From Lancefieldella sp. Marseille-Q7238 (GTDB lineage: Bacteria > Actinomycetota > Coriobacteriia > Coriobacteriales > Atopobiaceae), in assembly GCF_949152215.1 (NCBI RefSeq), contig NZ_OX424407.1:1306530-1370529 (forward strand): 64,000 nucleotides of DNA, given 5' to 3'. This document shows positions 1 to 64,000 of the stretch, one piece after another. The position numbers and the translations under genes are program-made. Every line of letters begins with the position of its first letter. Positions within the stretch are counted from its first letter, which is position 1. The notes beneath the pieces are model-generated. The model had not been told where the DNA came from, searched no databases, and saw nothing but the letters and a program-made list of their open reading frames with translations.

Positions 1-732
1 TTCAACGCAAGTTCCACGCTTGCTTTGGACGTTCTTATCGAGCGCGGTGCTTCTCGTCACAATATGTGCGTATGCCATAATTTCTATCCTGAGAGATATA
101 CTGGCCTCAGTGAGCAACGCTTCATCGAATTCTCAAAGCGATATTTTGATTTGGGACTTCCGTCTGCAGCCTTTGTTTCAAGTAGACACACAGAGACGTT
201 TGGACCATGGCCTGTCTATAACGGTCTTCCTACCTGTGAAGCTGATCGCATCCGTCCCATTGACCTGCAGGCCCGTCACCTCATAGCTACCGGGATGATC
301 GACGACGTAATCATCGGTAACTGTTTTGCTTCTCTTGAAGAGATTAAAGCGCTCGCTGCAATGGACGTTACAAAAACGACGTTTCATATCAAATTCAATG
401 AAGGCACAACAGATGTCGAAAAGAATCTCCTCTGGCAGTTTGTCCATGTGACACGCGACGATGCATCGGAGTATTTTCTCCGCTCATCGGTTCCCAGAAT
501 GTATGGATATTCCACTCCCATTCCGCCGCGTCAGATAAGAGGTGGTATTCACAGGGGAGATGTTCTTGTCGTTAACAGTAACCTCGAACATTATCTTGGC
601 GAGATCGAAGTTGCCTTGCGAGACTTTGAAGATGACGGCACGCGTAACATTGTGGCCCGGATACCTTTGGAAGAGCAATTCCTTCTCGATTACGTTAAGC
701 CCGAATATCCGTTCGGATTTATTCGAGAATAA
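1..732 (+). CDS. MupG-like 6-phospho-N-acetylmuramidase (DUF871), 5' truncated by window edge
   Basis: The frame is open from base 1, so this is the C-terminal 243 residues of a longer protein; DUF871 proteins are usually about 360 residues. The visible start carries the family hallmark HNFYPERYTGLS, followed by an aFVSS strand and a C-terminal beta-rich domain containing RGGIHRGDVLVVNS. Known members (MupG) cleave N-acetylmuramic acid 6-phosphate from N-acetylglucosamine inside the cell during peptidoglycan recycling. An internal TTG at 25 could be mis-called as a start, but the upstream residues FNASSTLA also fit the family. No partner genes are visible upstream. Confidence 0.8.
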   Translation, partial: FNASSTLALDVLIERGASRHNMCVCHNFYPERYTGLSEQRFIEFSKRYFDLGLPSAAFVSSRHTETFGPWPVYNGLPTCEADRIRPIDLQARHLIATGMIDDVIIGNCFASLEEIKALAAMDVTKTTFHIKFNEGTTDVEKNLLWQFVHVTRDDASEYFLRSSVPRMYGYSTPIPPRQIRGGIHRGDVLVVNSNLEHYLGEIEVALRDFEDDGTRNIVARIPLEEQFLLDYVKPEYPFGFIRE

Positions 733-896
733 CTTTGTTCGGAAAGATGCGCTGTTTGAGCTTCTTAGAGATAATCGGTGTTTCTTTATGTGCATGCGTA
801 TTTTGCGAACCTACGTTAGGGGCGTTTAAGCTAAAATAACAAGCAGACTAGGCGTTACAGTCACAAGGATAGGTTCTGTCAACAGGAGAAAAAGCG

Positions 897-1958
897 ATGG
901 CTGCTCTGAAAAACGTGCAGCAGAAGCATGGCTATGAAGCTCATCATGTTCGAAATATCATTTTGAGCATAGGCTGTGTTGCGCTTCTGTGCATGTTATT
1001 TATTCTGGGTTTGTCCGTGGGACGTATGAGCATTGCCCCGGGAGACGTAGCAGGCATTTTGTCTCAGAAGTTTTTTGGAACCGGGGGCTCATGGTCTCAG
1101 GCAGCAACTAATGTAGTTATAGATATTCGGCTTCCACGCGTGGTTGCTGCGCTTTTAGTGGGAGCGGCGCTTTCTATTTCCGGTGCGTCATATCAGGGAC
1201 TTTTTAAGAACCCCATGGTATCACCTGATATTCTTGGCGCCAGTGCGGGAGCTTCATTTGGTGCGGCGCTGGCGCTGCTTTTCGATGGTTCAAATAGGGT
1301 GGTGCAACTTTGCGCCTTTGGTATGGGATTTATCGCGGTGATGTTGACCTACCTGAGCGCGCGTCGCATTGGACGGGGTTCCAATCAGATTTTGCTGCTT
1401 GTGCTCTGTGGTCTCATCGTAGGTACTCTTTTTCAGGCCTTTGTTTCCGTTATCAAGTACACTGCCGATCCCATGTCAAAGCTGCCGGAAATTACCTATT
1501 GGCTGATGGGCAGCATCGCCAAAGTGATATGGAATGACCTTGCAATCTATATGATTCCCTTTGTGGTGGGCGTGCTGCCAATTCTGGCGTTGCGCTGGAG
1601 ACTCAATATCTTGTCCTTCGGCGATACGGAAGCCGAGTCCCTTGGCATCAATGTCAGCCTTATGCGCGGTATCTATATTTTCTGCGCGACGCTTCTAACT
1701 TCGGCAGTCGTTTCGATTGCAGGAGTTGTGGGCTGGGTTGGTCTTATCATTCCTCATCTCGTCCGCTTTATCTTTGGTCCTGATAACCGTGTGGTGCTTC
1801 CACTGTCGTTAGTTGTTGGGGCTGCTTTTATGATTCTTGTGGATATGGCGTGTCGTACGCTTTTGGCTTCTGAAATTCCCTTAGGCATTCTGACGTCTAT
1901 CATCGGTGCCCCATTCTTCTTTGCAATCCTCCTTCAGACGCAAAGGGGGCAACGCTGA
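897..1958 (+). CDS. FecCD/BtuC-family ABC permease (metal or oxyanion import)
   Basis: 353 residues with about ten hydrophobic segments, typical of type II importers. The conserved coupling region GVVGWVGLIIPHLVR lies near residue 275, and the N-terminal part has RLPRVVAALLVGAALSISG, a signature of FecCD permeases. ATG at 897 is preceded by AGGAGAAAAAGCG. It is followed with a 1-base overlap by its ATPase and then a binding lipoprotein and a Mop protein. Known homologues carry siderophores, cobalamin, haem or (MolBCA type) molybdate/tungstate. The Mop gene favours the last, but that is inference. Confidence 0.9.
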   Translation: MAALKNVQQKHGYEAHHVRNIILSIGCVALLCMLFILGLSVGRMSIAPGDVAGILSQKFFGTGGSWSQAATNVVIDIRLPRVVAALLVGAALSISGASYQGLFKNPMVSPDILGASAGASFGAALALLFDGSNRVVQLCAFGMGFIAVMLTYLSARRIGRGSNQILLLVLCGLIVGTLFQAFVSVIKYTADPMSKLPEITYWLMGSIAKVIWNDLAIYMIPFVVGVLPILALRWRLNILSFGDTEAESLGINVSLMRGIYIFCATLLTSAVVSIAGVVGWVGLIIPHLVRFIFGPDNRVVLPLSLVVGAAFMILVDMACRTLLASEIPLGILTSIIGAPFFFAILLQTQRGQR

Positions 1959-2773
1959 TGAGCGAGAAGAACGTGTTGTTGCAAGCAACCAATATCACCT
2001 GCGGATACGATGGCAAATCTATACTTGAGGCGGTAAATCTTGATGTTTCCGCAGGAGATATTACATGTTTGCTGGGACCGAACGGTGTCGGGAAGACCAC
2101 ACTGTTCAAAGCGCTTCTTGGTTTTTTGCCCCTGATGAGCGGAAAAGTCGAAATTGCCGGCCGCAATCGAGTGGAACTAAATCGCCGCAAGCAGGCAAAG
2201 CTTCTCGCGTATGTCCCGCAGATTCATGTGCCGCCGTTTTCGTTTTCTGTGCTTGATGTGGTGTTGACGGGTCGAGCGCCTCATTTGGGCGTATTTGCGT
2301 CTCCCACCAAGGATGACTACACATTGGCTGATCGCGTGTTGGAAGAGCTTGAGATTACAAAACTCCGGGACCGTATTTATACCGAACTTTCAGGCGGAGA
2401 AGCGCAGATGGTACTTATCGCCCGCGCTTTGATGCAGGATACTTCGCTGCTCATTCTTGATGAGCCGACTGCCGCGCTCGACTTTGGCAATCAGGTGCAT
2501 GTGCTGCGCCGTATAAAAGCTTTGGCGGAAGATGGTCGCGGTATTGTTATGACGACACACAATCCCGATCATGCCTTTCTTGTGGGCACGAAAGCGGTGT
2601 TGCTTTCTCATGCAAAGGAAGTGAAGTCAGGAACGGTTGAGGACGTGGTTACCGAGAAGAACCTTGAGGCGGCGTATGGCATTGACGTGCATGTCGTTGA
2701 GGCTCAAGACGAGACGGGAATGACGATTAAAACATGTGTCCCATCGCTGGCAGAGCATGCCGACGTGGTATAG
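1958..2773 (+). CDS. FecE/BtuD-family ABC transporter ATPase
   Basis: 271 residues with Walker A GPNGVGKTTL near residue 42, signature LSGGEAQM near 145, Walker B LLILDEPTAALD near 165 and an H-loop TTHNPDH. It powers uptake through the permease encoded just upstream. Its ATG overlaps the permease stop by one base (TGATG), so translation is probably coupled. The C-terminal extension after residue 235 is short and not diagnostic of substrate. Confidence 0.92.
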   Translation: MSEKNVLLQATNITCGYDGKSILEAVNLDVSAGDITCLLGPNGVGKTTLFKALLGFLPLMSGKVEIAGRNRVELNRRKQAKLLAYVPQIHVPPFSFSVLDVVLTGRAPHLGVFASPTKDDYTLADRVLEELEITKLRDRIYTELSGGEAQMVLIARALMQDTSLLILDEPTAALDFGNQVHVLRRIKALAEDGRGIVMTTHNPDHAFLVGTKAVLLSHAKEVKSGTVEDVVTEKNLEAAYGIDVHVVEAQDETGMTIKTCVPSLAEHADVV

Positions 2774-2828
2774 CGCTCAGGCGCAGAAAAGCGGGCAGAC
2801 AGGTTAGGTTCAAATGAAAGGAAAACAC

Positions 2829-3968
2829 ATGGAATCCAGAGAGCACAACGAGAACATTGACTACAACAAGGGTGCAAATCTTTCGTCAGTAAGCAGACGT
2901 GATTTCCTCAAGTATGCGGGTATGGCAAGTATGCTTGGTCTTACCGGCAGCGCCCTTGCTGCTTGCAGTGGCACCAAGACCGAGGATACGAGCAAGAAGG
3001 AAGAGTCTCAGCAACCGAGTACACAGACGGTTACCGACATGAATGGTACTGAGGTTGAAGTGCCCGTGAATCCCACCAAGTATGCTGACGGCTGGTATGC
3101 GCACAATGAGATTACCATCATGCTTACCGGAGCTGAGGGTCTTGTAGCGACTCATTGTGATAAGAAAAGCTTCCCGTGGATGTATAAGGTTTGTCCGAAT
3201 ATGGAGAAGGCTACGGTTACCTTTGGAAAAGACTTTAACTTCGAAGAACTTGCAAAGCTTGAGCCGCAAGTCATCTTTGATTCCAATGAGAATCTTCGAG
3301 ACAAGGCAAAAGAGCTTGGTATTCCTTTGGTCAACTGCTCCTTTAATACGTACGAGACCATGCAGAAATCTATCGAACTGACCGGTAAGGTTTACGGTGG
3401 CAAGGCTGTTGATATTGCCAAGAAATACAATGAGGAACTTTCCTCTACGGTTGCATTCGTCAAAGAGAAAACTGACAACCTTGGCGAGAATGACCGTCCG
3501 AGCGTCATGCACGGCGCTTCCGTGTACACGTTTACCCTCGACGGCAAAGATACCATTATTGATACCTGGATTGAGACGGCCGGCGGCAAGAATGCCGTTA
3601 CCGAAAGCACCAAAGGTAATGCGCAGCAGAAATTCTCGCTTGAGCAGATTATTGCTTGGAACCCTGAGGTTATCATTACCGGTAAGGCTGAAGAAGTCGA
3701 CCAGATTTTGGCTGATCCTGCTTGGGCTTCCATTTCAGCAGTTAAGGATAAGAAAGTCTATGTAAACCCCAAGGGCGTCTTTGGCTGGGATCGCTATGGC
3801 GTTGAGGAACTGCTGCAGATTCAGTGGGTCTCCGCATTGCTGCATCCGGACCTCTTCCCCGATCTTGATATCCGCGCTAAGGTCAAAGATTTCTATAAGA
3901 CCTACCTGAATTATGAACTTACAGAAAACGAAATCGACCTTATCCTTGCCGCCAAGAATCCTGAATAA
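2829..3968 (+). CDS. Periplasmic-binding-type lipoprotein of the FecCD-type importer
   Basis: 379 residues from ATG 2829, chosen because AAAGGA sits 6 bases upstream; an in-frame ATG at 2814 lies before that site. The N terminus has a twin-arginine-like SRRDFLKY motif, a hydrophobic stretch and a lipobox ALAAC, so it is probably exported and lipid-anchored. The rest fits the FecB/BtuF helical-backbone fold, with GWDRYGVEELLQIQW near residue 325. The substrate is not readable from sequence. The ABC context and the Mop gene downstream suggest molybdate or tungstate; iron-chelate is the main alternative. Confidence 0.85.
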   Translation: MESREHNENIDYNKGANLSSVSRRDFLKYAGMASMLGLTGSALAACSGTKTEDTSKKEESQQPSTQTVTDMNGTEVEVPVNPTKYADGWYAHNEITIMLTGAEGLVATHCDKKSFPWMYKVCPNMEKATVTFGKDFNFEELAKLEPQVIFDSNENLRDKAKELGIPLVNCSFNTYETMQKSIELTGKVYGGKAVDIAKKYNEELSSTVAFVKEKTDNLGENDRPSVMHGASVYTFTLDGKDTIIDTWIETAGGKNAVTESTKGNAQQKFSLEQIIAWNPEVIITGKAEEVDQILADPAWASISAVKDKKVYVNPKGVFGWDRYGVEELLQIQWVSALLHPDLFPDLDIRAKVKDFYKTYLNYELTENEIDLILAAKNPE

Positions 3969-4036
3969 GGATGGGTAGGATGCGATTACTTGGGTATAGT
4001 AATACAGTCTGTAAACGTTTGATGTAAGGACAGGAT

Positions 4037-4462
4037 ATGCGTATTTCCGCACGTAATCAATTTAAAGGTACTATTGTTAAAGTTATCGAAGGTGCTGTCA
4101 ACGGCGTTGTCGTAATCTCTTTGGGCAACGAAGAGGTCAAGGCCGACATTACCAGAGAATCTATCAAGGAGCTTAGCCTGACTGAAGGTAAGGCCGCATA
4201 TGCCATTATCAAAGCTACCAATGTTATGTTCGCTTCGGGCTCTGAACGTATTGCCAACATTTCCGCTCGCAATCAGCTTCCCGGCACTATCATCAAGGTG
4301 ACCGAAGGTGCTGTTAATGGTCATGTCTCCCTTGAGACAGCCGATGGTATTGTGATTTCCGGCTCCATTACCAATGAGGCCATTGAATCGCTTGGTCTTA
4401 AGGTGGGAGATCCTGCTCTTGCTGTTATCAAGGCAACCGATGTAATGGTTGGTATTGAGTAG
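4037..4462 (+). CDS. Tandem Mop (TOBE) molybdate/tungstate-binding protein
   Basis: 141 residues made of two copies of a Mop/TOBE domain. Each begins ISARNQ and continues GTI(V/I)KV(I/T)EGAVNG, at residues 3-66 and 72-139. Such di-Mop proteins (ModG type) bind several molybdate or tungstate ions in the cytoplasm, for storage or homeostasis. It lies 68 bases after the ABC importer lipoprotein gene on the same strand, with AGGACAGG before ATG 4037 and a strong terminator after it. It probably belongs to that operon and marks the importer as an oxyanion system. Confidence 0.9.
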   Translation: MRISARNQFKGTIVKVIEGAVNGVVVISLGNEEVKADITRESIKELSLTEGKAAYAIIKATNVMFASGSERIANISARNQLPGTIIKVTEGAVNGHVSLETADGIVISGSITNEAIESLGLKVGDPALAVIKATDVMVGIE

Positions 4463-4486
4463 TAGTTGCTCTCGCGAACGTTGTAT

Positions 4487-4533
4487 CTGCCGAGAAGTGC
4501 CTCCATTCAGGTGCTTCTCGGCAGAGTCTTTTT
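4487..4533 (+). terminator. Rho-independent terminator after the Mop gene, built from CGAGAAG/CTTCTCG
   Basis: The 5' arm CTGCCGAGAAG (4487-4497) pairs exactly with CTTCTCGGCAG (4514-4524), followed by TCTTTTT. Both arms contain the heptamer that is over-represented across the window. Confidence 0.85.
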
Positions 4534-4624
4534 AGATTGTGTGTCGGTCTTATATGGTCGGTCTGAGTTCGTTTATGATTATAGGAAGCAGCGCGCGATT
4601 AATGAGAGGCGCGAAGGAGGTCGC

Positions 4625-5119
4625 ATGGAACGTATTGCAAGCTTTTCCGTTGATCATAGGGTTCTTGAGCCAGGCGTATACGTGTCACGTCGTGATGTTG
4701 ACGAGAAGAGCGGCGCGGTAGTAACTACCTTTGATTTGCGCCTTACGGCTCCGAACCGTGAGCCTGTCATGGATACCGCTGCGGTGCATGCTCTTGAGCA
4801 TCTTGGAGCGACGTTTTTGCGCAATGACCCCGCGTGGTCTTCTCGCGTTATTTATTTTGGACCCATGGGATGCCGTACAGGTTTTTACCTCGTCGTATTC
4901 GGTGAGGCAGAACCGGCTGATATAGCCGACCTGGTCAAGCGCCTCTTTGAGTTTGCCCGTGATTATGAGGGTGAGATTCCCGGTGCACGTCCTGAAGAAT
5001 GCGGGAATTGGCATGATGCCGACCTTGTGCAGGCACAGTGGTGGGCGCGTCGGTATCTGGATAAAACGCTGTATTGTCTCGATGATGCCCATACGCATTA
5101 TCCGACGTTGTTGAGTTGA
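4625..5119 (+). CDS. luxS: S-ribosylhomocysteine lyase LuxS
   Basis: 164 residues from ATG 4625, placed 6 bases after GAAGGAGG; longer in-frame starts upstream lack homology. It shows the LuxS core: the zinc motif HALEH near residue 57, followed by a later Cys, and FGPMGCRTGFYLVVFGE near residue 80. LuxS splits S-ribosylhomocysteine into homocysteine and the AI-2 precursor DPD, serving the activated methyl cycle and possibly signalling. No other methyl-cycle gene is adjacent. It is preceded by a terminator, so it has its own promoter, and the next small gene follows 12 bases after. Confidence 0.95.
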   Translation: MERIASFSVDHRVLEPGVYVSRRDVDEKSGAVVTTFDLRLTAPNREPVMDTAAVHALEHLGATFLRNDPAWSSRVIYFGPMGCRTGFYLVVFGEAEPADIADLVKRLFEFARDYEGEIPGARPEECGNWHDADLVQAQWWARRYLDKTLYCLDDAHTHYPTLLS

Positions 5120-5131
5120 GTGGAGGCTGAT

Positions 5132-5389
5132 ATGTCCTGGCGTAAGATTTTTTCAACATCGGTATTAATTTCAACATCACTGTTACTTACGGTATGTCTT
5201 ATGCTCTTTCCTCTTACTGTTTATGCGGATGCGATACCCGCGCCCAAGTTGGAGTCTCCTACCCATAGGGTTATCGAGACGATTGCGCAAACAAACGGCA
5301 CTGGTGACGCACTTGCCGTTATAGTGCCGGTGCTTATTCTCGCATTTGCAATTATTGCGGTTATTGCCATCATAAAAAGTAAAAAATAG
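5132..5389 (+). CDS. Small secreted/membrane-anchored protein of unknown function
   Basis: 85 residues from ATG 5132 (GTGGAGG site). An N-terminal hydrophobic segment ending near LTVYADA looks like a cleavable signal. A short polar middle of about 35 residues follows, then a second hydrophobic helix (residues 60-80) ending in IKSKK, an expected stop-transfer. The mature protein would be a short extracytoplasmic peptide on one anchor. It precedes an MFS transporter and another small membrane protein on the same strand. I do not recognise a family. Confidence 0.6.
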   Translation: MSWRKIFSTSVLISTSLLLTVCLMLFPLTVYADAIPAPKLESPTHRVIETIAQTNGTGDALAVIVPVLILAFAIIAVIAIIKSKK

Positions 5390-5416
5390 CGCGCGTATTT
5401 GTTGGGGGTGATACGG

Positions 5417-6580
5417 ATGAGCGCAGCGGACGCGGCATACACGATGTCTTATACGGCGCATGAAGGAGAGGTTTCTGTTCCCGAACCGTCGGCAGTAGGA
5501 TCGATGGTTTTTACCTATGCCATCTGCCATTTTGTTGTGGATCTTGCCTGTGTGTCTACGATGCTCGGAGCAGTGAGTTCAACGCTGGATCTTGCCGGTA
5601 CATCCAATCAGCCAAGTCCGTTTGCGGTGTTTTTCGCAATTCTCTTATACGACATGTTTGCCTTTGCACTGCAGCTTCCCATAGGTGCGCTTCTTGACCG
5701 TGTCGACAAGAACCAGCGCGCAGCATTGGTTTCTTTTGCTCTTATTGCGTTTGGTATCGTTGTCTCTCTGGTTCCTTTAGGAGTTTGTGCCTGGATTGCG
5801 GTATGTTTCTTGTCCATAGGGAATGCGGCATTTCACTGCGCCGGCGGCATTGACGTACTGAATGTTTCCGAGAAGCGCACGGCGCCGTCCGGTATTTTCA
5901 TTTCAACCGGAGCGGCAGGAGTTTTTCTGTCAACACTCTTGTTCCAAAGAAACAAACTCTTGGTTGCGTTTACATTATTGACGTTACTTTTGATTTGCGC
6001 CGCTCTGGTTTTTGCCCTATGGCGTATGAACGTAAAGCATTGGCAAAAGCACAATTTGCCTTTTATGATGCCAACATTTACGCGCGCTCGGACGATGGCG
6101 GTAGTTCTTTTGGCAACAACCGTACTTCTCCGTAGTTATGCAGGTATGGTGATGACGTTTCCGTGGAAGGCAGATCCACTTCTTGCGGCCTTTGCGGTAG
6201 GGGGCGTTGTCGTTGGAAAAGCCTGCGGTGGTGTGGTCGCCGACAAATACGGACTGCGTTTGACGTCTGCCGTCTCTCTTGCAACTTCGATGCTCTTGTT
6301 TTTGTTTGCGTGGGAATATCCGGTAGCGGGGCTTCTCGCGGTGTTTTTATTTAACTTTACGATGCCGATTACGCTGTCCGTCCTTGCCCGACTTTTACCT
6401 TGCGCCAGGGGTACGGCCTTTGGCATTGCTTCGTTTTCGTTGGCGGTAGGCTCACTGCCGGCGCTTTTGGGGTTTGCCCCGTCGAGTCCGTTTGTGCTTG
6501 TAGCGCTGGCAGCCGTATCGCTCGCGTTACTTCTTGGAGGGCTTTACTGTGCCAATCAGGCTGATGCTTGTGGAGTGTAG
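5417..6580 (+). CDS. MFS-like transporter of unknown substrate
   Basis: 387 residues from ATG 5417, with GGGGGTGAT upstream; an earlier TTG at 5399 lacks a site. About 11-12 hydrophobic helices are visible. The cytoplasmic loop LLDRVDKNQRAAL near residue 95 and the matching ADKYGLRLTSA near 275 are the paired loops between helices 2-3 and 8-9 of the major facilitator fold. The substrate is unknown. It overlaps the next small membrane gene by 32 bases and follows the small anchored protein by 27 bases, so the three are likely co-expressed. Confidence 0.7.
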   Translation: MSAADAAYTMSYTAHEGEVSVPEPSAVGSMVFTYAICHFVVDLACVSTMLGAVSSTLDLAGTSNQPSPFAVFFAILLYDMFAFALQLPIGALLDRVDKNQRAALVSFALIAFGIVVSLVPLGVCAWIAVCFLSIGNAAFHCAGGIDVLNVSEKRTAPSGIFISTGAAGVFLSTLLFQRNKLLVAFTLLTLLLICAALVFALWRMNVKHWQKHNLPFMMPTFTRARTMAVVLLATTVLLRSYAGMVMTFPWKADPLLAAFAVGGVVVGKACGGVVADKYGLRLTSAVSLATSMLLFLFAWEYPVAGLLAVFLFNFTMPITLSVLARLLPCARGTAFGIASFSLAVGSLPALLGFAPSSPFVLVALAAVSLALLLGGLYCANQADACGV

Positions 6581-6947
6581 CGTCGGCCTCATCCAAGAGA
6601 TGCTTTTTGTTTTTGTCCGGAGCTTGACGGTAACGATTGCCGTCGAGCTTATTGTTGCTGCGTTTCTGTTTCATATCCGGGACGTGCGGCGCCTGTTGGT
6701 TGTGACTCTTGCTCAAGTGGCAACGAATCCGCTTGTGGTGTACCTGTCCCTTCTTGCGGCAGATCTTACGCAAGATTTTGTGCTTTATTATATTGCGGTG
6801 GGTTTCTTGGAGTTGAGCGCAATCGTTGTCGAGAGTATTCTCTATCGGATAACATACCGCTTTGAACATCCGGTAGAACTTTCGCTGGTGGCCAACACGT
6901 GCTCCTTTGCCAGTGGTTTTTTGTTGCATACGGTTTTTAGTCTTTAA
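6549..6947 (+). CDS. Small polytopic membrane protein of unknown function
   Basis: 132 residues from GTG 6549. The GGAGGG site lies inside the upstream transporter gene and the two genes overlap by 32 bases. Four hydrophobic segments are visible, with few charged residues apart from short loops such as RDVRR and RITYRFEH. I do not recognise a family. The close coupling suggests a subunit or partner of the MFS-like protein, which is inference. Confidence 0.55.
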   Translation: MPIRLMLVECSVGLIQEMLFVFVRSLTVTIAVELIVAAFLFHIRDVRRLLVVTLAQVATNPLVVYLSLLAADLTQDFVLYYIAVGFLELSAIVVESILYRITYRFEHPVELSLVANTCSFASGFLLHTVFSL

Positions 6948-6957
6948 GGTGATACGC

Positions 6958-7776
6958 ATGGATCCAAAAGTCATTCTCATAACGGGGGCCAGCGGCGGCA
7001 TGGGCTACAGAGCTGCGGAAGCTCTTGCCAAGCAGGGACATATTGTTTATGGCGCCGCTCGACGTGTCGAGAAAATCGCGCCGTTGATTTCATGTGGCGT
7101 TCACCCGCTGCACCTGGATATCACCGATGCGCATTCCTGCACTGCCATGGTTAAGCGGATAGTCAGTGAGCAGGGACGTATTGACGTATTGATAAACAAT
7201 GCAGGCTATGGGTCGTTTGGAGCCATTGAAGATGTGACTTCTGACGAAGCGCACCACCAATTTGAGGTTAATGTCTTCGGCTTGGCTGAGCTTACCAAAA
7301 GGGTTCTTCCGTATATGCGCATGAAGGGACGTGGTCGGATCATCAATATCGGCTCGGTGGGAGGCCGCCTGGTGAGCTATCTTGGTGGCTGGTACCATGC
7401 GACAAAATACTCCGTAGAGGCGCTTTCTGATGCCCTGCGTATGGAGCTGAGTGATTTTGGTATTGACGTGGTTCTTATTGAGCCGGGTTTCATAAAAACC
7501 AACTGGCCCTATATCGCGGCCGACCACCTGGAGGCATCTTCTCGCGGTAGCGTATATGAACACCGGGCCATCGAAACTGCTCGCAGCATTCGGGGAATTT
7601 ATAACGGACCGATTGCGAGCAGACCGAGTGTGGTGGTAAAGGCCATCCTTAAAGCGGTAAACGTGCGCAGACCGAAAACTCGCTATCTTGCGGGAGCAGG
7701 AGCACACGCTGGTGTTTTCTGGCATGCGGTGCTTCCTACGCGCGCATTCGATTTCATCATCAAACGTACGATGTAG
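6958..7776 (+). CDS. Classical short-chain dehydrogenase/reductase
   Basis: 272 residues from ATG 6958 (AAGGTGATACGC before it). It has the NAD(P)-binding glycine motif TGASGGMG at residues 9-16, NNAG near 80, the catalytic Ser in IGSVGG and YHATK near 145-149. The Arg pair after the second strand (AARRVEK) suggests NADP. The C-terminal part resembles YbbO/retinol-dehydrogenase-like proteins with broad carbonyl substrates. It begins 10 bases after the membrane trio but its link to them is unclear. Confidence 0.85.
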   Translation: MDPKVILITGASGGMGYRAAEALAKQGHIVYGAARRVEKIAPLISCGVHPLHLDITDAHSCTAMVKRIVSEQGRIDVLINNAGYGSFGAIEDVTSDEAHHQFEVNVFGLAELTKRVLPYMRMKGRGRIINIGSVGGRLVSYLGGWYHATKYSVEALSDALRMELSDFGIDVVLIEPGFIKTNWPYIAADHLEASSRGSVYEHRAIETARSIRGIYNGPIASRPSVVVKAILKAVNVRRPKTRYLAGAGAHAGVFWHAVLPTRAFDFIIKRTM

Positions 7777-7933
7777 CATCTTTCGCGCATCCGTTTGTAG
7801 ACGGTTTTGCTCCATTTACCGCTTACTTAAGAAGGATTCTTGTCTATAAGTTTACCTAGTCTTACTATCCAGATAAGTCTATGGTTGCTGCGCAAAAGTT
7901 GAGCAGACAAAGTGAAAAAAGGATGTGAGACGT

Positions 7934-9181
7934 ATGAGTAAGCACGCTTTTGTGGGTGGTAAGCTTATTGACGGAACCGGTGCTGCTCCTGTTGAAGATT
8001 CCGTTGTCCTTGTCGATGACAAAACGATTACCTACGCGGGTACCCGCACTGAAGTTCCTGAGGGCTATGAAATCTATGACGCAACCGGTCATACGGTTAT
8101 GCCGGGTTTAATCGATTCTCACCTGCACTTTTCAGGTAATCTTACCGACAATGATAATGACTGGGTTATTGAGTCTGTGGCTCAGAAGCAGGCATGCGCG
8201 GTGAAGCAGGCATATGATGCTCTCACGCATGGCTTGACTACCGTTGTTGAGATTGGCCGTAACGGTATTGCTATCCGTGATTTGGTCAACATGGGCGTTA
8301 TGACAGGTCCGCGCATCTTTGCAACCGGTCTTGGCTTCTGCCGCGTTGCCGGTCACGGCGACTCTCACCATCTGCCGCTGCAGATTTCCAAAGACGGTCA
8401 TCCGTGGGGCGACCAGGTCGATGGCCCGTGGGAGCTTCGGAAGGCAATCCGTCGTCGTCTGCGCGAGAATCCCGATGGTATCAAAATCTGGGCTACCGGT
8501 GGCGGTATCTGGCGTTGGGACTCTGATCGTCTGCAGCTCTTCTCGACAGAAGAAATCAAGGCCATTGCCGATGAGTGCAAGCTGGTAGGAATTCCTCTGT
8601 ATGCACACTCATACAATAACTTTGACGCCGCATACGATTGCGTGCGCTTTGGCTGCACGCAGCTTATCCACGGCTTTGAGCTTGACGAGCGCACTATGAA
8701 ACTCATGGCTGAACAGGGGACATTCTTTACGCCTACCATCGGCTTCTTGCCCACATGGTATTCCACCTATCCGCCTGACTGGACTCCCGAGCTTGACGCA
8801 TTCCCAGGCGAGACGGTTGTCGAAAAGGGCCTCGCACGCACCTACGAGAACCTTCGTAAGGCGTATGAGCTGGGTATTACCATTACCATCGGCTCCGATT
8901 CCTTCAGCTTTGTAACGCCGTACGGCTATGTCACCATTGATGAGATGTATGACTTTGTCGATAAGGTTGGCGTTTCCATTCTTGATACCATTTCCGCCGC
9001 AACCTACAACGGCGCCAAGATGCTTGGTAAAGAGAACGAGTTTGGTGCTGTTAAGGAAGGTCTCTCTGCTGACCTTCTGGTTGTTAAGGGCGATGTTACC
9101 TCTAACATTCATGACCTTACGCCTGAAAACATGGATGTGATCATGAAGGAAGGCACCATTATTGAGCGTGGCAGCTTCTAG
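7934..9181 (+). CDS. Metal-dependent amidohydrolase (imidazolonepropionase-like)
   Basis: 415 residues from ATG 7934; AAAAAAGG lies upstream, and GTG 7925 is possible. The motifs are in order: GLIDSHLHF (metal HxH), a possible bridging Lys in GIKIWATGGG, YAHSYN and IHGFEL metal histidines, and GSDSFSF with the metal Asp, then ADLLVV in the closing beta-sandwich. Family members hydrolyse amide or ring C-N bonds, including peptides and cyclic ureides; the substrate here is unknown. It is isolated by long spacers and followed by a COG0523 GTPase, a possible metal supplier. Confidence 0.85.
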   Translation: MSKHAFVGGKLIDGTGAAPVEDSVVLVDDKTITYAGTRTEVPEGYEIYDATGHTVMPGLIDSHLHFSGNLTDNDNDWVIESVAQKQACAVKQAYDALTHGLTTVVEIGRNGIAIRDLVNMGVMTGPRIFATGLGFCRVAGHGDSHHLPLQISKDGHPWGDQVDGPWELRKAIRRRLRENPDGIKIWATGGGIWRWDSDRLQLFSTEEIKAIADECKLVGIPLYAHSYNNFDAAYDCVRFGCTQLIHGFELDERTMKLMAEQGTFFTPTIGFLPTWYSTYPPDWTPELDAFPGETVVEKGLARTYENLRKAYELGITITIGSDSFSFVTPYGYVTIDEMYDFVDKVGVSILDTISAATYNGAKMLGKENEFGAVKEGLSADLLVVKGDVTSNIHDLTPENMDVIMKEGTIIERGSF

Positions 9182-9322
9182 GAGCTATGCGAGGGAACGC
9201 GAGAAGCACGAGAAGCAGCGCGAGAAACGCTGTGAGGTGCTGCGAAGAACGTGGAGGTGCTGTGAGAAGCTCTTTGAAAAGCGCCAGGTGTCAGACATGG
9301 TATTGTGATGTGTACGCGAGGG

Positions 9323-9342
9323 CCCCGACTTTCGGGTCGGGG
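9323..9342 (+). terminator. GC-rich hairpin between the amidohydrolase and COG0523 genes
   Basis: CCCCGAC and GTCGGGG pair around a TTTCG loop, followed by TTCCT. The T-tract is weak, so it may be a terminator for the upstream gene or a leader hairpin for the next one, 32 bases downstream. Confidence 0.55.
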
Positions 9343-9373
9343 TTCCTCTGTATGACAGTGACGGGAGTTTGTG

Positions 9374-10510
9374 ATGGTCGAGCCCAAGGAAGTCAAAATC
9401 GCCTTGCTTACCGGATATCTCGGTGCAGGGAAAACAACCATTTTGAACCAGATTCTCTCCAATACGCAGGGTATTCGCGCTGCTGTTATTGTGAATGACA
9501 TCGGTGAAATCAATGTGGACGCGAGTTTGATTCGAGATGGCGGATATGCAAAAGAGGGCGATGTCATTCCCCTGACAAATGGCTGTCTTTGCTGCACGCT
9601 TTCAAATGATCTTGCCTTGCAGCTTGGCGATTTGGCTGATACTGGGGAGTTCGATTACATCATTATCGAGGCGTCGGGTATTTGCGAGCCCATTCCCATT
9701 ACCTATACCATCTCGGCATTTTGCAATCAGAGCCAGCACACGGCCAAGCACTCCCATCTGAGCCTTGATAATATCGTTGCCGTAGTCGACTGTGCTCGCA
9801 TGTATGACGAGTTCAACGGTGGAAAAGCCCTTCTCGCCGATGACATAGAGGAAGGCGATATTGAAAATCTTTTGATTCAACAGATTGAGTTTTGCTCGAC
9901 GCTGGTTCTGAACAAGACTGACCTTGTGACTAAGGAGCAACTGGCGGAACTCAGGGCTTTGGTGCGAGGTTTGCAGAGAGATGCTGTCATTGTTGAAGTT
10001 CAAAACGGCGACATCGCTATGAGCGAACTTATCAATACCAGTCGCTTTGATTTTGATAAGGCGTATGCTTCGGCCGCATGGATGGACGCGATGGAACATC
10101 CGGAAGAGCATGAAGATCCGGAGGTGCTTGAATACGAGATTACAACCTTTGTATACAAGCGCCGCAAGCCTTTTGACTTGGATAAGCTCAATAAGTTTGT
10201 GTCCGAATGGCCCAAGAGCATCATTCGCGTAAAGGGATCGCTTTGGGCGGCGCAAGATCCCGATATGAGTTACGTCTTTGAGCAGGCCGGCAAGCAAGTG
10301 CAATTCTATGAGAACGGCCTTTTTTACGATTCTATGCCGCCTGAGGCTCGTGAGGCATTGCTTGACGAGAAGCCCGAGCTGCGTGAAGAATGGGACCCCG
10401 AACTAGGGGATCGCCAAACAAAGCTCTGCTTTATTGGACGGCACATGGATCATGAAGCGCTGAAAGTTGGCCTCGATGCCTGCTTGACTGAATATATGCC
10501 TGATGTATAA
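9374..10510 (+). CDS. COG0523/CobW-family GTPase (metallochaperone type)
   Basis: 378 residues. G1 is GYLGAGKTT, the metal-binding GCLCCTL motif is near residue 65, and VNDIGEIN, EASGICEP and NKTD complete the GTPase set; the CobW C-terminal domain spans about residues 245-370. This family delivers zinc, cobalt or nickel to client enzymes. The family member cannot be named from sequence alone. It follows the amidohydrolase and faces the minus-strand ABC genes tail to tail. GTG 9371 directly before the ATG is an equal alternative start. Confidence 0.85.
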   Translation: MVEPKEVKIALLTGYLGAGKTTILNQILSNTQGIRAAVIVNDIGEINVDASLIRDGGYAKEGDVIPLTNGCLCCTLSNDLALQLGDLADTGEFDYIIIEASGICEPIPITYTISAFCNQSQHTAKHSHLSLDNIVAVVDCARMYDEFNGGKALLADDIEEGDIENLLIQQIEFCSTLVLNKTDLVTKEQLAELRALVRGLQRDAVIVEVQNGDIAMSELINTSRFDFDKAYASAAWMDAMEHPEEHEDPEVLEYEITTFVYKRRKPFDLDKLNKFVSEWPKSIIRVKGSLWAAQDPDMSYVFEQAGKQVQFYENGLFYDSMPPEAREALLDEKPELREEWDPELGDRQTKLCFIGRHMDHEALKVGLDACLTEYMPDV

Positions 10511-10537
10511 ACGGTGCTCCAGCGTAGTCGAATACAA

Positions 10538-11296
10538 TCAATCGTTTTCAAGAGACAGATCCTGGTAGACGCCGCGTTTTACCAATTGCCTGACAAAGTC
10601 TGTCGCAGGGTTGTGGAAGATCTCGCGAGGCGTTCCATATTGCTGAATTTTTCCTGCACCCATAACCAATACCTTTGTACCCAGCTTGAGCGCTTCGGAA
10701 ATATCATGGGTGACAAAGAGAACGGTGATATGCGTTTCATTGTGGATACGCTTAATTTCCTCCTGGAGTTGATCACGAGTAATTTCATCAACCGCGCCAA
10801 AAGGCTCGTCCATAAGCAGGATGCTGGGCGATGCTGCAAGAGAACGGGCAATACCTACGCGCTGCGCCTGACCACCGGAGAGTTCGGCAGGATAATGGTT
10901 CTTAAATTCTTCGTCAAGACCTACGATTTGCATCCATTTGGCGACGGCATCTTTGGTTCGCTTGGTATCTTTTTTATTCAGGAGATTCGGTACATAGGCA
11001 ATATTTTGTTCAACGGTCATATGGGGGAACAAAACGCTGCCTTGAATGGCGTAGCCAATATTTCTCCTGAGTTCAATGAGGTTCTTCTCGTGAATGTCTT
11101 CTCCGTTAACAAGGACGTTTCCGCTGGTAGGCATAGTAAGGCCATTGACCATTTTGAGAAGCGTTGTCTTGCCACAACCTGAAGATCCGATGAACGTGAC
11201 GAATTCCCCTTGCCCGATTGTGAGGGAAAGATTGTTGATGATGATTTTTTCACCATAGGTCTTATGGATGTTTTTGAATTCAATTGCGGCTATCAT
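10538..11296 (-). CDS. Osmoprotectant/ergothioneine-type ABC transporter ATPase
   Basis: 252 residues from ATG at 11296, with AGGAGGTG just upstream. Walker A GSSGCGKTTLL, the Q-loop region YAIQGSVLFPHMTV, signature LSGGQAQRV and Walker B ILLMDEPFGAVD are clear. The extended ProV/OpuA CBS pair is absent: the protein ends soon after FVRQLVKRG. It lies 12 bases after the fused permease/binding gene and completes a two-gene importer. The substrate class is quaternary amines such as glycine betaine, carnitine or choline, or ergothioneine as for EgtV. Confidence 0.9.
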   Translation of the reverse strand: MIAAIEFKNIHKTYGEKIIINNLSLTIGQGEFVTFIGSSGCGKTTLLKMVNGLTMPTSGNVLVNGEDIHEKNLIELRRNIGYAIQGSVLFPHMTVEQNIAYVPNLLNKKDTKRTKDAVAKWMQIVGLDEEFKNHYPAELSGGQAQRVGIARSLAASPSILLMDEPFGAVDEITRDQLQEEIKRIHNETHITVLFVTHDISEALKLGTKVLVMGAGKIQQYGTPREIFHNPATDFVRQLVKRGVYQDLSLEND

Positions 11297-11308
11297 GGGT
11301 GTCACCTC

Positions 11309-12844
11309 CTAAATGAGACCTTTGGATATCAGGTATTCATGAGCTACGTCTTTGGGTTCTTTGCCATTGGTTTCAACTTCGTAATTCATGCGAGCCATAT
11401 CCTCGTTGGTGATGGTATTGGTAAGGCTATCGAGAAGAGCCTTGAGCTCAGGATATTTTTGCAAAACCTCATCTCTGACCACATTGCCCGCCTGGTATGA
11501 GGCGAAGAAGTGACGGTCATCTTTCAAGAGGACAATATTTGCAGTATTGAGCTTGCCGTCAGTGGTAAAGACTATCATGGCGTCGATTTTTCCCTGGCTC
11601 ATGGCTTCATACTTAAGACCGATGTCTAAATCAACGGTATTTTTGAAAGTCATTCCGTATGTCGAGCAAAGGGCGGCATATCCGTCTTCACGTTCAAAGA
11701 AATCATATTCTCCGCCAAAGGTCAGTTGGTTGGAGATGCGTGCAAGATCAGAGTAGGTTTGCAGATTATACTTTTCTGCGATGTCTTTTCTGACTGCAAG
11801 GCCAAAGGTATTTTCAAATCCATACATGCCCAGCCAGTGCATATTGTATTTCTGTTGATATTCGCTTTGAAGTTGTGAGAACTTGTCGTTGGAATAGAAA
11901 TCAGTGTTTTTCAAGACTAGGTTCCATCCGGTGCCCGTGTATTCCGGATAAATGTCAAACGAACCTTTCTCCATGCCGGGATGAATGTTTGAGGTGCCGC
12001 CGCCAACTCCCTGCGTGAGGTTGACTTTGAGGTCTGTTTTGCTTTCAATGAGTTCCTTGAGAGCCTCGCCAAGTATGTATTGCTCGGTCATCGGTTTGGT
12101 TGCAATATTGATAGTTTCTTTCTGACCAAAAGGCAAAAATAGCGCTATAGCAGCGAGGGCAGTAAGAATAACGCCTATAATACCGGCAATTTTATTGCGT
12201 TGACGCGCTCGAGCGCTTCTAAGTCTCATGCGCTTCTCGATACATCCCAGTAAGAAATCAACAATTAAGGCGAGAAAAGCAATAAGGAGACTTCCATCCA
12301 TGGTCATAGCTGAGTTATTAGTGGTAATGCCTCTATAAATGGCAACACCTAAGCCTCCCGCGCCGATAAAGGATGCAATGCCACCCAGTGCAATGGTCAT
12401 GACAGTCATGCTGCGAATACCTGACATGATGATAGGAAGCGCCAGAGGGATTTTGACCTTGATAAGTGTCTGCAACGTAGTGCTGCCCATGCCCTCGGCG
12501 GCTTCAATGAGTAACGGATCAATGTTGGTAAGTCCGGTGTGCGTGTTGATAACCATGGGGAGCAGTGCATATACGGTCAGGGCAATAATGGCGGTTGCAT
12601 TGCCAATCCCTGAAAACGGAATTAAAAAACCAAGCATAGAGATGGATGGAATGGTATAGAGAAAGTTGATGACAGCAAGTGTAAGCTTTGCGGTTCTTTG
12701 AAAGCGGCTTATGAGAATACCGGTCACACCACCGACGATGATGGCAATGACGACTGCTGTGAAGGAGATCTGAATGTGCTCGAGGAGTAGTCGGCTGAAA
12801 AAATCCCAGCGAGAGACAAGAAGTGCCCACATGTCTTGTAGCAT
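11309..12844 (-). CDS. Fused ABC permease and substrate-binding protein (EgtU/OpuBC-like)
   Basis: About 511 residues. The first 210 form a six-helix permease with the EAAxGMG-type loop (EAAEGMGSTTLQTL). After a further membrane helix, residues 245-511 form a quaternary-amine-binding domain, with KPMTEQYILGE, GGTSNIHPG and DIYPEYTGTGW. This fusion is known in EgtU (ergothioneine) and in some Opu systems. The start is uncertain: ATG 12844, GTG 12850 (best spaced from GGAG) or TTG 12862. It lies upstream of its ATPase in the same operon. Ligand choice between ergothioneine and betaine-type solutes is not settled by sequence alone. Confidence 0.88.
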   Translation of the reverse strand: MLQDMWALLVSRWDFFSRLLLEHIQISFTAVVIAIIVGGVTGILISRFQRTAKLTLAVINFLYTIPSISMLGFLIPFSGIGNATAIIALTVYALLPMVINTHTGLTNIDPLLIEAAEGMGSTTLQTLIKVKIPLALPIIMSGIRSMTVMTIALGGIASFIGAGGLGVAIYRGITTNNSAMTMDGSLLIAFLALIVDFLLGCIEKRMRLRSARARQRNKIAGIIGVILTALAAIALFLPFGQKETINIATKPMTEQYILGEALKELIESKTDLKVNLTQGVGGGTSNIHPGMEKGSFDIYPEYTGTGWNLVLKNTDFYSNDKFSQLQSEYQQKYNMHWLGMYGFENTFGLAVRKDIAEKYNLQTYSDLARISNQLTFGGEYDFFEREDGYAALCSTYGMTFKNTVDLDIGLKYEAMSQGKIDAMIVFTTDGKLNTANIVLLKDDRHFFASYQAGNVVRDEVLQKYPELKALLDSLTNTITNEDMARMNYEVETNGKEPKDVAHEYLISKGLI

Positions 12845-12869
12845 GTTCACATCAGTCTCCAAATCAAAG

Positions 12870-12900
12870 AACCTGGTTTACAAACGATGTAAACCAGGTT
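12870..12900 (-). terminator. Perfect 12-bp inverted repeat between two ABC operons
   Basis: AACCTGGTTTAC (12870-12881) and GTAAACCAGGTT (12889-12900) pair around a 7-base loop. On the minus strand it is followed by CTTTGATTT, so it fits a terminator after the Mn-type operon. It also sits just upstream of the next minus-strand operon, so an operator role is possible. Confidence 0.6.
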
Positions 12901-12941
12901 GAAGTTTTATCGTGGTATGTCCTTACCCGGATCGGAACTTT

Positions 12942-13760
12942 CTAAACACGGTCCAAAGAAGGCAGACTTCTGATAACAAAAATAATGCAGAAGATAATTC
13001 CAAGAGTAAGACCAATCATGCCGCCGGACGAAGCGTCAAAATAATAGCTGCCAGTAATGCCAATAAGCACGCTCACGATAGCGATGAGCGGGGAGATCCA
13101 AAGCATGTGGCGCATACGATTCGTAAGAAGCCGAGCGCACGCCCCCGGAACAATTAAAAGCGAAACGGACAGAATGACGCCTACCGCCTGCAGTGATATG
13201 ACGATAGCCAAGGCAAGGGCAATAAGCAAAAGTGACGTCAGCCATCGTACGGAAAGGCCAATCGCCTGTGCATGGGTAGGGTCGAACGCGAGGAGCGTGA
13301 GATCTCTGTTTTTAAGTACAAGGATAAGCGCGATCGGGAGGCCAATGAGAAGTACCTGCAGCATGTCGGGAACGGTGACGCCCAGCAAGTTGCCAAAGAG
13401 AATATGTGAAAGGTTGATTTGACTGGGCACTTTGGATATCAAGACAGTACCAAGGGCGAAAAATGTGGTGAACACGATGCCGATGGCTGTATCGGGTTTG
13501 ACAATCTGACTCTTTTTGACCTGTCCAACGAGTACTACCGTAATGAGTGCGAATACCAGTGCGCCCACGAGATACGGCAGCCCTACAAGATGGGAGATAA
13601 CGACGCCGGGAAGGATGGAGTGTGAGATGGCGTCGCCCATAAGCGACCAGCCCATATGCGTAATCCAACAACTCAAAAGGCCGCATACGAGTGCGGTAGC
13701 AAGGCCTGTTACCAAGGCACGCTGCATAAACGCGTATTTGAGAATCTCGATCTCAGGCAT
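12942..13760 (-). CDS. ABC-3 family metal permease (Mn/Zn/Fe)
   Basis: 272 residues from ATG at 13760 with GAGGAGGTG upstream. Eight or so hydrophobic helices are seen, with the family motif MGDAISHSILPGVV near residue 42 and AVGVILSVSLLIVPGACARLL near 190. It forms the membrane channel of the MntABC/ZnuABC-type importer whose ATPase overlaps it by 8 bases. Metal identity comes from the binding protein, which looks Mn-type. Confidence 0.9.
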   Translation of the reverse strand: MPEIEILKYAFMQRALVTGLATALVCGLLSCWITHMGWSLMGDAISHSILPGVVISHLVGLPYLVGALVFALITVVLVGQVKKSQIVKPDTAIGIVFTTFFALGTVLISKVPSQINLSHILFGNLLGVTVPDMLQVLLIGLPIALILVLKNRDLTLLAFDPTHAQAIGLSVRWLTSLLLIALALAIVISLQAVGVILSVSLLIVPGACARLLTNRMRHMLWISPLIAIVSVLIGITGSYYFDASSGGMIGLTLGIIFCIIFVIRSLPSLDRV

Positions 13761-14505
13761 GGGGCACCTCCTCAATGTGTCCGTGTTCGCTGAGCCCTAA
13801 GCTGGCGAGAAGCTCAGTGCTGCTCAAAACATCTGCCGCGAGGCCCTGGGCGGTTATCGTCTTGTTGATAACTAAGCAATCCTGAAAATTCTCTCGGGCC
13901 GAATGGATGTCGTGAATGGAGACGAGCAGTGTGCGTCCCTCCTCCGCAAGAACGCGGAGCTGCTGAGTGATGATTGCTTCAGACTTTGCATCGACTCCGG
14001 CGAACGGTTCGTCCAGCAGGAGCAACTCAGCTTTTTGGGCAATACCACGCGCTACAAAAACACGCTTGCGCTGGCCGCCGGAAAGCTGTGAAAGTGGTCT
14101 GTCTATCAATTCCAAAAGTCCTACTCGATCCAAAGCTTGGGCTACAAGCTTGCGATCTTCTTGCGAGGGAACGCGGAACCAGCCCTGATGGCAGTACCGC
14201 CCCTGCATGACGACATCTTCTACCAGCAGCGGGAAGGAACCGTCGATGGCCTCTGTCTGCGGAACGTAACCTATGAGTCCCTGGCGTCTTGCCTCACGGA
14301 AGGGCTGCCCCTTCCACGTGATGGATCCGTTGAATGGAATGAGTTCCATCAAGGCTTTGAACAACGTTGATTTGCCGGCTCCGTTGACGCCCACAAGAGC
14401 ACAGAGTCTGCCGCTTTTGAGGGTGAAGGTAATATCGTGGATGACGGGCGTTTTATCTTGAGTCCCTTCATACCAGGCGGATACGCTCGAAACATTGAGT
14501 GACAT
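13753..14505 (-). CDS. Metal ABC transporter ATPase
   Basis: 250 residues starting at ATG 14505, one base after the binding-protein stop codon. Walker A GVNGAGKSTLF, signature LSGGQRKRV, Walker B LLLLDEPFAGVD and the H-loop SIHDIHSA are present. The length and GYVPQTEAIDG after the Q-loop match MntB/ZnuC-type ATPases. It is the middle gene of a three-gene manganese/zinc/iron importer. Confidence 0.9.
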   Translation of the reverse strand: MSLNVSSVSAWYEGTQDKTPVIHDITFTLKSGRLCALVGVNGAGKSTLFKALMELIPFNGSITWKGQPFREARRQGLIGYVPQTEAIDGSFPLLVEDVVMQGRYCHQGWFRVPSQEDRKLVAQALDRVGLLELIDRPLSQLSGGQRKRVFVARGIAQKAELLLLDEPFAGVDAKSEAIITQQLRVLAEEGRTLLVSIHDIHSARENFQDCLVINKTITAQGLAADVLSSTELLASLGLSEHGHIEEVPHA

Positions 14506-14506
14506 G

Positions 14507-15472
14507 TTAATTCGCGCTCTTTCCTGTAAGTCCTTCGACAATAACGTCTGCATCGTGCTTAAGAAGATCAAGATAGGTGGGTACGGGTCCCGTTGTCTCG
14601 GAAAGCGAGTCTACATAGAGCATGTGAGCTTCGTCCGTCTTGAGGATAGCTCCTGTTTCGTCAGCGACTTGCTGCATGGCTTTAGGACTGACGGTCGATT
14701 CGCAGAAGACAGCACGAACCTGCTGCTTCTTTACCTCTTCAACCACCTTTGCAATCTGCTGTGGAGTGCCTTCTTCGGAAGCGTTGACCGGCCAAAGGTA
14801 AATCTCGTTTAACCCGGTGTCACGGCAGAGATAGGAAAAGGCGCCTTCGCACGTTACCAACGTCCGCTGATTTTGGGGTAGGGAAGAGAGCTCTTCTGTG
14901 AGATCCGAGGAAATCTTCTGAAGCTTGTCTTTATACGTTTCACCGTTTTTTGTAAAGTCGTCCGTATGATCAGGCACTAAAGCACTAAGGCCTTTCACGA
15001 TGTTGTCGACGTAAATCTGTCCATTTGCAGGAGACATCCATGCGTGTGGATTTGCTTCTCCCGCGTACTCTCCCTCAGCGATGTTCATAGGAGTAATCCC
15101 CTGGCTCAAATCTACGCGTTCTGCATTTGAATCGGCGACAAAGCGCTCAAACCAGCGTTCAAGTCCAAGACCGTTATTGAGAATCAGATTGGCTTTCTGT
15201 GCGAGCTTCAGGTCTTCAGGAGTCGGTTCGTAATCGTGGATTTCCGCTCCCGCCTTCGTGATGGACTGTACGTCGCAAACGTCTCCGGCAATATTTGCGG
15301 CAATATCCTGGATGACCGTAAACGTGGTCAGTACAAGTGGCTTTTCAGTCTCTTTCGGGTCGGAAGAGGAAGGGTTGTTGCCCGTGCAGCCCGCAAGAGA
15401 CGTAACAGCTAAGGTGCCGAGAAGGGCCATGGCTTGGCGTCGCGTAAAGGATGGCGTTGAAAAACGGTACAT
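14507..15472 (-). CDS. Metal-binding lipoprotein of ABC importer (PsaA/MntC-like)
   Basis: 321 residues from ATG 15472 (AAGAGG upstream). Twin-arginine TRRQAMALLG and lipobox SLAGC mark an exported lipoprotein. Metal-ligand positions of the cluster A-I family are visible: His in HDYEPTPED, His in NPHAWMSP, Glu in TCEGAFSYL, and a probable Asp near VDSLSE. The EEGTPQQI segment is typical of Mn/Fe-type PsaA/MntC/SitA rather than the His-rich zinc type, and no His-rich loop is present. It heads the operon, preceded by a DtxR/MntR-like palindrome. Confidence 0.88.
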   Translation of the reverse strand: MYRFSTPSFTRRQAMALLGTLAVTSLAGCTGNNPSSSDPKETEKPLVLTTFTVIQDIAANIAGDVCDVQSITKAGAEIHDYEPTPEDLKLAQKANLILNNGLGLERWFERFVADSNAERVDLSQGITPMNIAEGEYAGEANPHAWMSPANGQIYVDNIVKGLSALVPDHTDDFTKNGETYKDKLQKISSDLTEELSSLPQNQRTLVTCEGAFSYLCRDTGLNEIYLWPVNASEEGTPQQIAKVVEEVKKQQVRAVFCESTVSPKAMQQVADETGAILKTDEAHMLYVDSLSETTGPVPTYLDLLKHDADVIVEGLTGKSAN

Positions 15473-15523
15473 GTAAAACCTCTTTTCGATGTGTGTTCTA
15501 ATCAGTGTCATTCTAATCCATAG

Positions 15524-15541
15524 AGTTAGCCTTGTCTAACT
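15524..15541. promoter_or_regulatory. DtxR/MntR-like operator between the Mn-type importer and the sirtuin gene
   Basis: AGTTAG (15524-15529) and CTAACT (15536-15541) form an inverted repeat with a 6-base spacer. The half-site resembles TTAGGTTAG-type boxes bound by IdeR/DtxR/MntR regulators. It lies 52 bases upstream of the binding-lipoprotein start, as expected for metal repression. No such regulator is in the window. Confidence 0.5.
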
Positions 15542-15658
15542 ATTTCTTATTCAAAATAAAAAATGCCTGAATGAAGGGCATATTGGTATATGCTTGATTG
15601 CAGAGACAGGCATGAGAGTTCGGGAGCCATCATGGGCGCTAGAGCCGAAGGATATGGT

Positions 15659-16582
15659 ATGGGTGATACAACGAATATACCTGGTACAGCTGAACAGCAA
15701 GGCGTAACCGATGCTATACGGCAGCTCAAACAATGGATCGATGGGTCATCTCACCTTGTCTTTTTCGGAGGAGCTGGCGTTTCCACAGAAAGCGGCATTC
15801 CCGATTTCAGGGGGAAAGACGGTTTGTATAGCCGAGGTGGTATCAAAGTTGGTTCCATGACTGTCGGCTGCAACGCTTCAAGCGAAGATGCTTCTCATGA
15901 TGTCGGTAATAACATCGGCAACGATGTCGGCAGCAACGCCGGTAACGATGCTCTTGTTGACCCGGAATTTGAGTCTTGGGGACGTATGGAAACGGAGTCT
16001 GACATTACACTTGAAGAGATTTTCTCGCTTGATATTTTTGAAGACTTCCCCGAAGCGTATTACACCTATTTCAGAAATTCTCACCACCTTGGCGAGGCAA
16101 AGCCCAATGTTACTCATCGTAAGCTGGCCCAATGGGAGCGCGAAGGCAAGCTGAAAGCAGTAATAACGCAAAATATTGATGGACTGCACCAGGCTGCTGG
16201 CAGCGAGAATGTATTTGAGTTACATGGCAATGAAACGCGCTTTTATTGTTCTGATTGCGGACACGCCTATACGCTCGATGAGATAGAGGCGTCAGCTTCA
16301 ATGGTTCCGCTGTGCGCGTGCGGAGGAACTATCAGGCCGGACATTGTGTTTTACGGTGAGGGCTTGAACATGGATGTTTTTTATAGAGCTCTTGCCGCTC
16401 TTGCGGCCGCTGACGTGCTGATCGTTGCGGGAAGTTCGTTGGTGGTGTATCCGGCTGCCGGACTTTTAGACTACTATACGGGCCACAAGATGGTCATCAT
16501 CAACGACATGCCAACTCCCTATGATGGGCGAGCTGACCTCGTGATCCATAGCCGCATCGGAGAAGTTTTTTCGCAACTATAG
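15659..16582 (+). CDS. Sir2-family NAD-dependent deacylase with an unusual insert
   Basis: 307 residues from ATG 15659 (AAGGA 6 bases upstream). The NAD site [24 protein letters not shown], catalytic His in FELHGN, and the zinc ribbon CSDC...CAC are all present, so catalysis should be intact. Between the DFRG motif and EEIFSLDIF there is an insert of roughly 40 residues, including a degenerate repeat of (D/N)VGNNIGND-like units at about residues 83-98, absent from usual sirtuins. The role is protein deacetylation or deacylation in the cytoplasm. It is divergent from the metal importer. Confidence 0.9.
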
Positions 16583-16737
16583 CAATGTCAGAGATTCAAA
16601 AAAATAAGTATTTGTGCTTTTATACCTCAGTAGTTTCAACTAATATAGGTGCCGTCATTGTAGCGGTTCTTTAGGCTTCTAATCACTTCTTAACGCAAGT
16701 TAAAAAATGACTGAAAGGTTGCGGGATCGCACAGGTT

Positions 16738-16760
16738 CTGTGACCGTATATCAGTCACAG
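16738..16760. promoter_or_regulatory. 7-bp inverted repeat upstream of the SDR-KdgT pair
   Basis: CTGTGAC (16738-16744) and GTCACAG (16754-16760) with a 9-base spacer end about 10 bases before the ribosome site of the SDR gene. It could be an operator or a leader hairpin. The spacing does not fit a CRP box. Confidence 0.4.
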
Positions 16761-16783
16761 TCAAAAGTTAAGGAGTGGGACAT

Positions 16784-17536
16784 ATGGCGTTTGATTTCAC
16801 AGGCAAAATTGCTTTGGTTACCGGCGGATCCGCGGGGATTGGTGCGGAAATTTCGAAGGGTATCGTCGCAGGTGGAGGCCACGTCGTAGTATGCGCACGC
16901 AATGAAGAAGTGGGCAAGCAGTTTGTTCAGGAGCTTGGCGAGGGAAACTACTTCTACAAGATGGACATCTCTGATGCCGAGGGCGTTAAAGCTGCTATCG
17001 CAAAGATTCTTGAAGAGGTCGGCGACGTTTCTATTCTTATCAACAACGCGGGTCGGATCAGTTCTGTTCAGTTTGATCAGGTCGATGATACGGAATGGAA
17101 CAACACTATCAACACGAACCTTACCGGCACCTATAATGTGACGCATGCGCTTTGGCAGCACTTTAAGAATCGTGGCGGCGCTCGTATCGTCAACGTTTCC
17201 TCTGTTGCGGGCAAAATCGGCGGCGGGTTGCTTGGTACAGTTGCCTACGCTTCTTCTAAAGCGGGAGTGAATGGCTTTACCAAGGCGATTGCCAAAGAGG
17301 GCGGCAAGTTTGGTATTTCTTGCAATGCCGTCTGCCCTTCCTTTACTATTACCGAGATGACAGATGCGCTTTCAAACGATCCCGAGAAGTACAAAAAAGT
17401 CGTTGGCATTATTCCTTTAGGGCGTCCCGCTCAGGCATCTGAGCCGGCGCAGATGGTTCTTTTCTTCGCATCCGACCTTGCGAGCTTCGTCAACGGAGAA
17501 GTTGGCGACTGCGATGGCGGAATCGTGATGGACTAG
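16784..17536 (+). CDS. SDR-family oxidoreductase, gluconate/keto-deoxy-gluconate dehydrogenase-like
   Basis: 250 residues from ATG 16784, AAGGAGTGGGA before it. It has TGGSAGIG, NNAG, the catalytic Ser in NVSSVAG and YASSK near residue 158, all classical. The neighbouring KdgT-type permease suggests a sugar-acid substrate, as for KduD or Ga5DH-like enzymes, but the exact substrate is not readable. The two genes are 30 bases apart and share a terminator. Confidence 0.85.
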   Translation: MAFDFTGKIALVTGGSAGIGAEISKGIVAGGGHVVVCARNEEVGKQFVQELGEGNYFYKMDISDAEGVKAAIAKILEEVGDVSILINNAGRISSVQFDQVDDTEWNNTINTNLTGTYNVTHALWQHFKNRGGARIVNVSSVAGKIGGGLLGTVAYASSKAGVNGFTKAIAKEGGKFGISCNAVCPSFTITEMTDALSNDPEKYKKVVGIIPLGRPAQASEPAQMVLFFASDLASFVNGEVGDCDGGIVMD

Positions 17537-17566
17537 GTGAGATTTGTGACCACTAAGGAATCAACT

Positions 17567-18541
17567 ATGAAAGAACCGATTTCTATTCAGCACCCTTTTA
17601 AAGCTCTTGGCAGGCTTCCGGGCGCAAATATTCTTGTCCCCTTGCTGCTGGGCTGTTTTATCAATACTGTGTTTCCTGAGGTGCTCCCCACGTTGGGAAG
17701 CTTTACCAAAGCTATGAGCGTTTCGGGAACAGGAGCGCTGGTTGGCGCCTTCATGCTATGCGTCGGTACAACTATTTCCTTCAAGAGTGCGCCGAAGGCG
17801 GCTCTGCGCGGCGCCATCATTATTATTTCAAAGGTTATTTTCTGCGTCGCCCTTGCGATGGCTGTTCTGTTCCTTATGGGCGACAATCTTTTCGGTCTGT
17901 CAGCCATGGTTATTCTCGCGGCATGCTCCGGTGCCAACAACGCGATGTATTCAGGTTTGATGGCCGACTACGGCAATGAGTATGAGCAGGGAGCCGTTGC
18001 AATCACCACGTTGATTGTTGGTCCTCCCGTTACCATGATCGCCCTTGGCGCCGCCGGTCAGGCTCCTATTGGCTGGTCGCTTTTGGGCGCCGTGCTTCCA
18101 ATTATCGTCGGCATTATCTTCGGTAACTGTTTCCCGAGCTTGAAGAAGATGTTTTCTTCCGCGCTTCCAGGAATCATCGTGATGACGTTTTTCGCTATGG
18201 GTACTACGATGAAGTTTGATCAGCTTATCGCTGCCGGACCGTCCGGAATTCTTTTGGGCATTATTTGCTCCTGCCTCGGCGGATTTATTAACTTCTTTGT
18301 CGATCGCGCGACCGGAGGAACAGGCGTTGCCGGCGTTGGCATTTCAAGCTGCGCGGGCGCGAATGCCTTGACTCCCGCGGCAATGGCTGAAGCCAACCCG
18401 GCCGTGTATGGCGGCGCCGTTCTTGCGGCGGCAACGGCTCAGGTTGCGGCAGCCGTTATCGTGACTGCGATTTTGACTCCGCTCATTACGGCGTACGTGT
18501 TCAATCATTACGCTAACAGCAATGAGAAAAAGGTGAAGTAG
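17567..18541 (+). CDS. 2-keto-3-deoxygluconate permease-family transporter (KdgT)
   Basis: 324 residues from ATG 17567 (AAGGA 8 bases upstream; GTG 17537 is less likely). About ten hydrophobic helices; PGANILVPLLLGCFINTVFP at the N terminus and GGTGVAGVGISSCAGANA near residue 255 are KdgT family signatures. Known members import 2-keto-3-deoxygluconate by cation symport. It sits between an SDR gene and a split transketolase, suggesting uptake of a keto or uronic sugar acid feeding those enzymes. Confidence 0.88.
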   Translation: MKEPISIQHPFKALGRLPGANILVPLLLGCFINTVFPEVLPTLGSFTKAMSVSGTGALVGAFMLCVGTTISFKSAPKAALRGAIIIISKVIFCVALAMAVLFLMGDNLFGLSAMVILAACSGANNAMYSGLMADYGNEYEQGAVAITTLIVGPPVTMIALGAAGQAPIGWSLLGAVLPIIVGIIFGNCFPSLKKMFSSALPGIIVMTFFAMGTTMKFDQLIAAGPSGILLGIICSCLGGFINFFVDRATGGTGVAGVGISSCAGANALTPAAMAEANPAVYGGAVLAAATAQVAAAVIVTAILTPLITAYVFNHYANSNEKKVK

Positions 18542-18547
18542 CCACCG

Positions 18548-18583
18548 GCGCCGCATAAGAGCTTTCTTATGCGGCGCGTCTTT
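18548..18583 (+). terminator. Rho-independent terminator after kdgT-like gene
   Basis: GCGCCGCATAAGA (18548-18560) pairs with TCTTATGCGGCGC (18565-18577) over a 4-base loop, followed by GTCTTT. It separates the SDR/permease pair from the transketolase genes. Confidence 0.8.
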
Positions 18584-18669
18584 AAGCGCTGAAACGCAAC
18601 GTATGTGTCGCATCTAGACGGTATGCTTGTTACAATACACTCGTTTATGGATACCGTCAGGAGGTAAGG

Positions 18670-19596
18670 ATGCCAACACCAGGCCTTCCAGAGCGCGATC
18701 TCACCGATTTGGAGATTCAGCTTGCGGCTAATTCGATGCGACGCAATATCATCACGATGCTTGAAAAAAGCAAGTCAGGTCATCCCGGCGGTTCGCTCAG
18801 TTCGGCAGACATGGTGGCTACGTTATTCTTTTCAGGTGCTATGAAATACAATCACAACAATTCCGAAGACCATACCCAGGATCGGTTCTTTCTCTCTAAA
18901 GGACACGCCGCGCCGGTTATTTATGCAGCATACTACCTGCTTGGATGGCTGCATGACGATGATATGATGACGCTTCGTCAGTTAGGCAGCCGCTTGCAGG
19001 GGCATCCCGACAGCCACGCGTGCCCCGGCTTTGAGGTGTGTTCTGGCTCGCTTGGACAGGGGCTTTCAGTAGCTTCCGGTTGCGCTTTGGGCTTGCAACT
19101 TGCCTCGCTTGAGAGTGGTGAGCGTGCGCCCAAGGTATTTGTGCTGCTTGGTGATGGCGAACTTCAGGAGGGCTCTAACTGGGAGTCGATTATGTTCGCG
19201 GCGCACCATAAGCTTGACAATCTTATTGCCATTGTTGACTTCAATAACCTGCAGATAGACGGTCATGTGACTGAGGTTTGTTCTTTAGGTGACCTTGGCG
19301 AGAAGTTCCGCGCGTTCGGGTGGAATGTTATTCGTGTCAATGGCCATGACGTCTTGGAAGTTCGCAAGGCGCTTCTCGCCGCGCGAGACGGCAGGGAAGC
19401 GGGAAACACCGCGCCTACGGCTATTATTTGCACAACTGTCAAAGGCAAGGGTGTCTCGTTTATGGAGGATAAGGTCAACTGGCATGGCAACGCTCCCAGC
19501 GAGGCGCAGGCGGAGCAGGCGCGAGAAGAGCTTGACGCCGCGAGAGAGCTGCTGTTGATTCAGGCCGAAAGCACAAAGGAGGATGCCGATGTCTAG
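18670..19596 (+). CDS. Split transketolase, N-terminal (TPP-binding) subunit
   Basis: 308 residues from ATG 18670 with CAGGAGGTAAGG before it. It has KSGHPGGSLSSADM near residue 36, the thiamine-diphosphate/Mg motif GDGELQEGSNWE followed by DFNNLQIDG near 160-195, and KGKGVSFME. Only the PP and linker parts of transketolase are present; the Pyr and C-terminal domains are in the next gene. Such split enzymes transfer two-carbon ketol units; the acceptor and donor are unknown here. Confidence 0.9.
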   Translation: MPTPGLPERDLTDLEIQLAANSMRRNIITMLEKSKSGHPGGSLSSADMVATLFFSGAMKYNHNNSEDHTQDRFFLSKGHAAPVIYAAYYLLGWLHDDDMMTLRQLGSRLQGHPDSHACPGFEVCSGSLGQGLSVASGCALGLQLASLESGERAPKVFVLLGDGELQEGSNWESIMFAAHHKLDNLIAIVDFNNLQIDGHVTEVCSLGDLGEKFRAFGWNVIRVNGHDVLEVRKALLAARDGREAGNTAPTAIICTTVKGKGVSFMEDKVNWHGNAPSEAQAEQAREELDAARELLLIQAESTKEDADV

Positions 19597-20515
19597 GGCA
19601 ACTCGTGAAGCATATGGCGAGACGCTGGTTGAGCTGGTCCGCGAGGGACACAATATTATGGCGGTTGACGCTGACCTTGCCGGTTCTACGAAGCTCGCTG
19701 ACTTTCAAAAGGCGTTTCCCAAGCGTTTTGTCGACGTTGGCATCGCCGAACAAGATATGGTCGGTGTAGCGGCCGGTCTTTCGCTGACAGGACATACAGT
19801 ATTTACCGGCTCGTTTGCAGTCTTTGCTACCGGACGAGCCTATGATCAGATTCGCAATACCGTGTGCGATTCCGGTCTTAACGTCAAGATTTGTCCCACA
19901 CATGCGGGCATTACCGTAGGAGAGGACGGTGCCACCCATCAATCGCTTGAGGACATTGGCATGATGCGCGCCCTTCCTCAAATGCGCGTACTGGTCCCTG
20001 CGGATTATTGGTCCGCGAAGGCCGCGCTACGTTTGGCGGCTGAAGCTGACGGCCCGTTTTACGTGCGCATGGGTCGCCACAAGGTGCCCGAGGTATATGA
20101 CGAGACATTCAAAGGCGGCGTGCCGTACGCCACTGTGTTGCGAGAAGGAACGGATGTTACCCTGGCGGCATGCGGCGTTGAAGTAGCGCAGTCGCTGGCT
20201 GCGGCGGAAATTTTGGCCCAGGAGGGTATTTCTGCTGAGGTTATCGATGTGTTTTCAATCAAACCACTGGACGAAGAGGCCATTCTCGCTTCTGCCGCTA
20301 AAACAAGGCGTGTTGTTACGGTGGAAGAACACAATATAGCAGGTGGTCTTGGCGCGGCGGTGGCAGAGCTTCTGTCAGAAAAACTTCCAACGCCGATGCG
20401 CTTTGCCGGTATGCGGACGTTTGGCACATCGGCGCCGGGAGACGTGCTGCTTTCGCATTTCCACCTTGACGCAGAAGGCATTGCGGGGCGTGTGAGGGAG
20501 TTTGTACTCGCGTAA
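19589..20515 (+). CDS. Split transketolase, C-terminal (Pyr) subunit
   Basis: 308 residues from ATG 19589, 6 bases after AAAGGAGG; it overlaps the N-subunit gene by 8 bases, so the two are coupled. It contains RFVDVGIAEQDMVGVAAG (the Glu contacting TPP is in this region), AVFATGRAYDQIRN and HAGITVGEDGATHQ, as expected for the Pyr domain, and a C-terminal domain from about residue 190. It forms an alpha2beta2-type enzyme with the upstream product. Confidence 0.9.
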   Translation: MSRATREAYGETLVELVREGHNIMAVDADLAGSTKLADFQKAFPKRFVDVGIAEQDMVGVAAGLSLTGHTVFTGSFAVFATGRAYDQIRNTVCDSGLNVKICPTHAGITVGEDGATHQSLEDIGMMRALPQMRVLVPADYWSAKAALRLAAEADGPFYVRMGRHKVPEVYDETFKGGVPYATVLREGTDVTLAACGVEVAQSLAAAEILAQEGISAEVIDVFSIKPLDEEAILASAAKTRRVVTVEEHNIAGGLGAAVAELLSEKLPTPMRFAGMRTFGTSAPGDVLLSHFHLDAEGIAGRVREFVLA

Positions 20516-20669
20516 GCAGGCACACAAGTCGTAGCAGAAAACAGATAGAACGCAGGCCTCGTATGGAATACCGCTCATACGTTGATTGCTACCGTTTACA
20601 GAATTCCGTAGATTTTTTCTCATTTCAAACTATTTGTAAGGTTTTCTAACTATTATTTTGAATAGAGAA

Positions 20670-20695
20670 GGAATTGCGATACGGTGCGCAATTCC
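20670..20695. promoter_or_regulatory. 9-bp inverted repeat abutting the ribosome site of the purine permease gene
   Basis: GGAATTGCG (20670-20678) and CGCAATTCC (20687-20695) flank an 8-base spacer, and the AAGGAGG ribosome site begins at 20696. As DNA it could be an operator; as RNA it would be a hairpin touching the ribosome site and could control translation. Confidence 0.5.
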
Positions 20696-20710
20696 AAGGA
20701 GGGGAACGGT

Positions 20711-22132
20711 ATGAGTACGTCAGAAGCTACGGCAGAAACGGCTTCGCCGGAGTCTGTCGAACACGATTTGTCAGCAGTACTTTTTAAGCGAAACGGCTTT
20801 CCGCCGATACAAGATCTCATACCGACGTCGCTGCAACATGTATTAGCGTCGTTTGCCGGCGTTATTACCCCGGCAATGATGATTGCGACCGCATGCGGCT
20901 TTACGCCTGATCAGGAAACGGCCATTATCCAAGTGGCTCTTGTTCTTTCCGGCATTGACATCCTCTTGCAGCAGTTCCCGCTTTTTGGGCGTATCGGCGC
21001 GGGGCTGCCTATTTTGACCGGTGTTTCATTTGCTTTTTTGCCGGCGTTTCAGGCGGTTGGTCTCCAGTTTGATTTTCCGACACTTCTTGGCGCCGAGCTG
21101 GTGGGCGGTATTGTCGCCATACTCTTTGGCATGTTCTACTCCAAGGTAAAGAGGCTGTTTCCGCCGCTGGTAACCGGTACTGTTATCTTTACTATCGGCG
21201 TTTCGCTCTATCCGACGGCCATTAAGTACATGGCAGGCGGCGCCGGTTCGGCGAATTTCGGCGGCATCAGCAACTGGACCGTTGGCCTGCTTACCTTCGC
21301 GGTGGTCTTTGCGTTGGCGAACTTCGGTAAGGGCGTCCTTAAACTTGGCTCAATTTTCTTCGGCATCATTATTGGCGTTATCGTGTCTATTCCTTTTGGC
21401 ATGGTGGACACCTCTGAAGTTGCTGCAGCCTCGTGGTTCTCGCTGCCGCAGTTTATGCCGTACCACATCACCTTTAACCCGGCTGCCTGCATTACGCTGG
21501 GCGTAGTATACGTTATGGTCAACGTGCAGCTGATTGGCGACCTTTCTGCGGCATCCGCAGGCAGCATGGACCGCATGCCGACTGAGCGCGAAATTGGCGG
21601 CGCCATCAAGGCGCAGGGTGTGGTCAGCATCATATCGTCATTTTTCGGAGGTCTTCCGACGTCAGCTTTTGGACAAAACGTCGGTATCATCGTTTCAAAT
21701 CGCGTTATCAATCGCTGGGTCTTCGGCGGAGCCGCTTTTGTATTTCTCGCAGCCGGTCTCTGTCCAAAACTCTCAGCGACGCTTCTTATGATTCCGCAGC
21801 CGGTCATCGGCGGCGCAACCATCAGCGTTTTCGGAACCATCACCTTAAACGGTATTCGAATCCTCGTTAAAGACGGTCTGACTCCACGCGCCTGCACGGT
21901 TTTTGGCATCTCGGTGGCGTTCGGCCTCGGCATTGCGCAGGTTGCAGGGTCTCTGACCGGTCCCGGTATGCCCGCGTGGGTAAATACTATTTTCGGAACC
22001 TCAGCCATTACACCCTGCGCCATTATGGCCATTATTCTGAACAGCGTATTGCCGCCTGAGGATAAGGAAGCTCCTGACGAGAAGAACCTCCGTCCGCTTG
22101 CGTACAATGATACGGAGGATGAACAGGCGTGA
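20711..22132 (+). CDS. NCS2-family purine (xanthine/urate) permease
   Basis: 473 residues from ATG 20711 with CAAGGAGGGG upstream. It has 12-14 hydrophobic helices and the NCS2 motifs: LQHVLASFAGVITPAMM near residue 42, SAFGQNVGIIVSNRV near 318 (the Q/NxG motif), and IGGATISVFG. The family takes up xanthine, urate or uracil with protons. Helix motifs match the COG2233 xanthine/urate branch better than uracil. It heads the catabolic gene run ygeX-ygeY-ygeW, which supports a purine substrate. Confidence 0.88.
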   Translation: MSTSEATAETASPESVEHDLSAVLFKRNGFPPIQDLIPTSLQHVLASFAGVITPAMMIATACGFTPDQETAIIQVALVLSGIDILLQQFPLFGRIGAGLPILTGVSFAFLPAFQAVGLQFDFPTLLGAELVGGIVAILFGMFYSKVKRLFPPLVTGTVIFTIGVSLYPTAIKYMAGGAGSANFGGISNWTVGLLTFAVVFALANFGKGVLKLGSIFFGIIIGVIVSIPFGMVDTSEVAAASWFSLPQFMPYHITFNPAACITLGVVYVMVNVQLIGDLSAASAGSMDRMPTEREIGGAIKAQGVVSIISSFFGGLPTSAFGQNVGIIVSNRVINRWVFGGAAFVFLAAGLCPKLSATLLMIPQPVIGGATISVFGTITLNGIRILVKDGLTPRACTVFGISVAFGLGIAQVAGSLTGPGMPAWVNTIFGTSAITPCAIMAIILNSVLPPEDKEAPDEKNLRPLAYNDTEDEQA

Positions 22133-22269
22133 CAGGGTTTCTCGCCTCAGTGTTTCAGCGTGTTGTTCGTTGCATTTTAGCAGGTAAAAGATGATTATCA
22201 GATAGTCGAAAGCAGACTGCAAGAGCGATAGTACAAACAGATGTGAGAACGTAGAAAGGGGTCAGTGCA

Positions 22270-23496
22270 ATGCAGCCGGAGATGAAGTGGGTACTCAATA
22301 CGATGCCTCAGAGCGAGGACAAAAACCTCAAGGTGATGTCCCTTGAAAACGTTAAAAAAGCTCGGGCGTTTCACAAGAGTTTTCCGCAGTATTCTGTGAC
22401 GCCGCTTGCCGATCTTGAGGGCATGGCCGCCGACCTTGGGCTTGGGGGTTTGTTTATTAAGGACGAGTCGTATCGCTTTGGGCTTAATGCCTTCAAAGTG
22501 CTTGGTGGCTCCTTTGCTATGGCTCGCTATATCGCCGATGAAACGGGCAAAGATGTCGCGGATTGCGATTTTGAGTATCTGACGTCTGAGCAGCTTCAGA
22601 AAGATTTCGGTCAGGCAACCTTCTTTACAGCGACTGATGGTAACCATGGACGCGGCGTTGCCTGGGCTGCTCATCGCTTGGGTCAGAAAGCCGTGGTGCA
22701 CATGCCCAAGGGTTCCACCAAGACTCGCTTTGACAACATCGCCAAAGAAGGTGCTCAGGTCACTATTGAGGAGCTTAACTACGACGACTGCGTTCGTCTT
22801 GCCGCAAAGGAAGCGGACGAAACCGAGCATGCGGTTATCGTGCAAGATACTGCTTGGGAAGGTTACGAGAAGATTCCGTCTTGGATTATGCAGGGATACG
22901 GCACTATGGCGAACGAGGCGGCGGAGCAGCTGCGCGAGCTTGAAGTAAACCGCCCAACGCACGTTTTTGTACAGGCAGGCGTAGGATCTCTCGCAAGTGC
23001 TATGGTCGGTTACTTTACCAACCTCTTTCCTTCAAATCCGCCCAAGTTCATCATTATGGAAGCTGGCGCGGCTGACTGTCTCTATCGAGGAGCGCTTGCA
23101 GGTGATGGCGATCCTCGCATTGTTGGAGGCGATCTTCAGACTATCATGGCAGGCCTCGCCTGCGGTGAGCCTAATACTATTGGCTGGGATATTCTGCGCA
23201 ACCATGCTTCTGCATTTATTTCATGTCCGGACTGGGTGTCCGCCAAAGGCATGCGTATGCTCGCGGCGCCCGTAAAAGGTGACCCTGCGGTGGTATCCGG
23301 CGAGTCTGGTGCTGTGGGTATGGGCGTTATCTCTACGCTTATGACCGACCCGGCATACGCAAAGCTTCGTGATGCCCTTGACCTTGGCAACGATTCAAAA
23401 GTCCTCCTGTTTTCCACCGAAGGCGATACCGATCCCATTCGTTATCGCGAGATTGTTTGGGACGGCGCCTGGCAGTCTATCGATGACGTGCAATAA
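22270..23496 (+). CDS. ygeX: Diaminopropionate ammonia-lyase
   Basis: 408 residues from ATG 22270 (AAAGGGGT upstream). The PLP lysine lies in FGLNAFKVLGG near residue 77, with TATDGNHGRGVAW and AGVGSLASAM as the phosphate-cup and cofactor regions. The enzyme splits 2,3-diaminopropionate into pyruvate and two ammonia, through a 2-aminoacrylate intermediate. In E. coli it lies beside ygeY/ygeW in the selenium-molybdenum purine cluster, and the same order is seen here. A RidA gene at 30330 could clear the aminoacrylate. Confidence 0.95.
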   Translation: MQPEMKWVLNTMPQSEDKNLKVMSLENVKKARAFHKSFPQYSVTPLADLEGMAADLGLGGLFIKDESYRFGLNAFKVLGGSFAMARYIADETGKDVADCDFEYLTSEQLQKDFGQATFFTATDGNHGRGVAWAAHRLGQKAVVHMPKGSTKTRFDNIAKEGAQVTIEELNYDDCVRLAAKEADETEHAVIVQDTAWEGYEKIPSWIMQGYGTMANEAAEQLRELEVNRPTHVFVQAGVGSLASAMVGYFTNLFPSNPPKFIIMEAGAADCLYRGALAGDGDPRIVGGDLQTIMAGLACGEPNTIGWDILRNHASAFISCPDWVSAKGMRMLAAPVKGDPAVVSGESGAVGMGVISTLMTDPAYAKLRDALDLGNDSKVLLFSTEGDTDPIRYREIVWDGAWQSIDDVQ

Positions 23497-23738
23497 CCTT
23501 TGTCAAAATCCTGTTCCACTTGCCGCTTAAAAAGACCCGTTTGCCGAGAAAATAAAAAGATCGACGGCAACTCTTGCAATGTCTGCTGCGAGTGGTTTAA
23601 TAGGAGTATCAAACAAAAAGTTTGGTAATCAGAAAAAAGGTTTGACTGAGTTTGTCTGACAGGTTCGATTTTGAAACTGATGTGGGTATTGAGGCGAGTG
23701 AATATTTCCGGCTTCACTCCAACGATAAGGAGGATCTG

Positions 23739-25121
23739 ATGAAAGAGTTGGATTACGGTGCAATCAAGGCGGCAGCAAACGATTACTCCAAGGATATGAC
23801 GGCCTTTTTGCGCGCTATGATTTCTCATCCAAGCGAGTCCTGCGAAGAAGGCGAAGTTGTTGCCTGCATTAAGGCGGAGATGGAGAAGCTCGGCTTTGAC
23901 GAGATTAAGGTTGATGGCCTTGGCAACGTTATGGGCTTTATGGGTGAGGGCGATAAGATTATCTGCATCGATGGCCATATTGACACGGTTGGTATTGGCA
24001 ATCGTGACAACTGGAACTTCGATCCCTATGAGGGCTTTGAGGATGACCAGCTCATTGGTGGACGCGGTGGCTCCGACCAAGAGGGTGGCGTGTGCGCCGG
24101 TGTGTATGCTGCCAAGATTATGAAGGATATGAACCTCATTCCTGAGGGCTATAAGGTTATGGTTGTCGGCACCGTCCAGGAAGAGGACTGCGACGGCATG
24201 TGCTGGCAGTACATTTATAACGTCGATAAGATCAAGCCTGAGTTTGTTATTTCAACCGAGCCTACCGATGGTGGCATTTATCGCGGTCATCGTGGTCGCA
24301 TGGAGATTCGCGTTGACGTTAAGGGTGTTTCTTGCCACGGTTCTGCTCCTGAGCGTGGTGACAACGCCATCTACAAGATGGCCGACATCATCAACGATGT
24401 TCGTGCACTTAACAACAACGGTGCCGAGGAATCCACTGCCATTCGTGGTCTCGCAAAGATGCTTGATCCTAAGTACAACCCAGATCACTATGAGGATGCT
24501 CGCTTCCTTGGTCGTGGCACCTGCACCGTTTCCCAGATCTACTTCACCAGTCCTTCTCGCTGCGCCGTTGCTGACTCCTGCGCCATCTCCATTGACCGCC
24601 GCATGACTGCCGGTGAGACCTACAAGAGCTGCCTCAAGGAGATTGAGGAGCTTCCTTCCGTTAAGAAGTATGGCGACGACGTCAAGGTCTCCATGTACAT
24701 GTATGACCGTCCTTCTTGGACCGGCGAGGTCTATGAGACAGAGGCATACTTCCCAACGTGGATCAACAAAGAGTCTGCGCCACACGTCAAAGCACTTGTT
24801 GACGCGCACAAGGCACTCTTTGGTGATGAGCGTATTGGGTGCGAGAAGTCCATGGCAACCCGCACCGGTCGTCCTCTGTGCGACAAGTGGACATTCTCTA
24901 CAAACTGCGTTTCCATCCAGGGTCGCTACGGCATTCCATGTGTTGGCTTTGGACCGGGCGCTGAGTCTCAGGCACACGCTCCCAACGAGATTACGTTCAA
25001 GCAGGATCTTCCTACCTGCGCGGCTCTCTATGTTGCAGCTCTGAATCTCTACGATGGTTCTGCCGTTACCGGCGATGCCACTGAGTTCCGCGCCAGCTTG
25101 ACCGACAACGATATCAAGTAA
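23739..25121 (+). CDS. ygeY: YgeY-family M20-type metallohydrolase
   Basis: 460 residues from ATG 23739 (AAGGAGG 6 bases upstream; the longer frame from 23652 lacks homology). GHIDTVG near residue 84 with [11 protein letters not shown] near 117, VQEEDCDGM near 152, and [13 protein letters not shown] show an M20 di-metal site. YgeY proteins are tied by genome context to selenium-dependent purine degradation, and probably hydrolyse an acyl-urea or amide intermediate. Exact substrate is not proven. It lies between ygeX and ygeW. Confidence 0.93.
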
Positions 25122-25136
25122 GCTACCCCCTCATAT

Positions 25137-25194
25137 ACATCGGCGGCTCCGACCCACTCCTCACATATATAGGGGCCGCCCGATGTAGAGTTTT
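25137..25194 (+). terminator. Terminator-like hairpin after ygeY
   Basis: ACATCGGCGGC (25137-25147) can pair with GCCGCCCGATGT (25175-25186) with one bulge, followed by AGAGTTTT. The loop is long, so it may instead be a processing or attenuation structure between ygeY and ygeW. Confidence 0.55.
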
Positions 25195-25292
25195 CCAGTG
25201 AGAAGGACTCGGATTTCAAAGCACGTACTTCTCGCCGTTTGTTCAGGTAGACGTCCCTTATGGGACTGGTAATTTCAACGAGAGGATTGACT

Positions 25293-26495
25293 ATGGCCGA
25301 CACCATCCAGCCGTATCTTGATGAGCTTGCAAAGCTTGACTTTTCCAAGATGTACAACGAGGACTTCCTTTTGACGTGGGAGAAGTCAACCGATGAGCTG
25401 AGGGCACTCTATGCAGTTGCCGATGCACTGCGCAATCTTCGCGAGCGCAATATTTCCACCCGCCTCTTTGAGTCCGGTCTTGCCGTTTCACTCTTCCGCG
25501 ACAATTCAACCCGCACACGTTTTTCCTATGCGTCGGGCTCTAACCTTCTTGGTCTCCAGCTGATGGATTTGGATGAGGGCAAGTCTCAGATTGCTCACGG
25601 TGAGACCGTCCGCGAGACTGCGACGATGATTTCCTTCATGGCCGATGTTATTGGCATCCGTGACGATAAGTTCATCGGCAAGGGCGACGCCTATATGCGC
25701 GAGGTATCTGCCTCCGTCAAGCAGGCTTTTGAAGATGGCGTTTTGGATCACCGTCCAACGCTGGTATCCCTTCAGTCCGATATGGACCACCCCACTCAGT
25801 CCACGGCTGACATCCTCTACCTCATCAACGAGTTTGGCGGCCTTGAGAATCTTCGTGGTAAGAAAGTTGCCGTTACGTGGGCATATTCGCCTTCCTACGG
25901 CAAGCCGCTCTCTTGCCCGCAGTCTCTCATCACCCTTCTTCCTCGCTTTGGTATGGACGTTACCTTGGCACATCCCGAGGGTTACGACCTCATGCCAGAG
26001 CTTGTGGATGTGGCCGGTAAGTTTGCTGCCGAGTCCGGGGCAACCTTTACAAAGACGTACAACATGGCAGAGGCCTTTGAGGGCGCTGACATTGTCATTC
26101 CTAAGAGCTGGGCTCCGTATGCCGCCATGGAGAAGCGTACCAATCTCTACGCCGCCGGCGATGACGCGGGTATTGATGCTCTGGAGAAGGAGCTTCTCGC
26201 TGAAAATGCCACTCACAAGGATTGGTGCTGCACGGCCGATCTTATGGCAAAGACGGCTCATGGTATGGATACCATCTATATGCACCCGCTGCCTGCAGAC
26301 ATCAACGGTGTTTCTTGTGAGCACGGCGAAGTGGAAAATGAGGTCTTTGATTATCACCGCGATGGTCTTTATAAAGAGGCTTCTTACAAGCCATACGCTA
26401 TTGCCGCAATGATTTTCTTGCAGAAGGCAAAGGATCCCATTGCTACACTTAAAGCACTTGAGCAGGGCAATACCCCTCGCTGGTTCCAGGCGTAA
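25293..26495 (+). CDS. ygeW: Knotted carbamoyltransferase YgeW
   Basis: 400 residues from ATG 25293 (GAGAGGA upstream). The carbamoyl-phosphate loop is DNSTRTRFSYASG near residue 70, with HPTQSTAD near 167 and MHPLPADINGVSCEHGEV near 330, replacing the ornithine HCLP motif with the PLPAD pattern of YgeW. In purine degradation it would run in the phosphorolytic direction, making carbamoyl phosphate for the carbamate kinase encoded next. It is isolated by hairpins on either side but follows the same order as in other clusters. Confidence 0.93.
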   Translation: MADTIQPYLDELAKLDFSKMYNEDFLLTWEKSTDELRALYAVADALRNLRERNISTRLFESGLAVSLFRDNSTRTRFSYASGSNLLGLQLMDLDEGKSQIAHGETVRETATMISFMADVIGIRDDKFIGKGDAYMREVSASVKQAFEDGVLDHRPTLVSLQSDMDHPTQSTADILYLINEFGGLENLRGKKVAVTWAYSPSYGKPLSCPQSLITLLPRFGMDVTLAHPEGYDLMPELVDVAGKFAAESGATFTKTYNMAEAFEGADIVIPKSWAPYAAMEKRTNLYAAGDDAGIDALEKELLAENATHKDWCCTADLMAKTAHGMDTIYMHPLPADINGVSCEHGEVENEVFDYHRDGLYKEASYKPYAIAAMIFLQKAKDPIATLKALEQGNTPRWFQA

Positions 26496-26510
26496 AGTTT
26501 GAAACTTTCA

Positions 26511-26559
26511 GGGACCTGTGCTGAGACCTCTGGCTTCAGAACAGGTCCCTTTTGTTTTT
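26511..26559 (+). terminator. Rho-independent terminator between ygeW and carbamate kinase genes
   Basis: GGGACCTGT (26511-26519) pairs with ACAGGTCCC (26541-26549) and is followed by TTTTGTTTTT. The 21-base loop is long, so partial read-through into the kinase gene is likely. Confidence 0.8.
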
Positions 26560-26663
26560 ACCGGGCGAGAAGAGCGTCCTCCCGAGTCGTTTCTCGCCAC
26601 AAACCGACAGGGTTCTGCAGCGTCAGCTGCATACAGATGGACAGGTACCTTTTGGAGGGGACT

Positions 26664-27605
26664 ATGGGAAAGCGTATTGTGATTGCTCTGGGCGGCAATG
26701 CTCTGGGCAAAAATCTGCCCGAGCAGATGATCGCGGTGAAGCATACGGCTAAGGCAATCGTTGACTTGATTGAACAGGGCAATGAGGTCGTCATTGCTCA
26801 TGGCAACGGTCCTCAGGTCGGCATGATCCAGGAGGCCATGACGCAGCTGACGCGTTTTGATCCCGAGAAGTACATTCCGTGTCCACTTTCCGTGTGCGTT
26901 GCCATGAGCCAGGGCTATATTGGCTACGACCTCCAGAACGCCCTTCGTGAAGAGATGCTTAACCGCGGTATCAATAAGAGCGCTGCTACCGTACTGACTC
27001 AGGTTGAGGTCGATGGCAATGACCCGGCGTTTAAGAATCCCACCAAACCTATCGGATCGTTCATGACCAAGGAAGAGGCCGACAAGATGGTCGCTGAGCG
27101 TGGCTATGACGTCGTCGAAGACGCGGGGCGCGGATACCGTCGCGTAGTAGCGTCGCCTCAACCTGTTTCAATCGTTGAGCTGGATACCATTCGTTCCCTC
27201 ATTGAGACCGGCAACGTTGTCATCGCGTGTGGGGGCGGTGGCATCCCCGTCTTTAAGACCGAGGGCAATCACCTTAAAGGCGCTGCTGCCGTTATCGACA
27301 AGGACTTTGCTGCCGCGCGCCTTGCCGAGCAGGTGAACGCCGATGCTCTGATTATCCTGACGGCCGTTGAGAAGGTCGCTATCCACTTTGGCACGCCCAA
27401 GCAGGAGGATCTTTCCGAGCTTACCGCAGAGACTGCCAAGGCCTACATTGAGGCGGGGGAATTTGCTCCCGGTTCCATGTTGCCAAAAGTTGAGGCGGCT
27501 TTACAGTTCGCGCAGTCCGGCGAGGGTCGTACATCTCTTATTACGCTGCTTGATAAAGCCGCTGACGGCATTGCCGGCAAGACCGGCACCGTGGTCCGCG
27601 GATAA
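26664..27605 (+). CDS. arcC: Carbamate kinase
   Basis: 313 residues from ATG 26664 (TTTTGGAGGGG upstream). The N-terminal RIVIALGGNAL, IAHGNGPQVG near residue 47, VVIACGGGGIPVF near 205, AVIDKDFAAARLAEQ and the C-terminal GSMLPKVEAA are standard. It converts carbamoyl phosphate and ADP to ATP, ammonia and carbon dioxide, the energy-yielding last step here. The E. coli cluster counterpart is YqeA; an arginine deiminase role is possible but no arc partners are seen. Confidence 0.93.
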   Translation: MGKRIVIALGGNALGKNLPEQMIAVKHTAKAIVDLIEQGNEVVIAHGNGPQVGMIQEAMTQLTRFDPEKYIPCPLSVCVAMSQGYIGYDLQNALREEMLNRGINKSAATVLTQVEVDGNDPAFKNPTKPIGSFMTKEEADKMVAERGYDVVEDAGRGYRRVVASPQPVSIVELDTIRSLIETGNVVIACGGGGIPVFKTEGNHLKGAAAVIDKDFAAARLAEQVNADALIILTAVEKVAIHFGTPKQEDLSELTAETAKAYIEAGEFAPGSMLPKVEAALQFAQSGEGRTSLITLLDKAADGIAGKTGTVVRG

Positions 27606-27723
27606 CGGGTAGCATAGGAGTTAGCTTGCGTTAATTTTTGCGTGAAGGTTTTAATGGCACGGAGCGATTTGTCTTATAGCTGACGTCTCTTTGCGCCTCA
27701 TAGGAATGAAAGGAGGTCATACT

Positions 27724-28389
27724 GTGACACGTATCGGGTGCATAGTCATGGCCTCCGGTGCGTCTCGGCGCTTTGGCTCGAACAAGCTTATGGCAGAGCT
27801 GGACGGTAAACCCCTTATCCGGCACGTCATTGAAACGGCTTTGGCTGCGGGTTTGGAGCCTATTGTAGTTACCGTTGACGACGCGTTTCACGCACCGGTA
27901 ATCGCGCTCTGCCGGCAGCTGCGCGTGCGTGTTGCTACACATGACGGTATGTTGCAAAGCGATACTGTCCGTCGCGGGATGCAGGAGGCAGACGTTGATG
28001 CGGCAGCTGGAAAACCGTGGTCGGGAGCGGTGTTTCTTCAGGGCGACCAGCCGCTTGTGAGCACTGCAAGTCTGAAGGCACTTCTCGCCAGCTTTGAGGC
28101 GCGCCCGGATATGGTTTCGCGTCTGGCATGGCACAAGACACCAGGAAGCCCCGTGGTATTTCCCGCTGTCTTGTTCGATGCCTTGCGCAAGGTCGCAGGA
28201 AATGCGGGAGGCTCGGGCGTGTTTGCAGAACATCCGGAGTATAAGGCGTCAGCCGTGCTTGTTGAGGCGGCGTGCGCTGAAGAGCTCATGGACGTTGATA
28301 CTCCTCTGGAGCTCGAGCGCCTTGCGCGGGCGATACGAATATCGGCATCTATAAGCGGTTTAACGACCGAGAGATTGGGAGTTGACTGA
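27724..28389 (+). CDS. MobA/MocA-like nucleotidyltransferase for molybdenum cofactor
   Basis: 221 residues from GTG 27724, 7 bases after AAAGGAGG. It carries the nucleotide-binding MASGASRRFGSNKL near residue 8, an aspartate in LQGDQPLVS near 105 and SPVVFP near 140. MocA-type enzymes add CMP (or GMP) to molybdopterin; the YgfJ member of this family lies in the E. coli selenium/purine cluster and serves the selenium-dependent hydroxylase. Its stop overlaps the hyuA start by one base. Confidence 0.85.
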   Translation: MTRIGCIVMASGASRRFGSNKLMAELDGKPLIRHVIETALAAGLEPIVVTVDDAFHAPVIALCRQLRVRVATHDGMLQSDTVRRGMQEADVDAAAGKPWSGAVFLQGDQPLVSTASLKALLASFEARPDMVSRLAWHKTPGSPVVFPAVLFDALRKVAGNAGGSGVFAEHPEYKASAVLVEAACAEELMDVDTPLELERLARAIRISASISGLTTERLGVD

Positions 28390-29744
28390 TGAACGTAATA
28401 AAGAATGGCTTTCTTGTGTTGCCCGAAGGCGTCTTTTGTGGAGACTTGGTACTGGATGGCGAGAAGATCGTCCAGGTGGGAGGTGCGTACGAGGCGAGCG
28501 CAGATGACACTGTTATCGATGTCACTGGCAAATACGTATTTCCGGGCTTCATCGATGCCCACACGCATATGCAGTGTTGGACGGGTATGGACTGGACAGC
28601 GGACAGCTTTGAGACGGGGACGCGCGCCGCTGCCTGCGGTGGGACCACCACGATTGTGGACTATGCCACGCAGGACAAGGGTATGACGCTGACCGAAGCG
28701 CTTGATGAGTGGCACCGGCGCGCCGACGGCACCTGCACCGCCAACTATGCGTTCCACATGGCCATTGCCGATTGGAACGATCAGGCCAAGGTTGATATGC
28801 AGGTTATGCGTGATGCCGGCGTTATGTCATTTAAGACCTACTTTGCCTACGATCATCTGCGCCTGGATGACGCCCAGACGCTTGAGGTGCTTGAGCGCAT
28901 CCGCGATGTTGACGGTGTTTTGTGCGTCCATTGTGAAAACGGTACCCTTGTCAACGAGATGCAGCGGCGGATGCTTGCGGCAGGCATTACCGGCCCCGAA
29001 GGTCATCCTATGAGCCGTCCGGCGGCCTGTGAGGCAGAGGCTATTTCTCGTCTGTGCTATCTTGCGGAGCTTGCCGATGCCCGTATCAACATCGTGCATC
29101 TGTCCAGTGCGCTTGGACTTGAAGCGGTTCGTGCGGCCAAGGCGCGCGGCAAGGTGAAGATGGACGTTGAGACCTGTCCGCAGTATCTGTTGCTGGATGA
29201 TTCGCGCTATCTTGAGAGTGACTTTGAGGGCGCCAAGTACGTTATGAGCCCGCCTTTGCGCAAGCCGCACGATATTGAGGCTCTGCGCCATGCCGTATGT
29301 GACGGCGAGATTGATACCATTGCTACCGATCACTGCAGCTTCAATCTTCACGGTCAAAAAGATCGCGGCATCGGCGACTTCACCCGCATTCCCAATGGCG
29401 GTCCCGGTGTAGAGCATCGGCCTGGGCTTATCATGACCTCGTTTGAGAACTGCTTGGGCGCTCAAGACTTTGCCCGTCTCATGAGTGAGGGACCCGCACG
29501 CGTCTTTGGCATGTATCCGCGCAAGGGTGTCCTGCGTGTTGGCTCCGATGCCGACGTGACGGTATGGGATCCAAACGTAGTGTGGACCATCAGCGAGAAG
29601 AACCAGCATCAAAACGTTGACTATACGCCATACGAGGGCTTTGAGATTCACGGACGTCCGGCATACGTTTTTGTCAACGGTGAGCTTGCGGTGGTCGACG
29701 GTGAGCCAACGGGCGCGAAGCCAGGCGCGTATGTCAAAAGGTAA
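28389..29744 (+). CDS. hyuA: D-hydantoinase/dihydropyrimidinase-family amidohydrolase
   Basis: 451 residues starting at ATG 28389 (TGATG coupling). The metal ligands are in order: GFIDAHTHMQ, a carbamylated Lys in MSFKTYFAY near residue 150, VHCENG, NIVHLSS and ATDHCSF. The family opens cyclic ureides such as hydantoins and dihydropyrimidines. In the selenium/purine clusters HyuA would open a purine-derived ring. The genus-typical metal site is complete, so the enzyme should be active. Confidence 0.92.
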   Translation: MNVIKNGFLVLPEGVFCGDLVLDGEKIVQVGGAYEASADDTVIDVTGKYVFPGFIDAHTHMQCWTGMDWTADSFETGTRAAACGGTTTIVDYATQDKGMTLTEALDEWHRRADGTCTANYAFHMAIADWNDQAKVDMQVMRDAGVMSFKTYFAYDHLRLDDAQTLEVLERIRDVDGVLCVHCENGTLVNEMQRRMLAAGITGPEGHPMSRPAACEAEAISRLCYLAELADARINIVHLSSALGLEAVRAAKARGKVKMDVETCPQYLLLDDSRYLESDFEGAKYVMSPPLRKPHDIEALRHAVCDGEIDTIATDHCSFNLHGQKDRGIGDFTRIPNGGPGVEHRPGLIMTSFENCLGAQDFARLMSEGPARVFGMYPRKGVLRVGSDADVTVWDPNVVWTISEKNQHQNVDYTPYEGFEIHGRPAYVFVNGELAVVDGEPTGAKPGAYVKR

Positions 29745-29759
29745 AGGGCGGCATGACGC

Positions 29760-30200
29760 ATGATGATTCGTACGATGAGCATAGATGACTATGACGCAGT
29801 ATATGACCTTTGGATGTCTTGTAAAAACATGGGCTTCAATAACCTGGACGACTCCCGGAAGGGGATAGAGCGCTTTTTGCTCCGGAATCCGACCACCGTT
29901 TTTGTAGCGGAAGAGACTGGGGTTCTTAAAGGCGTTGTCCTTGCAGGTCATGATGGGCGAAGAGGCTACATTTATCATATGGCCGTTGCCAAGGCATACC
30001 GGCGGCAGGGGATTGCAGCGGAGTTATTGGAACATACGCTCAAGGCTCTGGAGAAGGAAGGTATATACAAAGTGGCTCTGCTCGTCTTTAACCGCAATGA
30101 GGTTGGCAATGCCTTTTGGGAAAAGCAGGGATTTACTGTTAGGGAAGATATCACCTACAGAAACAAGGCTCTTGCGGAGTTCATCAGGACTGATACTTGA
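29760..30200 (+). CDS. GNAT-family N-acetyltransferase
   Basis: 146 residues from ATG 29760 or 29763. The acetyl-CoA motif A is YHMAVAKAYRRQGIAAELL near residues 75-93, followed by ALLVFNRNEVGNAFWEKQGF, a standard motif B. Substrate unknown. It lies 15 bases after hyuA and before ridA, so it may belong to the purine arm and act on an amine intermediate, but this is only positional. Confidence 0.85.
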   Translation: MMIRTMSIDDYDAVYDLWMSCKNMGFNNLDDSRKGIERFLLRNPTTVFVAEETGVLKGVVLAGHDGRRGYIYHMAVAKAYRRQGIAAELLEHTLKALEKEGIYKVALLVFNRNEVGNAFWEKQGFTVREDITYRNKALAEFIRTDT

Positions 30201-30329
30201 GACAAGTGCAGGGGAGAACGATCCAAGGTGGCAATCCGAAGCAGTGATGTGGATCGCCGCATGGGATACAGTAGAGTTTGTACGTTGCCTAGACGCAGAC
30301 CGCGTTTGGGCTGAAAGAAGGAGAATTTT

Positions 30330-30710
30330 ATGGCAAAGAAAGCAATCGTTACCGACAAGGCACCTGCAGCAGTTGGACCTTATTCTGCAGCCATTTCTGC
30401 AAACGGATCCATTAACGTATCTGGTCAGCTTCCGGTTGACCCCGCAACTGGTGAGTTCGCCGGTGAGGACATTAAGGTCCAGACTCGCCAGAGCCTTACC
30501 AACATTCAAAACATCCTTGAGGCAGCCGGTGCTTCCATGGCTGACGTTGTTGAGACTACGGTTTTGCTTTCCGACATCAACGAGTTTGGCGCCATGAACG
30601 AGGTCTATGCCGAGTTCTTTGCTGAGCCCTATCCTGCACGCGCAGCATTCCAGGTAGTTGCTCTTCCAAAGGGCGCTAAAGTCGAGATCAAGGCCGTTGC
30701 CCGTATTTAG
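30330..30710 (+). CDS. ridA: RidA-family enamine/imine deaminase
   Basis: 126 residues from ATG 30330 (GAAGGAG upstream). VGPYSAAI, NVSGQLPVDP, and the active-site Arg in YPARAAFQV near residue 105 with the closing KVEIKAVA match active RidA. It hydrolyses 2-aminoacrylate and similar enamines, protecting PLP enzymes. The diaminopropionate ammonia-lyase at 22270 makes 2-aminoacrylate, giving it a clear local job. It ends the purine arm. Confidence 0.93.
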   Translation: MAKKAIVTDKAPAAVGPYSAAISANGSINVSGQLPVDPATGEFAGEDIKVQTRQSLTNIQNILEAAGASMADVVETTVLLSDINEFGAMNEVYAEFFAEPYPARAAFQVVALPKGAKVEIKAVARI

Positions 30711-30743
30711 GTTTGCGTTTCTATATCCGAACAATAGGGGATT

Positions 30744-30779
30744 TTTGGAGCGGGTTTCAGTGAGAAATTCCGCTCCAAA
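30744..30779. repeat. 10-bp inverted repeat after ridA
   Basis: TTTGGAGCGG (30744-30753) and CCGCTCCAAA (30770-30779) pair over a 16-base loop. No T-tract follows on either strand, so it may be a transcript-end hairpin rather than an intrinsic terminator. Confidence 0.5.
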
Positions 30780-30848
30780 GCTTATTCAAGGTTTTAGCCT
30801 GTTGAGCTCGAGCAACGCACGAAACATAAAGCCACCCGCTGGAACAGT

Positions 30849-30908
30849 GCTGCCAGAAATGCGCCAAGTTGGTGTCCGAGTTACCATACTTGGCGCATTT
30901 CCGGCAGC
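30849..30908. repeat. 60-base near-perfect hairpin
   Basis: The arms 30849-30869 and 30888-30908 are complementary over 21 bases with one mismatch, and the first and last bases of the loop (TGGT/ACCA) extend the stem. This is far longer than a usual terminator and lacks a T-tract. It could be a REP/MITE-like unit or a structured RNA. Confidence 0.7.
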
Positions 30909-30917
30909 TCTAGGCGG

Positions 30918-31011
30918 TATAATCGTGCTCGTAAGGTCTTCTCGCTTTACTTGCCGTGATCGTTGAAATTGCGTATCAACAGCTGTCTGCAAATCCGCAG
31001 GCAGTTTTTTT
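30918..31011 (+). ncRNA. Candidate small RNA of about 80 bases with own promoter and terminator
   Basis: A perfect TATAAT (30918-30923) is followed about 60 bases later by an intrinsic terminator: CTGTCTGC (30983-30990) pairs with GCAGGCAG (30997-31004), then seven T. No open reading frame of note lies between. The -35 element is unclear (TTGGCG at 30890 is 22 bases away). Not recognised as a known RNA family. Confidence 0.45.
30983..31011 (+). terminator. Strong intrinsic terminator
   Basis: An 8-bp stem with a 6-base loop and a TTTTTTT tail. It ends the candidate small RNA or any read-through from ridA. Confidence 0.85.
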
Positions 31012-31061
31012 GCTTTCGTGGTGGTTTTCTCGTAGCGTAGACAATTGGTACCAAATTGGAT

Positions 31062-31121
31062 GTTTAGTGGTGATTTGATTCACCACTAAACGCTCAAATT
31101 CCGGAAAAACCACCACTAAAC
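31062..31121. repeat. Three copies of GTTTAGTGGTG, two forming a perfect palindrome
   Basis: GTTTAGTGGTG at 31062-31072 is matched by its reverse complement at 31081-31091 (8-base spacer) and again at 31111-31121. Just before and after lie GTGGTTTTC and AAAACCACC, so the motif family is slightly larger. It lies in the gene-free stretch 30711-31187 before the accessory region and may be an operator cluster or a mobile repeat end. Confidence 0.7.
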
Positions 31122-31187
31122 CCGTCAAATGGGTCGTGTCCCGAAAAATGGTGTAAGAGAAGCACCCCAGTTTTGGCAAGTCCTTGT

Positions 31188-31556
31188 CTAGCTATCTCTT
31201 TCTTGATGTTGTATGTATTTGCATGCTTCAGAGCGGATCCATTTCTTACCAAATATGAATGCTATTAAGAGCGGAAAAACCAAAAGAGGTAGCACCAGGA
31301 TAGAACCGAACAGAGCCAGTCCTTTGTAGGTATGATTGCCTTCTGCAAATCCATTAACCGTATCCGCCAGCCAGAGAAACAGCGCTCCATCATTAATTTG
31401 AAATAGCGCAACGCACTCAATACCCAGCAAAAGGGAAAATATCAATGCTATTCTCAAGGATGCTTTCTTGGATATTTCTACTTTCTTTTCAAGGTTAATC
31501 GCTTTTGATTCCGGGATATCGCGGAACCATTTCTCTGCTCTTTCTTCTGGTGTCAT
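31188..31556 (-). CDS. Small membrane protein of unknown function
   Basis: 122 residues. The N-terminal 30 residues are polar and charged (RAEKWFRDIPESKAI); three hydrophobic segments follow at about 35-53, 58-70 and 80-103, and the C-terminus is basic. No family recognised. It stands alone on the minus strand at the edge of the accessory region. Confidence 0.55.
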   Translation of the reverse strand: MTPEERAEKWFRDIPESKAINLEKKVEISKKASLRIALIFSLLLGIECVALFQINDGALFLWLADTVNGFAEGNHTYKGLALFGSILVLPLLVFPLLIAFIFGKKWIRSEACKYIQHQERDS

Positions 31557-31619
31557 GTGCTGCTCCTGTTAATTTGCAGTACCTTTCATTGGCTTGATTA
31601 TAGAGTATATAGTCAGGTT

Positions 31620-32162
31620 TTAGCGCAATCTTTCCCATTCTTGCCTTGTTATGCAGGTAATATGTTCTGTTCTCAGTAACCCTTCGATTGCACAGGGAAC
31701 GTTATTTGTTGTGTGATGATAGGTAAAACCACATTTTTCTTGGGCTCGCTTAGACTTGTTGTTCCCGTCAAAATATCCGCACCAGAGTCGTTGGAGTCCC
31801 AAGTCTTCAAATCCATGTTGCATTATTTTACGAGTGGCTTCGGGAATGAGCCCTTGTCCCCAAAAAGGCACTCCTATCCAATAGCCAATTTCTCCCTCGG
31901 TATCAGAGATTCCAATATTGCTGGCAGATCCAATCATAAGTCCAATGCTACCGATCGGATGGCTGAGTTCTTTTAAAACTACCGCATACGTTTCTGGTGC
32001 AGAGAGTATGTTTTCGATTATCTCGCAACTGTTTTCGACACTGGTATGAGGACTCCATCCTGCAATGGGTCCAACGTCAGGATGACTGGCATATTGGAAT
32101 AAGTATTCTGCATCAGTCAATTCCCATGGACGAAGTATAAGCCGTTCTGTTTCAAAAATCAC
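31620..32162 (-). CDS. RimJ/RimL-type GNAT acetyltransferase
   Basis: 180 residues. It begins MIFETERLILRPWELTD, the usual start of RimJ-like acetyltransferases, has YWIGVPFWGQGLIPEAT as the acetyl-CoA motif near residue 95, and NNKSKRAQEKCGF as motif B. Members acetylate protein N termini, antibiotics or small amines. A decayed second copy of its first 95 residues lies at 37095-37379 in the same orientation, so the gene has been duplicated across the accessory region. Confidence 0.88.
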   Translation of the reverse strand: MIFETERLILRPWELTDAEYLFQYASHPDVGPIAGWSPHTSVENSCEIIENILSAPETYAVVLKELSHPIGSIGLMIGSASNIGISDTEGEIGYWIGVPFWGQGLIPEATRKIMQHGFEDLGLQRLWCGYFDGNNKSKRAQEKCGFTYHHTTNNVPCAIEGLLRTEHITCITRQEWERLR

Positions 32163-32392
32163 ACTGCGTCCTTAATTTTTCGGATGCCTCACCTTATCGG
32201 ATTTCTGACTATAACATTTTTGCTAGGGATATAGTGATGGGTATTCAATACAGCGTAAGGTTCTTAAAGAATTTAATGACCACTAGCTGATATTTTTAAG
32301 CCATTGACAGAATTGTCTGGTAATTGAAAATCAAATCATGGAATAATCTGAATAGCTATCCTTTTGTAATTTTATGGTTATGGGAGGTTAGT

Positions 32393-33073
32393 ATGGGAAA
32401 GCGAGTCCGCAGGCTGTCCGTCTTCCTTTTGGTGGCGGTGGCCGCCCTGTCCGTCCAAGTGGGCCTCCTCTGCCGCGTCTGCAAGGCCTCCGAGCCGAGC
32501 GAGGAGGTGGTCGCACGTATAAAGAAATTCTTTTCGATAATAGATGACGACGGGAAGGAGTTCCTGTTCCCTGAGGACGCTGCAAACCTCGACCTCAGCG
32601 ACATCACTGTCGGCAATGGGTACAAGAGGTACCGACTTGAGGGCGAGAGGCTTGAGGACTCCAACCTTGTCAACTACCCTATCTTCTCCGGAGGAAGGCC
32701 CTTTGCCATCTGTATCACCAAGTACAACGATAGCGGGGTGGAGGAGGTCGTCCAGGCAGGCTCGATCAGAAGCGAGCCCTACTACGGCGAGGACATCGAC
32801 TACTCGGACGTGACCATCGTCGTCGAGATGCGCAAAAGGCGCAGCTTCTACCTCATCTCGGGCCCGTACATCTGGCACTACGAGGGTGGGGCCCTCGTGT
32901 CAAAGGGGGAGACGGGCAGGGTCGGGCACGAGGACAGCAGGGAGGAGGTGCTGGCCCTGCTGGCCTCGCAGGGGGCCGAGATACGCCCCGACACGCTCAC
33001 CGAGCGCCTCCACGAGTTTGCCAGAGCTTGTTACTTTGAGCTTACAGAGGAGGACTGCGGGTCTTGTATATGA
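32393..33073 (+). CDS. Secreted free-standing copy of the protease N-terminal domain
   Basis: 226 residues from ATG 32393 (TGGGAGG upstream). A signal peptide (residues 1-30) precedes a domain that is clearly paralogous to residues 30-200 of the next gene product: FFSIIDDDGKEFLF, VGNGYKRYRLE, and PYIWHYEGGALVSKG align with FSLIDDDGMEFLF, VGRSYRFLRLE and IFVWHYENGTLVSK. The catalytic and repeat domains of the neighbour are missing. The base composition is markedly GC-rich compared with all neighbours. Function unknown; a role as partner or inhibitor of the protease is speculation. Confidence 0.65.
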   Translation: MGKRVRRLSVFLLVAVAALSVQVGLLCRVCKASEPSEEVVARIKKFFSIIDDDGKEFLFPEDAANLDLSDITVGNGYKRYRLEGERLEDSNLVNYPIFSGGRPFAICITKYNDSGVEEVVQAGSIRSEPYYGEDIDYSDVTIVVEMRKRRSFYLISGPYIWHYEGGALVSKGETGRVGHEDSREEVLALLASQGAEIRPDTLTERLHEFARACYFELTEEDCGSCI

Positions 33074-33121
33074 GATGACATCAAACCTTCTATCTTTGTC
33101 CAAGTCTTGGGAGGGGTTGTC

Positions 33122-35143
33122 ATGTTTAGAAAACTATCCAAAATCGCTTTCATCCTCATAGTAATAATTGTGATTTTTTCTGGTAAACAAGTTAAGACAG
33201 CCAATGCCTTGGAACTGCAGTCATATCCAAGCAAGAAGACGGTAGAGCATATATCCAAGTTGTTCTCCCTGATCGACGATGATGGAATGGAGTTTCTCTT
33301 CCATAAGCAAAAGGTAGATATTTCCGATGTCAGTGAGGTACAGGTCGGAAGAAGTTATAGGTTCCTCAGACTTGAGAATGATCATCTTTCCGACGTTGGA
33401 ATTGTCAAGTACCCCCTCTACCTCAACGGAAATGTTTTCGCCGTCTACACGGAATATTACGATGGGGAGACTCGGGGGTCTACCGCAATCTCGTCGATTA
33501 TCGATGAGTATTACTACGATGACGACCTTGACTACGCTGATATAGCCGTTGTTGCTGATGGTAAGGACAGCTATGTCGTCTCAGGAATCTTCGTTTGGCA
33601 TTACGAAAATGGAACACTCGTGTCGAAGATAAGGCGAGATGGGATTACCGACGCGAGGGAACGACAAATCGTCTCGTTGGTCGAGGAGGAGAGTGGACAG
33701 TATAGCTATGCTGGGAAGTCAAGTCCAGTCTCGCTCAATAACGTTACATCGAAAAACGTAAGAAGTCGTGTGATTAAGACGATCGACGTGTCGGTCGTTC
33801 CACAATACCAGTCTCCAACATGTTGAGCTGCTGCCATTTGTGCGGTAGGAAACTATATGACTGGACCATCAAACTGGACGCCCGATTCCCTTTCGATACA
33901 GGTTAAGGGGGAGATTACTGGAGGGTTTACAGAGGATTATATCAAGGGGCTGTTACTGTTTACATATCCTGGTTCTAATCAACAAATCTCCTCTACTAGC
34001 CTAGAGTATTCTCCAAGTGATGAAGAAATTGTAAACTGGATCGATCACAACACCCCCTTTATCCTAAGGCTGAAGGGTGGTTCAGAAGGGCATGCGATAA
34101 CAGCATGTGGGTATGTCTTCGAGACGGGTGTGTCAGCTGTTTATGCACAGGATTCAGCAAGTGGAAAACGTGAGATATTGCATAAAGATGATGAAGGAAG
34201 ATTTGGATACACATTTTGTGATAATGAAACTTATTTCTATTGGGAAAGAACAATTGTTCTTACGGGATGGCAAAAACCAGGCAACGGTGACAAATGGGTG
34301 TACTTCGACCGACATGGAAACTATGCGACAGGGTGGTTCGGTTTCGAAGATGAAACATACTACTTTTCCGAGTCAGGAGAGATGCAGACCGGTTGGGTTA
34401 AAATCAACGGTCTTTGGTTTTACTTCTCCATATCAGGAAAAATGCAGACAGGATAGGTTTCCGTCGATGGATATTGGTATTACCTCGACGATTCAGGCCG
34501 CCTCCTTCATTCCCAGTGGCTTTCATATAAGGGGGATTATTACTACCTGGACAGTAGTGGCAAGATGCGGACAGGGTGGCTTGTCTACAACGGTACATAC
34601 TATTACTTGGGTTCGGACGGGGTCATGCGGACGGGTTGGGTCAAGGATGGGGGTAATTGGTATTACATGAACTCCGACGGCTCTATACGGGTCGGATGGC
34701 TTGTAAAAGACGGCAGTTATTATTACCTTGACAGTAACGGAAGAATGAAAACAGGATGGTATCGCATTTCGGGAGACTGGCACTTCTTTAACTCTGATGG
34801 AACAATGGCTACCGGTTGGCTGGAGCGAGGAGGCTCTTGGTATTACTTAAGCTCAAGCGGAATAATGCAAACGGGATGGCTCAATAGTTCCGGTCATACC
34901 TTCTACCTTAACCAAGACGGCTCAATGCACACCGGATGGCTTTACTATGGCGGGAATAACTATTACCTGCGTTATGACAACAATAGACCAGTCTCAGGTG
35001 GTCCTACGGGTTCTATGATCTACTCACGAAAGGCTCGGATTGGAGGGGTCACCTACGAGTTTAATGCAAGAGGTGAGGCGTATAAGGCACTTCCGGGAAA
35101 CATTGTTCCTAAAGCATATAAGCCAATAGTTGAGGCTGCGTGA
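33122..35143 (+). pseudogene. Secreted papain-like (C39-type) protease with cell-wall-binding repeats, broken by two in-frame stops
   Basis: One continuous frame of 673 codons from ATG 33122 (GGGAGGGG upstream) is interrupted only by TGA at 33824 (codon 235) and TAG at 34454 (codon 445). The first stop directly follows the likely catalytic Cys: QSPTC-stop-AAA replaces the CWAA motif of C39-like peptidases. The catalytic His is in EGHAITACGY (codon 324). The second stop sits in MQTG-stop-VSVDG, where the other repeats have GW. From codon 375 there are about eleven 20-residue YYLDSSGKMRTGW-type repeats that bind choline or wall polymers. Both stops replace Trp. Confidence 0.8.
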
Positions 35144-35784
35144 TGATTATGAACAAGAAATGTAAATGGCTACCTCTAAAGATTATCCCCATAGTTCTGC
35201 TCCTTATAGCCACTGTCTTCCTCTTGTGGAATGCATTTGCTACGCCCTACCCATGGGCAATTGACTCGCTTCAGCAAAAAGCGGTAGAGCAGGCCACACA
35301 AGAAGCTATCAATACCGCCAGGCAAGAAGGAGACGGCGGAAAGCCTTACCTCAAAGACATCGACTATATGAAGCTCACGCTTGGCAGTTGCTATATAGGA
35401 GTAAAACCAAAAACCCGGAACAACCTTATTTGGGAGATTCGATATAGAGATAAACCTGTGGGATATGTCATGCAAGATCTCGGAACTTTAAGGTTCTCCG
35501 CTCTTGCCGGCAATTACGAGTCCTTCAAACTCGTGGATTTAGAAGAAGTTTCTCTTGACGACTACAAGGAAGTAAGAGACGGCTCTGTAGAACTTGGACC
35601 TTTTGAATGGAAACTTCCCTTCGGTTGGGTAACGGTCGATGGATGTAAAGCGTACCGACAAATCAACGGCTACCTTTTTTCACATGGGCTAGCAATAGTT
35701 GATGACTACTATTATGAGTTCGATGAGAATGGATATCTCATAAAAGCGATAGGCCCGGCACTGGATTCAGAAACCGAAAATTAA
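35143..35784 (+). CDS. Membrane-anchored extracytoplasmic protein of unknown function
   Basis: 213 residues from ATG 35143, which overlaps the TGA of the protease gene (TGATG); ATG 35149 is also possible. An N-terminal helix (about residues 10-32) is followed by a soluble domain with LGSCYIGVKPKTRNNLIWEIRY and YYYEFDENGYLIKAIGPA. No family recognised. The coupling to the wall-binding protease suggests a shared surface function. Confidence 0.6.
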   Translation: MIMNKKCKWLPLKIIPIVLLLIATVFLLWNAFATPYPWAIDSLQQKAVEQATQEAINTARQEGDGGKPYLKDIDYMKLTLGSCYIGVKPKTRNNLIWEIRYRDKPVGYVMQDLGTLRFSALAGNYESFKLVDLEEVSLDDYKEVRDGSVELGPFEWKLPFGWVTVDGCKAYRQINGYLFSHGLAIVDDYYYEFDENGYLIKAIGPALDSETEN

Positions 35785-35888
35785 GTGATCCCGCAACAGT
35801 TCTATATGTTGTTCACAATCATTCCGGATACGTAACGTAGAATCTGGATACTTTCGGATATCCGTGTGGATGAGTTGCGTCAATTGAG

Positions 35889-36719
35889 TTACTTAAACGC
35901 AATAGTATGCGGACTCATATAAAGCGAGCAAGAAGAAATCTGTAGTGCAGGAAGCTCAGGTAAACGTGCAAGGTTACATCCTGACCCCACATACGCAATA
36001 AGAATCAACACAAGGCCAATTGCGATAAAAATGCCACCGAACAGCGAGAGCAGTCTTTTCGAATGTCCTTCTGACCATGGCGTTGTATTTGTTCTCCCCG
36101 TGGAGACATCGTTCTTCTCGGCAGGAACTTGTGCAAAGAAATGAGCAATCCACTTTGCATAGTCTCGTGCGCCTTGTACAAGAGAATGCATTATGCGTGC
36201 TACTATCGGTATTACCAGTATTGAAACACCTCCTATGAGCAGAAACACACCGGCAGAAAGTGCACCGGAAAGGAACATGTCGTGCAGAAATCCCACTACA
36301 AGTGCCGGGATGCTCATTACTCCGCAGAAAAGACCACAGGCAACTGCAAAGCATAATGAAATAACAAGTGCCCAAATCGCAAAATAAATACTCAATGCCG
36401 TAAGTGCGAGGACAAACGTAAGGGGTATCCAGACAATGGCGCCTATCACGAGAAGCACGATAGTTATGGACATAAGTACCGAATCAGAGCGGATACGCTG
36501 AGTTGCACGTAGAAACACAGGCATACTCTCCAGTGCCGATTGAACCGCATCATCAATGCTTCCCATGGCTGCTACGGCTTTTTCCTCGGACATACCATCT
36601 TCCATGCGGTCGCGTATTGCCTCATCGTAATAGGCAAGAGCATCATCAATGCTGATTTTGGGAACATGCTTTTTCTTAAGGTTTGCGCGAAGTTCGGCAA
36701 GAAACTCATCTTTTTTCAT
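35889..36719 (-). CDS. HAAS-domain (DUF1700) membrane protein
   Basis: 276 residues. The N-terminal 70 residues, MKKDEFLAELRANL...YYDEAIRDRMEDGMSEEKAVAAMGS, are the HAAS signalling domain, followed by five to six hydrophobic segments. HAAS proteins are usually coupled to PadR regulators and sense or transmit envelope or membrane stress. Its ATG overlaps the padR stop by four bases, so the two are a unit. The C-terminal half of about 40 residues after the last helix is unusual in being Cys/Pro-rich. Confidence 0.85.
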   Translation of the reverse strand: MKKDEFLAELRANLKKKHVPKISIDDALAYYDEAIRDRMEDGMSEEKAVAAMGSIDDAVQSALESMPVFLRATQRIRSDSVLMSITIVLLVIGAIVWIPLTFVLALTALSIYFAIWALVISLCFAVACGLFCGVMSIPALVVGFLHDMFLSGALSAGVFLLIGGVSILVIPIVARIMHSLVQGARDYAKWIAHFFAQVPAEKNDVSTGRTNTTPWSEGHSKRLLSLFGGIFIAIGLVLILIAYVGSGCNLARLPELPALQISSCSLYMSPHTIAFK

Positions 36720-37030
36720 GACGATGCTCCTTCTTTAATGTAGGAGAGAATGTCTGTAATGGAGGCCTCATCGGCGATAAATCGTGAGAGCTCTAAGCGT
36801 CCTGTGTCAGTAATCGAATAATATTTGCGGAAACGACCGTTGTGCTCACGTGTGTATTCGGAAAGGAAATGTTGTTTAGCAAGACGTTTCAAAATGGGAT
36901 AGAGCGTTGACTCGGAAAGCTCAAGTGACGCAGGGGCATCCCTGATGATTTGATACCCGTAGGAATCTTTGCGGGCTATGGCTGCGAGGACGCATATGTC
37001 AAGAAATCCACGCTTCAGCTGTGCATCCAC
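36716..37030 (-). CDS. PadR-family transcriptional regulator
   Basis: 104 residues from GTG 37030 (GGAG 7 bases upstream). The winged-helix motif LKRGFLDICVLAAIARKDSYGYQI and ESTLYPILKRL is typical of PadR, with a short C-terminal helix. It is expected to repress its own promoter; a palindrome matching the PadR ATACT-N-AGTAT type lies immediately upstream. Its partner is the HAAS membrane protein. Confidence 0.92.
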   Translation of the reverse strand: MDAQLKRGFLDICVLAAIARKDSYGYQIIRDAPASLELSESTLYPILKRLAKQHFLSEYTREHNGRFRKYYSITDTGRLELSRFIADEASITDILSYIKEGASS

Positions 37031-37044
37031 AATACGTCTCCTTC

Positions 37045-37071
37045 AATATACTATGCGATACATAGTATATT
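37045..37071. promoter_or_regulatory. PadR operator palindrome
   Basis: AATATACTATG (37045-37055) and CATAGTATATT (37061-37071) form a perfect 11-bp inverted repeat with a 5-base spacer, just upstream of padR. A further CATACTATG half-site is at 37079-37087. Autoregulation is the usual pattern. Confidence 0.75.
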
Positions 37072-37094
37072 ACTCAGGCATACTATGCAATACA

Positions 37095-37379
37095 AAAATA
37101 GCCGATCTCGCCCTCGTCGTCAGGAATACCGATGTTGCTGGTGGATCATGCCCTGAGTCCGATGCTCCCGACCGGATGACCAAGCTTTTTCAAAACGACT
37201 GCGTAAGATTCGGACACAGAAAGTACGCTTTGGATTATCTCGCGACTGTTTTCAATGCTGGTATGAACGCTCCACTCCGCGATGAGACCAACGTCAGGAT
37301 GGCTGGCATATTGGAAGAGACTTTCATCGTCAGCCGTCTCCCACGGTCACAGTATAAGCAGCTCTGTCTCAAGAACCAT
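37095..37379 (-). pseudogene. Truncated, decayed copy of the RimJ/RimL-type acetyltransferase gene
   Basis: Read on the minus strand from ATG 37379, the frame gives MVLETELLIL, stop, PWETADDESLFQYASHPDVG, then SIENSREIIQSVLSVSESYAVVLKKL and SNIGIPDDEGEIGY. This aligns without gaps to residues 1-95 of the protein encoded at 31620-32162. Two in-frame stops are present, and the copy ends where homology breaks at about 37095, just before the PadR operator. Confidence 0.85.
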
Positions 37380-37525
37380 GAGATGCTCCAAAGTCTAAGG
37401 ATCTTCATAGATGCGGTGATGAAGTTTCTCACTATACCATCTTCTACTGGAAGAATTGGTGGAAGTGCTGATACAATACTAAAACTCACTCGGAAAGATG
37501 TGGGTACGAACACTTAGAGAGCACG

Positions 37526-37621
37526 ATGGCAAAGAAACAAAAGGGTCCGAAAAGATTGGCGAATCCCAAACAGCTGAATAAGGATTATTTCAAATCCTTT
37601 ATCACCACCCGTGCAACTTAG
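37526..37621 (+). CDS. Possible small basic peptide next to a broken ABC gene
   Basis: 31 codons, ATG 37526 to TAG 37621. The product begins MAKKQKGPKRLANPK and ends SFITTRAT. GAGAGCACG upstream is only a weak ribosome site. It resembles neither a known leader nor a ribosomal protein. It lies just before an ABC ATPase remnant and a CPBP protease, so a bacteriocin or signal peptide precursor is conceivable, but evidence is weak. Confidence 0.25.
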   Translation: MAKKQKGPKRLANPKQLNKDYFKSFITTRAT

Positions 37622-37629
37622 TTGTGAAA

Positions 37630-38209
37630 TTGGGTCAAAAAGGATTTTTTCTAATCTATCTGTTTCTATGTATAGAGGAAGAATATATGGTGCGGTTGGA
37701 AATAATGGTAGTGGAAAGTCTACATTGATCAGCTGTTTATTAAATAGTTTTTAGAGAGGGTATAAGCGGAAAGATTTCTATTGATAGCAACCTAATAACG
37801 AACATTGATCTCTACGATTTACGGAAGCATTATTTTTTCTGTTTGTGAACAAGTTCCTGTAGTTTTTGAAAACACTCTTGAGTTCAATTTGTTCCTTGGA
37901 GAAGAGGTTGATCAAGAATCGGTTTGCCTGTTAAAAGACTTGGGTTTTGATTTGGCTAAGTATCGTCTAGTTGATCATGTGGCTAGTTCTTTATTGTCAG
38001 GAGGAGAAAAGCAAAAGATTGCAATTGCAAGGACAATGTTACGGGATAACCCCATTGAAATTTATGATGAACCTACGGTGTCACTTGATTATTCATCGAA
38101 AATGGGGTTGATTAAGTGTATCGATGAGAGAAAAGATGAGAAAATCATCATAATAATATCACATGATAAGGATATTCTGGCTATTTGCGATGAGATCATT
38201 TCACTGTAG
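37630..38209 (+). pseudogene. Decayed ABC transporter ATPase gene
   Basis: Three reading-frame segments together give an ATPase. The first holds LSVSMYRGRIYGAVGNNGSGKSTL-type Walker A and ends at TAG (37753). A second frame carries GISGKISIDSNLI and LYDLRK and ends at TGA (37848). The third, 37805-38209, has the EQVPVVFENTLEFN Q-loop region, LSGGEKQKIAIART signature, IEIYDEPTVSLD Walker B and SHDKD H-loop. At least two frameshifts are needed. The AT-rich composition differs from the host genes. No membrane subunit remains. Confidence 0.75.
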
Positions 38210-38230
38210 TTGAGCTAAGGAGAAAAATGA

Positions 38231-38863
38231 ATGAAAGAAAAGAATGGAGTATGTGAAATCCTTTTCAGCTGTCTAATTGTTCTTTCCACGGATGTTCTTG
38301 TCTCATTTATCTATAAGACACATGCAACGATATTTCAGTTCGGCTATATATACAGGCTTTTTCTTGGTGCTTTTGTATCTATTTTTCCCATATATGTGGC
38401 AGCAAAAAACTATAAGAGTATTGTCGCAAGGAGCATGAAACCTTGGTCTATAGGCATACTGATAATTACTACACTCATTCCTCTATTCTTTTCTGATGTT
38501 GATTTTGAGAGAAAAGTGTACGTTTGGATACACTATGTGTTTTTGGTCGCGCTGCCGGAAGAGCTCTTTTTTCGAGTTTATTTGCCTGAACGACTTGGCG
38601 AAGAGCTCTTGAGAAAGCAGAGATTCTCTGATATATCGCTTTATATAATCGTTTCCTTTTTAGCTAATACACTTTGGGGTTTGAGTCATATAATTTTTCC
38701 GCTTATAACCGGAGCCTATAAACTTGAACCTCTTTGGTCCTATATCACCTTTGGAATTGCTAACGGTTGGATATATACCATTTTGTTTTTCCTCTTTCGT
38801 AAGAACATTTTGCCCTCTGTAGCTGTGCATGCTGTCATGAACATATGCATCAGTACATTGTAA
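38231..38863 (+). CDS. CPBP-family intramembrane metalloprotease
   Basis: 210 residues from ATG 38231 (AGGAG upstream). It has five to six hydrophobic segments and the motifs LPEELFFRVYL (EExxxR), GLSHIIF (FxxxH-like) and HAVMN. CPBP proteases process or confer immunity to peptides in many bacteriocin loci. It follows the ABC remnant by 21 bases and shares its low GC, so it looks like part of the same decayed cassette. The frame is intact. Confidence 0.85.
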   Translation: MKEKNGVCEILFSCLIVLSTDVLVSFIYKTHATIFQFGYIYRLFLGAFVSIFPIYVAAKNYKSIVARSMKPWSIGILIITTLIPLFFSDVDFERKVYVWIHYVFLVALPEELFFRVYLPERLGEELLRKQRFSDISLYIIVSFLANTLWGLSHIIFPLITGAYKLEPLWSYITFGIANGWIYTILFFLFRKNILPSVAVHAVMNICISTL

Positions 38864-38987
38864 CTTCTCCTTTCTGGAACTACTATTATGGATTCGATAA
38901 AATGGGTACCTCATACAAGAAATCGGTTCGGTGGCGCCTCATGCAGGGAACGCAGATCGGCTCGGCATTAGACGGAGGAGACTTAAA

Positions 38988-39602
38988 TTGAGCCTGCACG
39001 AAGAAGATACCGATGTGCAAAAAGCAATGGACTCGCTTGATCACGATTTGCTGACAGGCGAGACGCTGGATGTTGGAGATAAAGTCACGCGTCGGCTCTC
39101 ACAAGAGCAAGCCACCCTGCCTCATCCCGCTGCAAAATCGTCAGGCCCCATACAGAGCAAGCAAGAAATCGCAGTGGAAGCGGTCAAGAAAACCACCAAT
39201 AACCAGCTGTTTATTGTTGCAGTAACCGCAATCGTTGCGCTTGTGGTGTGCGTGATACTCATAGCGTTTCATCCGTGGACGTCAAACCAACAGGCGCAAT
39301 CCGTACAGCCCACCCAAACCGAGACTGTCAAAAAAGAGCCGGTGAAGGTAGAGGTTCCTCTCGCCAGCAAAGACGTCTCCGAGTATGACTATGAGGAAGC
39401 TCAAAAGAAATTTGAGCATGCGGGCTTTACAAACATCACAACCAAAAAGGACGAGGACCTCAAGATTGGCCTGCTCAATCACGAGAACCAGGTCAAAGAG
39501 ATCACCATTGACGGCGATAAAAAGTTTTCGGTGGGCGAGAAGTACAACGAAGACGCGCCGGTAGTTATCACCTATCACGCATTTCCGCAAAAGTCGAATT
39601 AA
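38988..39602 (+). CDS. Membrane-anchored protein with PASTA-like C-terminal domain
   Basis: 204 residues from TTG 38988, 8 bases after GGAGGA; no better start exists. A cytoplasmic, acidic N-terminal 75 residues is followed by one helix (about residues 76-98) and an extracytoplasmic region: a Gln/Thr-rich linker, then YEEAQKKFEHAGFTNIT and VGEKYNEDAPVVITYH, which resembles a single PASTA-like fold. Function unknown. Its 3' end overlaps the end of yqeC on the other strand by 35 bases. Confidence 0.65.
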   Translation: MSLHEEDTDVQKAMDSLDHDLLTGETLDVGDKVTRRLSQEQATLPHPAAKSSGPIQSKQEIAVEAVKKTTNNQLFIVAVTAIVALVVCVILIAFHPWTSNQQAQSVQPTQTETVKKEPVKVEVPLASKDVSEYDYEEAQKKFEHAGFTNITTKKDEDLKIGLLNHENQVKEITIDGDKKFSVGEKYNEDAPVVITYHAFPQKSN

Positions 39603-40272
39603 AAAGCGAGCCCGCAACAACGGGCGTGTTGTCGCCCCGCAAACGGAGCTCCTTTGTAAAGTCTCTTGCCAGAGCGAGGTCTTTCTCGCAATCGGCTTGA
39701 TTGGCGAGAATAACGTCCGCTCGTACGGCTCCTGAAGCGTGTTCTGCTGCAATGACCATAGCAATGCGTTCCGGTGTAGCGAGATTGTCCGGCGAGCAGC
39801 CTGCGCGGTCGCAGAAAATCTCACTGCGGTGAACGGTTTGGTTGACGGGCAGTCCAAAGCCGGAAAGTCCGACGACTTGGACGGTGTGCCGGCTACCTTC
39901 GGGAATAACGGGCTCATGCGGGGCGTGAGCCTTCAGGGGTAGCCGTTTGGATCCGTCAGCTTCCACAAATACATAGTCGGCAACCGACGCCAGCTCTTGG
40001 GCGCAAAGTGCTGAGGGTCCCAATTTGTGCTTCTCGCCTGAAAAGGCTCCGACACAGATGACGCGGTGTGTTGTCAAAGCGTCTTTCACCTCGGAGAGCG
40101 TGGGGTTTTCCAAAAGAGGCATATTCGGGAACGGAAGGATGTGCGTTGACGTGGTCAAAACGACCGTTCCCCGAACTTCTTGGGAAAGTTTTGAGAGCAG
40201 TGTGGTCTTGCCTCCACTGCCGACAACTGAGGTAACTCCCGGTAAAACGCCCAGCACTTCATAACAGTTCAT
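39568..40272 (-). CDS. yqeC: Selenium-dependent hydroxylase accessory protein YqeC
   Basis: 234 residues from ATG 40272. The P-loop VVGSGGKTTLL is near residue 17, with TSTHILPF and FVEADGSKRLPLKA near 125, all typical of YqeC. The protein is linked by gene neighbourhood to selenium-dependent molybdenum hydroxylases; its reaction is unproven. It is divergent from yedF with a shared upstream region. Confidence 0.93.
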   Translation of the reverse strand: MNCYEVLGVLPGVTSVVGSGGKTTLLSKLSQEVRGTVVLTTSTHILPFPNMPLLENPTLSEVKDALTTHRVICVGAFSGEKHKLGPSALCAQELASVADYVFVEADGSKRLPLKAHAPHEPVIPEGSRHTVQVVGLSGFGLPVNQTVHRSEIFCDRAGCSPDNLATPERIAMVIAAEHASGAVRADVILANQADCEKDLALARDFTKELRLRGDNTPVVAGSLFNSTFAEMRDR

Positions 40273-40386
40273 GTGGTTGCCTAACTAAAAGTTTTTTATT
40301 AGCGATATACTTATTTTATTGCAAAAAAACATTCACATTGCCCGTTATACGTAGGTGGGATGTGCAATTTTAAGAGGGGGATTGCA

Positions 40387-40998
40387 ATGAAAATTGATGC
40401 GCGCAACCTAACGTGTCCCAAGCCGGTTATCCTGACGCTTGAAGCGTTGCCAAAACTGGCGCAGGGAGAAGCGCTTGAAGTGGTCATAAACGATACCGTT
40501 GCTCTCGGTAACCTTACGCGCTTGGCTGACGAGAAGAACTGTGAACTTACCACGGTCAAGGACGGCGAAGATACCGTCATGACCTTCACCCCTCGCGAAG
40601 CAGTTGCGGCAAGTGCGTCCGTGGCGACCGAAGCGTCTCTCTTTTGCAATATTCCCGATTGTTCCGCTACGGTTGTTGCAGTTGATGCTGAGTTTATGGG
40701 TCGCGGTGATGATGAGCTTGGGCATATTTTAATGAAAGGCCTCATCTACGCTCTTGCGCACCAAGAGAGCGTTCCTGAGACCATGCTGTTTTACAACGGC
40801 GGTGCTCATCTGACGTGCGAGGGTTCAGAGTCGCTTGAGGATATCAAAGAGCTTGAATCGCGCGGCACCAAGATTTTGACCTGTGGTACCTGCCTTGATT
40901 TTTATGGCATTAAAGACAAGCTGGCGGTGGGCGGGGTTACCAACCTCTACGCCATTGCCGAGATTATCTCAAAACAGCCGGGTGCAATGGTGCTGTAG
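40387..40998 (+). CDS. yedF: Selenium metabolism sulfurtransferase-like protein YedF
   Basis: 203 residues from ATG 40387 (GAGGGGG upstream). A TusA-like domain (residues 1-70) with the active-site motif TCPKPV near residue 9 is joined to a DsrE-like domain with TCEGSE and LTCGTCLDFY near residue 170. The family probably carries sulfur or selenium as a persulfide/perselenide between the desulfurase-like enzyme and SelD. It is 9 bases from the desulfurase-like gene. Confidence 0.93.
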   Translation: MKIDARNLTCPKPVILTLEALPKLAQGEALEVVINDTVALGNLTRLADEKNCELTTVKDGEDTVMTFTPREAVAASASVATEASLFCNIPDCSATVVAVDAEFMGRGDDELGHILMKGLIYALAHQESVPETMLFYNGGAHLTCEGSESLEDIKELESRGTKILTCGTCLDFYGIKDKLAVGGVTNLYAIAEIISKQPGAMVL

Positions 40999-41007
40999 GG
41001 CGTCTAA

Positions 41008-42201
41008 ATGATATATCTCAATTGCGCTGCCACATCTTATAAGCATCCCGCATGTGTGATTGACGCTGTTACCTGCGCTCTCAGTTCATTGGGAAGCACC
41101 GGTCGCGGCGCTGCGTCTGCCGAGCTTAACGCGGCTCGCACGGTTACAGTGGCGCGCGAACGCCTTGCTGCGCTTCTGGGGTTCTCTCATCCTGAGCGTG
41201 TGGTGTTTGCTGCAAATGCGACTGACGCGCTGAACAAGGCTCTTCTCGGCATTGTGCAGCCAGGAGATCATGTGGTTGCAACCGACTGGGATCACAACTC
41301 CGTTCTGCGTCCACTCTATCGTCTTCGCGAGAAGAGCGGCGTGCAAGTTGACTTTGTTCCCGCCGATGCGCAAGGACGCCTTGACTGGGATGCTTTTGAG
41401 CGGCTGGTAACTCCCGGCACAAAACTTGTGGTGGTAACACATGCTTCCAACCTCACCGGCAACGTCTGCGATCTTACGCGAGCGGCTGCCATTGCGCATG
41501 CAGCCGGCGCGTTGCTACTGGTAGACGCTGCGCAGACGGCAGGATCTTTCCGGATTGATTTCGATGACCTTGGTCTTGATTTGTTAGCATTTACCGGGCA
41601 CAAAGCGCTGATGGGGCCGCAGGGGACAGGCGGCCTTTTGGTGGCTCCGTCCGTTGAGGTGGAAGCCGTCTTCCAGGGCGGCACCGGGGTACTCTCTTTC
41701 AAGGAGGGCATGCCGGATGGCTATCCCGAACATCTTGAAGCTGGTACGCTTAATGGGCACGGCATAGCCGGTCTGTCTGCGGCAGCCGCCTTCGTAGCCG
41801 AGCTGGGAATAGACGCCATCCACACGCATGATGTGGCGCTGACTAAGCGGTTTGTGACAGGGGTTCGTACGATTTCCGGCGCAACGCTTTATGGTAGCTA
41901 TCCTGATGACCTTGCAGATCTTGACGGCTCTGAGCCAGACCGTGATCACGCTCCGGTTGTCACGCTTAATCTGGCCGGATGGACGTCATCAGAGCTTACG
42001 GGAATTTTAGACATGAAGTACGGCATTGCGGTTCGCGCGGGCGGACACTGCGCCCCGCGTATACATCGGGCGCTTGGTACGCACGAGACAGGCGCCGTGC
42101 GCTTCTCGTTTGGCTGGTATACCAAAAACGACGAAGTAGACGCAGCGCTTTTCGCCCTGAGTGAGCTTGCAAAGGAGGGGGCGTGCCATGGCGGGGCATA
42201 A
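41008..42201 (+). CDS. Cysteine desulfurase/selenocysteine lyase-like aminotransferase (class V)
   Basis: 397 residues from ATG 41008. The PLP Lys is in FTGHKALMGPQGTGG near residue 199; HASNLTGN and VDAAQTAG are cofactor regions, and the active-site Cys is in RAGGHCAPRIH near 350. The enzyme would mobilise sulfur or selenium from cysteine/selenocysteine for SelD. This class of desulfurase is associated with orphan SelD loci. It overlaps the DUF3343 gene by 14 bases. Confidence 0.9.
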   Translation: MIYLNCAATSYKHPACVIDAVTCALSSLGSTGRGAASAELNAARTVTVARERLAALLGFSHPERVVFAANATDALNKALLGIVQPGDHVVATDWDHNSVLRPLYRLREKSGVQVDFVPADAQGRLDWDAFERLVTPGTKLVVVTHASNLTGNVCDLTRAAAIAHAAGALLLVDAAQTAGSFRIDFDDLGLDLLAFTGHKALMGPQGTGGLLVAPSVEVEAVFQGGTGVLSFKEGMPDGYPEHLEAGTLNGHGIAGLSAAAAFVAELGIDAIHTHDVALTKRFVTGVRTISGATLYGSYPDDLADLDGSEPDRDHAPVVTLNLAGWTSSELTGILDMKYGIAVRAGGHCAPRIHRALGTHETGAVRFSFGWYTKNDEVDAALFALSELAKEGACHGGA

Positions 42202-42427
42202 GCGACACCTTCAGGCAGTAGTGGCGTTTGATTCCACATATGAGGCGCTTGAGTGCGAACGTGTCTGCAAGGAACGAAGCATACCCGGCCGTCTGATTCC
42301 AACGCCTGTTGCTATTAAGGCGGATTGTGGTCTGGCGTGGGCTATGCCTCCGGAGGTACGTTCGGCACTTGAGAAAGCGGCGGCTGGTAATTTTCTGCCG
42401 TCGGGTATATATGAACTTGAATTGTAA
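42188..42427 (+). CDS. DUF3343 protein (putative Se/S carrier)
   Basis: 79 residues from ATG 42188, after AAAGGAGGGGG. It starts VVAFDSTYEALECERVCKE and contains IPTPVAIKADCGLAW, matching DUF3343. The Cys residues at about positions 25, 28 and 48 could carry selenium. Family members accompany selD and yedF in the SDMH system. The biochemistry is unknown. Confidence 0.9.
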   Translation: MAGHKRHLQAVVAFDSTYEALECERVCKERSIPGRLIPTPVAIKADCGLAWAMPPEVRSALEKAAAGNFLPSGIYELEL

Positions 42428-42475
42428 TCGAACACATGCGGATGACGAATGCGCGTCCGGTTGGAGGGGACAGAC

Positions 42476-43282
42476 ATGCTGGTAGTTATCAGGGGTGCAG
42501 GTGATCTTGCATCGGGTATCGCGCTCAGGCTGCGCCGCGCGGGCTGTGATATCGTGATGCTGGACGTTTCGATCCCGACGGCCGTCCGCCGCTCTGTTGC
42601 GTTTTCTGAAGCTATCCGCCTGGGAGAAGCAACGGTCGAGGGCGTTAAGGCTGTCCGCGCGGCTGATGTGTCTGACGCGCTGCGTATTGTGAGCGAGAAG
42701 AACATTGCAGTGCTGGTAGACCCTGAAGGCGCAGGCATTTCAGAGTTTGCGCCTGATGTGCTGGTAGACGCCATTCTCGCGAAACGCAACCTGGGGACAA
42801 CCAAAGCCATGGCTCCCGTCGTAATCGGAGTGGGACCGGGGTTTAAGGCCGGCACCGATTCAAGTGCGGACTGTCATGCGGTGATTGAAACGAAGCGCGG
42901 ACATTACCTGGGAAAAGTTATTTACGATGGCACGCCCATCCCGAATACCGGCGTTCCGGGCAACATCGGTGGCTTTACCAAGGAGCGTGTGCTGTGGTCG
43001 CCGGCTGAAGGCGTCTTTGAGCCGGTGGCAAAAATCGGCGATGTCGTCAAGCGGGGAGACATCGTGGCAACGGTTTCAGGCATTCCGGTCAAAGCGACCA
43101 TTGACGGTGTTCTGCGAGGTCTTTTGCAAGAAGGCGTGCCGGTAACCAAGGGTATGAAATCGGGCGACATTGATCCTCGTTGTAAGGTAGGACATTGTTT
43201 TTCCGCATCCGATAAGGCTCGTGCGATAGGCGGAGGCGTACTTGAGGCCCTCTGTCACTTTACGGAAAGGCTGGTGGGGTAA
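42476..43282 (+). CDS. yqeB: Selenium-dependent molybdenum hydroxylase system protein YqeB
   Basis: 268 residues from ATG 42476 (GGTTGGAGGGGACAG). It has an N-terminal VVIRGAGDLASGIALRL Rossmann-like motif, a central VIGVGPGFKAGTD, and ETKRGHYLGKVIYDG. YqeB (EF2563 family) is a marker of SDMH systems; XdhC-like by fold, with no reaction known. The stop codon is immediately followed by the selD GTG. Confidence 0.93.
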   Translation: MLVVIRGAGDLASGIALRLRRAGCDIVMLDVSIPTAVRRSVAFSEAIRLGEATVEGVKAVRAADVSDALRIVSEKNIAVLVDPEGAGISEFAPDVLVDAILAKRNLGTTKAMAPVVIGVGPGFKAGTDSSADCHAVIETKRGHYLGKVIYDGTPIPNTGVPGNIGGFTKERVLWSPAEGVFEPVAKIGDVVKRGDIVATVSGIPVKATIDGVLRGLLQEGVPVTKGMKSGDIDPRCKVGHCFSASDKARAIGGGVLEALCHFTERLVG

Positions 43283-44365
43283 GTGGCTGTGGAAAACGTC
43301 AAACTAACGAAGCTTGCCGAATGCGCTGGATGCGGTGCGAAAGTTGGAGCAGGTGAGCTTGCAAAGCTCCTCTCGGATATCAAGGTGCGTCAAGATCCCA
43401 ACTTGCTGGTTGGTTTTGACAAGGCGGACGATGCGGCAGTTTATAAGGTTACCGATGATGTCGCGCTGGTGGAAACTATTGATTTCTTTCCGCCCATCGC
43501 CGATGACCCCTATGTGTACGGGGCTATTGCGGCGACAAACGCTCTCTCCGACGTATACGCTATGGGTGGTGAGCCCAAGGTAGCACTCAACGTTATGGCG
43601 GTTCCGGAAGATATGTCTTCTGAGGTGGTTCACGAGATTTTGCGCGGCGGCTATGACAAGGTGTATGAAGCCGGTGCGCTCATTGTGGGCGGTCATAGCA
43701 TTTATGACAATGAGCCCAAATACGGTCTTGCTGTCTCAGGTTTTGTGAATCCAGCCAAGATGTATACCAATTCGGGAGCGCATGCGGGCGATGTACTCAT
43801 TCTTACCAAGGCGCTTGGCGTAGGCGTGATTACCACAGCAGTAAAAGCCAATATGGCAACCGCAGAAGAGATTGATACCGCCGAGCGCTCCATGATGACG
43901 CTCAACCGGTATGCGCGCGACATTATGGTGAACTTTGACGTTCATGCCGTAACGGACGTGACGGGCTTCTCGCTTATGGGACATCTGCTTGAGATGTGTC
44001 AGGGAGCGGATTTGAGCGCGGTGATTGACGTTGATGGCCCCGAGTTTATCTCGCCCCATGTGTTTGAGCTGGCTCGTCTAGGTATTCTGCCTGCAGGTAT
44101 GTATCGCAATCGTCGGTATGCCGAGAAGTACGTGGAAGCTGAAGGAGTTTCCCGTGAAAAAGCCGATGTGCTCTTCTGTCCGGAAACCTCGGGTGGCCTG
44201 CTTATTGCCGTGGCGCCTGAGGACGCCGAGGCGCTTCTCGCCGCGCTTCGCGCGGACGGGCGCGTGCCTTCCGCCCGCGTAGTTGGACACATGACGGAAA
44301 ACGAAGGCGCCGATGCTTCACACGGCCACACGCGCATCAGGCTGATGCACGGACGGGGATGCTGA
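43283..44365 (+). CDS. selD: Selenide, water dikinase (selenophosphate synthase)
   Basis: 360 residues from GTG 43283. The N-terminal active-site loop is ECAGCGAKVG: the catalytic Cys is present as cysteine (not UGA), but the second Cys of the AGCGCK motif is Ala. FDKADDAAVY, LSDVYAMGGEP, VGGHSIYDNEPKYG and CPETSGGLL complete the fold. It makes selenophosphate from selenide and ATP. No selA or selB is here, so it is an orphan-type SelD placed in the SDMH system for labile selenium in a molybdenum enzyme. Confidence 0.95.
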   Translation: MAVENVKLTKLAECAGCGAKVGAGELAKLLSDIKVRQDPNLLVGFDKADDAAVYKVTDDVALVETIDFFPPIADDPYVYGAIAATNALSDVYAMGGEPKVALNVMAVPEDMSSEVVHEILRGGYDKVYEAGALIVGGHSIYDNEPKYGLAVSGFVNPAKMYTNSGAHAGDVLILTKALGVGVITTAVKANMATAEEIDTAERSMMTLNRYARDIMVNFDVHAVTDVTGFSLMGHLLEMCQGADLSAVIDVDGPEFISPHVFELARLGILPAGMYRNRRYAEKYVEAEGVSREKADVLFCPETSGGLLIAVAPEDAEALLAALRADGRVPSARVVGHMTENEGADASHGHTRIRLMHGRGC

Positions 44366-44424
44366 GATACGGCTTTTAAGCGCGGGTTTTCACAGAATTT
44401 TCGTAGATAAGGATAGGTAGTACC

Positions 44425-45459
44425 ATGGCTGATTCACATGAGACGCTCTGCGATGAGCATTTTGTGCGTCGTCTTCTTGCAGAGCTGGAGGCAGATCGGA
44501 GCTTTGTGCTTTCAACGCTTGTAACCACAAAGGGCTCGATGCCGCGTCATGCTGGCGCTCGCATGGTGCTTCTGCAGGACGGAACGTTTTTAGGGACCGT
44601 TGGCGGCGGTTCCATTGAACTTATGGCGCAGGAGCGCTCACGCGCCATGCTTGCCGGCGCACAGCGAAATTATATTGAGTGGATGACACATGCCAAAACA
44701 GGTATGGCCTGTGGAGGAGATGCACTTGTTGCTTCATGTGTAGTCACTCCGGATCAAAAGGACTTCTTTGCAGACCGGCTGCTTAGTCTGATTGGCGAAG
44801 GAAAACCGTTTGTCATTACGGAACAGTGGTCGAATCCCGATCATGTGATAGTTGAAGCGTTGGCCATCGATGAACTTCCGGCGGATGACCCGCGAGCTCT
44901 TTTTGATATGCCCTTGTGGGATGAGGCAACGGCGACGTATACAGAGCCGTTGGGTCCCGATCCTGTGGCGTATATTTTTGGAGGTGGACACGTAGGACAC
45001 GCATTGACGCCCGTGCTTGCCAGTGTTGGTTTTAGAGTGGTGGTCTTTGACGATCGCGAAGGAGTGGCGGTGAAGGAAGCCTTCCCCGCTGCGGAGGCGG
45101 TCTTTCTCGGTGACTTCAAGCACATTTCAGAGCATGTGCATGTGACGCGCCGCGATTACGCGGTGGTAACAACTCACGGCCACGCGTTTGACATTGACGT
45201 GCTCGAACAACTCTACCTGTGCAAACCGGCGTATGTGGGCTGTATTGGCAGCCAAAGAAAATCGGCGTTTGCCCGTAAGACGTTGGAAGAACGTGGTGTT
45301 TCTAAGGAGTGGTCCGACGCCATTTATATGCCCATCGGGGATGATATCATGGCGGTCACTCCGTCAGAGATTGCTATCTCCATTGCCGCGGAGATGATTC
45401 GCTGCCGCGCTGACCTCCGTCCGGAAAAGCCGCATCAGAAAAAACCCGCTTCGGCGTAA
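44425..45459 (+). CDS. XdhC/CoxI-family molybdenum enzyme maturation factor
   Basis: 344 residues from ATG 44425. It has an N-terminal XdhC domain (TTKGSMPRHAGARMV, GTVGGGSIE) and a C-terminal Rossmann XdhC_C domain with YIFGGGHVGHAL near residue 180 and THGHAFD, GCIGSQRK. Members insert or sulfurate/selenate Moco in xanthine dehydrogenase. It closes the SDMH maturation arm, 59 bases after selD. Confidence 0.9.
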   Translation: MADSHETLCDEHFVRRLLAELEADRSFVLSTLVTTKGSMPRHAGARMVLLQDGTFLGTVGGGSIELMAQERSRAMLAGAQRNYIEWMTHAKTGMACGGDALVASCVVTPDQKDFFADRLLSLIGEGKPFVITEQWSNPDHVIVEALAIDELPADDPRALFDMPLWDEATATYTEPLGPDPVAYIFGGGHVGHALTPVLASVGFRVVVFDDREGVAVKEAFPAAEAVFLGDFKHISEHVHVTRRDYAVVTTHGHAFDIDVLEQLYLCKPAYVGCIGSQRKSAFARKTLEERGVSKEWSDAIYMPIGDDIMAVTPSEIAISIAAEMIRCRADLRPEKPHQKKPASA

Positions 45460-45591
45460 AGAGAGGGGCGCGTGCTTGCGCGTCTTTCAGTGTGGTTTAC
45501 AAGGTGGTTTACGAGGCTCTTTGCGCGGAGCGCTCTGCAAAAACATTGGCGTTACCGGGTCTTTTGGCAATAGGAGCGTAGTACAAAAGAT

Positions 45592-45601
45592 TCGTTATAT
45601 A
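45592..45601. promoter_or_regulatory. ModE-like half-site upstream of modA
   Basis: TCGTTATATA (its complement TATATAACGA is one half of the E. coli ModE box) lies 28 bases before modA. The second half-site 16 bases on is not conserved, so function is uncertain. No modE gene is in the window. Confidence 0.3.
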
Positions 45602-45629
45602 AGGTTAGGTTCGTTCAAAGGAGTACGGT

Positions 45630-46502
45630 ATGAAGTTCGAAAGCAGTGTTACCCGTCGTTCGTTTATCGTTGGCGCAGCAGGAGCCGCTACGTTTGGTCT
45701 TGCGGCTTGTAATGGCGGTAAGGCAAAGGAGGAGCCCGCAGCTAGCGAGAAGCCCGCTGAGACCCAAAAGCTCATCGTGTTTGCCGCCGCATCGCTGACC
45801 GAAAGCCTGACAGAGGCCGGTGAGCTCTTCAAAAATGCGAATGAGGGCGTCGATATTAGTTTCAACTTTGATTCTTCGGGCACCCTGAAGACGCAGATTG
45901 AAGAGGGCTCCGACTGCGATGTCTTCATTTCCGCCGGTCAGAAGCAGATGAATCAGCTTGATGCAAACGCCAAGAAGGATCACGACAAAGATCTTGATCT
46001 CATTGCGTCCGATACTCGCTTTGACATTCTTGAGAACAAGGTTACCTTGTGCGTGCCCCAAGATAACCCCAAAGCCGTTCAGAGCTTTGACGATATGGCG
46101 AAAAAACTCAATGCCGGAGAGGTTCTGCTCGGTATGGGCAACTCTGACGTTCCTGTCGGCCAGTATACACAGAAGATTCTCAAGTATTACAACCTTGATG
46201 AAGAGACGCTTGCCAAAGACGGACACATTTCCTACGGCACTAATGTCAAGGAAGTTACCACGCAGGTCAAAGAGGCTTCCGTTGACTGTGGCGTTATTTA
46301 CAAAACTGACGCTGCCTCCGCCAAGCTGCAGATGGTTGATGAGGCGACTGAGGAAATGTGCGGGCGCGTTGTCTATCCCGCGGCTGCGACCAAGAACGCG
46401 AAGCAGGCTGACCTGGCGAAGAAATTCCTTGAATTCCTGAAGACGTCCGATGCGAGCGCGTGCTTTGAGAAGGTCGGGTTTACTCCGCTTTCAAAGGCGT
46501 AG
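45630..46502 (+). CDS. modA: Molybdate-binding lipoprotein
   Basis: 290 residues from ATG 45630 (AAAGGAG). TRRSFIVGAAG and lipobox LAACN mark a Tat-type exported lipoprotein. The binding protein then has VFAAASLTESLTE near residue 50, with the oxyanion-binding Ser pair, SSGTLKTQIEEG and GNSDVPVGQYTQ near 170, which is standard for ModA. It starts the molybdate ABC transporter and Moco synthesis operon. Confidence 0.95.
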   Translation: MKFESSVTRRSFIVGAAGAATFGLAACNGGKAKEEPAASEKPAETQKLIVFAAASLTESLTEAGELFKNANEGVDISFNFDSSGTLKTQIEEGSDCDVFISAGQKQMNQLDANAKKDHDKDLDLIASDTRFDILENKVTLCVPQDNPKAVQSFDDMAKKLNAGEVLLGMGNSDVPVGQYTQKILKYYNLDEETLAKDGHISYGTNVKEVTTQVKEASVDCGVIYKTDAASAKLQMVDEATEEMCGRVVYPAAATKNAKQADLAKKFLEFLKTSDASACFEKVGFTPLSKA

Positions 46503-46535
46503 CGGATACATGAGTGCAATCAGATTGGTGCTTGT

Positions 46536-47231
46536 ATGGATTGGTATCCGCTCTATAACTCGCTGAGGATTGCCGCAGCGTCAACGGCGCTCGTCTTTTT
46601 GCTAGGCATCGCTCTGGCGAACGTTATAGCAAAGACACCAAGGGCTATCAAAGGCCTTTTGGACGTTATATTGACGCTGCCGCTGGTATTGCCTCCGACG
46701 GTCGTGGGCTATCTGCTGCTCTTGCTTTTGGGCCCGCGCCGTCCCATAGGCCTGTGGGTATTGCGTATTTTTGGCATGAAACTCACGATGGTTTGGTATG
46801 CGGCGATCTTCGCGACGGTTGTCGTGAGTTTGCCGCTCATGTATCGCACGGTTCGCGGCGCCTTTGAGAGCTTTGATGAAACGCTTGCCGACGCTGCTCG
46901 TACGCTGGGCAAATCGAACACATGGATATTCTGGCGGGTAAAGATGCCCTGCTGCATGAAGGGCGTCGTAGCGGGTACTGTTCTGGCGTTTGCCCGTGCG
47001 CTCGGTGAGTACGGAGCTACATCGATGATCTGCGGGTATACGCCCGGCAAGACAGCAACCGTGTCAACAACGGTATACCAGCTGTGGCGTACAGGAGATG
47101 ACGCGGCCGCGATGCAGTGGGTGCTGGTGAACCTTGCCATCTCTGCCGTGGTGCTTCTCGCGCTTAACTTTTTCGAGAAGGGAAGCCGGCGTACGCACGG
47201 GTCGGCTTCCTTGGCGGGAGGTGTGCGCTAG
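46536..47231 (+). CDS. modB: Molybdate ABC permease
   Basis: 231 residues. Five to six helices; the EAA-like loop ADAARTLGKSNTWIFWRVKMP near residue 125 and ALGEYGATSMICG are ModB/CysT-type. It forms the membrane channel with ModA and ModC. It overlaps modC by one base. A weak ribosome site precedes ATG 46536. Confidence 0.93.
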   Translation: MDWYPLYNSLRIAAASTALVFLLGIALANVIAKTPRAIKGLLDVILTLPLVLPPTVVGYLLLLLLGPRRPIGLWVLRIFGMKLTMVWYAAIFATVVVSLPLMYRTVRGAFESFDETLADAARTLGKSNTWIFWRVKMPCCMKGVVAGTVLAFARALGEYGATSMICGYTPGKTATVSTTVYQLWRTGDDAAAMQWVLVNLAISAVVLLALNFFEKGSRRTHGSASLAGGVR

Positions 47232-48316
47232 TGGCGCTTTCCGTTGATATTACTAAGCATCTTGATGGGTTTGACCTGCACGTTTCGTTTGATGTCGACA
47301 AGAGCAACGAGGTTCTGGCGCTTTTGGGACCTTCAGGCTGCGGTAAGTCGATGACGCTCAAGTGCATAGCTGGTGTCGTGCAGCCTGACCGCGGGCGTAT
47401 CGTGCTTAACAATCGCGTGCTGTTTGATTCTGAGACGCACCTTAATCTTCCTCCGCAAGAGCGCCATGTGGGATATCTGTTTCAGAACTACGCGCTCTTT
47501 CCTCATATGACGGTGATGCAAAACGTACTGGTGGGCGCCGTGGGACAGACGCGCTCAGAGCGTGAGGCGTCTGCACGCAAACAGCTGGAAAAGGTGCAGC
47601 TTGAGGGACTTTTTGATCGCCGCCCCTCCGAGCTTTCCGGCGGGCAGCAGCAGCGTTGCGCGATGGCGCGCATCCTGGCCAGCGAGCCTGAGTTGATCTT
47701 GCTTGATGAACCGTTTTCCGCCTTGGACGGCTACCTTCGTTGGCAGCTTGAATTGGAATTAAACGATACGCTGCGCGCTTTTCCCGGTGGCGCGGTATAT
47801 GTATCGCACAATCGCGATGAGGTATACCGTCTGTGCAATTCCGTATGCGTTATTGATCGAGGCATGTCTGATAAAAAAGTGCCCGTCAAAGAGCTCTTCT
47901 CGGCTCCCGCAACGCTGGCAGCGGCGCTCATTTCCGGCTGTAAGAACGTGTCGCGGGCTCATGCGACAGGTGAGAAGATCCTTGCATGCAGCGATTGGGG
48001 TATAGAGCTGCAAACAGCATTGCCGATACGCGGCGAGGTGCAGTACGTGGGCCTGCGAGCTCACTACTTTACGGTTCTTGACGGTGTTTCTGAGTCTGAG
48101 AATGTCATTCCCTGTGAGGTTGATCGCGTAATCGATAATACGTTTTCGACCATCGTAATGGCTCGGACGCCCAAAGGGGCGCTGCTTCGCTATGAGTGTT
48201 CAAAAGAATCCTGGGCGGCGCGCGGCGATTCAAAGCGGATCTTGTTGTATATTGCTCCTGAGCATGTCATGCCTCTCGTTGAGAGTACGGCGAAAGAAGA
48301 GATTTCTCATGCGTGA
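47231..48316 (+). CDS. modC: Molybdate ABC ATPase
   Basis: 361 residues from GTG 47231, overlapping the modB stop by a base. Walker A GPSGCGKSMTL has Met where Thr is usual after Ser. Also present are a Q-loop FQNYALFPHMTV, signature LSGGQQQR and Walker B LILLDEPFSALD. The C-terminal TOBE-like region (residues 250-361) is longer than a single Mop domain. It energises molybdate import. The 3' end overlaps moaA by 8 bases. Confidence 0.93.
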   Translation: MALSVDITKHLDGFDLHVSFDVDKSNEVLALLGPSGCGKSMTLKCIAGVVQPDRGRIVLNNRVLFDSETHLNLPPQERHVGYLFQNYALFPHMTVMQNVLVGAVGQTRSEREASARKQLEKVQLEGLFDRRPSELSGGQQQRCAMARILASEPELILLDEPFSALDGYLRWQLELELNDTLRAFPGGAVYVSHNRDEVYRLCNSVCVIDRGMSDKKVPVKELFSAPATLAAALISGCKNVSRAHATGEKILACSDWGIELQTALPIRGEVQYVGLRAHYFTVLDGVSESENVIPCEVDRVIDNTFSTIVMARTPKGALLRYECSKESWAARGDSKRILLYIAPEHVMPLVESTAKEEISHA

Positions 48317-49256
48317 TAATTTGGGGAGAAATATTCGCTATCTGAGACTTTCAGTTACGGACCGCTGCAATTGCCGTTGTCTGTATTGCATGCCGGCTCA
48401 CGGCGTCCCTATGCTTCGTCATAAAGACGTGCTTTCGTTTGAAGAGATGCGTGCAATTGTTGAGGCTGCGGCTTGGCTGGGTGTGAAAAAGGTCCGCCTT
48501 ACCGGCGGCGAGCCGTTGGTGCGCCGAGGCATAGTAGACCTGACGCGTATGATTGCTGCAGTGGACGGCATCGATGAAGTGGTTATGACTACTAATGCCA
48601 CGCTTCTGGCTCCTATGGCAGCCGACCTCAAGGCAGCTGGTCTTTCTCGTCTCAACATCTCACTCGATACGCTCAATTCCGAACGGTACGCGAAGCTGAG
48701 TCGCATCGGAACGCTTGCTGACGCGCTTGCCGGTATTGAGGCGGCACGGGAAGTGGGATTTACCCATACGAAATTCAATGCCGTCCTGTTGGGAGGCTTG
48801 AATGAGGATGAAATTCGCCCTCTTGCCGAAATGGCACAAAATGAGCCGGTTGACGTGCGCTTTATTGAACTTATGCGCATGGGAGAATGCGCCTGCTGGC
48901 CTGATGAGCGCTTTATCAGTGCTGATCGCGTGCTGGAGGTGCTGCCTGAGCTTGAAGCTGTGGGTTCCAGCGGTGTTACGGAGCTGTTCTGTGCGCCGGG
49001 CTGGCAGGGGAGAGTGGGACTCATTCGTCCTATGACGCATAAGTTTTGCAGCGATTGCGACAGAATCCGCGTGACTGCTGACGGCATGCTGAAGCCTTGC
49101 CTGCATTCGGCCTCTGAGATAGCGCTGCGAGGACTTTCAAGCGAGGAACTTCTGGATGTTTTGAGCAAGGGGATTGCCCAAAAGCCTAAGAGTCATACGA
49201 TTGATTTGAAGCATGCAAGCAAGGCGCTTCGGGCGATGAATGAAATTGGAGGTTAG
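48309..49256 (+). CDS. moaA: GTP 3',8-cyclase MoaA
   Basis: 315 residues from ATG 48309. It has the radical SAM CRCLYC cluster motif near residue 22 and [12 protein letters not shown]; the second cluster is in FCSDCDRIR near 248 and the later Cys in KPCLHS. The C-terminal residues end in GG, needed for MoaA activity. It makes the first Moco intermediate from GTP. Overlapping modC links uptake to synthesis. Confidence 0.95.
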
Positions 49257-49257
49257 G

Positions 49258-49749
49258 GTGGCGTTTACCCATTTTAATGAGCAGGGACGAGCCCGTATGG
49301 TGGACGTTTCCGCTAAGGCTAAAACGGCGCGTATGGCGCGTGCGAGCGGAAAGATCTTCATGCGCCCCGATACGCTTGAACTGGTGCGTTCCGGCGGCAT
49401 TAAAAAAGGCGATGTTCTGGCTGTGGCGCAGGTGGCGGGCATTATGGCGGCTAAGCGCACCTGGGAGATTATTCCGATGTGTCATCCGCTTCAGCTTACC
49501 GGTATAGACATTACATTTGCGTTTGAAGGCGACGGTATCACGGCGGAAGTTCTTTGCCGCTGCACGGGGGAGACGGGCGTTGAGATGGAGGCTCTGACAG
49601 CGGCCTCTGCGGCCTGCCTGACTATCTACGATATGTGTAAGGCTCATCAGCGTGATATGGTTATCGACCAGGTCCGTTTGCTTGAGAAAGACGGCGGAGC
49701 GTCCGGTCATTTTATGCGAGAGGATATACGAGAGGATGGGCGCGCATGA
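49258..49749 (+). CDS. moaC: Cyclic pyranopterin monophosphate synthase MoaC
   Basis: 163 residues from GTG 49258, one base after the moaA stop (TTGGAGG site inside moaA). [19 protein letters not shown] near residue 14, [11 protein letters not shown] near 72, [12 protein letters not shown] and YDMCKA near 128 match MoaC. It completes the MoaA reaction to cPMP. It overlaps the MOSC gene by 4 bases. Confidence 0.95.
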
Positions 49750-50219
49750 GTTGTGAAGAGGCGCAATCCGCTGTAGAAGGTACGGTGCTCAGCTGCTGTA
49801 TCAGTCGTAAGAAAGGTACGCGCAAGCAATCTGTCGCTTCCATCGATCTTCGTGTGGGCGAGGGTATTGCAGGCGACGCACATGCCGGAAATTGGCACCG
49901 TCAGGTCAGTTTGTTGGGCAACGAATCAGTTGACATCATGCGCGAGAAGGGCGCGGAGCTGAATCCCGGAGACTTTGCTGAAAATATTCTTACCTCCGGC
50001 ATTGACCTGCGCACACTTCCGGTTGGTACCGTACTTGCCATAGGCGAGGTTCTTCTCGCGGTAACGCAGATTGGCAAGACCTGTCACCATGACTGTGAAA
50101 TCAGAAAACTCATCGGCACCTGTGTCATGCCCACTGACGGTATTTTTACGGTCGTACTACGTGGGGGTACCGTCAAGCCCGGTGACGTTATTCGCGTTCT
50201 GAGCGCTAAGGAGCTGTAA
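49746..50219 (+). CDS. MOSC-domain protein
   Basis: 157 residues, ATG 49746, ATGA overlap with moaC. The core MOSC pattern [23 protein letters not shown] near residues 37-58, FAENILTSG and the conserved Cys in [11 protein letters not shown] near 115 fit. These proteins are linked to Moco sulfur or selenium chemistry. It starts directly before the moeA-like gene. Confidence 0.88.
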
Positions 50220-51254
50220 ATGAAACAAATCAAGACCGAAGAAGCGGTGGGACACGTCCTGTGCCATGACATGACCCAAATCATTCCCGGTACCGGAGCC
50301 AGTGACAAGACGCGCTTCAAGGGGGTGCGCTTTCAAAAGGGTCATGTAGTGGAGGAAGCTGATATTCCCGTGCTGCTGAGCATGGGTAAAGAACACCTTT
50401 TTGTGTGGGAGCTTAAAGAGGGTCAGCTCCACGAAAACGATGCGGCGTATCGCATGGCGGCACTTTGCCACGGCGAGAATTGCGTGGTGTCCGCAGAGCC
50501 GCATGAGGGAAAGCTCAACATTTCGGCCGGCACCGATGGCGTTTTTGTACTTGATACGAACCGACTCAATGCTGTGAACTCTGTGGATGAAGTGATGATA
50601 GCTACGCGCCGCGGCAACAGCGCGGTGAAAAAGGGCGCGCCGCTCGCAGGTACTCGCGTCATTCCTCTTGTGGTTGACGAGGCGGTTGTGAAAGCCGCTG
50701 AAGCCGCCGCTGATATTGATCATCACGGGGCGCTCATGCGCGTAGCACCCTTCTGTCTAAAGACCGCGGCAATTATCGCTACGGGTTCCGAAGTTCAAAA
50801 AGGTCTTATCGAGGACAAGTTTACGCCCGTCGTCAAAGATAAGCTGAACGCTGTGGGTATCGAAGTAGTGCGTTACGCTAAACCGGGCGATGATATGGAT
50901 GCGTTGGTTGTCGCTATTCGCGAAGCACTTGACGCCGGGGTTGATGTGATCCTGTGCACGGGCGGCATGAGCGTGGATCCCGACGATAACACTCCTGGCG
51001 CCATTAAGCGCTCCGGCGCGCGTATTGTCACCTATGGTGCTCCGGTACTTCCGGGAGCAATGATGTGTCTAGGCTATCTCAATGCTCAGGGCAAAGAGGC
51101 TCCCGGCGTTCCTGTACTAGGGCTTCCTGGCTGTGTTATGTATAGCAGCACGACCGTCTTTGATTTGGTGCTGCCCAGAATCGCCGCAGGTATTGAGCTT
51201 TTCAAGCGTGATTTTGTAGCGTTAGGTGAGGGTGGCCTTATCGTAAAGGAGTAG
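50220..51254 (+). CDS. MoeA-like molybdopterin-binding protein (short form)
   Basis: 344 residues, ATG 50220 immediately after the MOSC stop. The N-terminus EEAVGHVLCHDMTQIIPG resembles MoeA, and the molybdopterin-binding core has LCTGGMSVDPDDNTPGAI and PVLGLPGCVMY near residues 241 and 299. It is shorter than MoeA (about 410) and lacks the clear C-terminal domain IV. Related short proteins occur in SDMH clusters, so it may be a MoeA variant for the selenium enzyme. Inserts Mo into molybdopterin by analogy. Confidence 0.8.
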   Translation: MKQIKTEEAVGHVLCHDMTQIIPGTGASDKTRFKGVRFQKGHVVEEADIPVLLSMGKEHLFVWELKEGQLHENDAAYRMAALCHGENCVVSAEPHEGKLNISAGTDGVFVLDTNRLNAVNSVDEVMIATRRGNSAVKKGAPLAGTRVIPLVVDEAVVKAAEAAADIDHHGALMRVAPFCLKTAAIIATGSEVQKGLIEDKFTPVVKDKLNAVGIEVVRYAKPGDDMDALVVAIREALDAGVDVILCTGGMSVDPDDNTPGAIKRSGARIVTYGAPVLPGAMMCLGYLNAQGKEAPGVPVLGLPGCVMYSSTTVFDLVLPRIAAGIELFKRDFVALGEGGLIVKE

Positions 51255-51256
51255 CC

Positions 51257-51814
51257 GTGGCGCAGCAAAAAACAGCCAGTGAAAAGCGGGAAGCGTTGGC
51301 GCGACAAGAAGCGGCTGGAGTGTCGCGGAAGGCGTACACCGCGCGCGTCATTACGGTGAGTGATCGTTCTTCACGCGGTGAGCGAGCTGATGCGAGTGGC
51401 CCGGCCCTTGTCGCCTTTCTCAGCGAGAAGGGCTTGGCAGTTGAGCCTCAGGTGGCACTGGTGCCCGATGAGCGTGAGCGTATCGTCTCAGCCTTGCGCG
51501 CCGCCGTGGCTGACGGTATTGCGCTAGTGGTAACTACGGGAGGCACGGGCTTCTCGCCGCGTGATGTGACGCCCGAGGCAACCGGTGAGGTGTGTGAGCG
51601 CATGGCACCCGGCATTGCTGAGGCCATGCGGGCTGCATCGATGCGCATCACGTCCAAGGCCTGTCTTTCGCGTGGAGTCGCCGGAATTGCGGAGCGTACG
51701 CTCATCGTAAATCTGCCAGGCAGTCCTAAAGCTGCCGTTGAAAACATCTCATCAGTGATTGAACCTGTTTTTCACGGGCTGGATATTCTTCGCGGAACGG
51801 TCACTGACGGGTAG
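51257..51814 (+). CDS. Molybdopterin adenylyltransferase MogA/MoaB
   Basis: 185 residues from GTG 51257 (AAAGGAG upstream). It has a 30-residue charged N-terminal extension, then VITVSDRSSRGERADASGPAL, LVVTTGGTGFSPRDVTPEAT and LIVNLPGSPKAAVE, all of MogA/MoaB. It activates molybdopterin by adenylation before molybdenum insertion. It ends the mod-moa operon; the minus-strand gene on the other side ends 8 bases away. Confidence 0.93.
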   Translation: MAQQKTASEKREALARQEAAGVSRKAYTARVITVSDRSSRGERADASGPALVAFLSEKGLAVEPQVALVPDERERIVSALRAAVADGIALVVTTGGTGFSPRDVTPEATGEVCERMAPGIAEAMRAASMRITSKACLSRGVAGIAERTLIVNLPGSPKAAVENISSVIEPVFHGLDILRGTVTDG

Positions 51815-51822
51815 TGCGGCGC

Positions 51823-52749
51823 TTATGATGTGCGCGCAATTTCGCTGCGTGCGGTTTCAGCGAAAAGCGCGCCGCCGATAATGCAGAACGCTCCCGCTAT
51901 CTTGAGAATCCCAAGAGGTTCTCCTAAGAGCAGAGACGAGAACAGAACGGCGGAGAGAGGCTCAAGATACCCGAAAACCGCGACGCGCTGTACCGGAATC
52001 TTTGTGAGCTGCGGGAAGTAAAGACCGCTGCCAACGCCGGTGTTAAACAATCCTAGTATCAAAAGGGCGCCCCAGTTGACCGCGTGAATATCGGCGGGAA
52101 TCTCAATACCATGAACGAGCAGCGTAATGATGCCAACTGCTCCCGCACCGACGGCAAGCTGCATAGTGGTGCCTTCGAGACCCTCAATATCGGGAGCGTA
52201 GCGGTTCAAAACAATCATAGCAGCGTACAGTACCGCCGCGAGCGCTCCGTATATAAGCCCTGTAATCGAGAGATTCTCGCCAACGCTATAGCTGACGATA
52301 AGTACCATGCCGGCCAGCACTATCAAAAATCCAATAACTTTTCGCCGAGTGAGCGTTTCATGAAAGAGAAAAGGCGAGAGCGCCATAACTATGACCGGAC
52401 CGCAGTAGTATTCAAGGGTGGCGACGCCGATTCCGATATGCCGATAGGCCGCGAAAAGGAGCGCCCATTGGAGTCCGAGCGCGATACCTGCGCCGGCAAG
52501 GTACTTGAGCTGCTCGGGATGGCGTTTGCATGACAGGCGAGTGCGAGTTATTCCCAAAAGTCCAAAAAGAAACAGCATGCCCAAGATCATGCGGAAAAAA
52601 ACTATCTGATAACTGGGCAGATTGACACAACTTGCAACTATTCCGTTTGACCCGCAAATCAAGAGCGCGACAAGGTACGCGATTGTGGGCCGAACAGTTG
52701 GATTGCCTGCACTTTTGTTGTTAGTGCTTTTGTTGTCGGCAGTCGTCAT
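51823..52749 (-). CDS. EamA/DMT-family exporter
   Basis: 308 residues with ten hydrophobic segments and two EamA repeats; YQIVFFRMILGMLFLF and FGYLEPLSAVLFSSLLLGE are typical motifs. Substrate is unknown, possibly amino acids or metabolites. It overlaps the asparaginase start-side gene by 4 bases (ATGA), so the two are co-translated. Confidence 0.85.
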   Translation of the reverse strand: MTTADNKSTNNKSAGNPTVRPTIAYLVALLICGSNGIVASCVNLPSYQIVFFRMILGMLFLFGLLGITRTRLSCKRHPEQLKYLAGAGIALGLQWALLFAAYRHIGIGVATLEYYCGPVIVMALSPFLFHETLTRRKVIGFLIVLAGMVLIVSYSVGENLSITGLIYGALAAVLYAAMIVLNRYAPDIEGLEGTTMQLAVGAGAVGIITLLVHGIEIPADIHAVNWGALLILGLFNTGVGSGLYFPQLTKIPVQRVAVFGYLEPLSAVLFSSLLLGEPLGILKIAGAFCIIGGALFAETARSEIARTS

Positions 52750-53813
52750 GCTGGCCGCTGTCCGGGTACACGATCGTGGAAAACGACGCGATAAAAAAGC
52801 TTTGAGATTTCATCTTGGTCATTCGTCTGACCGAGCACCCACATGGTTTTAGCGACAAGCGCCTCAGTGCTCATGTCATCCCCGCTCAAAACGCCGCGCT
52901 TTTGCGCGTAGGTGTGGCCGACCTGATAAACGCCAAGGTCAAGACCTTCCTCAGGTACCTGCGTCGTAACAACGATGCTGCGACCGGATGCGATCCAATC
53001 ATCGATGGCCTTCTCATATTCGCCGTCGTGATCGGGAATGCCGCCGATGCCGAAGGTTTCCAAAACAATGGCGTCGTAATCGCGCTTCAGCAGATAGAAA
53101 ATGCTCGGGTTTAATTCCGGCGTCAGCTTCAGGACAATGACGCGCTCGTTGAGACGGTCGTATGTTTGCAATTTCGGGGAGTCTGGTTTGACTAAGGCAT
53201 CGTGCGGCTTTGTGGGCATAGTGCAGAGTTCGCTGTTGCCGGTGCCCATCCCCGCGTAGCTGCGAATGATTTTATTTCCCCTAATGTGAGCGAGGGCTGG
53301 AAAGTTCATACTGGTAAACGCATTGAAACTAAGTGTGCGCTGCTTGTGAGCGCGGGTTCCCGCAATGACTTCATTGCCAAAGACCACAACGACGCCGCAG
53401 CTGAAATCATCGATAGCATAGAGAACCGAATGGTACAGATTAAGTTTGGCATCGGTAAACGGATTTGCCATTGGCTGCTGGGAGCCGGTAAGTACAATCG
53501 GTTTTTGGCTGTTTTGAATCAGATATGAAAGAGCCGCCGCGGTATATGCCATGGTATCAGTGCCGTGCAAAATGACAAAAGCATCGTAGTCGTCGTACTT
53601 CTCGACAATGCACGCGCGCATACGCATCCAATCACGGGGGCGCATATTTGTGCTGTCGATATTCATGAGCTGCAAGAAGTCAAACTCGCACATCTCGTTA
53701 ATGAGCGGAACGCTTTTAACCAGGTCTTTTCCGGAAATATTCGGAACAAGCCCAGCGTTGGTAGAAACGGACGCAATCGTTCCGCCCGTTGCCAAAATCA
53801 GAAGCTTTTTCAT
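52746..53813 (-). CDS. ansA: L-asparaginase, type I (AnsA-like)
   Basis: 355 residues from ATG 53813. ATGGTIASVSTNAGLVP near residue 8 and VILHGTDTMAYTAAALSYLI near 83 hold the two Thr of the active site. MRPRDWMRM, LTGSQQPMANPFTDAKLN and TFGIGGIPDHDG follow. It releases ammonia from asparagine to give aspartate, in the cytoplasm. The coupled EamA-type exporter might remove the product, which is inference. Confidence 0.93.
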   Translation of the reverse strand: MKKLLILATGGTIASVSTNAGLVPNISGKDLVKSVPLINEMCEFDFLQLMNIDSTNMRPRDWMRMRACIVEKYDDYDAFVILHGTDTMAYTAAALSYLIQNSQKPIVLTGSQQPMANPFTDAKLNLYHSVLYAIDDFSCGVVVVFGNEVIAGTRAHKQRTLSFNAFTSMNFPALAHIRGNKIIRSYAGMGTGNSELCTMPTKPHDALVKPDSPKLQTYDRLNERVIVLKLTPELNPSIFYLLKRDYDAIVLETFGIGGIPDHDGEYEKAIDDWIASGRSIVVTTQVPEEGLDLGVYQVGHTYAQKRGVLSGDDMSTEALVAKTMWVLGQTNDQDEISKLFYRVVFHDRVPGQRPA

Positions 53814-54017
53814 CTTGTTGTGGCCCTCTCCCGCAATCCTTTCCGCGCAAAACAGCCGGCCGAATCATTGTACCTGCCTCATGCGAAAAAATGTCTCTCA
53901 ATGCGCAATACGTAACCTTGTTGCGGTTTTTTGGCGAGAAGAGTCTGAAATTGCAGTATATTCATAGCTGTTTGAAACGCTGCATCAGTGTTTTTTGGTT
54001 GAGAAGATTGGCGGGCA

Positions 54018-54482
54018 ATGGCACAAAGGAACTTATTCGGACGTCCGCGCCGGGTGGCGCAGGTGCCTCCTACGGTGTCTCGTGACGGCTCTACGGCGCC
54101 GCGCAAGGAAGGTTCACCGTCTCGACGGTCGGCAGCCGGCGGCCATGTCGCCGCTCATATGCGCAGCCAAAACGAGCACCGCAGCGACCCTGTGCGTCAT
54201 GCACGTGCGGACGCTGCGCGGGCGCGGGGAAGCCGATCGTCACGATACGGGCGGCGGTACGGAACGCTCAATCCACGCGATGAAGCTCAGGCGGTCTATG
54301 CCGACAAGCGCCGCCGTTCTTCTCGCATGCGAGCAAGCCGGGTCATTGCAGGTATCGTGATTATTCTCATTGTGGTATGGCTTGCGGTGACGCTGATTGG
54401 TTCTTGTTCGCGAGGCGCCGCGTCAAATTCATCGCCCGCTGACGCGCAGACGACGGTTACGGGGACCATGTCGGTCAATTAG
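54018..54482 (+). CDS. Arg-rich single-pass membrane protein of unknown function
   Basis: 154 residues. The first 110 are Arg/Ser/Ala-rich and probably disordered; one helix follows (SRVIAGIVIILIVVWLAVTLIG) and then a short Ser/Asp tail. Such a layout occurs in cell-envelope proteins with basic cytoplasmic tails. Divergent from ansA; no family recognised. Confidence 0.6.
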   Translation: MAQRNLFGRPRRVAQVPPTVSRDGSTAPRKEGSPSRRSAAGGHVAAHMRSQNEHRSDPVRHARADAARARGSRSSRYGRRYGTLNPRDEAQAVYADKRRRSSRMRASRVIAGIVIILIVVWLAVTLIGSCSRGAASNSSPADAQTTVTGTMSVN

Positions 54483-54506
54483 CCGCTGCTGATGCCACTG
54501 GAGCTG

Positions 54507-55391
54507 CTACTGATGTTGCTGCGACTCAGACGCGAGTTGTGCGACGTCAGACAAGTCAAGCGTAATGTCTACGGGTCTTGAGATGCCGTTGACCTCGCCT
54601 TTTGAGGTGTATTGCCACATAACAAATGATATCGATCCGTCAGGTACACCGTCATATTGAGCGAGCCAGATGTTTTCCGAGAGCGTCGAGAGATCGTATC
54701 TGCTTAGGTCATAGGCATTGCCGTATACGATGGCGCGATAGCCTCCTCGTCTGATTTCATCGCAAAATGCCTTGGCAAGAGCCGTTGCTTGCTCTTGGCT
54801 CAAATTGTCTGCGCGACCGCCGCCGTCAGGCGAGGGTTCCAAATCATACGCTACGGGATAGTCAAGAGTCTGCCCGTTGAGTTGTTGCAAAACAAACCGA
54901 GCTTCTTCGCGAGCCTCGTCCTCAGTGATGGCCTGCGAGTAAAAATACACGCCCACGTCAAGTCCCGCGGCCTTAGCTCCGGCGATATTTTGCTCGTAGA
55001 AACTATCTGCGCTCAGAGATCCCTCTGATGTGCCGCGAAAGCCGATGCGGATATACGCGAATGAAATACTGTCCTGGGCGACGCCACCCCAGTCGATTGT
55101 CTGCTGGTGAGAAGAAACATCGATGCCCGTGCGTGAAAGGGTTTTGCCGTCACGAATATAGCTCAGGCGCCCTTTGTTATCTCGCTGCAGATTGCTCCAG
55201 TCATACGGCGTCTGATTGACGGATGGAGGCGTTTTTGGGAAAGGAAAGAGACGAGAATGGGTGCAGGACTCTATAAGGGCAACGGCAAAGACGATGCCCA
55301 TAAGCAGCAGTCCGAGCCCGATGACACGACGGTTCATCAGATGGCGCGCGGCTGTCTTTTTTGAGCGGTTCTTTGTTGATCGCGTGCTCAC
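54507..55391 (-). CDS. GH25-family lysozyme (muramidase), membrane-anchored
   Basis: 294 residues from GTG 55391, which overlaps the upstream TGA (GTGA). An N-terminal helix (residues 24-42) is followed by the GH25 barrel: TGIDVSSHQQTIDW near residue 87, IRIGFRGTSEG, GVYFYSQAITEDEA and YDLEPSPDG, which supply the catalytic Asp and Glu. It cleaves the MurNAc-GlcNAc bond of peptidoglycan. It is translationally coupled to the DUF1846 gene. Confidence 0.9.
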   Translation of the reverse strand: MSTRSTKNRSKKTAARHLMNRRVIGLGLLLMGIVFAVALIESCTHSRLFPFPKTPPSVNQTPYDWSNLQRDNKGRLSYIRDGKTLSRTGIDVSSHQQTIDWGGVAQDSISFAYIRIGFRGTSEGSLSADSFYEQNIAGAKAAGLDVGVYFYSQAITEDEAREEARFVLQQLNGQTLDYPVAYDLEPSPDGGGRADNLSQEQATALAKAFCDEIRRGGYRAIVYGNAYDLSRYDLSTLSENIWLAQYDGVPDGSISFVMWQYTSKGEVNGISRPVDITLDLSDVAQLASESQQHQ

Positions 55392-56869
55392 TGGTGATAA
55401 AACGATCCCTGCTCAAATAGAGGCTCGCAGCATACGTTGATGCCCAGTTTTCGAAAAACGTCTTCATCGTCTCGAGGAATAATGGACGAGAAGTACACGT
55501 CGCAGCCTCTGAGCAGATCGGCGGAAGCGACCGCTTGCTTTGCGAGGTCGTTTGAGATGGAGCTGATGGAAAGCGCGATGAGCATTTCGCCGGCGGTGAG
55601 CGCGTGCTGTTTTTCTTTCAGGGTTGCCGACTTCAGGCTGCAAATAGGCTCCAGGGCTTCGTTGGAAACGATAAAAGCCTTCTTATCTACATGCGCAACG
55701 TATTTGAGTGACTTGAGAAGCACCGAGGCGCTTGCGTCAAGAAGCTCCGAGGCCTTGCCGGTAATGACGGTGCCATCAGGTGTTACTAGAGCGCCGGCTT
55801 GCTTTCCGGTAACTTCGGCCTTTAGTAGGGCAGTTGCGTGCGCGGGGGAGTAATTCTGGTCAACTCCGACTTCCTTCATAAGAAGATTGATCTTGTCGAG
55901 TTCGCGTTCTCCCATGCCGGTGCGCTCAAAGCGTTCCGCCGTTCTGAACCAGCGGCGGACAATTTCGTTGCGGCTTGCGTCCTGGCAGGCATCATCATCA
56001 GTGATGCACTTTCCTACCATGTTGACGCCCATATCAGTGGGGGATTGATAGGGGCTTTCGCCGGCAATCTTTTCCATAATCGCCTTCAGCACGGGAAATG
56101 CTTCAACATCGCGGTTGTAGTTGACGGTGATTACGCCGTGAGCCTCCAGGTGATACGGATCGATGACGTTATTATCGTCAAGGTCTGCCGTCGCCGCTTC
56201 ATAGGCGACGTTTACCGGATGCTTGAGGGGCAGGTTCCAAACGGGGAACGTCTCAAACTTTGCGTATCCTGCCTTCACGCCGCGAGAGTTTTCGTTGTAC
56301 AGCTGGGAAAGACAGACCGCGAGCTTGCCCGATCCGGGACCCGGAGCCGTTACGACCACCAGCGGATGCGTCGTCTTGACGTATTCATTTTTACCGTAAC
56401 CGTCTTCCGAAACGATGAGGTCGATATTTGCGGGATATCCTTTGATGGGATAGTGACGATAGACCGGTATACCCATGTTTTCCAGGCGCGTTTGATAGGC
56501 CTCGGCTTTTGGCTGTCCTGAAAAGCGTGTAATGACTACGCCGCCGATAGCAAGTCCCCGCCCGCGGAACACATCCATAAGGCGCAAGACGTCATCGGCA
56601 TAGGTTACGCCGATGTCGCTGCGACGTTTGCCCGATTCAATGTCTGCGGCGCTGATGGCAAAGACAACCTCCGCCTCTTCTGCAAGCTGTTGCAGCATGC
56701 GAGCTTTTGAATCCGGCTCGAATCCCGGAAGTACGCGGGAAGCATGGTTGTCGTCCAACAGTTTTCCGCCAAACTCCAGGTAGAGCTTTCCTCCGAATTC
56801 GCCGATGCGCTGGCGAATCCTTTCCGCCTGCATGCTGATATAGGTATTGTTGTCAAATCCAATGCGCAT
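55388..56869 (-). CDS. DUF1846 family protein
   Basis: 493 residues from ATG 56869 (GGGAGACG upstream). MRIGFDNNTYISMQAERIRQRI, LYLEFGGKLLDDNHASRVLPGF, VVTAPGPGSGKLAVCLSQLYNE and FSSIIPRDDEDVFRKLGI are typical of the family. Its role is not established; structures show a Rossmann-like fold with an ATP-like pocket. The overlap with the lysozyme gene is worth noting. Confidence 0.9.
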   Translation of the reverse strand: MRIGFDNNTYISMQAERIRQRIGEFGGKLYLEFGGKLLDDNHASRVLPGFEPDSKARMLQQLAEEAEVVFAISAADIESGKRRSDIGVTYADDVLRLMDVFRGRGLAIGGVVITRFSGQPKAEAYQTRLENMGIPVYRHYPIKGYPANIDLIVSEDGYGKNEYVKTTHPLVVVTAPGPGSGKLAVCLSQLYNENSRGVKAGYAKFETFPVWNLPLKHPVNVAYEAATADLDDNNVIDPYHLEAHGVITVNYNRDVEAFPVLKAIMEKIAGESPYQSPTDMGVNMVGKCITDDDACQDASRNEIVRRWFRTAERFERTGMGERELDKINLLMKEVGVDQNYSPAHATALLKAEVTGKQAGALVTPDGTVITGKASELLDASASVLLKSLKYVAHVDKKAFIVSNEALEPICSLKSATLKEKQHALTAGEMLIALSISSISNDLAKQAVASADLLRGCDVYFSSIIPRDDEDVFRKLGINVCCEPLFEQGSFYHQ

Positions 56870-56995
56870 AGACGTCTCCCTTGAGCTATGTATTGCAGTG
56901 ATTGTATCATCGAGGGCGGACAATAATTGAGTGAGCGCTTGCGGCTCTGCAAAAGAGTAGCAAGCGAGAAGCCCCAGGGCCGCGAAAGGATAAGC

Positions 56996-57448
56996 ATGAC
57001 TATGAAAACCGACCGGCCGAGAAGTTCTTCTCGCGTACAGGTTGTTGCAAAGAGCGCGGCTGTGGCCTTTGGCTACGGTATGATCGCGGCCGTTGGACTA
57101 GGCATTTTCGTCTTTCTTTTTGCTACTCTGACCTCGGGCGGCAATATTGAGATTGGATCTGACTGGACGCGCCGCGTGCTGTATGTGGTTTCTTCCTTGG
57201 GAATCATTGCGTCCGGTGTGGGCATGTTATTCTCCGGGCGCGAATATGCGGAAAAGCAGCGCGGCTTTACGAAAGACATTACTGCGCTGGAAACGCATAT
57301 TGACGATGACGGGAAACTGGACTCCCGAATCAAACATCTTGCGCCGGCCGGTATTGAATGGGCTACGGCAATCTTGATAGCGGCTGCCGGTTCGTTTTTG
57401 GTAGCGGTCATATACGACGAGGTTATGGGCAGGTGCTTTCTGCTCTAA
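56996..57448 (+). CDS. Small membrane protein of unknown function
   Basis: 150 residues from ATG 56996 (GAAAGGA upstream); the longer frame from 56927 lacks a site. Three hydrophobic segments, near residues 20-43, 59-76 and 117-140, with a polar stretch REYAEKQRGFTKDIT between. No family seen. It is convergent with the PTH2 gene. Confidence 0.6.
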   Translation: MTMKTDRPRSSSRVQVVAKSAAVAFGYGMIAAVGLGIFVFLFATLTSGGNIEIGSDWTRRVLYVVSSLGIIASGVGMLFSGREYAEKQRGFTKDITALETHIDDDGKLDSRIKHLAPAGIEWATAILIAAAGSFLVAVIYDEVMGRCFLL

Positions 57449-57458
57449 AAGAGACGTC

Positions 57459-57899
57459 CTAGAAGAGCGGCAGTTCGCCCGTGAGGGGATCGATGAGATC
57501 TGCTGTAAGGGGCTCGAAAGCAAGGCAGGTAAACGTTGGTTCGCCGTGAAACTCCGTAAACCCCGCATCTCGTACGAGAGCGACGGCAAAACCGAGCTCG
57601 CGTCCGCGTTCATAGAGGTCAAGTAAGGCATCCTCTGAGTCTACATAGACGCATACCTTTGCGACGCCTGCGTCAAACCAGTCTGAGAGCGGCGTTGCGT
57701 CACCTTGTTGATGGTCGAGATACACCCAGCTTTCAGCGGCGTTGACGCGTACCTGTGAGAGGCGGTGCTCGCGCGCAAGTGCCATAAGCGTTGCTTCAAC
57801 ACAAGCGTGTCCCGCCTGCGCGGCAATTTTACCTTTGCGCATCTTAAGATCACGCCTCATAACGATCATTTGTTTTGCCTTGTAGCCTGAATCAGCCAT
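57459..57899 (-). CDS. Peptidyl-tRNA hydrolase, PTH2 family
   Basis: 146 residues from ATG 57899 (GAAGGAA upstream). KQMIVMRRDLKMRKGKIAAQAGHACVEA near residues 9-36 holds the Lys and the AQAGHA motif of PTH2; KVCVYVDSEDALLDLYERGRELGF and VRDAGFTEF follow. It cleaves peptidyl-tRNA. PTH2 is usual in archaea and eukaryotes and scattered in bacteria, so this is a minority bacterial form. Confidence 0.9.
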   Translation of the reverse strand: MADSGYKAKQMIVMRRDLKMRKGKIAAQAGHACVEATLMALAREHRLSQVRVNAAESWVYLDHQQGDATPLSDWFDAGVAKVCVYVDSEDALLDLYERGRELGFAVALVRDAGFTEFHGEPTFTCLAFEPLTADLIDPLTGELPLF

Positions 57900-58262
57900 G
57901 GAGTTCCTTCGCTCAATTACCTGTACGGTGCACTGACATGAGTGTAGCGGAGTTGCCTGCGCTCGGTGACGGTACAAAAAAGTCGCACAACGGCGTTGCA
58001 AAGGGCACAGCGGCAATACGAAAAATGCGCACGGTGGCAGTACAAAATTCGAATCTGACCGATAGTTGACGAAACCGGTGAAGGCATACAAATATCGCGC
58101 TCTCAAAAGCGCTTCTGCATCGGTCTTTTTCGGTAGCGCACTGGTAGTATCCAGCTCTTTTTCGTGAGAAATACCCGCTTTTGTGAAGCAGTAATTTGTG
58201 TTGTTCAGCTACGCTGTGCATAAGGATATAAGAGACGGATCCGGAGGGGAGGTGGCGGGCAT

Positions 58263-58808
58263 ATGAGAGGCGACGCTTTGACTCGGCCGTCGCCGCTTGC
58301 TGTGGCGCTTGTACTGATAGTGATAGCAATCGCATCGGTTATTGACGTTAAAACAAGAAAAGTTCCCAATCAAATACCTCTCTGCATCGCTGTCATAGGA
58401 ATACTTGATGCAGTGGCAGGCTCACACCCTGAAGGAAATGCAGCAGGTGAAAGAGCAATGTGGTTTCTGGTGAGTCTTTTTTACACTCTGACAGTGCTTC
58501 TCGTCACCTCAAGAATAGCGAGGTTCATATGCGGGCGTGCAGGCATCGGAGGGGGCGATATAAAGCTGCTTTCTGCGCTTGCGGGAATTTTTGGCGTTGA
58601 GAGTATGATGCTGGTGATGTTTATCGCATGCGTCACAAGTGTTATGTTCTTGTATGGATGGCGGATAGCCCATCTCAAAAGAAAACAAAAAGAGGCACAA
58701 AGTTCTCAAAAGAGCAGTTCATTCCTTATATATAACGCAACTTTTCCCTTTGTGCCCTTTATAGCGACGGGCGTGATTGTCTGTTTGAAACTTGCCAATT
58801 ATTTGTAG
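58263..58808 (+). CDS. Type 4 prepilin peptidase-like protein (A24 family)
   Basis: 181 residues from ATG 58263 (GGAGGGGAGG). Four to six hydrophobic segments with the two catalytic Asp motifs: IASVIDVKTRKVPNQI near residue 26 and GIGGGDIKLLSALAG near 98. The shortness (no N-methyltransferase domain) fits TadV/CpaA-like enzymes. No tad or pilin genes are in the window. Confidence 0.88.
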   Translation: MRGDALTRPSPLAVALVLIVIAIASVIDVKTRKVPNQIPLCIAVIGILDAVAGSHPEGNAAGERAMWFLVSLFYTLTVLLVTSRIARFICGRAGIGGGDIKLLSALAGIFGVESMMLVMFIACVTSVMFLYGWRIAHLKRKQKEAQSSQKSSSFLIYNATFPFVPFIATGVIVCLKLANYL

Positions 58809-59167
58809 GTGTTATATTCTTTTACAAGAAATTTGCACTTCTCGCTTATATAAAAAGTTTTTTCTGCTAACAATAGTGATACGTTGAGAAAGAGACGAGC
58901 ATCCCCCAATACTCGTTTTTTGTTGGCGGCTTTTGGTTTGCACCAATTGCGGTTTCTCGATTCTCGAGACAACGTGGCCGTAGGACGGGGCGTGATTTAC
59001 CTCGTGGTCGCACACTTGTTGCAGCTCCGTCCTATGGCAGGCTCCGAGAAGTCCTCCTGCTTTAGTCTGCCCTAAACTCGCTCTGTCCTCACAATTCGGC
59101 AGCGCTCTGTGAAGACGCCGCTATAGTTGCGTTGGCCTGTCCGCACAATGACATGTTCGCAAGACCG
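58809..59167. other. Gene-free stretch with weak structure
   Basis: No convincing gene. It holds two CGAGAAG words (58838, 59045), a 5-bp hairpin with T-run (ACGAG/CTCGT then TTTTT near 58896-58922) and an 8-bp inverted repeat TAGGACGG/CCGTCCTA (58981-58988, 59027-59034). A 63-codon frame at 58884 looks spurious. Confidence 0.5.
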
Positions 59168-60676
59168 TCATTGCATCGTTCGTCTGACAGCTACATGCCA
59201 GCCGTCAAAAAGACGCTCCATCGTTTTCTCAGACGCTTTTCTCACAAAAATCTCGTCAGATTGACGCAGCGCCTTCAGTTCTTCCGTGCCGCTCCAATAG
59301 CCCGTTGAAAGACCCGCCAGATACGCGGCGCCCAGTGAGGTTGTTTCAGTGTTTTGCGGTCTTCTCAGCGTACAACCTAACAAATCCGCCTGAAATTGCA
59401 TGAGGAAATTGTTTGCCGATGCGCCGCCGTCAACATTCAGCGCGGCAAGCTCATGGCCACAATCAGAACTCATGGCGTCCGCCAGATCTTTAATCTGGTA
59501 CGCGAGCGCTTCAAGAGCGGCTCGTACCAAGTGAGCTCGGGTGGTTCCGCGGGTGAGGCCAGTAATCTCGCCTCGCGCGTCAGGCTGCCACCACGGGGCT
59601 CCAAGTCCTGTGAAGGCGGGGACTATGTACACTCCGCCTGTGTCGGAAACGCTCTTTGCCAGATACGATGTCTCGGCTGCCGTCTGAATTAACCCAAGCT
59701 CATCGCGAAGCCATTGAATCAGCGCGCCAGCGACAAATACGGAGCCTTCGAGCGCGTATTCGGTCTTTGGTTGATTTGGCGGTGAGGCGACAATGGTGGT
59801 GACCAGGTTATTTTTGCTCATATGGGCGTTTGTCCCAGTGTGTAGCAGCATAAAGCAGCCGGTTCCGTAAGTGTTTTTCGCCTGCCCCGGCTCAAAACAG
59901 CATTGACCAAAAAGGGCGGCCTGCTGGTCGCCGGCCACGCCCGTGATAGGAATACCAGCGGGAAGACCCGGATAGCTTGTTTCGCCGAAGAAACCCGATG
60001 AGCGCCGCACTTCCGGAAGCATGCACTCGGGGATGTCGAAGAGGGCGAGCAGCTCTTTATCCCAGCAGTTCTCGTGAATGTTGTAGAGCATCGTACGGCT
60101 TGCGTTGGAAACATCGGTTGCATGTACAAGACCGCCTGTCAGCACCCAAATGAGCCAGGTATCAACGGTGCCAAAGAGCAGATCGCCGGCTTCGGCGCGC
60201 TCGCGCGCTCCGGCTACGGTGTCAAGAATCCAGCGAATTTTACTGGCTGAAAAATAGGCGTCGGGGAGCAGACCGCACTTCTCGCGAATCAGTTCTTTCA
60301 CGCGAGAAGAACCGCAAATCTCCTCGACAAGTTCAGAGGTGCGGCGGCATTGCCACACGATTGCGTTGCATACAGGAGCGCCGGTGGCAGGATCCCACAC
60401 CAGTGTAGTTTCACGCTGGTTGTCGATGCCAATCGAGTCGACGGTATCGGCGGTGAGGCCGTGTTTGGTTATAAGCTCAGTAAGGGCGCCAATTTGAGAG
60501 AAAAGGATATCTTGCGGGTTGTGCTCAACCCAGCCCGGCTGCGGATAAATTTGCGCAAAGGGGCGCTGTACCAGGTCGACCACGCGGCCTTCGTGATTGA
60601 TGAGCACTGCTCGGGAGGAAGTGGTCCCTTGGTCGAGGGCGATGACATACTTATCGTGTTGAGGTATTTTTGCCAT
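59168..60676 (-). CDS. glpK: Glycerol kinase
   Basis: 502 residues from ATG 60676. ALDQGTTSSRAVLI near residue 13, IGIDNQRETTLVWD near 82, VAGDQQAALFGQ near 248, NTYGTGCFMLL near 270 and VDGGASANNFLMQFQADLLG near 408 are FGGY and GlpK motifs. A His in the flexible loop (GTNAHMSKNNL) recalls other actinobacterial forms. Phosphorylates glycerol in the cytoplasm. Overlaps the lipase gene by 26 bases, giving a clear glyceride-to-glycerol-3-phosphate route. Confidence 0.96.
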   Translation of the reverse strand: MAKIPQHDKYVIALDQGTTSSRAVLINHEGRVVDLVQRPFAQIYPQPGWVEHNPQDILFSQIGALTELITKHGLTADTVDSIGIDNQRETTLVWDPATGAPVCNAIVWQCRRTSELVEEICGSSRVKELIREKCGLLPDAYFSASKIRWILDTVAGARERAEAGDLLFGTVDTWLIWVLTGGLVHATDVSNASRTMLYNIHENCWDKELLALFDIPECMLPEVRRSSGFFGETSYPGLPAGIPITGVAGDQQAALFGQCCFEPGQAKNTYGTGCFMLLHTGTNAHMSKNNLVTTIVASPPNQPKTEYALEGSVFVAGALIQWLRDELGLIQTAAETSYLAKSVSDTGGVYIVPAFTGLGAPWWQPDARGEITGLTRGTTRAHLVRAALEALAYQIKDLADAMSSDCGHELAALNVDGGASANNFLMQFQADLLGCTLRRPQNTETTSLGAAYLAGLSTGYWSGTEELKALRQSDEIFVRKASEKTMERLFDGWHVAVRRTMQ

Positions 60677-61613
60677 GGTGACTCCCTAGCCAGCTGATGA
60701 CATCGTTAAAGACCGTTTCGCGCGCATCCTCGTTGAGAATTTCATGGCGCATATGGGGATACAGAATTGTCGTAACGTCGGTGACGCCCGCGTCTTTGGT
60801 AAGCTGCGCCGCTTTGCGTACGCCTTTGCCGTTTGCTCCGACTGGATCTTCCGCGCCGGCGATAAAAAGGAACGGAAGCGTTGACGGGATATGAGAGGCT
60901 GACGTTTTTGAACAAGCTTCTTTGGTGAGTTTCGCAAGCGCGGCATATCCCCCTACGGAAAACATGTATCCGCAAGCGGGATCCGCCATGTATGAGCTTA
61001 TATTTTCTTGGTTATAGGAAAGCCATTCATAGTTGGTTGGCCCCGGAACCGCTTTTGCGTAGGCGCCGATGCCGAGATTATCCACGAAGGCAGAGCGGTA
61101 CTCGATGCTTTTTGTTTTGCACAGATGATGAGCAACGGCAAATCCTATATCTGACAGAAGCGGAGAAACAGTACCGGTTCCACAGGCGATAACGCCGGCT
61201 AAGTCTTCGTTGTATCTGCCGGCATAGGCTCGGACGATAAAACTTCCCATTGAGTGTCCAAAAAGAACATAGGGAAGCGATGTGCCAAATTGTTCGGTCA
61301 TATGGTGCCGAAGGGTATCGGTGTCTTTGATAAGGATGTCTGAACCTTTGAGAGGATTGAGTACACCTCGTGCTTCAGGAGCGCTTGAGCGGCCATGTCC
61401 AATGTGATCATTACCTGCTACTATATATCCAGCGTTACAGAGAGCATACGCAAACGCCTCATAGCGCATAATGTGCTCAACCATGCCGTGGCTGATCTGG
61501 ACGATACCTTTCAAGGAGACGTCAGAAGGTGGCAGCCACAGGGTTGCAACTACTGTTGAGACGCCGTCTGCTGATGGATAGGTGATTGTTTTTTGCGCGA
61601 TATGATCACTCAC
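60651..61613 (-). CDS. Alpha/beta hydrolase, monoacylglycerol lipase-like
   Basis: 320 residues from GTG 61613, 3 bases after GAGGGAGGG; ATG 61634 lies upstream of that site. The fold includes QISHGMVEHIMRYEAFA (oxyanion side), NDHIGHGRSS, nucleophile elbow LFGHSMGSFI near residue 110, a possible Asp in GAEDPVG, and His in PHMRHEIL. It resembles lysophospholipases and monoglyceride lipases (COG2267). It is encoded just before glpK and overlaps it, so it likely frees glycerol for the kinase. No signal peptide. Confidence 0.85.
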   Translation of the reverse strand: MSDHIAQKTITYPSADGVSTVVATLWLPPSDVSLKGIVQISHGMVEHIMRYEAFAYALCNAGYIVAGNDHIGHGRSSAPEARGVLNPLKGSDILIKDTDTLRHHMTEQFGTSLPYVLFGHSMGSFIVRAYAGRYNEDLAGVIACGTGTVSPLLSDIGFAVAHHLCKTKSIEYRSAFVDNLGIGAYAKAVPGPTNYEWLSYNQENISSYMADPACGYMFSVGGYAALAKLTKEACSKTSASHIPSTLPFLFIAGAEDPVGANGKGVRKAAQLTKDAGVTDVTTILYPHMRHEILNEDARETVFNDVISWLGSHHGKNTSTR

Positions 61614-61992
61614 GAGCCCTCCCTCGAATGACATAATCTTTATTATCGTGAACATTGCCGCTTCGTCATGGTTCACTCGGATTAACGGTTTTCGGTTTTC
61701 TGTAGATGGTAATGGCGAAAACGAGTTGCGGCTGAACTGCGGAAAGAAAAACTCTTATCTGAAGGAAGGTAAAGTACTTTTGCCAAAGATGAATATTCTC
61801 ATATAAAAATGTATTGTTTATGAATACAACAAATGAAAGTAGTGTTATGTTCATTCATAACGTGTTAGCACATCAATAAAAATGAGCATTTTATCTGCAA
61901 ACATAACAATAGATATATCAAGATTTTTTTGTAGTATCATTACAGATAATGATAGATACATGTCATTAAAGTTTGCAGATGGGGGTCCTGAG
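61614..61992. promoter_or_regulatory. Intergenic region with two 18-bp inverted repeats of the same geometry
   Basis: GTTATG-N6-CATAAC (61844-61861) and ATCATT-N6-AATGAT (61936-61953) lie 92 bases apart, centre to centre, upstream of an XRE regulator gene. The stretch is AT-rich and serves divergent transcription of the lipase/glpK pair and the regulator. No gene was found inside. Confidence 0.5.
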
Positions 61993-62400
61993 ATGAGCAG
62001 AACAGGAGTAGAGACAAAGACGGAACTCGGCCTTGGTAGAACTGTTGCACGGCTTCTTGGTGAATCCGGTAAGCGTCAGGTTGATCTTTGTGATTTTTCC
62101 CACTGGTCACGAGCATATGTCTCATATATCTGCACTGAGCGCCGTAAATGGCCATCCTTTGACAAGGCAAAGATTATCGCTGATTTCTTTGGTTTGACTA
62201 TGGATCAGCTTTGGGCTGAGCATCTGCTTGATCTGCAAGAATCGGGTATTGAGTTGAGCGATGACGACAGAGCGGCATTGGAGCGGCATCGCGTCCCTTT
62301 TCGGTTTGTTGAAAAAGAGCCGTCTTTGCAGGAGTCTTTAGTGCCTGTAGCTGCTGAGACTGTCTCTTTGAAGCAGGTTTCCGGCGAAACGACGTGCTAA
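61993..62400 (+). CDS. XRE-family (Cro/C1-like) DNA-binding protein
   Basis: 135 residues from ATG 61993; GGGGGTCCTGAG upstream is a weak site and the frame extends to 61882 without homology. RTVARLLGESGKRQVDLCDFS and AYVSYICTERRKWPSFDKAKIIADFFGL form an HTH_3 domain with an unusual DFSHWSRA insertion in the recognition region. A C-terminal acidic tail of about 55 residues follows. Likely a regulator of a nearby promoter. Confidence 0.75.
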   Translation: MSRTGVETKTELGLGRTVARLLGESGKRQVDLCDFSHWSRAYVSYICTERRKWPSFDKAKIIADFFGLTMDQLWAEHLLDLQESGIELSDDDRAALERHRVPFRFVEKEPSLQESLVPVAAETVSLKQVSGETTC

Positions 62401-62421
62401 GGCAACAGGATTGAACAGGAC

Positions 62422-62436
62422 ATACTCTAGGAGTAT
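62422..62436. repeat. Small 6-bp palindrome after the XRE gene
   Basis: ATACTC-TAG-GAGTAT lies between the XRE regulator and the Cys-rich gene. It could be an operator or a short terminator hairpin without a T-tract. Confidence 0.35.
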
Positions 62437-62498
62437 AGTGGCATGTCTGAATGACGGCGAAAGATAGCTGCCGTGTCTACTGTGAAAGAGGAGAGTCA

Positions 62499-62750
62499 AT
62501 GCCGGGGCTTCACTGTGCCGATTGTGAATTTAGCAGCTTCAAGTTGAATAAAGAAGTGGGATTGTATCAGGCGTCCTGCGCGCGTGGGTATACGCTTGCC
62601 GATCCGCGTAACCATCATGAGATTACGCAGCATTTTGCAGATACGATTGATAAGTTTGTTCCCATTATCGATCCTTTTGGAAACGAGTACCTCCGTAAAA
62701 CAAACGTGTGCGATGAATTTACGCGCAGAATACAGAAGGCGGACCGGTAG
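62499..62750 (+). CDS. Small Cys-containing protein of unknown function
   Basis: 83 residues from ATG 62499 (GAGGAG upstream). MPGLHCADCEFSSFK and YQASCARGYTLADPRN give two Cys near the N terminus (CxxC) and one 18 residues later, with a fourth (NVCDEF) near the end; a small zinc-binding fold is possible. No family recognised. It follows the XRE gene by 98 bases on the same strand. Confidence 0.55.
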   Translation: MPGLHCADCEFSSFKLNKEVGLYQASCARGYTLADPRNHHEITQHFADTIDKFVPIIDPFGNEYLRKTNVCDEFTRRIQKADR

Positions 62751-62949
62751 ACTGAGCTGTGTCTTGCTTGAATACTTTTGTTGACAGAGTATGCTCGCAA
62801 TTCCATAAAAACAGAAAATAAAAACATTAGTTATCGTTATGTTTTAATTCGTGAAAATACGTGAAATAGTTCATTTCTTGTTATAAAACCTTCAGAAGTT
62901 AGGTACTATTTCTCTAGGGGGATTTTACGACTTTTGGAGGAGACGACAA

Positions 62950-63573
62950 ATGTCGAGGCGACCACAGGTAGATAGCCGCGATACGCGGCGGAGGCTCATT
63001 GCCTCTGCGGAGGAAGAATTTGCCCAGCAGGGATATGAAAAAGCTTCTCTTAGAAGAATTTGCTTACGTGTCGGAGTAACCACTGGTGCGCTTTACTTCT
63101 TCTTTAACAATAAGGAAGATTTGTTCAAACACGTTCTTCAGCCGGTAACCAGACAGGCTATTAAAATCCTGGATGAGTATCGTGAGCGCATCGAAGAAGA
63201 AGGTGTGCGAAATGAACTTGGTTCGCCGATGGGAGACGCAGAGACTCTTAGTGAGTTTTTTGACCTTATGTACGCCCATCGGCATGTGGTGACAATTATC
63301 CTCAACAACGAGGAAAATCCTTCCGTTATTGCGTTTTTGGAGGCGTTCAAAAACGTTATTTCAGCGACCATCCGTTTGATTTTGTACCCCGATTCAACGC
63401 TTGTTGAGCCCTATGACGAATTTATCATTGACTGGCTTGCCCAGACAGAAATGACCACCATTACCGACATCTTGCGCAATGACAAGACCAGAAAAGAGGC
63501 CGAGAAGCACGTTGCCTCTGCGCTTGTTTTTACGCAAGGAGGGTTGAAAGCTCTGGCGAACGAGCAATTTTAA
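62950..63573 (+). CDS. TetR-family transcriptional regulator
   Basis: 207 residues from ATG 62950 (TTGGAGGAG upstream). The HTH RRLIASAEEEFAQQGYEKASLRRICLRVGVTTGALYFFFNNKEDLFKHV is standard, followed by an all-helical ligand domain. It probably controls the next lipoprotein gene or itself. The ligand is unknown. Confidence 0.92.
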   Translation: MSRRPQVDSRDTRRRLIASAEEEFAQQGYEKASLRRICLRVGVTTGALYFFFNNKEDLFKHVLQPVTRQAIKILDEYRERIEEEGVRNELGSPMGDAETLSEFFDLMYAHRHVVTIILNNEENPSVIAFLEAFKNVISATIRLILYPDSTLVEPYDEFIIDWLAQTEMTTITDILRNDKTRKEAEKHVASALVFTQGGLKALANEQF

Positions 63574-63665
63574 AACTATTTCTACAGATTTTGTGTTATT
63601 TGATATCATATGAGCAGTTGTTCGGGAAAAGCGCTTTTACAAAGCGCGGTTATGAAGGGATTTGT

Positions 63666-64000
63666 ATGAAGACAAAGAAAGTCGGACTGCTCGTATTGAC
63701 TGCGGTATTAGCGCTTGTCCTTGCGGGGTGCAGCGGCCTTGTTGGCGGTGGCGCAGATAAGGGTAAGGCGCTTGTGGGCACCTATGAGCTTGAAAGCATG
63801 GAGCTTAAAAACGGTTCGCAAACCCAGTCTATTAGCAAAGAACAGTATAAGCAGTTGTCTGAACAGGGCAATATTCACATAACGTTAGAGCTTTCAGAAG
63901 ACGGTTCAGCTGTTTTGACGGGGATTACCGCAACGGGTGATACTCAAAAAGCCGATTTGAAATGGAAATCGGATGACGGCAAGACCATCACATTTACAAG
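63666..64000 (+). CDS. Lipoprotein of unknown function, 3' end beyond window
   Basis: The first 111 codons from ATG 63666 are open to the window end. MKTKKVGLLVLTAVLALVLAGC is a classic lipoprotein signal; the mature part starts SGLVGGGADKGKALVGTYELESMELK, with a lipocalin-like or DUF5640-like TYELES beginning, and ELSEDGSAVLTG. GAAGGGATTTGT is a weak ribosome site. It follows the TetR gene by 92 bases. Confidence 0.7.
   Translation, partial: MKTKKVGLLVLTAVLALVLAGCSGLVGGGADKGKALVGTYELESMELKNGSQTQSISKEQYKQLSEQGNIHITLELSEDGSAVLTGITATGDTQKADLKWKSDDGKTITFT

Follow-up and report, generated by a model that had tools for sequence, protein, structure and literature searches.

Does the AT-rich stretch in which a broken ABC transporter ATPase adjoins a CPBP intramembrane protease gene preserve the remains of a bacteriocin or peptide-signal cassette, and could the protease still give immunity? 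The first-pass annotation of the window (the whole 64-kb stretch of Lancefieldella sp. Marseille-Q7238 DNA analysed here) had raised this possibility for positions 37526-38863. Our analysis suggests that the locus is likely a horizontally acquired exporter/CPBP segment that has since worn down, leaving the protease as an orphan. The AT richness itself was confirmed, with a G+C content of 34.9% in the ABC part and 37.0% in the CPBP part against 51.0% for the window; no other 1.25 kb of the window is as AT-rich, and the 12 lowest 1.25-kb intervals listed all fall here. On composition, Bacillota is a plausible donor group.

Comparison with related genomes defined the extent of the segment. The single same-species genome compared, G096, lacks about 1.87 kb (37095 to about 38967). 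Its left flank matches window positions 23795-37094 at 98.3% and its right flank matches 39009-44542 at 98.5%, and 161 bases separate the two matches where the window has 1914. Because the last ~40 of these 1914 bases, just before 39009, still resemble G096, the end of the insert was set at about 38967. A genome of the same genus, G003, has the same empty site, with 157 bases between its flank matches, and in G001 and G002 the insert is matched by one 30-base hit each, on the ABC signature only. When the insert DNA was searched in 396 class genomes, with the best two candidates per genome scored, every non-self match fell in the acetyltransferase fragment or the ABC signature, apart from a 42-base match to G096 at window positions 38879-38919. 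The insert is a patchwork of a truncated acetyltransferase pseudogene, an ATPase remnant, a protease gene and perhaps a scrap of a neighbouring gene (Table 1). The coordinates first proposed do contain the ATPase, the protease gene and the 31-codon ORF, but they miss this larger unit and, within it, the broken acetyltransferase fragment on the minus strand. Composition favours gain in this strain over loss from G096 and G003; with one same-species genome, gain and loss are not strictly separable.

Table 1. Features of the insert and their coordinates in the window
Feature	Coordinates	Strand	Basis
Whole strain-specific insert	37095..38967 (right end approximate)	.	Both flanks align in G096 and G003, which lack the insert
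Acetyltransferase pseudogene fragment (GNAT-like by eye)	37095..37381	-	65/95 residues identical to the 31620-32162 product
31-codon ATG ORF, claimed peptide, judged a chance ORF	37526..37621	+	Shuffles; no relatives
ABC nucleotide-binding domain, pseudogene in three successive frames	37611..38209	+	Each piece matches Pfam ABC_tran; profile and structure hits are exporter-like
Predicted intact gene of 210 codons for a CPBP (Rce1-like) intramembrane protease	38231..38863	+	PF02517, 1.8e-11; conserved residues
Possible scrap (tentative), similar to the end of gene 35140-35784	38878..38932	+	Local alignment

We looked for repeats framing the insert and found none, and no tRNA that could have been targeted lies anywhere in the 64-kb window. 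Promoter-like and terminator-like signals are not in excess, falling below shuffle means, and the region 34500-41000 gave only one sub-threshold IRES-like match among RNA elements. At 37048-37094, before the PadR gene, lie two near-identical 15-base repeats, ATACTATGCGATACA and ATACTATGCAATACA, which look like the operator of that gene. The insert starts directly after the second repeat, and G096 carries further CAGTATG motifs after the corresponding position, so the insertion may have cut the PadR operator region and moved the next gene, which starts at about 38988, away from the DNA that originally preceded it.

The frameshifted ABC ATPase of the first-pass annotation was borne out. Pfam ABC_tran matches pieces in separate frames (37611-37751, 32.5 bits, profile positions 2-33; 37805-38206, 35.9 bits, positions 64-136), with frame changes near 37750 and 37838. 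The locus therefore has no half exporter in an open reading frame. Upstream of the ATPase, between 37381 and 37611, no frame for a membrane domain was found, and the ~230 bases that separate it from the acetyltransferase fragment are too short to hold one. A read-through translation with X at the frame changes was used as the query for profile and structure searches. It scored 100.9 bits against CydD (profile 333-529 of 529, far under the cut-off) and 98.3 bits against TIGR03608 (4-206 of 206), far below the family cut-off of 254.85; LssB (90.5 bits), MsbA (82.6 bits, 347-539 of 572) and the TIGR01193 peptide exporter (77.3 bits) fell far under theirs. For half exporters such as CydD and MsbA, the aligned part is the C-terminal end of the profile. 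The best solved structures were ABCB1 domains, and the best other match in the strain's own genome was a 43% identical, 546-codon frame whose translation reads as a half exporter. In the 395 other class genomes, with 10 candidates scored in each of those listed, nothing matched the ABC piece at E up to 1e-22. The nearest plasmid ABC protein is 39% identical, with no annotated CPBP gene beside it.

By these profiles the ATPase appears exporter-like, yet not specifically a bacteriocin exporter, and it probably formed the C-terminal domain of a half exporter that has lost its membrane part. It resembles the nucleotide-binding domain of CydD, MsbA and TIGR01193, and differs from these half exporters in having no membrane domain, in its two frame changes and in scores far under their cut-offs. 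Loss of a membrane domain is likely rather than proven, since the stand-alone TIGR03608 scores nearly as well as CydD. The likeness to that family of putative lactococcin 972-type export ATPases extends across all of its positions, whereas the score is well short of membership and no partner genes of the TIGR03608 system were recognised. The end-to-end alignment also suits a reading in which the ATPase is an intact stand-alone protein of about 199 residues, its frame changes are sequencing errors, and it forms with the CPBP protein a working two-gene unit that borrows a permease. Both frame changes sit at T runs, of five and six, which are also common sites of sequencing error and in this respect count against decay. 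We nevertheless regard this reading as very unlikely: it requires two separate errors, ahead of the Walker region the frame offers a single start, the GTG at 37611, with no visible ribosome-binding site, and the neighbouring acetyltransferase fragment has decayed too. Acquisition followed by decay is supported by the empty site in G096 and G003, the lowest G+C of the window, the stops in the acetyltransferase fragment and the spread of the ATPase over three frames. The term "remnant" was thus well chosen for a segment with a broken ATPase that is absent from a same-species genome.

The protease gene, by contrast with the ATPase, keeps an open frame and is predicted to encode an intact CPBP protease, as had been proposed. 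Its product scores 44.6 bits against PF02517 (cut-off 22.4), and E110, E111, R115, H153 and H200 are invariant in six of six aligned proteins; in this protein a W replaces the F that usually precedes the first H. The EExxxR, H and HxxxN positions are kept. It falls below the cut-off of every named NCBIfam subfamily, the nearest being the myxosortases (33.2 versus 100 bits), and a single-sequence structure model was all helical and poor (mean pLDDT 47.8). A score twice the cut-off, the catalytic positions and a helical membrane protein thus align it with the PF02517 CPBP/Rce1-like proteases, whereas its nearest relatives are only fragments 28-42% identical. For CPBP proteases, a study of the Streptococcus anginosus sil locus gives the motifs EExxxR and FxxxH (PMC9298176). 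PF02517 matched 10 times in the five genomes of the genus: this strain accounts for three, G096, G001 and G002 for two apiece, and G003 for one, and the other short PF02517 gene of this strain (L083) has no exporter adjoining it by eye.

The proposed 31-codon peptide fared less well. Its ORF lies in 37382-37610, where no gene is recognisable, and overlaps the ABC frame by 11 bases. In 319 of 1000 dinucleotide shuffles of 37379-37640 the plus strand carried an ATG ORF of 31 codons or longer, and in 521 of 1000 one or other strand did; counting both strands, 212 ATG ORFs of 31-60 codons occur in the window. Apart from the peptide itself, 296 class genomes (its own included) gave no match, nor did plasmids and phages with E values allowed up to 10, back-translated patterns in two viral-contig scans, or Pfam, NCBIfam, PADLOC, PHROGs and PDB sequences; since a query of 31 residues has low power, these absences are weak evidence. 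Elsewhere in the strain's own genome, the region 37379-37630 has only chance matches of 14-17 bases. Since the whole insert is missing from G096 and G003, these genomes offer no matching position for comparison. With an ORF size at chance level and no relative in any search, we judged the ORF to be a chance one and set aside the peptide as a real gene; the claim found neither statistical nor homology support, and the ORF is probably no part of the acquired exporter/CPBP segment.

These results bear directly on the idea of a remnant bacteriocin or peptide-signal cassette, comprising peptide, exporter and CPBP protein, in which the protease still gives immunity or processes the peptide. An exporter-like ATPase does adjoin a CPBP gene, an arrangement described as common in bacteriocin clusters, where CAAX/CPBP proteases are frequently linked to immunity (PMC9298176), and one of the two best ATPase profiles, TIGR03608, represents putative bacteriocin exporters. 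The peptide ORF, however, is at chance level and has no relatives, the exporter is not intact and all exporter profiles score far below cut-off, and neither PADLOC nor PHROGs recognises the peptide or the protease. We therefore consider a bacteriocin cassette distinctly unlikely: the exporter-like ATPase and CPBP protein of the combination stand, but its peptide is unsupported and its ATPase is not bacteriocin-specific. A peptide-cassette origin is possible for the donor, and nothing in the window shows it. The same sil study reports that SilX deletion did not sensitise the strain, a CPBP protease without an immunity role there, and proposes a role for SilX in signal peptide processing (PMC9298176). 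Like bacteriocin clusters with CPBP proteases, such as sil, the insert has transporter and CPBP genes in one neighbourhood; unlike them, it has a broken exporter, no demonstrable peptide and no two-component regulator that we could see.

We also searched for intact exporter-CPBP loci. The CPBP protein retrieved only itself from 60 genomes and from 396 phylum genomes, itself and three weak matches (28-31% identity) from 396 class genomes, and no close relative from plasmids, phages and viral contigs; the genome sets overlap. Two pattern scans of genome contigs used short patterns chosen from a two-row alignment, and one was empty while the other returned three distant proteins (32-42% identity); such scans depend on almost identical short words and would overlook relatives that have diverged, which makes a lack of matches weak evidence. 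Bacillota were covered through these two scans and the plasmids, phages and viral contigs only. The 3.5-kb locus around one weak class match (L027, with L028 and L029 set aside) showed no exporter by eye, nor did frames of at least 150 codons within about 1.5 kb at L037-L039, and six loci with distant ABC matches (L031-L036) occurred in viral contigs. No close CPBP relative with an adjoining exporter was found in the genomes, plasmids, phages and viral contigs searched, and neither an intact homologous cassette locus nor a donor locus in the class and phylum genomes or the plasmids, phages and viral contigs, the pattern scans being of low sensitivity.

The scraps at the two ends of the insert resemble genes of a nearby locus. 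The acetyltransferase fragment, named GNAT-like by eye rather than by a profile match, comprises the N-terminal 95 residues with two in-frame stops, is cut at the left junction, and matches the intact gene 31620-32162 at 73% over 282 bases of DNA. The right-hand scrap gave a local alignment score of 57 against a maximum of 42 in 300 shuffles, with a protein match of only E 0.21. The insert could be a worn second copy of the locus formed by the acetyltransferase gene, changing cargo and gene 35140-35784, having arrived with ABC/CPBP cargo. The left scrap matches the acetyltransferase and the right may match the last gene, in the same order and on the same strands, and G003 carries different cargo at 32396-35132; set against this, the right-hand match spans about 55 bases and is weak as protein. 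We hold this reading as unlikely, though not negligible, and it is compatible with, not contrary to, an acquired and decayed segment.

The cargo at 32396-35132 is found in G096 at about 98%, and in G003 it is replaced by about 700 bases encoding another secreted-looking protein; these comparisons mark the locus as variable. A cell-wall-binding-repeat protein (repeats by eye) at 33857-35143 appears split into frames 33857-34456 and 34565-35143, and is possibly another frameshifted gene. A long near-perfect inverted repeat at 30846-30911, which also matches G096 in inverted orientation, is perhaps a terminator or small repeat element. We give very little credence to a further proposal, in which an unrecorded system for peptide export, equipped with a divergent CPBP protease, left this insert as its worn copy. 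Its carrier would be a locus that swaps cargo between an acetyltransferase gene on one side and a gene for a membrane or surface protein on the other, and the orphan protease would be kept because it still shields the cell from what the system produces.

We favour, then, an exporter/CPBP segment that was acquired horizontally and has decayed. AT-rich foreign DNA would have entered the interval that separates the PadR regulator gene from the next one and then worn down, leaving the ATPase-bearing end of an ABC transporter and, after it, an intact CPBP gene, together with fragments of resident-type genes. The donor's exporter may have moved a peptide or another substrate, with the protease processing that substrate or acting beside the exporter. 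An export machine could not form from the insert, so the protease, whose activity is predicted from its sequence, would be either silent or acting alone on a membrane substrate.

The peptide-cassette reading rests on a chance-level ORF, which calls for caution. The insert would illustrate how foreign DNA decays at a variable site of the chromosome, and its CPBP protease, if expressed, would be an orphan candidate for immunity or processing.
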